This document shows positions 1 through 21,070 of a DNA stretch of 21,070 bases, piece by piece. The number at the start of each line of letters is the position of its first letter. The stretch's first letter is position 1. Source of the stretch: a virus. The DNA is taken from positions 1-21,070 of IMG/VR virus record IMGVR_UViG_3300009181_000425. One strand, written 5' to 3'. The notes under the pieces were generated by a model. That model ran no database searches and was not told the origin of the DNA. It was given only the letters and a program-made list of their open reading frames with translations. Both the position numbers and the translations under genes were made by a program.

Positions 1-380
1 CAACCCGGCGCTGCAGCGCGCCAACCCCCCCCTCGGCAAAGCCAAAGCGAGTCTGCACGGCCCTCAAAAAGGCGGTGCAAGCAGTGGTGGTGCGCGGCTC
101 TAGGCCAACCTTTGAAAAGGCCCAGTCGAGACATTCTATCGCCCTTTCCTTGGGAAAGGCTTCTAGGCTGGGAGCAGCTTCAGGAAAGTAAGACAGGGGC
201 GATTCACGGTGGCGACCAGCGTCTATCCAAGTCCTCAGCAGGGAGAGGCAGGCTGCTACCTGGCGGACGTTAAAGTCGCGGTCTTCCTTGGATGCCAAGT
301 CGTCCAGGATGCGCCTCCAGGTGATGTGCTGCACGCTGACACGAGGGTGCTCGCTGCAAAGACGGAGAGCCCCCAGTCGT
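1..380 (-). CDS. Partial GC-rich coding-like frame, exon-like, product unknown
   Basis: On the minus strand one frame stays open from about 475 to the window edge. From 380 down to 1 it reads as a believable protein of about 126 residues, with charged and hydrophobic residues well mixed and a strong preference for G or C at third codon positions. It contains no methionine. Upstream on the minus strand lies a long C/T tract (about 389-455 on +) followed by CTACTTGAG. This resembles a eukaryotic polypyrimidine tract and AG acceptor, which would place the exon start near 380. GC content is far above that of the phage genes. I do not recognise the product. The alternatives are a high-GC bacterial gene fragment starting at a TTG, or a chance open frame: GC-rich DNA has few stops, and another frame on the + strand is also open here. 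That it is coding is inferred. Confidence 0.35.
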
Positions 381-465
381 CTCAAGTAGGGGTGTGGGGG
401 GGGGATGGGGAAGGGGGAAGGGAAAAAAGAAGTGGGGGTGAGAGTGAGAGAGGGATAGCCTAATC
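381..465 (-). other. Polypurine/polypyrimidine tract at composition junction
   Basis: The + strand is almost pure purine from about 389 to 456, with runs of G7 or longer and an A6; read on the minus strand it is a C/T tract ending in AG. It separates GC-rich sequence on the left from AT-rich, phage-like sequence on the right, with the change falling at about 460-470. It could be the end of an intron, a low-complexity site where an assembly was wrongly joined, or both. Confidence 0.4.
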
Positions 466-539
466 GTATAGTGAATCAAATTGGGTAATAGCATGCATGT
501 GCACAGACTACTTAACAAGGACGACAACTAACAATACGG

Positions 540-567
540 CCAACAAATGACCAACAATGGCCAATAA
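540..567 (+). repeat. Three short helically spaced direct repeats (CCAACAA type)
   Basis: CCAACAA begins at 540 and 551 and CCAATAA begins at 561, so three near-identical heptamers are spaced 11 and 10 bp apart, about one helical turn. The surrounding + strand is rich in A and C. Phased repeats like this can be protein-binding iterons, but the copies are short and could be chance. Confidence 0.4.
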
Positions 568-697
568 GATTACCACCACAACGCAATACAAAGCCCTACA
601 AGACGATTTACCGCAATACCCTATACATACATAGCCACTACCGTATGATATAGCCCCACAGAGGACCACAGCACCATATGTACATAATCGCCATAAC

Positions 698-803
698 ATG
701 GTAAAATCTACCACACACTGGCGATAAGTAACAAATAAGATCGGCAATGATTTATGGTAAAATCACTGTAAGGGTATGATACTATTATCGAAAGATCGGC
801 AAT
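698..803 (+). repeat. Two-copy bipartite direct repeat
   Basis: ATGGTAAAATC occurs at 698-708 and 754-764. AAGATCGGCAAT occurs at 737-748 and 792-803. Each copy is therefore an 11-bp box, a spacer of 28 or 27 bp, then a 12-bp box, and the two copies start 56 bp apart. Only the boxes are conserved and the spacers differ, which suggests retained binding sites rather than a recent duplication. Confidence 0.6.
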
Positions 804-820
804 ACGATAATAACGTATAT

Positions 821-958
821 AAGTTACTTAAGTACGGGGGGTATAATGGGACCTTCACTACTGAAAAGAGGCACTATAGTACCCATATTGGGTAACTAAG
901 GATCAAATATTGATACTAACTTACTGAAAGGTAACTTATTGTTACCGTAGGTAACTTA
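821..958 (+). repeat. GGTAACT motif cluster with 6-bp hairpin
   Basis: GGTAACT appears at 891, 930 and 950 in direct orientation, and AAGTTAC, a near reverse complement, at 821. The copies at 930 and 950 share GGTAACTTA. GGTAAC (930-935) and GTTACC (941-946) form a perfect 6-bp inverted repeat with a 5-nt loop. The cluster ends about 30 bp upstream of the -35 box at 989, a sensible place for an activator or operator array. A regulatory role is inferred. Confidence 0.5.
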
Positions 959-988
959 CCACTATGATTGACCTACATCACAGGGTAC

Positions 989-1017
989 TTGACATTTGAT
1001 TAAAAGTGTGATATAAA
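989..1017 (+). promoter_or_regulatory. Near-consensus sigma-70 promoter upstream of the late operon
   Basis: TTGACA (989-994), a 17-bp spacer and TATAAA (1012-1017) form an almost ideal sigma-70 promoter on the + strand. Transcription would start near 1024, leaving a leader of about 280 nt before the small terminase start. It is the best promoter seen in front of the packaging and capsid genes, and the GGTAACT repeats lie just upstream. No other plus-strand promoter of this quality was seen between here and 15181. Confidence 0.75.
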
Positions 1018-1303
1018 ATATATATGATATTGAATATATATAATATACTAACAACGACACTAAGCCAGGACTAATCCACAACCAGATGCTTCTGCAGAAT
1101 AACCACCTACAGTTAATCTAATAACAGTATTAATTATACACTATATATAACTACTAGTATATAAGTAGCATATGCACAAACTACCTAACTCCCCTTAAAT
1201 GTGTATGTGGTGAATCTTCAATTACCATTGACCTTCCTCCAACACCCTATTTACTATACAGTTGGTAAATATTTAATTAATATATTAAGAAGAACTAATA
1301 TTT

Positions 1304-1840
1304 ATGATAGACAGTATCAATATTGATGTATTGCCTCCTAAGAAGAAAAAGGCAGGTAGACCAAAAGGTACAGGAAGTTTAACATCTTCTAAAGCTATAG
1401 CCCCTCAATTTTTGATTATGTGTAAACAAGGGTTATCTTTAACCCAGATAGCAGATAAACTATCTCTACCAAAAGAACAATTAGAAAGATGGTCAAGAGA
1501 TAAAGTTAAACATAAGGAATTTGTTAAAGCATTTGAATTAGGAAAAACGGCATGGCAAGCATATCATGAAACTCTTCTACAGAAGATGATATGTGGTGAA
1601 GATGGTAAGTATGCCTCAGCTGAGATATCCGCACAACAGTTCGTATTAAAGACTCAGTTTAAATCTGAGTGGACTGAAAAGAATGATCAGAAGTTAGAGA
1701 TATCCCATGTTGGTAGATTGACTGATGACCAGTTAGAACAGCAGATAATGCAGTTACTCGGTAAGTCACAGATACAGTCTTACATCTTAAATGAACAAGA
1801 CAATAAACCTAAGTTAGTAGTTAATAATGACATTAAATAA
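1304..1840 (+). CDS. terS: Terminase small subunit (DNA-packaging recognition protein)
   Basis: This 178-residue protein most likely recognises the phage DNA packaging site and loads it onto the large terminase. Residues 10-24 are lysine-rich followed by AGRPKGTG, an AT-hook-like segment. Residues about 43-64 (LSLTQIADKLSLPKEQLERW) form a helix-turn-helix of the type found at the N-terminus of small terminases. The C-terminal half is helical and charged, as expected for oligomerisation and contact with the large subunit. The size fits the family (about 140-190 residues). The ATG at 1304 has only a weak AAGAAG about 12 nt upstream. The end overlaps the large terminase start by 14 nt, so the two are probably translationally coupled. 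The assignment rests on the HTH, size and position rather than strong motif identity. Confidence 0.82.
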   Translation: MIDSINIDVLPPKKKKAGRPKGTGSLTSSKAIAPQFLIMCKQGLSLTQIADKLSLPKEQLERWSRDKVKHKEFVKAFELGKTAWQAYHETLLQKMICGEDGKYASAEISAQQFVLKTQFKSEWTEKNDQKLEISHVGRLTDDQLEQQIMQLLGKSQIQSYILNEQDNKPKLVVNNDIK

Positions 1841-3341
1841 TATTACTAAAGGTTTATCTAAAGACCAGAAGATAGACTTACTAAAGTCATTACAAGAACT
1901 AGATGTACGCCTTAAATATAATAAAGCTAAAACATACTTCCCAGAGACAGGGCCTTTATCGATAGATAAGTTCCCTAAACAGATAGCATTTATGAATGCA
2001 GGTGTAGGGTTCTTAGAAAGATGCTTATTAGGTTCTAATAGATCTGGTAAGTCTGAAACATGTGCATTTGAGATATACCTACACGCTACTGGTGCCTATG
2101 CTGACCATCCATGGTTCAAAGGCATGAAGTTTAATCCAGCTGAAGATATCAATATCTGGATTGGTGGTGTAAGCCATGGTGACGTTAGAGATATTCAGCA
2201 ATACAAGCTCCTAGGACCTGCGCATAGCATAGGTACTGGTCTTATACCTAAAGACTCAATACTCGACGTACGGTCGAAACCAGGCGTTCCTAATGCCTAT
2301 TCCGAAGTAGTCATTAAAAGAGCAGGTGGTGGACTAGCTACCTTAAGCTTTAAATCATATGAACAAGGCCGGGAATCATTCCAAGGTACCTCAGTTCATT
2401 TCGTAGGTTTAGATGAAGAATGCCCTCAAGATGTATATGAGGAGTGTGTAACTCGTTGTGCTACCGTTAATGGTCGTATAGCCTTATACTTTACTCCTCT
2501 GTCGGGCCTATCAGATACAGTATTACATTTCTTACCACAAGGTAGGATGCCATTAGACCATATAGTACCGGGACGTTCTGCCTATGTAGAACAGGTAACA
2601 TGGAATGATGTACCAGAGGCAATGCTGCCAGCTGAAATGAAAGTACAGCTAGAAGCCACCTATTTGCCTCACCAGCGTGAAGCTCGTATGAAGGGTATAC
2701 CAGTAGTGGGTAGTGGTAAAGTATTCACTACACCTGAATCCACATGCGTTGTAGAGCCTTTCAGGATACCACTTCATTTCACTAAGTTCTACTCAGTGGA
2801 CATAGGCTATAAGTGCACAGCAGCACTCTGGTTTGCTCAAGACCCAGTTACCAATACGTTATATGTTTATGATGAGTACTATAGCGAAGAAGCATTACCT
2901 TCAACACATGTAGCTGCAATTAAAAGAAGAGGAGAATGGATGACAGGAGTAATAGATCCTTCAGCCTTGAAGACCTCTTCACACGATGGATTAAAGTCAT
3001 TCCAAATCTATAAAGATATGGGATTAGACTTAAGATTAGGGGATAATAGAGTACAGGCCGGCATCATGGAATGTAACAATAAGCTAAGTACTGGAGGTGT
3101 TAAATTCTTTAGTACCTTGACAAAAACCCTAGAAGAGTATAGACTATATAGATACCACACCAATAAAAAGACGGGTGTAACAGAGATAGCGAAAGGACAA
3201 AAGGACCACGCAATGGATGCTTTTAGGTATGGAGTAATGTCCAATCATATAGGTCAAATCTATCGAGATTCCGACGACGAGACAGTATATACTTCCCGAC
3301 TAAACAATCACTTAGGTAGAAACCCTACAACAGGATATTAA
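1827..3341 (+). CDS. terL: Terminase large subunit (packaging ATPase-nuclease)
   Basis: The 504-residue motor protein hydrolyses ATP to drive phage DNA through the portal and cuts the concatemer. The N-terminal ATPase shows a Walker A loop GSNRSGKSE (69-77), a Walker B strand and catalytic acid VGLDEE (193-198), and a coupling segment LYFTPLSGLSD (220-230). The C-terminal RNase H-like nuclease shows its acidic residues in SVDIGY (D325), VIDPSA (D377) and KDHAMDAFRY (D460, D464). Length and motif order are complete, with no frameshift or lost catalytic residue. The gene overlaps the small terminase by 14 nt and is followed after 5 nt by the portal gene. The GxNRSGKS form of Walker A is common in podovirus terminases. 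I am confident of the function; whether packaging is headful or site-specific cannot be read from the sequence. Confidence 0.96.
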   Translation: MTLNNITKGLSKDQKIDLLKSLQELDVRLKYNKAKTYFPETGPLSIDKFPKQIAFMNAGVGFLERCLLGSNRSGKSETCAFEIYLHATGAYADHPWFKGMKFNPAEDINIWIGGVSHGDVRDIQQYKLLGPAHSIGTGLIPKDSILDVRSKPGVPNAYSEVVIKRAGGGLATLSFKSYEQGRESFQGTSVHFVGLDEECPQDVYEECVTRCATVNGRIALYFTPLSGLSDTVLHFLPQGRMPLDHIVPGRSAYVEQVTWNDVPEAMLPAEMKVQLEATYLPHQREARMKGIPVVGSGKVFTTPESTCVVEPFRIPLHFTKFYSVDIGYKCTAALWFAQDPVTNTLYVYDEYYSEEALPSTHVAAIKRRGEWMTGVIDPSALKTSSHDGLKSFQIYKDMGLDLRLGDNRVQAGIMECNNKLSTGGVKFFSTLTKTLEEYRLYRYHTNKKTGVTEIAKGQKDHAMDAFRYGVMSNHIGQIYRDSDDETVYTSRLNNHLGRNPTTGY

Positions 3342-3346
3342 CTACG

Positions 3347-5416
3347 ATGTCAGATAACGACGAACTAAAAGAAGTTAAAGCTAGGAATCTAGAAGATTTA
3401 GCCGGCATGGATAATGTTGCTGAACTTCTAACAGAAGAAGAACTAGAAGTTATAGGCGCTAAAGTTGTAAAAGAGTGGGACATAGATAAGAAGTCTATGC
3501 ATAAATGGATGGATACCGCAGCAGAAGCCATGAAGCTTTGCTTATTGGAAAAGGAACAAAAGGATACTCCATGGGTTGGAGCATCTAATATTCATTACCC
3601 ATTAATAGCTACAGCTGTTATGCAGTTCTCATCTCGTTCAGTTGCTGAGATGTCAAAGTCAGGTAAAGTAGCTAAATACAAAGTATTAGGCAAAGATAGA
3701 GATGGATTGAAAGCTAAGAAAGGATGGAGAGTATCTCAACATCTTAACTGGCAAATCCAAGAAAAGATGCCAAACTGGTTCTCAGAAAGAGATAAGTTAC
3801 ACAACCAATTAGCAGTTGTAGGTACTTGCTTTACGAAGACTTACTACGACCCAATAACAGAACAGAATAAATCTGAGCTTGTACCTTATGACCAAATATT
3901 CATTAACAATGGAATTAAGAATATTGAGTCAGCAGGTCGTATATCGCAACTGATATATCTAACTGGCAATGACATAGTAGAACATCAAAGATATGGTTTA
4001 TTCTTAGATGAATATAAACCTGAAGATATGGTAATGGATGAGAATGACCCAGAACCAATTTATCATGAACTGCTAGAACAACATACATATTTAGACTTAG
4101 ATAAAGACGGCTTAAAAGAACCCTATATTGTTGTGTATCACATTGCACATAAATGTGTTCTACGTATAGCCCCAAGATTCGAATTTCTAGAAGATCGAAC
4201 AGTATTCCTAAATGATAAAGGACAAGTAAAGAGAATAGTAGCTGAAGAATACTTCACTGACTATCACTTCATTCCATCTCCTGATGGTAGCTTCTTTAGT
4301 TTAGGTTTTGGTACATTGTTATTAGATACTAACCATACCATCAATACTTTATTAAATCAGTTAATTAATGCTGGTACATTAGCCACAGTTCAAGGTGGTT
4401 TCATCGGCAAAGATTTAAGAATAAAGAAAGATGATATGTTACTTGGGCCTGGGGATTGGGTAACTGTAGATTCATCTTCAGGTGCTTCGATAAAAGATAA
4501 CATAGTCCCAATGTCATATAAAGAACCTTCAATGGTTCTATTACAGTTATTAGGCCAGTTGGTCGAAGGTGCTAATAATTTAACGTCTACTAGTGAAGTA
4601 TTAACCGGCACCACAGACGTAACTAACGCATCACCTAACTCAGTTGCAATGTTAATGCAACAAGGTTTAAAAGTATACAGTTCTATTCAACGACGTATAT
4701 TTAGAGGGTTTAGAAAAGAGCTACAAAAGCTTGTAAGATTAAATTCAAGACATTTAAACGAACAAGAATACTTAACTCTAATTGACCCAGAACAAAAAGA
4801 CCTTCAAGAGTTGTACGATGAATTTGGTCGCATTAAAGATTACGTATTAGAAAGCTTAGACATAGTTCCAATTGTAGATATTGAAGATTCTACAGAATTA
4901 GAGGCTATGAATAAAGCTCAATCAATAATGCAAGCAGGGTTACAGTTCGCTCAAATGGGCGCCACAGACCCTACCATGTTAGCAGTTACATATTATAAAG
5001 CGATGGATGTTGAGAACATAGAAGCATTAGTTCCTCCTCCTCCGCAACAGGAACAACCAAATCCTGATATGATAAAAATGCAACAAGACATTCAAATCAA
5101 GATGAAGGAACTTGAGTTAAAAGAACAAGGAATGCACATATCTGCAGCAGAGACTGAAGCTAGAATAAAAGAAATAGAAGCTAACACTGCGAAGATAATG
5201 GCAGAAACTCAAGCAACTCCAGCTAGATTACAGTTAGAAGCTTCAAGACAAAAACAAGTAGACCAAGATAGTAGAGTAAGACATATACTAGATGCTGCTA
5301 AATTAAAGTCTGGAGACGATAATGAACGAGAATATCAAAACATTGAGCGTGACAAGGTTGCGGCAATGGCTAGAAGATCCGGTAACACTGGCCCTAATAA
5401 AGGCCCTACAGGTTAG
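3347..5416 (+). CDS. Portal protein, P22-like large type
   Basis: The 689-residue protein should form the dodecameric ring at one capsid vertex through which DNA is pumped and later released. Residues 75-87, PWVGASNIHYPLI, followed by an alanine/serine-rich helix, match the signature at the start of the portal core in P22-type portals. A second conserved-looking stretch is VVGTCFTKTYYDP (about 156-168). After a proline-rich hinge (about 562-570) comes a long charged coiled coil (about 575-670), corresponding to the barrel helix of the P22 portal that projects into the head. The size is close to that of P22 gp1 (725 residues) and larger than typical siphovirus portals. It directly follows the large terminase. 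The last 95 nt also encode the start of the next gene in another frame. Confidence 0.92.
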   Translation: MSDNDELKEVKARNLEDLAGMDNVAELLTEEELEVIGAKVVKEWDIDKKSMHKWMDTAAEAMKLCLLEKEQKDTPWVGASNIHYPLIATAVMQFSSRSVAEMSKSGKVAKYKVLGKDRDGLKAKKGWRVSQHLNWQIQEKMPNWFSERDKLHNQLAVVGTCFTKTYYDPITEQNKSELVPYDQIFINNGIKNIESAGRISQLIYLTGNDIVEHQRYGLFLDEYKPEDMVMDENDPEPIYHELLEQHTYLDLDKDGLKEPYIVVYHIAHKCVLRIAPRFEFLEDRTVFLNDKGQVKRIVAEEYFTDYHFIPSPDGSFFSLGFGTLLLDTNHTINTLLNQLINAGTLATVQGGFIGKDLRIKKDDMLLGPGDWVTVDSSSGASIKDNIVPMSYKEPSMVLLQLLGQLVEGANNLTSTSEVLTGTTDVTNASPNSVAMLMQQGLKVYSSIQRRIFRGFRKELQKLVRLNSRHLNEQEYLTLIDPEQKDLQELYDEFGRIKDYVLESLDIVPIVDIEDSTELEAMNKAQSIMQAGLQFAQMGATDPTMLAVTYYKAMDVENIEALVPPPPQQEQPNPDMIKMQQDIQIKMKELELKEQGMHISAAETEARIKEIEANTAKIMAETQATPARLQLEASRQKQVDQDSRVRHILDAAKLKSGDDNEREYQNIERDKVAAMARRSGNTGPNKGPTG

Positions 5417-5576
5417 AACTGATGGGTTATATCAAAGCCTTGTTAAGATACAACTACAAGACAATTACGACTTAAAAATAGCAGAAAATAGAGGTAGGAT
5501 TTTAGAACTACAAACTATTTCAGACATGTCAAAACTAAAAGATTTATTAAATGAACATGTTAATTGGGAGGAGTAA
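5322..5576 (+). CDS. Small phage protein overlapping the portal gene
   Basis: The 84-residue protein starts inside the portal gene (95-nt overlap, different frame) and ends 3 nt before the co-chaperonin gene. After a variable start it contains LRQWLEDPVTLALIKAL (about 13-29), an amphipathic segment of a kind I recall from small proteins in phage head modules. The rest is helical and charged and ends in NEHVNWEE. Because the frame continues well past the portal stop and has a sensible sequence, I think it is real. The exact start is uncertain: the ATG at 5322 is the first available and no strong ribosome-binding site is evident, and GTG 5349 is a later possibility. Function is unknown; a minor head or assembly role is suggested only by position. 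Confidence 0.68.
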   Translation: MNENIKTLSVTRLRQWLEDPVTLALIKALQVRTDGLYQSLVKIQLQDNYDLKIAENRGRILELQTISDMSKLKDLLNEHVNWEE

Positions 5577-5579
5577 TTT

Positions 5580-5909
5580 ATGCCAGTACCTTTAGGTTAC
5601 CGAGTTAGTATTCTGATGGATAAAACAGAAGAGAAAATTGGTAGTATCTTTATACCAGAAAAAACTCGTATGTTATCTGATGAATGCTCAGAAACTGGAA
5701 CAATATTAGAATTAGGTCCTTTAGCGTATAGAGGATTAGCAAATGGTGAATCCAAAGAACCATGGGTAAAACCTGGTGATAGGGTTTACTTTAAAGCTTA
5801 CGGTGGTCAAAAGTTCAGCTTCGAATCCGGTCGTAAGATACGCATAGTAAATGATGAAGACATCATTGCTTTAGTCTCAGAAGAAGATAAAACCGACAAA
5901 TTACTTTAG
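5580..5909 (+). CDS. GroES-like co-chaperonin (Cpn10 family)
   Basis: The 109-residue protein resembles bacterial GroES, the lid that works with GroEL to fold proteins in the cytoplasm. It opens with a Cpn10-like strand (LGYRVSILMD, 5-14). The candidate mobile loop around 18-38 includes GSIFIPE, where I-F-I would replace the hydrophobic tripeptide that binds GroEL. ILELGP (42-47), KPGDRVYF (64-71) and RIVNDEDIIALV (88-99) follow, in family order. A glycine/charged insertion at about 51-62 sits where the roof loop lies. The likely client is the capsid protein encoded downstream, by analogy with T4 gp31; that is inference. An AGGAG ribosome-binding site overlaps the end of the previous gene. 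No GroEL gene is seen, so it would use the host one. Confidence 0.88.
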   Translation: MPVPLGYRVSILMDKTEEKIGSIFIPEKTRMLSDECSETGTILELGPLAYRGLANGESKEPWVKPGDRVYFKAYGGQKFSFESGRKIRIVNDEDIIALVSEEDKTDKLL

Positions 5910-5921
5910 GAGTAATATTAA

Positions 5922-6728
5922 ATGACAGATGAAGTAAGTTCAGATGTTCAACAAGCCCCAGTCGAAGCTGTAGTAGGGGTCAATCAGACCAGTACAATAA
6001 GCGTAGAAGATCAGGCACGGGGAGATGGATGGGTACCGTTAGACGAATTTAAAGGTAACCCAGATAATTGGGCAGATGCAAAGGAATTTGTACGAGTCGG
6101 TAAGATAATAAAAGGAAGAGACGAAAAAGCTAACAAGCTTGAAAAAGAAATTAAAGAGTTGAAAAACATTACCAAAAGTATGTTATCAACAATGCAAAAA
6201 GCAGAACAAGTCGCATACGATAAGGCTGCTAGAGATTTAGAAGCTAGATTGGCACGAGCCAAAGATATAGGAGACGTAGAGGAAGCTCTAGACGTAACCC
6301 AAAAACAACAACAGTTGATGGAGCAAGTTAAAGTCCAACATGCTCAACAACAACTTTCCATTAAAGACTCTGAAGAGTTTCAAGAGTTTTTCCCACAAAA
6401 CAAATGGGTATCCGGCACAGATAGAATTTCAAAAGCTATGCAAAAAGTTGCATCTGAAATATCTAACGAATATGCCGCCAAGCACCCCAGAGCTGAGCTT
6501 AAAGATGAGCTTCAGTATGTTCATGAAGAGATTCGTAAAGAATTTCCAGAACAATTTAAATCTGAGCTTAGAAACAGCTCACAAGCATCGGTACTCGCAG
6601 GTAGTACAAGCAAACCTTCTTCTGATTCCGCAGAAAGTAAACTGACATCAGCAGAAAAGTCTATCGTTGATTTCCTCAAGAAACAAGGATATGACACAAA
6701 ATCTTATCTTAAAGCACTAGGTAAATAG
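5922..6728 (+). CDS. Probable capsid scaffolding protein
   Basis: The 268-residue acidic protein has the build of a phage scaffold. A disordered N-terminus leads into GWVPLDEFKGNPDNW (36-50), a segment I recall from proteins just upstream of capsid genes. A long charged coiled coil (about 62-145) follows, then a helical section, a Ser/Thr-rich linker (about 218-240), and a short basic C-terminal helix ending KKQGYDTKSYLKALGK. Basic C-terminal helices bind the coat protein in P22 and other scaffolds. It lies between the co-chaperonin and two virion-type genes that precede the capsid gene, the expected place. AGGAG lies 12 nt before the ATG. No protease domain is visible. Scaffold is inferred from architecture and position rather than an unmistakable domain. 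Confidence 0.75.
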   Translation: MTDEVSSDVQQAPVEAVVGVNQTSTISVEDQARGDGWVPLDEFKGNPDNWADAKEFVRVGKIIKGRDEKANKLEKEIKELKNITKSMLSTMQKAEQVAYDKAARDLEARLARAKDIGDVEEALDVTQKQQQLMEQVKVQHAQQQLSIKDSEEFQEFFPQNKWVSGTDRISKAMQKVASEISNEYAAKHPRAELKDELQYVHEEIRKEFPEQFKSELRNSSQASVLAGSTSKPSSDSAESKLTSAEKSIVDFLKKQGYDTKSYLKALGK

Positions 6729-6743
6729 TAGGAGTACTAAAAC

Positions 6744-7184
6744 ATGACTAATGAAAGAAAACCTGAAAGAGGTTCAGAAAGAATCAGTTTATCCCATAGA
6801 GGCCCACAGCATTTCCCTGCTGAGTTCAGAGATCCTAATTTCCACTATCGTTGGACTAATTATGATCCAGAATCTCCTTGGAAAGCTATGGAAACTGAAC
6901 GCTTAGGTTATGACCCTGTGCCAATCGGTGAAACTAATCACCTAAAGTCTAAGATTTTTGCACAATCAACTATCGTCCGTGAAGGATATGTAACTTGTCC
7001 CTTAAAAAAAGGGGGCCAAGCAGTTTTAATGAGACTTCCAATGGATGTTTATCTCGAAAGACAAAAACAGAAAGAGGAAGATCGTAAGGCAGAACGTAAG
7101 GCCATGCTCGCTGAAGGTATGGAAGTCTCTGACGGAACAACATTGAAACAAACATATAGTTTCACTAATACACCAAATCATTAA
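6744..7184 (+). CDS. Conserved head-module protein, function unknown
   Basis: The 146-residue hydrophilic protein has no signal peptide or membrane segment. The motif FHYRWTNYDPESPWKAMETE (about 33-52) followed by GYDPVPIGE is of a kind I recall from small proteins encoded next to phage capsid genes. The middle has a short beta-like stretch (GYVTCPLKKGGQAVLMRLP) and then a highly charged helix of K/E/R (about 108-128). It sits between the scaffold-like gene and the pre-capsid gene with AGGAG upstream of the ATG. A role in capsid assembly or as a minor head protein is likely from position only. Confidence 0.7.
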   Translation: MTNERKPERGSERISLSHRGPQHFPAEFRDPNFHYRWTNYDPESPWKAMETERLGYDPVPIGETNHLKSKIFAQSTIVREGYVTCPLKKGGQAVLMRLPMDVYLERQKQKEEDRKAERKAMLAEGMEVSDGTTLKQTYSFTNTPNH

Positions 7185-7204
7185 TCTATTTAGAGGTTAT
7201 TTAA

Positions 7205-7852
7205 ATGGCTAATCTAAACGCCAAACATGGCGCAATTGCTAAGTGCATGAGGAACGGATCAAGAGACGTCCCTTTACGCGCTTATTATGTAGCAGCTTCC
7301 TATGCTACCGCTTTATATATTGGGGACGCAGTTTCCCGTATCGCTGGGGACTCCAATACCGCAGCCATTAAACTAGCAGCAGGGGCCATGCTAGGGGGCG
7401 CTGAAGCCTTCGGCCCAGGTGCTTTGCAAAAAGTTGAACGCGCAGCTAATGGTGATACCAATGCCATTACCGGCTTCGTCCAAAAGATCGGTTTCTCTGC
7501 TGCAGATGCTTCTTGCTTCCGAGCAGGATATAAACCAGCATCAACTGAAGCCGTAGTTTTTGTTGCTGACCACCCAGATACCATTTTTGAAATGCAAGCC
7601 TCAGCTGCTTTTGTTGCAACCGATGTCGGCAAAAACACCAATATAACCGGTTCTGGTGGTTCAACGGTAACCGGCCTTGCCTCAACTGAAGCTGACTCCG
7701 CTGCAATGGCAACAGGTAACTCTACCTACCAATTGCGCATAGTTGGAGTTTCTGGTGACCCATTGAACAATGACGTAGCTGCAAATAATGCTAATATATT
7801 AGTTCAAATCAACAATCACACTGACGTAGACGTCGCTAAGGCAGGGGTATAA
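7205..7852 (+). CDS. Probable capsid-associated virion protein
   Basis: This 215-residue, Ala/Gly-rich protein ends 1 nt before the major capsid gene. It has no transmembrane or signal segment. Its N-terminal part carries RDVPLRAYYVAASYATALYIGD and a Gly/Ala core. The C-terminal part has Ser/Thr/Gly-rich beta-like stretches ending NANILVQINNHTDVD. Composition and location suggest a virion component such as a decoration or cement protein. The C-terminal pattern (values, SGDPLNNDVAANNANILVQI) looks like a beta-barrel domain. Codon use is somewhat richer in GCx and GGx than the terminase genes but still matches its neighbours. The ATG at 7205 is preceded by AGAGG. I do not recognise a named family. 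Confidence 0.65.
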   Translation: MANLNAKHGAIAKCMRNGSRDVPLRAYYVAASYATALYIGDAVSRIAGDSNTAAIKLAAGAMLGGAEAFGPGALQKVERAANGDTNAITGFVQKIGFSAADASCFRAGYKPASTEAVVFVADHPDTIFEMQASAAFVATDVGKNTNITGSGGSTVTGLASTEADSAAMATGNSTYQLRIVGVSGDPLNNDVAANNANILVQINNHTDVDVAKAGV

Positions 7853-7853
7853 C

Positions 7854-8756
7854 ATGAGTGGATCAATTTCAAGAGCAGATTGGGCACGCATGCTCGTACC
7901 TGCGGTTAACACAGTTCTAGGTGACAGCTATGCTGATTACCCAGAAGTTTATAAACAAGTCTTCAATGTAAGACAATCAGACCAAGCAGTTGAAGAATTG
8001 CTCGTTATGTCTGGCATTGGTTTATTGGAAGCTGTTGCTGAAGGCGGCAGTATCTCTAATGACCGTATGAGACAATTATATTCTATCAATTTTGCCCATG
8101 CAAAATATGGTAAAATGTTGTCAATTACCCAAGAAATGTTAGATGATGGCAAAGCTGTTAAAATCTTAGAAAAACAAGCTCGCGCTTTAAAACGTGCTGC
8201 AATGGAAACTAAGAATAAAGTAGCTATTGACATCCTCAATAACTCTACCTCTACCTTAGGCGCCGATGGCGTAGCATTATTAAGTATTGCTCACCCATCT
8301 TCTGCCGGTAACCAATCCAACAGATTAGCAGTCGATGCTGACTTGTCAGAAGCTTCAATTGAGCAATCATACATTGAAATGGCTGATATTCGCGATGACC
8401 GTGGTGTCCGCATTCAAGTAATGCCTAAGAAACTTATCGTTCCTAGAGCATTATGCTTCGAAGCCGCTAGAATCTTAGAATCCGATGGCCGTGCAAGCAC
8501 TTCAGATAACGACATTAATGCTTTAAAGATGAAAAAAATCATCTCAGAAGTAGTTGTTGTTGATCATCTAACCGATACTGATGCTTACCACTTCATTACC
8601 AACGTAGATGATGGTCTTATCATGTTCGAACGTAAAGCCTTAGGTGTTGACAGTGAACCCCACTTCGCACACGATGCTATTCAGTTCCGTGCATTGATGA
8701 GATTCTCAGTAGGTTGGGGCGATTGGAGAGGCGTTTTCGGCTCACCAGGTGCTTAA
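7854..8756 (+). CDS. Major capsid protein, Mu gpT-like HK97-fold type
   Basis: The 300-residue protein should be the main shell subunit. The opening SGSISRADWARMLVPAVNTVLGDSY, then DYPEVYKQVF, and the helical block GKMLSITQEMLDDGKAVKI resemble the Mu gpT-like major head subunit group, a HK97-fold family. A later segment RIQVMPKKLIVPRAL matches the part that in these proteins builds the A-domain strands, and the C-terminus RALMRFSVGWGDWRGVFGSPGA fits a final beta strand. No N-terminal delta domain or protease site is obvious, which fits a separate scaffold. It starts right after the previous stop with AGGGG as ribosome-binding site and is followed by a 124-nt gap holding a hairpin. Assignment is strong by position and pattern; the precise family is from memory. 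Confidence 0.85.
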   Translation: MSGSISRADWARMLVPAVNTVLGDSYADYPEVYKQVFNVRQSDQAVEELLVMSGIGLLEAVAEGGSISNDRMRQLYSINFAHAKYGKMLSITQEMLDDGKAVKILEKQARALKRAAMETKNKVAIDILNNSTSTLGADGVALLSIAHPSSAGNQSNRLAVDADLSEASIEQSYIEMADIRDDRGVRIQVMPKKLIVPRALCFEAARILESDGRASTSDNDINALKMKKIISEVVVVDHLTDTDAYHFITNVDDGLIMFERKALGVDSEPHFAHDAIQFRALMRFSVGWGDWRGVFGSPGA

Positions 8757-8810
8757 TACTCTATAGTTACCTAAAACATACAGTGTTTAAAGGATACTAA
8801 ATACTTCACA

Positions 8811-8854
8811 GTAGCTTGCCGCAAATCGACTGGAAAGGAATCCAGACAAGCTAC
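8811..8854 (+). promoter_or_regulatory. Nested hairpin between capsid gene and next block
   Basis: GTAGCTTG (8811-8818) pairs perfectly with CAAGCTAC (8847-8854). Inside, CTGGA (8830-8834) pairs with TCCAG (8841-8845) across the purine loop AAGGAA. The left side of the internal loop (8819-8829, CCGCAAATCGA) is 11 nt and the right side is 1 nt. No run of T follows, so it is not a standard intrinsic terminator. It lies 26 nt before the next start codon. It could be an RNA-processing or stability element, an attenuator that lowers read-through after the capsid gene, or a translation control element. Confidence 0.6.
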
Positions 8855-8880
8855 ACCAATTCATAAAAGGCATAATATAT

Positions 8881-9300
8881 ATGGCTAGAAGTACATTCTC
8901 AGGTCCAGTTAATTCAACCGCAGGCTTTCAAATTGCCGGCGTAGCAATAGGCTCTACCGCCGCCGAATTAAATTCACGTACTGATGATTCTGCAATGGAA
9001 GAAACCATCGCTGCAGCTGGTGCTTTAAGCACATCTGTCGCAGTTTCACATTTAGCAATAGTAGCAGGGGGTGCCGTTACTTTAGCTGCGCCAACCAAAC
9101 CAGGCTTCATAAAAATAATTGACGTAACCACTTTTGGTTCCAACGTTACACTAGCATTAACAAACGTTGTTGAAGGTACAGCAGCCACTACTGCTACATT
9201 TACCTCTACCGCAGGACGATTAGTCCTAGTATCTAACTCTGTAACCTCTGGAAAATGGATAGTGTTAAAACAGTCCGCTGCAGGATTGACATTAACATAA
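8881..9300 (+). CDS. Small beta-rich virion protein (shares a domain with the 18547 gene)
   Basis: The 139-residue protein begins with a module of the kind ARSTFSGPVNSTAGFQIAG, then STAAELN, an N-terminal pattern I recall from phage virion proteins. Residues about 52-139 form a beta-rich domain: VSHLAIVAGGAVTLAAPT, PGFIKII, NVTLALTNV, a Thr-rich loop, LVLVSN and GKWIVLK. A clearly similar pattern occurs at the C-terminus of the protein encoded at 18547-18954. There is no signal or membrane segment. It is preceded by AAAGG about 10 nt before the ATG. It is probably a decoration or accessory virion protein, but no specific function can be claimed. Confidence 0.68.
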   Translation: MARSTFSGPVNSTAGFQIAGVAIGSTAAELNSRTDDSAMEETIAAAGALSTSVAVSHLAIVAGGAVTLAAPTKPGFIKIIDVTTFGSNVTLALTNVVEGTAATTATFTSTAGRLVLVSNSVTSGKWIVLKQSAAGLTLT

Positions 9301-9318
9301 TCTTAGGAGTAATACGCA

Positions 9319-9945
9319 ATGGCTAGACCTAAAATATTCACAATTGTTCCCGTTGCCGCATCAGCTAACGACATTTGCTTATCTCAAACCAGGGCTTCTG
9401 CGGGGGCCCTAACCCTTAATGGCGCTAAAGCAGGTACCACTTTTGACTTTGCAAGAAAGTTAGATTTAGTTTCTGCGGGCAACCTTAGTGCTATTACCTT
9501 TACTTGTGTAGGAACTGACGCTGACGGAAGAGCTTTGTCTGAAGCTGTTACTGGCCCAAACGCCAATACAGTGCAAAGTACAAAATACTTCCAAACTGTA
9601 ACATCTATTACAGCATCAGCAAACATGTCAGCAGTAAATATAACTGTCGGTACGTCTGATGACTTAGCAACTAAGAAGTACTTACTTAATTTCTATGATG
9701 AAATTGCAGCCGCAATAGCAGTACACTTAACTGCCGGAACTGCTACTTTTTCAGTACAAGAAACCTACTCTACTCCAGACGGAGTAAACGACACAGAGGT
9801 ATGGATAACTCCAACAGCCCTTAGTGCCAAATCTGCTACACTTGTTGCACCTTTGGACGTACATGCTAAAGCTTGTCGGCTAATAACCACTACCTTTTCC
9901 GCTCCAACTTTAAGCTTCAATATAACACAAAGTGCCGGACTATAA
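9319..9945 (+). CDS. Conserved phage virion protein, beta-rich
   Basis: The 208-residue protein is Thr/Ala-rich and predicted to be mostly beta. Its beginning (VAASANDICLSQTRASAGALTLNGA), middle (FTCVGTDADGRALSEAVTGPN, then TKYFQTVTSITASANMSAVNITVGTSDD) and end (TTTFSAPTLSFNITQSAGL) follow a pattern I recall from small proteins in many phage structural modules. It has no transmembrane or catalytic motif. AGGAG lies 10 nt before the ATG, and the tail-fibre gene begins 4 nt after its stop. It is likely a virion component, perhaps decoration or tail attachment. The exact role is unknown and that part is inference. Confidence 0.68.
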   Translation: MARPKIFTIVPVAASANDICLSQTRASAGALTLNGAKAGTTFDFARKLDLVSAGNLSAITFTCVGTDADGRALSEAVTGPNANTVQSTKYFQTVTSITASANMSAVNITVGTSDDLATKKYLLNFYDEIAAAIAVHLTAGTATFSVQETYSTPDGVNDTEVWITPTALSAKSATLVAPLDVHAKACRLITTTFSAPTLSFNITQSAGL

Positions 9946-9949
9946 CTAA

Positions 9950-12160
9950 ATGGCAACATTTACTGGGCTGAAGCCTAAAGATACCTATGACTCAATTTTG
10001 CACGTAGAAAATAACGATACAGTAAATGCGTCGTTACAGTATGTGCAAGATGGTTATGGAAATAACACAACGATTAGAGTTTCTACCTTAGGTACCGAGA
10101 TTAACAATCCCTCCCTTATTGGTACCGTCACTCTAGGGTCCCCCTTGTCTGTGGCAAATGGGGGCTTAGGTGTTTCTTTATCTGATCCAAATGCAGATAG
10201 AATCTTATTTTGGGACGATTCAGCTGGAAGCTATACCTATTTAAGTTTAGGTACAAATTTATCCATTACTGGCACTACAATAAATGTATCAGGTGGCTTG
10301 ACCGATGCCGATTATGGAGACATAATTGTATCTGGCGCCGGCACAGTAATGACCATAGATAACTTAGCTGTTACTTATGGAAAGATACAAAATGTATCGG
10401 CTACAGATAAACTATTAGGAAGAAGTACTGCAGGCGCTGGAGTTATTGAAGAAATAACTTGCACTGGCTACGCTAGAAGCTTATTAGATGATGCCACCTC
10501 CTCAGATGCCAGAACTACATTAGGATTAGGTACATTAGCTACCCAATCTGGCACGTTCAGTGGTACTTCCTCGGGGACTAATACTGGCGACCAAACAATA
10601 ACTTTAACTGGTGACGTTACAGGTTCCGGAACAGGTTCTTTTGCTACAACTATAGCTAACGATGTTGTAACATATGCTAAAATGCAAAATGTATCAACTA
10701 CTGATAGATTATTAGGTCGGGTAAGCGCCGCTGCCGGCGATATTGAAGAAATTCCAATAACCGACTTTGTGCAAACTATATTAGATGATGCCGACGCCTC
10801 AGCTGTCAGAACTACCCTAGGATTGGGCACACTGGCCACACAGTCAGGCACTTTTAGTGGAACTTCTTCCGGCACCAATACTGGCGATCAAAATCTATTC
10901 AGTACAATAGCAGTTTCTGGACAATCTGACGTAGTAGCAGATGCGGCTTCAGATACCCTAACGTTAGTAGCTGGAGCAAATGTAACCATAACTACTAATG
11001 CTGGGACGGATACAATAACTATCGCAGCTTCCGGAGGCGGGGGCGGCGGACTTGGGGACGGAGATTATGGAGACATAACTGTATCCGGCACTAGCACGGT
11101 ATTGACTATTGATAATGATGTTGTAACATATGCAAAGATGCAAAATGTTTCAGCAACAGATAGATTACTGGGAAGAGTAAGTGCACTGGCGGGGGACGTG
11201 GAAGAAATTCCAATAACCGACTTTGTCCAGACTATTTTAGATGATACAGATGCCGCCACAGTACGGGGAACTATTGGAGCTGCTGCGAGTGGAGCCAACA
11301 CTGACCTAACTTCAGTATATTTAAACAATACTGGGTTAAAAATTAAAGATACTAATGCTTCACATGGACTTACCATTGCTCCAGGTTCTGACATTACAGC
11401 AGACAGAACTTTAACAGTGACTACTGGAGACGCGGACAGAACTTTAACCATAAGTGGAAGTACTACGCTATCGGGTGGAACACACTCAGGCACCAATACT
11501 GGGGACCAAACAATAACCCTAACGGGAGCTGTAACAGGCTCTGGTACCGGTTCTTTTGCTACATCCTATGGGGATGTTGAGATATCTTCTATTGCAGGAT
11601 TAACTTCAGCCGCAGATAGCGCACCATATTACACAGGCTCTGGAACTGCAGCATTAATGACTGTTACCTCTGCAGCAAGAACTGTATTAGATGATGCTTC
11701 AGTAGGGGCCATGTTAACAACATTAGGCGGGCAACCACTAGATGCTACATTAACATCTTTAGCTGCTTATAATACTAATGGTGTTATCTGTCAAACTTCT
11801 GCTGATACTTTTACAGGTAGGACTATCACAGGAACTGCCAATCAAGTAACAGTTACTAATGGTGATGGCGTCTCTGGGGCCCCTACTTTATCAATACCTT
11901 ATAATGTTAATCTAGGCACTAGTTCTGTAGGACCCTCTTCAATAGCTTTCTTTGAAGATACTGACTTCGGAAGCAATAAAGTTACAGTTACAACACCTAC
12001 CGCTGGCTTATCTGCAGACTATACATTTACTTTACCCCCAGACGGAGGTACAGTAGATTATGTGCTGCGCACTGACGGAACCGGAGTAACGACTTGGGTA
12101 ACTGCCGGAGTAAATCTAGGTCTTACAACATTAATGGCTCAAGGTGTATTTTCAAATTAA
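9950..12160 (+). CDS. Tail fibre protein with internal repeats
   Basis: The 736-residue Thr/Gly/Ala/Asp-rich protein has the build of a trimeric phage tail fibre. The N-terminal ~45 residues (GLKPKDTYDSILHVEN, QYVQDGYGNNTTIRVST) match a recurring N-terminal module. NGGLGVSLSDPNADRILFWD (about 70-89) is another common fibre motif. Residues about 121-314 hold two consecutive repeats of 95-99 residues with AKMQNVSxTDRLLGR, EEIPITDFVQTILDD and GTNTGDQ, a third partial copy lies at about 372-450, and a fourth short piece near 509-544. The C-terminus (VTTPTAGLSADYTFTLPPDG) is the usual end-of-fibre module, with no chaperone domain. The start has no clear ribosome-binding site and may depend on the preceding gene. 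Receptor binding is inferred. Confidence 0.85.
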   Translation: MATFTGLKPKDTYDSILHVENNDTVNASLQYVQDGYGNNTTIRVSTLGTEINNPSLIGTVTLGSPLSVANGGLGVSLSDPNADRILFWDDSAGSYTYLSLGTNLSITGTTINVSGGLTDADYGDIIVSGAGTVMTIDNLAVTYGKIQNVSATDKLLGRSTAGAGVIEEITCTGYARSLLDDATSSDARTTLGLGTLATQSGTFSGTSSGTNTGDQTITLTGDVTGSGTGSFATTIANDVVTYAKMQNVSTTDRLLGRVSAAAGDIEEIPITDFVQTILDDADASAVRTTLGLGTLATQSGTFSGTSSGTNTGDQNLFSTIAVSGQSDVVADAASDTLTLVAGANVTITTNAGTDTITIAASGGGGGGLGDGDYGDITVSGTSTVLTIDNDVVTYAKMQNVSATDRLLGRVSALAGDVEEIPITDFVQTILDDTDAATVRGTIGAAASGANTDLTSVYLNNTGLKIKDTNASHGLTIAPGSDITADRTLTVTTGDADRTLTISGSTTLSGGTHSGTNTGDQTITLTGAVTGSGTGSFATSYGDVEISSIAGLTSAADSAPYYTGSGTAALMTVTSAARTVLDDASVGAMLTTLGGQPLDATLTSLAAYNTNGVICQTSADTFTGRTITGTANQVTVTNGDGVSGAPTLSIPYNVNLGTSSVGPSSIAFFEDTDFGSNKVTVTTPTAGLSADYTFTLPPDGGTVDYVLRTDGTGVTTWVTAGVNLGLTTLMAQGVFSN
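10310..10594 (+). repeat. Tail-fibre repeat A
   Basis: First coding repeat (95 codons), from DYGDIIVSG through the GTNTGDQ motif. Its last 28 codons (10511-10594) encode exactly the same residues as the end of repeat B although 17 of the 28 codons differ. Confidence 0.8.
10595..10891 (+). repeat. Tail-fibre repeat B
   Basis: Second coding repeat (99 codons), from TITLTGDVTGSG to the second GTNTGDQ. It shares the AKMQNVSTTDRLLGR and EEIPITDFVQTILDD segments with repeat C, the latter also nearly identical in DNA. Confidence 0.8.
11063..11300 (+). repeat. Tail-fibre repeat C (partial)
   Basis: Third copy, beginning DYGDITVSG like repeat A and continuing with AKMQNVSATDRLLGR and EEIPITDFVQTILDD like repeat B. 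It then diverges to VRGTIGAAASGANTD, lacking the end seen in A and B. A fragment resembling the GTNTGDQTITLTG junction occurs again at about 11476-11580. Confidence 0.75.
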
Positions 12161-12176
12161 TAAGGGGGCTATATAA

Positions 12177-12614
12177 ATGGCAGCTGGAACAAGTCCAATT
12201 TTCACTAACGTACCAAGAAATGGTTTTGCTAAAGTAACTGGCGTCGACGGCTCTATGGACGGTATAGACGCTGACGTTAAAGTAGTATTTACTGCCCATG
12301 CTACAAATGGTAGTTTCTTGCAAAGACTTATAATGCAACCCATAAGTACTTCTGGATCTACCACCACCTCAGCAGCGTCATTGCGGGTGTACCTAAACAA
12401 TGGAAGTACGGTAGGTACCGCAGCAAATAACCAATTAATAAAAGAGTGGTCACTAGCAGCAATTGCCGTAAACGTGGCAGGAACAACAATGTCCACTGGT
12501 TATGAACTACCACTTAATATTCAAATTGCCCCAGGATACGCCATATATGTGGGCGTTACTGCAATGGCAGCTAATACGCAATGGAACATCACTTCGGTCC
12601 ATGGTGACTACTAA
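12177..12614 (+). CDS. Small fibre-associated virion protein
   Basis: The 145-residue protein begins AAGTSPIFTNVPRNGFAKVTG and has regularly spaced hydrophobic strands (VKVVFTAHATNGSFLQRLIM, SLRVYLNNGSTVGTAANNQL, YELPLNIQIAPGYAIYVGV) ending ITSVHGDY. This is a beta-sandwich-like pattern I recall from small phage proteins near fibre genes. There is no membrane segment or catalytic motif. AAGGGGG sits about 9 nt before the ATG. The stop overlaps the next start as TAATG, coupling it to the Gly-rich adhesin-like protein, so it may belong to the same tail appendage. Role inferred from context. Confidence 0.65.
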   Translation: MAAGTSPIFTNVPRNGFAKVTGVDGSMDGIDADVKVVFTAHATNGSFLQRLIMQPISTSGSTTTSAASLRVYLNNGSTVGTAANNQLIKEWSLAAIAVNVAGTTMSTGYELPLNIQIAPGYAIYVGVTAMAANTQWNITSVHGDY

Positions 12615-13567
12615 TGTACCAACAGTTTGACCATCTATATTCAGCAGGTGAAAACCTATGGATATATACTAATGCGGTAGCGGCAACTACCTCCGTTTTA
12701 AGTTGGATGGTTTGGGAAAAACCTAAGAATGCTAAAGCAGTATACATTACTGCTATTGGTGGAGGTGGTGGAGGAGGAGGTGGGGGGGCATCCCTCACAC
12801 TGACAGCAGCAGGAGGAGGAGGCGGTGGAGGAAATGGAGCAACAACCCATGCCCTTTTTCCCGCTGCTTTATTGCCAGACTTACTATATATAAAAGTTGG
12901 AGTTGGCGGAACAGGAGGAACTGGACAAGTACAAGGTGGAGCGGCAGCAACTGCCGGGGCTGCTGGTACCTCCACTGTAGTGTGTTCGGCCATGACCGCC
13001 ACCGCCTTCTTTCAATTTGTAGAAGCCCTTGGCGGCGGAGCTGGAAACTTAGGAAGTGGAGCAAGCGCAGGGGCAGCAGTAACAGCAGCGGCTGCAAGTA
13101 CAGCATCTGCACTTAGTGCAATTGGAATTACATCCTTTATTGCCGGAGAAACAGGAAAAGCTGGTAGTGCGTCAGCTGCAGGCGGGGCAGCAACTTGGGC
13201 CAATGCCACAGCAAGCACATTGTGTACCGGAGGAGCAGGAGGTGGGGCAGTAAACGCCTCCAACACTACATTTGCAGGTGGAGCAATAACCGGCGCAGGG
13301 ATTGTACCTGGTATTACTGGTGGGGCCACTGCAGGAGGTGCCGGAAGTGGTTCCTATACCAAATTATTAGACCCTTTGTTTCCTTATTTATCGCTTGGCG
13401 GTTCTGGGGGAGGAGGTAACACCCTAGTCGGAACGGGAGGAAAAGGCGGGCATGGAGGATTTGGCTCGGGTGGCGGAGGAGGGGGCGCTACAAACGGTAC
13501 CGCGGCAGTAGCAGGAGCAGGTGGAAACGGGGGAAGTGGAATAGTGTTTATTCAGGTATTAACATAA
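12614..13567 (+). CDS. Glycine-rich adhesin-like tail protein, first copy
   Basis: The 317-residue protein has a short non-repetitive N-terminus containing WMVWEKPKNAKAVYITAI, directly followed by a run of ten glycines, then many GGxGG stretches separated by short hydrophobic strands (LLPDLLYIKVGVGGTGG, YLSLGGSGGGG) and a C-terminal GNGGSGIVFIQV. This matches the glycine-rich-domain layout of phage tail proteins. Polyglycine helices that pack side by side are known in the T-even-type S16 gp38 adhesin, so host-surface binding is a reasonable guess. It is coupled by TAATG to the genes on both sides and is paralogous to the next gene in layout. A G7 run at about 12781-12787 lies inside the first glycine block. 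Confidence 0.72.
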   Translation: MYQQFDHLYSAGENLWIYTNAVAATTSVLSWMVWEKPKNAKAVYITAIGGGGGGGGGGASLTLTAAGGGGGGGNGATTHALFPAALLPDLLYIKVGVGGTGGTGQVQGGAAATAGAAGTSTVVCSAMTATAFFQFVEALGGGAGNLGSGASAGAAVTAAAASTASALSAIGITSFIAGETGKAGSASAAGGAATWANATASTLCTGGAGGGAVNASNTTFAGGAITGAGIVPGITGGATAGGAGSGSYTKLLDPLFPYLSLGGSGGGGNTLVGTGGKGGHGGFGSGGGGGGATNGTAAVAGAGGNGGSGIVFIQVLT

Positions 13568-14469
13568 TGCAAAATAGAAACACAACCGCACTAGGACAAC
13601 CCTATACCTTTTTAGTTGGACCGGCTTCGACAACCTCAGTAACTCCTAGAACGTGCATTCCAAGAGACCCAAGAAAATGTCTATTTGCCGTGCTTAATGG
13701 AGGAGGAGGCGGAGGTTCCTCTGGATGGGCAGACGTTGCAGGAGCAACTGATACTGGCGGTGGAGGAGGGGGAGCTGGAGGAGACTGCGCCCGTATTTTT
13801 GCTCCCAGTTATTTATTACCAGGAGGAATAGAAGTAAGAATTGGGCAAGGGGGCGCTGGAGGGGCAGGTTCAAGACTAGCAAGTAATGCTGGACTTGGTG
13901 GAACTAGCACTGGTTTGTTCCATGGAAACACATACCCATCTACATCTAATGGCTCGTTCATTTATGTAGCAGGTGCTGGCGGCGGGGGGCAGGCATCACT
14001 AGACACAAGTGGCGGGCTTGGGGGAAACGCAGGAGGAACAGCAGCTACAGCATATGGAATAACAACGGTATATTCACTTTCCTCTGGAACACAAGGAAAC
14101 ACGAACACAACAGCAAACACTAGTTCTCGAGACATCTCAATTTCAGCTGGCGGATGTGGTGGCGGGGGCATAACTACTACAAATATTGCTGCTGCCGGAG
14201 GAGGATATTTCTCAGATGGTTTGCTGCCAGCAATTGCAGGGCCAACAGCAAACGGTGCCCTCCAAATAAACACACTATTCAACCCATTAGTGCATAGTGC
14301 TTGTTATGGAGGAACTGGAGGCGGATCTTCTACTGCAACAGGAGGAAACGGCGGACCTGGTGGACTGGGTTGCGGCGGAGGAGGAAGTGGTGCCAGTAAT
14401 TCCGCAGCTTCAAATAGTGGGGCCGGAGGTGCCGGCGGGCCAGGTTTTGCAATATTAATAGAAATTTAA
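13567..14469 (+). CDS. Glycine-rich adhesin-like tail protein, second copy
   Basis: The 300-residue protein has the same order of parts as the preceding one. A basic N-terminus with IPRDPRKCLFAVLN leads into GGGGGG, then SYLLPGGIEVRIGQGGAGGAG (compare LLPDLLYIKVGVGGTGGTG), a variable middle, and a C-terminal GNGGPGGLG through GGPGFAILIEI. The two therefore seem to be diverged duplicates with different variable centres, as expected of receptor-binding parts under selection. No signal peptide or membrane segment is seen. It starts at the TAATG overlap with the previous gene and is followed by the holin gene. Binding role is inferred. Confidence 0.7.
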   Translation: MQNRNTTALGQPYTFLVGPASTTSVTPRTCIPRDPRKCLFAVLNGGGGGGSSGWADVAGATDTGGGGGGAGGDCARIFAPSYLLPGGIEVRIGQGGAGGAGSRLASNAGLGGTSTGLFHGNTYPSTSNGSFIYVAGAGGGGQASLDTSGGLGGNAGGTAATAYGITTVYSLSSGTQGNTNTTANTSSRDISISAGGCGGGGITTTNIAAAGGGYFSDGLLPAIAGPTANGALQINTLFNPLVHSACYGGTGGGSSTATGGNGGPGGLGCGGGGSGASNSAASNSGAGGAGGPGFAILIEI

Positions 14470-14488
14470 CACAACATAGGAGAACAAA

Positions 14489-14929
14489 ATGGGCGGCATC
14501 ATTGGCGGATTAATTTCCGCACTAGGATCAATCTTCGGTTCCTTCTTCAACACCAAGGTCAAACAAGGTGAGGTAGTAGGAACCGCAGTTGAAGCAATCA
14601 GTACATTAGCTAGCTCTAATGCAGAGAGAGAAAGAGCAGCAGCACTAGTTGTTGCAGCAGAAGCTCAATCTGATAGTTGGTTAGCTAGGAATTGGAGACC
14701 TATAACTATGACCATATTTGTAGGTTTAATTGTATCTAGATTTTTCGGCTTAGTTCCAAGTCATATGAGCCCAGCAGAATATGACAGATTATGGGATTTA
14801 GTTGAAGTGGGAATGGGCGGATATGTAGTATCTCGTTCAGTAGAGAAGATAGTGGCCGGTTTAAATTTAAGCTCAGTCTTAAAGAAATATTTAGACCAGT
14901 TAACTACAAGTAAAAGTAACAATGACTAA
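14489..14929 (+). CDS. Holin, 3-TM gene-transfer-release type
   Basis: The 146-residue inner-membrane protein should form the lesion that times cell lysis. A glycine/hydrophobic N-terminal segment (1-20), a polar helical part (about 24-60), the signature SWLARNWRP (63-71), a membrane helix (about 72-88), SPAEYDRLWDLVEVGMGGYV (94-113) entering a further hydrophobic segment, and a charged C-terminus match the 3-TM holin family first noted in gene transfer agents. TAGGAG lies before the ATG. No endolysin gene is adjacent or seen in the window, so lysis would need an enzyme encoded elsewhere. The family match is from memory but the RNWRP signature is distinctive. Confidence 0.85.
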   Translation: MGGIIGGLISALGSIFGSFFNTKVKQGEVVGTAVEAISTLASSNAERERAAALVVAAEAQSDSWLARNWRPITMTIFVGLIVSRFFGLVPSHMSPAEYDRLWDLVEVGMGGYVVSRSVEKIVAGLNLSSVLKKYLDQLTTSKSNND

Positions 14930-14959
14930 CTAGTCGTAACACATAAAAGGTAAACATAA

Positions 14960-15112
14960 ATGATTGAATTTGTAATTGGCGCAGCTGTCGGTGCTGCAGT
15001 AGTATTTTTTAAAGATGACATTATTAAATTATTCAAAGGTGAAGCAGATATTGTAGAAGCCCCTAAGGTAGAAGTACCAGTAGAAGCCCCCAAACCAGAA
15101 GAAATTAAGTAG
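14960..15112 (+). CDS. 50-residue single-span membrane protein
   Basis: The ATG at 14960 opens a 50-codon frame: IEFVIGAAVGAAVVFF gives one N-terminal membrane helix, then a short amphipathic KDDIIKLFK, then an acidic, proline-rich tail (EAPKVEVPVEAPKPEEIK). AAAAGG lies about 9 nt upstream of the ATG. It follows the holin by 30 nt. The layout (one helix plus a charged, extended tail) suits an accessory lysis or anti-holin protein, but no family is recognised. Confidence 0.65.
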   Translation: MIEFVIGAAVGAAVVFFKDDIIKLFKGEADIVEAPKVEVPVEAPKPEEIK

Positions 15113-15117
15113 ACAAC

Positions 15118-15139
15118 AAGATAACTAGTATGTTATCTT
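15118..15139 (+). terminator. AT-rich hairpin, possible weak terminator
   Basis: AAGATAAC (15118-15125) and GTTATCTT (15132-15139) are perfect 8-bp arms around a 6-nt loop. There is no strong T-run after it (AAAGATATAGTATTT follows), so termination would be weak or absent. It sits just after the 50-residue gene and before the internal promoter. Confidence 0.4.
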
Positions 15140-15169
15140 AAAGATATAGTATTTCCAGTATAACTAATG

Positions 15170-15209
15170 CGGGCATACACTTGACAAAGGTGTATACCCG
15201 TGTTACAAT
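15170..15209 (+). promoter_or_regulatory. Sigma-70 promoter inside an inverted repeat (operator candidate)
   Basis: TTGACA (15181-15186), a 17-bp spacer and TACAAT (15204-15209) make a near-consensus promoter. An inverted repeat, CGGGCATACAC (15170-15180) and GTGTATACCCG (15190-15200), with one mismatch in 11 bp, flanks the -35 box, so that box lies exactly in the loop. A dimeric regulator bound there would block or modulate RNA polymerase. Predicted start is near 15216, only about 12 nt before the ATG at 15228, so the AAGGAG ribosome-binding site would be at the very 5' end. Confidence 0.65.
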
Positions 15210-15227
15210 TTCACTAAGGAGTAAATT

Positions 15228-15413
15228 ATGCTACTTACTATGTTGCTTCAAGGATTTATTACTGCTGTAATATTTATCTTTTTAAGCTCCACTATTAGTG
15301 CTATAAAAGCTTTTATGTTTGCCCGTAAATGGAATCAATATATGAAAGAAAGGGGGGATAAGCACTATGAAGATGCGAGCGCACCTATCACTATCAAAAA
15401 ATCCGTGCACTAG
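15228..15413 (+). CDS. Small membrane protein, first of an overlapping pair
   Basis: The 61-residue protein begins with a strongly hydrophobic helix (LLTMLLQGFITAVIFIFLSS), continues with ISAIKAFMFARKWNQYMKERG, and ends with a polar tail. One membrane span with a basic cytoplasmic side is predicted. AAGGAG precedes the ATG, and a near-consensus promoter lies directly upstream. It overlaps the next gene by 47 nt in another frame. Small overlapping membrane genes near a holin could be lysis partners, but neither this nor the next shows a lipobox, so they are not a classical Rz/Rz1 pair. Confidence 0.65.
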   Translation: MLLTMLLQGFITAVIFIFLSSTISAIKAFMFARKWNQYMKERGDKHYEDASAPITIKKSVH

Positions 15414-15573
15414 ATTATTAGTTAAGATAGGCATTTATATACTTGCCGCAGTAATAGGCATAACATTAACAATTTTATATTCAATAGCCTTATTAGGTGC
15501 ATTCGCTTTATTTTATCATAGAGTCCTTAAATTTGCGCTTCATTGTATTAAACGAGCATACTTTAGAAAATGA
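15367..15573 (+). CDS. Small membrane protein, second of an overlapping pair
   Basis: The 68-residue protein starts at an ATG preceded by AGGGGGG about 9 nt away, inside the previous gene. A basic N-terminus (MKMRAHLSLSKNPCTRLLVK) precedes a hydrophobic stretch of about 35 residues (IGIYILAAVIGITLTILYSI and on to LLGAFALFYH), enough for one or two spans, then a basic end. No lipobox. It overlaps the following gene as ATGA. The 47-nt overlap with the previous gene and the own ribosome-binding site argue that both are real. Function unknown; membrane or lysis accessory is a guess. Confidence 0.6.
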   Translation: MKMRAHLSLSKNPCTRLLVKIGIYILAAVIGITLTILYSIALLGAFALFYHRVLKFALHCIKRAYFRK

Positions 15574-16085
15574 GTAGAAGAACTAGAAGATTAGAACAAG
15601 CTAAGAACCACTCAAGAAGGTTCGTAGATGATGTAACTGGAGAAGTAGGTTACACAAATAACATGAGAATGGATTCTAAAGGTAGAATGGTTAAGCCTGA
15701 AAACTATGACCCAATACCTCCAAATGAAATCATAATTGATATTGAACCTCCCTTACCTCCGCTAAATGCTAGACCTAAACCTGCAGAACGTAATGGTGTA
15801 TATAAAGATGTATACAACTTCCCAAGTTCATACTTAGATAGATTACAGTTTTACCCAAATGGTGTATTAGTTGGAGAGCTAAATCCAGATTTAGTATCAA
15901 TACAACTAGAAGATTTACAGTCATGGGAAGAACTTGACGTTATTTGGGATGCTCCTTCAAGTCAATTTACCAATTCATCTTGGAACCAAAACATTAATTT
16001 TGTTGATAATATATACTCCCAAGTTTATACATTTGGCGACAGAATTACCAGAGAAGATTACGACCCACTACCAGGGGAAGATTAA
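15570..16085 (+). CDS. Unknown soluble protein next to the neck genes
   Basis: The 171-residue protein is not recognised. It starts with a basic helix (SRRTRRLEQAKNHSRR), then FVDDVTGEVGYTNNMRMDS, a proline-rich middle (IEPPLPPLNARPKP) and an acidic C-terminal half with SYLDRLQFYPNGVLVGEL and several Trp. The N-terminal DDxTGEVGYxxNMxxD stretch could be a small fold that binds the head or neck but is only a pattern. It has no membrane segment. It overlaps the previous gene by ATGA and is followed after 3 nt by the gp4-like gene, so a connector or assembly role is suggested by position. Confidence 0.65.
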   Translation: MSRRTRRLEQAKNHSRRFVDDVTGEVGYTNNMRMDSKGRMVKPENYDPIPPNEIIIDIEPPLPPLNARPKPAERNGVYKDVYNFPSSYLDRLQFYPNGVLVGELNPDLVSIQLEDLQSWEELDVIWDAPSSQFTNSSWNQNINFVDNIYSQVYTFGDRITREDYDPLPGED

Positions 16086-16088
16086 ACC

Positions 16089-17057
16089 ATGGCAACATCA
16101 GGTGATACAACTTTTAACCTAACCACTACTGAAATTATACAAGAAGCCTTAGAGCTTATTGGTGTAGTTGGTATAGGACAATCTGTAAATAGTGAAGACT
16201 ATACTACATGCTTACGCAGCTTAAATATGATGGTAAAATCTTGGCAACAAGATGGTATATTCATTACACATGAAGCTGAAGCTACTGTATTCTTAGTTCC
16301 AGGTACTCAGAAATATGTACTAGGTGGAGCTTCTCCTAGCAGAACCGGTAAAGACCCAGTATTAGAAAATCAAACTACATCAGATATAGCTGCTGCTGCA
16401 ACTACTGTAAATGTTACTACTACTGTAGGTATGACAGCTTTAGATCCTATTGGTATTGTTATGGATAGTGGCGCAGTACATTGGACTACAATTGCAAGTA
16501 TAACAGATGCTGATACTTTAGAATTGACTGTAGCCATAACAGGTGCTGCAAATACTGGTAACTATGTATTTAGCTATACCAATGCTATGGGCAGACCTTT
16601 AGAAATATCTTATGTATTAATGAGAAATGCTGGTGGTACCGCTGACTCTTTAACTTCTTCGTTAAGTGAAAGAAAGTTACAAGAAATTGGTAAAGGTCAA
16701 TATAAAGGATTGTATAATAAAGGTACTCAAGGTACCCCAGTAATGTTCTATCAAGAGAAAGGTAATACATCAACTAATTTATATGTATGGCCAACAGCTT
16801 CTGTTGCTAGTGAAAGATTAAAAGTAACATATAAAAGAATCATAGAAGATTTTGATAATGCAAATGATGTAGCAGATTTACCTGCCAATGCAGCTTCATG
16901 TTTAGCTTATAACTTAGCTTCTTATATTGCACCTAAATATGGTAAAGAACAAAAGGCAGCACAAGCAGTAGCTCCAATAGCTTCAAGCTTATTGAACAGC
17001 TTAAGAAGTGATTTACAAGAAAAAACTAAACTTAAAATAGTACCAAGGAATCAATAA
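16089..17057 (+). CDS. P22 gp4-like tail accessory (head-tail adaptor) protein
   Basis: The 322-residue protein should form the first ring below the portal, sealing the neck. The N-terminal TTTEIIQEALELIGVVGIGQ, then CLRSLNMMVKSWQQDGIFIT (41-60), matches the tail accessory factor family of P22 gp4. A beta domain of about 75 residues (92-165, with DPIGIVMDSGAVHWTTI) follows and is absent from the 166-residue P22 protein. The rest (YKRIIEDFDNANDVADLPA, AYNLASYIAPKYG) continues the family pattern. AGGGGA lies upstream of the ATG. The stop overlaps the gp10-like gene as TAATG. Confidence 0.86.
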   Translation: MATSGDTTFNLTTTEIIQEALELIGVVGIGQSVNSEDYTTCLRSLNMMVKSWQQDGIFITHEAEATVFLVPGTQKYVLGGASPSRTGKDPVLENQTTSDIAAAATTVNVTTTVGMTALDPIGIVMDSGAVHWTTIASITDADTLELTVAITGAANTGNYVFSYTNAMGRPLEISYVLMRNAGGTADSLTSSLSERKLQEIGKGQYKGLYNKGTQGTPVMFYQEKGNTSTNLYVWPTASVASERLKVTYKRIIEDFDNANDVADLPANAASCLAYNLASYIAPKYGKEQKAAQAVAPIASSLLNSLRSDLQEKTKLKIVPRNQ

Positions 17058-18547
17058 TGGGAGAACGTAAAGTTGTTCCATTCTTAGTTCCTAACTATCA
17101 ACAGAAGGGACTAAAGTTAGCCGGGCAACAAAGACTAAAGAATTGTTATTTTCACATGACTCCTGGAATGATAGATGGTAGGGGTCAATACTCTGTCCTA
17201 TCTGCTCCCGGGTTCTTAGATACTGTTACAATAGCTGGAACTACTGTTAGAGCTTGCATATCTTATAATAATGTAGGTTACGCAGTTGTAGATAATAAAC
17301 TTAAGAAGATAACCTCAGCATTTGTAGTATCAGATCTAGGCGTTACTCTTGGTGGCTCCACTGGATTAGTTACTATGGCGGCTACTGGTACTGAAGTTGT
17401 AGTATGCGCCAATAGTAAAATATATAGAATAAATACAGCTACAGACGTTGTTACTGATATTACAGCTGTATTAACAGCTATTGATGCTTTAAATATACCA
17501 ATAGCAGTAATGTCTCAGAATAAAAGATTCATCTATATTACTTCTAATGCCTCACAAGTACATATATCTGCAATATATAACTGTAACTCAATTACTTCAT
17601 TAAATGGTTTCATACCAAATACAATAGCTGGTACCCTGTCTACTGGCGCGGTTACTACTTGGTACCAATACTACTTTAATGAAAATGCAGTAGAAGTATT
17701 TAGAGATACTGGTGCTGAAATTGGACCATTTGCTAGAGTTGATGGTGGAGCTATACCTGTTGGTATTGCAGCATCAAGTTCAGCTTTATCTATTATGAAT
17801 AAAGTATACTACCTAGGGCGTACAACTAATGGACTATTAGGAGTAATAGAATTAGATGGAACTAATTATAAAGTTGTCAGTACTCCAGACTTTGTAGAAA
17901 CAATTAATAGCTATTATTCATATACAGATGCTTTAGCTTGGACTGATACACACAATGGACATATATTCTATAACATAACATTTCCAACAAAGGAATTAGC
18001 TCCAGGATTTTCCACTAACACTGGCATTACTTGGACATATGATATAACTACAAATCTATGGTTTATCAGAACTTCATATAATGATGCAGAAGATAGAGAA
18101 ACTAGACATAATGCCAATTGCTCTATGTACTTAGGCAATAAACAATTAATTGGCTCATGCACAGATGCAAACTTTAAAGAAATATCCACTAATTATTATG
18201 ACGAAGATGATGTAGCCATATATAGAGAACTTATAACAGCTACATTAATAGATAGGGATTCTTTCTTCTCGGTATATAATTTAGAGATTGACATAGAAAG
18301 AGGCATAGGTTTGACTTCAGGTCAAGGCTCAACTCCTCAAATTATGATTGAAATGTCTAAGGATAGGAATAATACTTGGAGTTCCCCGATTGTAAGAACT
18401 GCTGGTGCTTCAGGTCAATATAAGACTATTGTACGAATAGGTTCTTGTGGTGGAGGTAAATCCTTTACTTTAAGATTAACAATGACAGACCCTGTCGCAT
18501 GGGCTATTGCTGGAATTACAGCTGAAATAGAAGGTTCAGTAGACTAA
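17057..18547 (+). CDS. P22 gp10-like packaged-DNA stabilisation protein
   Basis: The 496-residue protein follows the gp4-like gene as in P22, and is about the length of P22 gp10 (472). It is rich in beta repeats, begins VPFLVPNYQQKGLKLAGQQRLKNCYFHMTP, contains segments such as RACISYNNVGYAVVDNKLKK, and near the end WSSPIVRTAGASGQYKTIVR then GSCGGGKSFTLRLTMTDPVAW, typical of the gp10-type tail hub beta-propeller. In P22 this ring attaches the needle and spikes below gp4 and keeps the DNA in the head. It is coupled to the previous gene by TAATG and to the next one the same way. Confidence 0.86.
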   Translation: MGERKVVPFLVPNYQQKGLKLAGQQRLKNCYFHMTPGMIDGRGQYSVLSAPGFLDTVTIAGTTVRACISYNNVGYAVVDNKLKKITSAFVVSDLGVTLGGSTGLVTMAATGTEVVVCANSKIYRINTATDVVTDITAVLTAIDALNIPIAVMSQNKRFIYITSNASQVHISAIYNCNSITSLNGFIPNTIAGTLSTGAVTTWYQYYFNENAVEVFRDTGAEIGPFARVDGGAIPVGIAASSSALSIMNKVYYLGRTTNGLLGVIELDGTNYKVVSTPDFVETINSYYSYTDALAWTDTHNGHIFYNITFPTKELAPGFSTNTGITWTYDITTNLWFIRTSYNDAEDRETRHNANCSMYLGNKQLIGSCTDANFKEISTNYYDEDDVAIYRELITATLIDRDSFFSVYNLEIDIERGIGLTSGQGSTPQIMIEMSKDRNNTWSSPIVRTAGASGQYKTIVRIGSCGGGKSFTLRLTMTDPVAWAIAGITAEIEGSVD

Positions 18548-18954
18548 TGGCAATAAATAAAGACTATGAATCTTTACCAAGCTTAGCACTAAAAGATCAT
18601 GAAGCTATCTGGAAGTCTTGGTTTAGTAATCTATATTACAATCTTTCAATTAAAAATCATCAAACTATAACATCAGCTGCTGCAATAAATCTAGATGCTA
18701 GGTTTGTTCGTTTGCAGTCATCAGGTTCTGGATATGCTGTAACATTAGAAGCTCCTACTTTACCAGGAATCTATAAGACAATACAGAAGACATCCAATAA
18801 TGCAGATAATATTACTTTAGCAATGACAAATTTAATAGGTCAACCATCAGGTACCACCTTGACATGGAACTCGCAAAATGACATAGTAGTATTAGTTAGC
18901 TGCGATAACTCAAAATGGTATATAGTTTCATATAATGGCGTAACATTTACATAA
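18547..18954 (+). CDS. Small beta-rich virion protein (domain as in the 8881 gene)
   Basis: The 135-residue protein has an N-terminal helical part (SLALKDHEAIWKSWFSNLYY) and a C-terminal beta domain (about 43-135) with FVRLQSSGSGYAVTLEAPTL, PGIYKTIQ, NITLAMTNL, VVLVSC and KWYIVSYNG. The same pattern is in the protein at 8881-9300. Position between the gp10-like and candidate ejection genes differs from that of its relative, which follows the capsid gene. The N-terminal part may anchor it in the tail. Its function is not known; a virion surface or neck accessory is the best guess. Confidence 0.67.
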   Translation: MAINKDYESLPSLALKDHEAIWKSWFSNLYYNLSIKNHQTITSAAAINLDARFVRLQSSGSGYAVTLEAPTLPGIYKTIQKTSNNADNITLAMTNLIGQPSGTTLTWNSQNDIVVLVSCDNSKWYIVSYNGVTFT

Positions 18955-18970
18955 GAGGGGATTACCTTTG
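18954..18970 (+). promoter_or_regulatory. Ribosome-binding site that decides a TTG start
   Basis: AGAGGGGA (18954-18961) begins at the last base of the previous gene's stop and lies 6 nt before the TTG at 18968. No other in-frame start is near, so the gene most likely begins with TTG. Confidence 0.6.
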
Positions 18971-20848
18971 GATTCACAATATACAAATGAAGATTACGGG
19001 ACCTTACAAGCAGCTTTAAACCAAGCGGCACAAGGTCAACAAGATGCTTTAGGTCGTGTACAGGTCAGGACAGATGCTACAGTTGGGGCTAATGTTGATT
19101 ACTTTAAACAGCTCACAGACCAAGCTGCTAGTTTGCTCGCCCCATATCAAGCACTAGCCAAACAAAGCTCAGGGCTATATATGGATGCTTTAGGCATGAA
19201 TGGTCAGGCTAAACAACAAGCTGCAATACCACAAGCTACACAAATATTTAATCAGCAAGGTATTAATGCTGCTCCATTATTACAATCTATTCCAGGTTGG
19301 GCCTATAATACTGCTGCTGGACAAGCATCTAACTTTATGGATTCTATATTTGGCGGCCCTGTTGCAGCTCCTGTACAACAACAAGCCCCTATGCAAGCTC
19401 CAGCACAACCTGGTAAATCACAAGCACAAAAACAACATGAAATGAATGTGGCCCTAGGAAGAGCATCTGGTCCATACGTGGGCCCAGAACAACGAGCTGC
19501 AGATGCTAATGCACAACAAACTGCTGCGCAACAATCACAATTAGATTCTTTATTCCAAAGGTATCAAGCACAGCAACAAGCTACACGGGCACCAGATCAA
19601 TTTGCCGCTAAGCCTGCATTCCAAGCGTACCAAGCTCCAGTAGATCCTAAAGTAGCAGAAGCTAAAGCTGCTCAATTGGCAGGCTTGCAAACTAAGGAAA
19701 AAGATTATTTAGCCGCCATTAATGCAGAAAAGGCTAAAACAACAGATCCTCAGATGATACAGTCTTTAGACAGTCTTGCTAAAAACAATTCATGGACTCA
19801 GCAATTAGCTGATATGAAAATGCAAGAGCAAAATGCTGCCAGACCTGCTAACAATACACCTGCCCAACTAACGCCAGCTGAAATGGGTATGTTGGTGAAG
19901 TCAGGTAGAATTCCAGGAGCTCAGCAAGGCCCAGTAACATTAGGGCAACAGCAACAACAAGGTCAATTTGCACAACAACAGCAAGGACAAACCCAGCAGC
20001 AACAACAAGGCCAAGGCGGATTGTCTCAATATATCCAACAAGTACTTGGCAATATGTCTGCCGAAACCAATTCAAGACCTAATGCCGGACAAGAAGCTAA
20101 TGATATATTATCCAAATTAATTGACCCAGCTACTGGGGCAGTAAATCAATGGATGAATTCTGATGTAGTTAGAAAGGTAATGGACGCTACTGTGGGTGCT
20201 GGTACTAATGCTGTACAAAATGCACAAGCAGCTAGAGGTATGTTAGATAGTGGTCAAACACTGGCAGAACTACAAAAGGTTGGAACTAATGCAGCCGGTC
20301 AGTATATTGTACCTTACGCTGGACAACTTGCTAATAATGTATTATCGACTGGTGCCAACTTGGCTAATAACAGATTAAGTAATTACTATAGCTTATTAGG
20401 TAAAGGTGTAGAGTTTGCCAATAATATGATTGGACAACAAGCTTCTATGACTCAAAACCTAACTAACCAATATTCAGGTATGGGCAATCAATTCTTAGGT
20501 AATCTACAAAGTCAAAGCAATGCTACTGCAAATAATCAAAATGCATTGATGCAAGGTGGTTTATCAAATATGCTTCAAGGTGGGCAACAAGCTGCCAATA
20601 CTACTGCAAACATATACGGCAACCTCGGTAACAGTGTAGCAGGCCAAAATGTATATGGTAATGATATATATGGTACAGCTCAAATGAAATCAGCTGGGAT
20701 TGAAGCAGATAGAGCAAATCAGAATGCTCAATTACAAGTGCTAATAGACCAACAAGATAGAAAAAATAAAGCTAATAACTTCGGAGCTATGTTTAATGGT
20801 GGTGGTTTAGCTTTAAGTCTTGGGGCAATGGCGTTAGGAGGATTATAA
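18968..20848 (+). CDS. Large Q/A-rich virion protein, candidate ejection (pilot) protein
   Basis: The 626-residue protein starts at TTG 18968, supported by AGAGGGGA about 7-14 nt upstream; no in-frame ATG lies nearby. It has helical Ala/Gln-rich regions, a very Gln-rich segment at about 320-352, Asn/Gly/Gln-rich stretches in the second half (LGNLQSQSNATANNQNA), and a hydrophobic Gly/Leu end (FNGGGLALSLGAMALGGL). Long, helical, low-complexity proteins placed after the neck genes are typical of podovirus ejection proteins (in P22 gp7, gp16, gp20) that pass into the cell with the DNA, and a hydrophobic end could enter membranes. No lytic transglycosylase motif is seen. Family identity is not established. 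Confidence 0.75.
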   Translation: MDSQYTNEDYGTLQAALNQAAQGQQDALGRVQVRTDATVGANVDYFKQLTDQAASLLAPYQALAKQSSGLYMDALGMNGQAKQQAAIPQATQIFNQQGINAAPLLQSIPGWAYNTAAGQASNFMDSIFGGPVAAPVQQQAPMQAPAQPGKSQAQKQHEMNVALGRASGPYVGPEQRAADANAQQTAAQQSQLDSLFQRYQAQQQATRAPDQFAAKPAFQAYQAPVDPKVAEAKAAQLAGLQTKEKDYLAAINAEKAKTTDPQMIQSLDSLAKNNSWTQQLADMKMQEQNAARPANNTPAQLTPAEMGMLVKSGRIPGAQQGPVTLGQQQQQGQFAQQQQGQTQQQQQGQGGLSQYIQQVLGNMSAETNSRPNAGQEANDILSKLIDPATGAVNQWMNSDVVRKVMDATVGAGTNAVQNAQAARGMLDSGQTLAELQKVGTNAAGQYIVPYAGQLANNVLSTGANLANNRLSNYYSLLGKGVEFANNMIGQQASMTQNLTNQYSGMGNQFLGNLQSQSNATANNQNALMQGGLSNMLQGGQQAANTTANIYGNLGNSVAGQNVYGNDIYGTAQMKSAGIEADRANQNAQLQVLIDQQDRKNKANNFGAMFNGGGLALSLGAMALGGL

Positions 20849-20849
20849 T

Positions 20850-21070
20850 ATGGCTATAGACTTTAATGCACTTAATGGTGGTGGACAATTACCAAGCTTT
20901 ACATCAAATGTAATGGCTCAATTAGAACAAGAGAAAGCAAGAGCTCAGCAAATGGATATTGCTAGAATGCAGATTGCCGCACAAGGACCAAATCAAATAG
21001 ACTTTGCTAGAGATGCTAGAGCTGCCCAAATGGATGCAGTTAAACTTGCTCGCGAGCAACAAGCAATGGG
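20850..21070 (+). CDS. Start of a further virion or ejection gene, cut by the window
   Basis: An ATG at 20850, 1 nt after the previous stop and preceded by GGAGGA (20837-20842), opens a frame that runs off the window edge (73 codons visible). It begins AIDFNALNGGGQLPSFTSN and continues with Glu/Gln/Ala-rich helix (AQLEQEKARAQQMDIARMQI), similar in composition to the preceding protein. It is probably a second ejection or internal virion protein. The partial length prevents any firmer call. Confidence 0.65.
   Translation, partial: MAIDFNALNGGGQLPSFTSNVMAQLEQEKARAQQMDIARMQIAAQGPNQIDFARDARAAQMDAVKLAREQQAM

Follow-up and report, generated by a model that had tools for sequence, protein, structure and literature searches.

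A GC-rich, exon-like left end on a tailed-phage contig and its likely eukaryotic origin

The first 460 or so bases of this virus record differ sharply from the phage DNA that follows them, and the most likely explanation, which we would put slightly above an even bet, is an artefactual join of eukaryotic DNA onto a phage contig. The window analysed here is the entire record (1-21070; 21,070 bases). At its left end we observe a composition break, a tract that is purine-rich on one strand and pyrimidine-rich on the other, an open frame, no phage or bacterial match, and a second contig of the same phage that stops inside the tract; from these we infer a eukaryotic origin, splicing and the artefactual nature of the join. 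Bases 1 to about 460 would then not be part of the phage and would have no function in it. They would represent a small fragment of a eukaryotic nuclear gene, itself GC-rich, on the minus strand: a pyrimidine-rich intron end, then a 3' splice site, for which 354 is the best candidate, then an internal exon truncated where the contig ends. The piece would have been joined to the tailed-phage genome through chimerism of a library molecule or through misassembly, at or near the purine tract, which is difficult to sequence. The eukaryotic origin, which the initial annotation had proposed, is likely rather than demonstrated: codon choice and the pyrimidine tract agree better with a eukaryotic gene than with a bacterial one of 61% GC, but the splice AG first cited is poor and no homologue was found in the phage, plasmid, bacterial and curated-family collections searched. 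As a matter of data quality, the first 460 or so bases should be flagged before genes are counted or a host is inferred.

Rightwards from 1304 the window is a tailed-phage virion module, with small and large terminase, portal, GroES-like, major head, tail-fibre-like and head-closure proteins. On the plus strand lie the terminase small subunit (1304-1840; phrog_309, E 1.1e-09), the terminase large subunit (1827-3341; PF03237, E 4.7e-16; 433 phage records matched), the portal protein (3347-5416; phrog_1216, E 8e-15) and the major head protein (7854-8756; PF25209, E 1.2e-14; phrog_133, E 2.1e-22). The head module also holds a GroES-like co-chaperonin gene (5580-5909; Cpn10, E 5.2e-10), annotated likewise in podovirus ct2G2228. 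Further to the right, two neighbouring glycine-rich proteins (12614-14469), the first of which matches Gly_rich_2 (E 2.9e-08), make up a GC-rich island of about 50-56% within the phage.

Between the left end and the terminase genes, on the phage side, lies an AT-rich non-coding leader (463-1303; 841 bases, 35% GC). No RNA families and no tRNAs were found around the join or in the leader, the region 386-1303 gave only short, weak matches to phages (best E 0.3), and promoter-like sites in 380-1400 are near expectation (6, against 4.2 in shuffled sequence). The leader has short repeats, AAGATCGGCAAT twice (at 737 and 792) together with TATATAAGT motifs. A non-coding leader is not odd in itself, since a phage contig whose terminase is 31% identical to this one (L015) likewise lacks ORFs of at least 70 aa over about 2 kb ahead of its terminase genes; the oddity of the left end is the GC-rich frame with its pyrimidine tract, not the leader. 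In a separate observation on L015 (5700-6040) and the near-identical phage contig L016 (1-145), about 0.3 kb is missing from L016, and both edges of that stretch in L015 carry the same repeat of about 36 bases, as if recombination between direct repeats had removed it.

The change in composition at the left end is abrupt. GC content is 0.61 in 1-385 and 0.60 in 386-462, then 0.35 in 463-1303 and 0.40 in 1304-21070. The best likelihood split of 1-1300 falls at 454, with nine of the ten top split points at 453-462 and the tenth at 466, so the break at 453-466, as abrupt as would be looked for in a chimeric contig, marks the likely border between foreign-looking DNA and phage. The initial annotation, which placed a sudden shift near 460-470, was essentially right: DNA of 61% GC gives way there to DNA of 35%.

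To the left of this border, the minus-strand frame at 2-385 is open for 128 codons and is the sole stop-free frame among the six in 1-390; its GC content by codon position is 0.64/0.52/0.67. Its only listed start is a TTG that sits behind the pyrimidine tract, not behind a purine-rich ribosome site. It contains zero ATG codons, so the absence of methionine from some 126 codons, remarked on earlier, is real, if by itself of little weight. The length of the frame is not significant alone, and the open frame is to that extent weaker evidence than first claimed, since the stop-free run of 156 codons observed within 470 bases is reached by 9.35% of 2000 Markov sequences; stop codons are absent from pure pyrimidine stretches on their own strand. 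Structure prediction gives the frame stronger support as a gene than its length does. Folded as a single sequence with no alignment, its 128 residues are predicted to form six helices (pTM 0.59, mean pLDDT 61.6, 48 residues at pLDDT 70-90), whereas the overlapping plus-strand frame at 1-273, the one control used and a shorter one (90 residues), gives one helix, pTM 0.15, mean pLDDT 56.7 and 0 residues at 70 or above. The low confidence of residues 1-20 (pLDDT below 50) is more in keeping with coding sequence that starts near 353 than at 385. The putative internal exon of a eukaryotic gene would span 2-353 on the minus strand, with 117 full codons from 352 and no stop, cut by the contig end.

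Codon choice in this frame, read from 352 to 2, differs from that of the GC-rich ORFs compared. AGA or AGG encodes 4 of 14 arginines, TTT all 7 of 7 phenylalanines and ATA 2 of 4 isoleucines, compared with AGR 4/236, TTT 7/74 and ATA 5/126 in six terminase ORFs from GC-rich loci (66.6% GC; Fisher p 0.0004, 1e-6 and 0.014, respectively). On these small counts and few comparison ORFs, codon choice speaks against the segment being an ordinary bacterial gene of high GC. The same codons are frequent in the genes of the phage itself (AGR 140/205, TTT 95/175, ATA 155/333 over 19 ORFs), so that by themselves these counts do not tell segment and phage apart; the difference between them lies in GC content. 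Codon comparison, which the initial annotation suggested for the two sides, thus distinguishes the left end from the six GC-rich phage-type ORFs but not from the ORFs of the phage to which it is joined.

Searches with the minus-strand frame found no significant relative in Pfam, NCBIfam, PHROGs (0 families), PDB sequences, phage records (by tblastn) or plasmid records. Nor was a relative found in IMG/VR or GTDB genomes, in protein scans that need exact eight-residue words and so reach close relatives only and would miss distant homologues. The DNA of 1-462 has no similarity to phages by blastn, and one 25-base stretch from the GC-rich side has no exact copies in IMG/VR, in a scan that may leave out records very close to the window. 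A bacterial or phage match over 1-380, which the initial annotation had named as the result that would tell against it, did not turn up in the phage, plasmid, bacterial and curated-family collections searched. The Pfam and AF2 results likewise point to no named eukaryotic family. Foldseek returned 0 matches of the predicted fold in the PDB at E 0.001 or better, and the helical-repeat proteins that it listed, none of which reached that value, were not used. Rhabdo_ncap_2 (Pfam; E 0.19) came out under its cut-off and was taken as chance.

The tract occupies 379-462, where it is 82% purine on the plus strand and hence pyrimidine-rich on the minus strand, as a putative intron end; positions 396-462 are common to the second contig. 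In its best 78-base stretch, 67/78 positions are purine on the plus strand, the most extreme purine or pyrimidine 78-mer among the loci compared (maximum in compared loci of other phages, 62/78). The pyrimidine tract noted at the outset is thus both real and extreme, and this half of the splice-site argument holds. The other half does not stand as it was put: the AG beside the tract (minus strand, about 381) scores 0.19 as an acceptor and ranks 929 of 2884 AGs, counted over both strands of the window and scored with an acceptor profile that was not fitted. A better candidate 3' splice site lies at 354-355 on the minus strand (TCTCCGTCTTTGCAG followed by C), scoring 10.14 with the same profile and ranking 8 of 2884. 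Seven other AGs of the window outscore it, so that it is not exceptional for 21 kb, and by proportion about 0.2 sites as strong would be expected in 470 bases. As at the junction of an intron and an exon, then, the pyrimidine tract at 379-462 runs ahead of a candidate acceptor at 354.

How did the tract and the phage come to be joined? IMG/VR contig 3300027754_000366 (26,547 bases), from the same phage, matches window 396-21070, its end falling inside the tract at 395/396. It differs from the window by three SNPs clustered at third codon positions (14421, 14424 and 14427), which are successive third positions of the ORF at 13567-14469 and the sole differences outside the tract, and by five substitutions within the tract (406-423), four of them to G. 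The five fall in the last 28 aligned bases of the contig, with none elsewhere up to 13338. Those 28 bases agree with the window at 23 positions, a level that 761 of 100,000 shuffles of them also reach, so the tract end in both contigs is probably the same sequence, badly read. Two more patterns, one from the tract and one from the phage side, led in IMG/VR to no other contig, in scans that may leave out records very near the window, and neither the portal nor the head-closure protein, used to look for closer phage relatives, brought up any contig but this one. At its far end (L028, 3-242) is a Sigma-70 region 4 domain (E 8.8e-10); judging from this match, the phage may carry a sigma-like factor of its own.

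The join between tract and phage has thus been assembled twice and bases 1-394 once, in the window only, the only other contig of the phage lacking 1-394 and carrying part of the tract, with its end at 395. Any chimera must therefore allow for a tract joined to the phage twice. This counts against an artefact: a one-off chimera would not be expected to recur in a second contig that is three third-position SNPs away from the first, except where both come from a single library or the point of fusion is left of 396. A single library may have been assembled twice, or the contigs may come from neighbouring samples. The join is shared by two libraries or by repeat assemblies of one, or else it lies at or left of about 396. 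With the tract assigned to a eukaryotic intron, physical DNA molecules would have carried the join at about 454-462, produced by library chimerism or, improbably, by a real insertion; with the tract assigned to the phage, the misjoin would be at 396 or further left. Chimerism, as the initial annotation had it, remains the best reading, though the second contig makes it less simple than it had seemed.

The main rival, possible though on balance doubtful, makes the segment prokaryotic, either an accessory gene of the phage that happens to be GC-rich or DNA of a bacterial host flanking a prophage; the minus-strand gene would then be an ordinary one and the purine tract a product of chance. A eukaryotic match is not among the results, distant homologues would escape the exact-word GTDB and IMG/VR scans, some relatives of the terminase lie in bacterial genomes, and the phage has another GC-rich island (about 50-56%, at 12750-14500), all of which a prokaryotic segment would accommodate. 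It accommodates less well the lack of any phage, plasmid or curated-family match, a codon choice unlike that of the compared GC-rich ORFs (though n = 6), and a sole listed start that is a TTG after a pyrimidine tract, with no purine-rich ribosome site.

Two further alternatives concern the place and reality of the join. The tract could be the phage's own and only bases 1 to about 395 foreign, a misassembly having fused, within it, two purine-rich stretches of unrelated origin; this would account for a second contig that breaks off at 396 while still in the tract, and for bases 1-394 being seen once. We consider it unlikely, because the tract keeps a uniform character across 396 (82% purine over 379-462), such extreme purine tracts are absent from the compared loci of other phages, and composition breaks at 453-466, not at 396. 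Harder still to credit is a real junction, in which all or much of a tailed-phage genome sits in nature beside a eukaryotic gene with introns, and slightly different strains of it gave rise to the two assemblies. The three clustered third-position SNPs do indicate that the two contigs, both with the tract-phage join, are not mere copies of one consensus, but the phage genes are long, intact and like a normal virion module, the exon is in one contig only, and the contigs may share a site or library. We know of no phage insertion next to an intron-bearing eukaryotic gene, and none is reported in the titles or abstract openings of the papers listed. If true, such a junction would place tailed-phage DNA beside a eukaryotic gene, which would be a rarity.

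An artefactual join of eukaryotic DNA onto the phage, the reading we prefer, finds its closest likeness in chimeric metagenome contigs of phage and eukaryotic DNA, which the window resembles in the abrupt composition change near the contig end at a low-complexity tract and in the foreign-looking coding sequence beyond it, and from which it differs in that its tract-phage part was recovered in two contigs. With a spliced eukaryotic gene, seen as the 3' end of an intron and the exon that follows, the left end shares the pyrimidine tract, the NCAG acceptor candidate at 354 and the open frame after it, whereas a 5' splice site does not come into view. On the phage side, EBPR podovirus 1 (JF412294; the best-listed named terminase relative, 42% identical) and podovirus ct2G2228 (MW202785; terminase likewise about 42% identical) have the same terminase-portal-coat order as the window, and ct2G2228 also has a GroES-like gene after its portal gene, as the window does at 5580-5909. 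Upstream of the terminase both podoviruses carry annotated phage genes, in contrast to the window, which carries there the pyrimidine-tract segment with its GC-rich frame.
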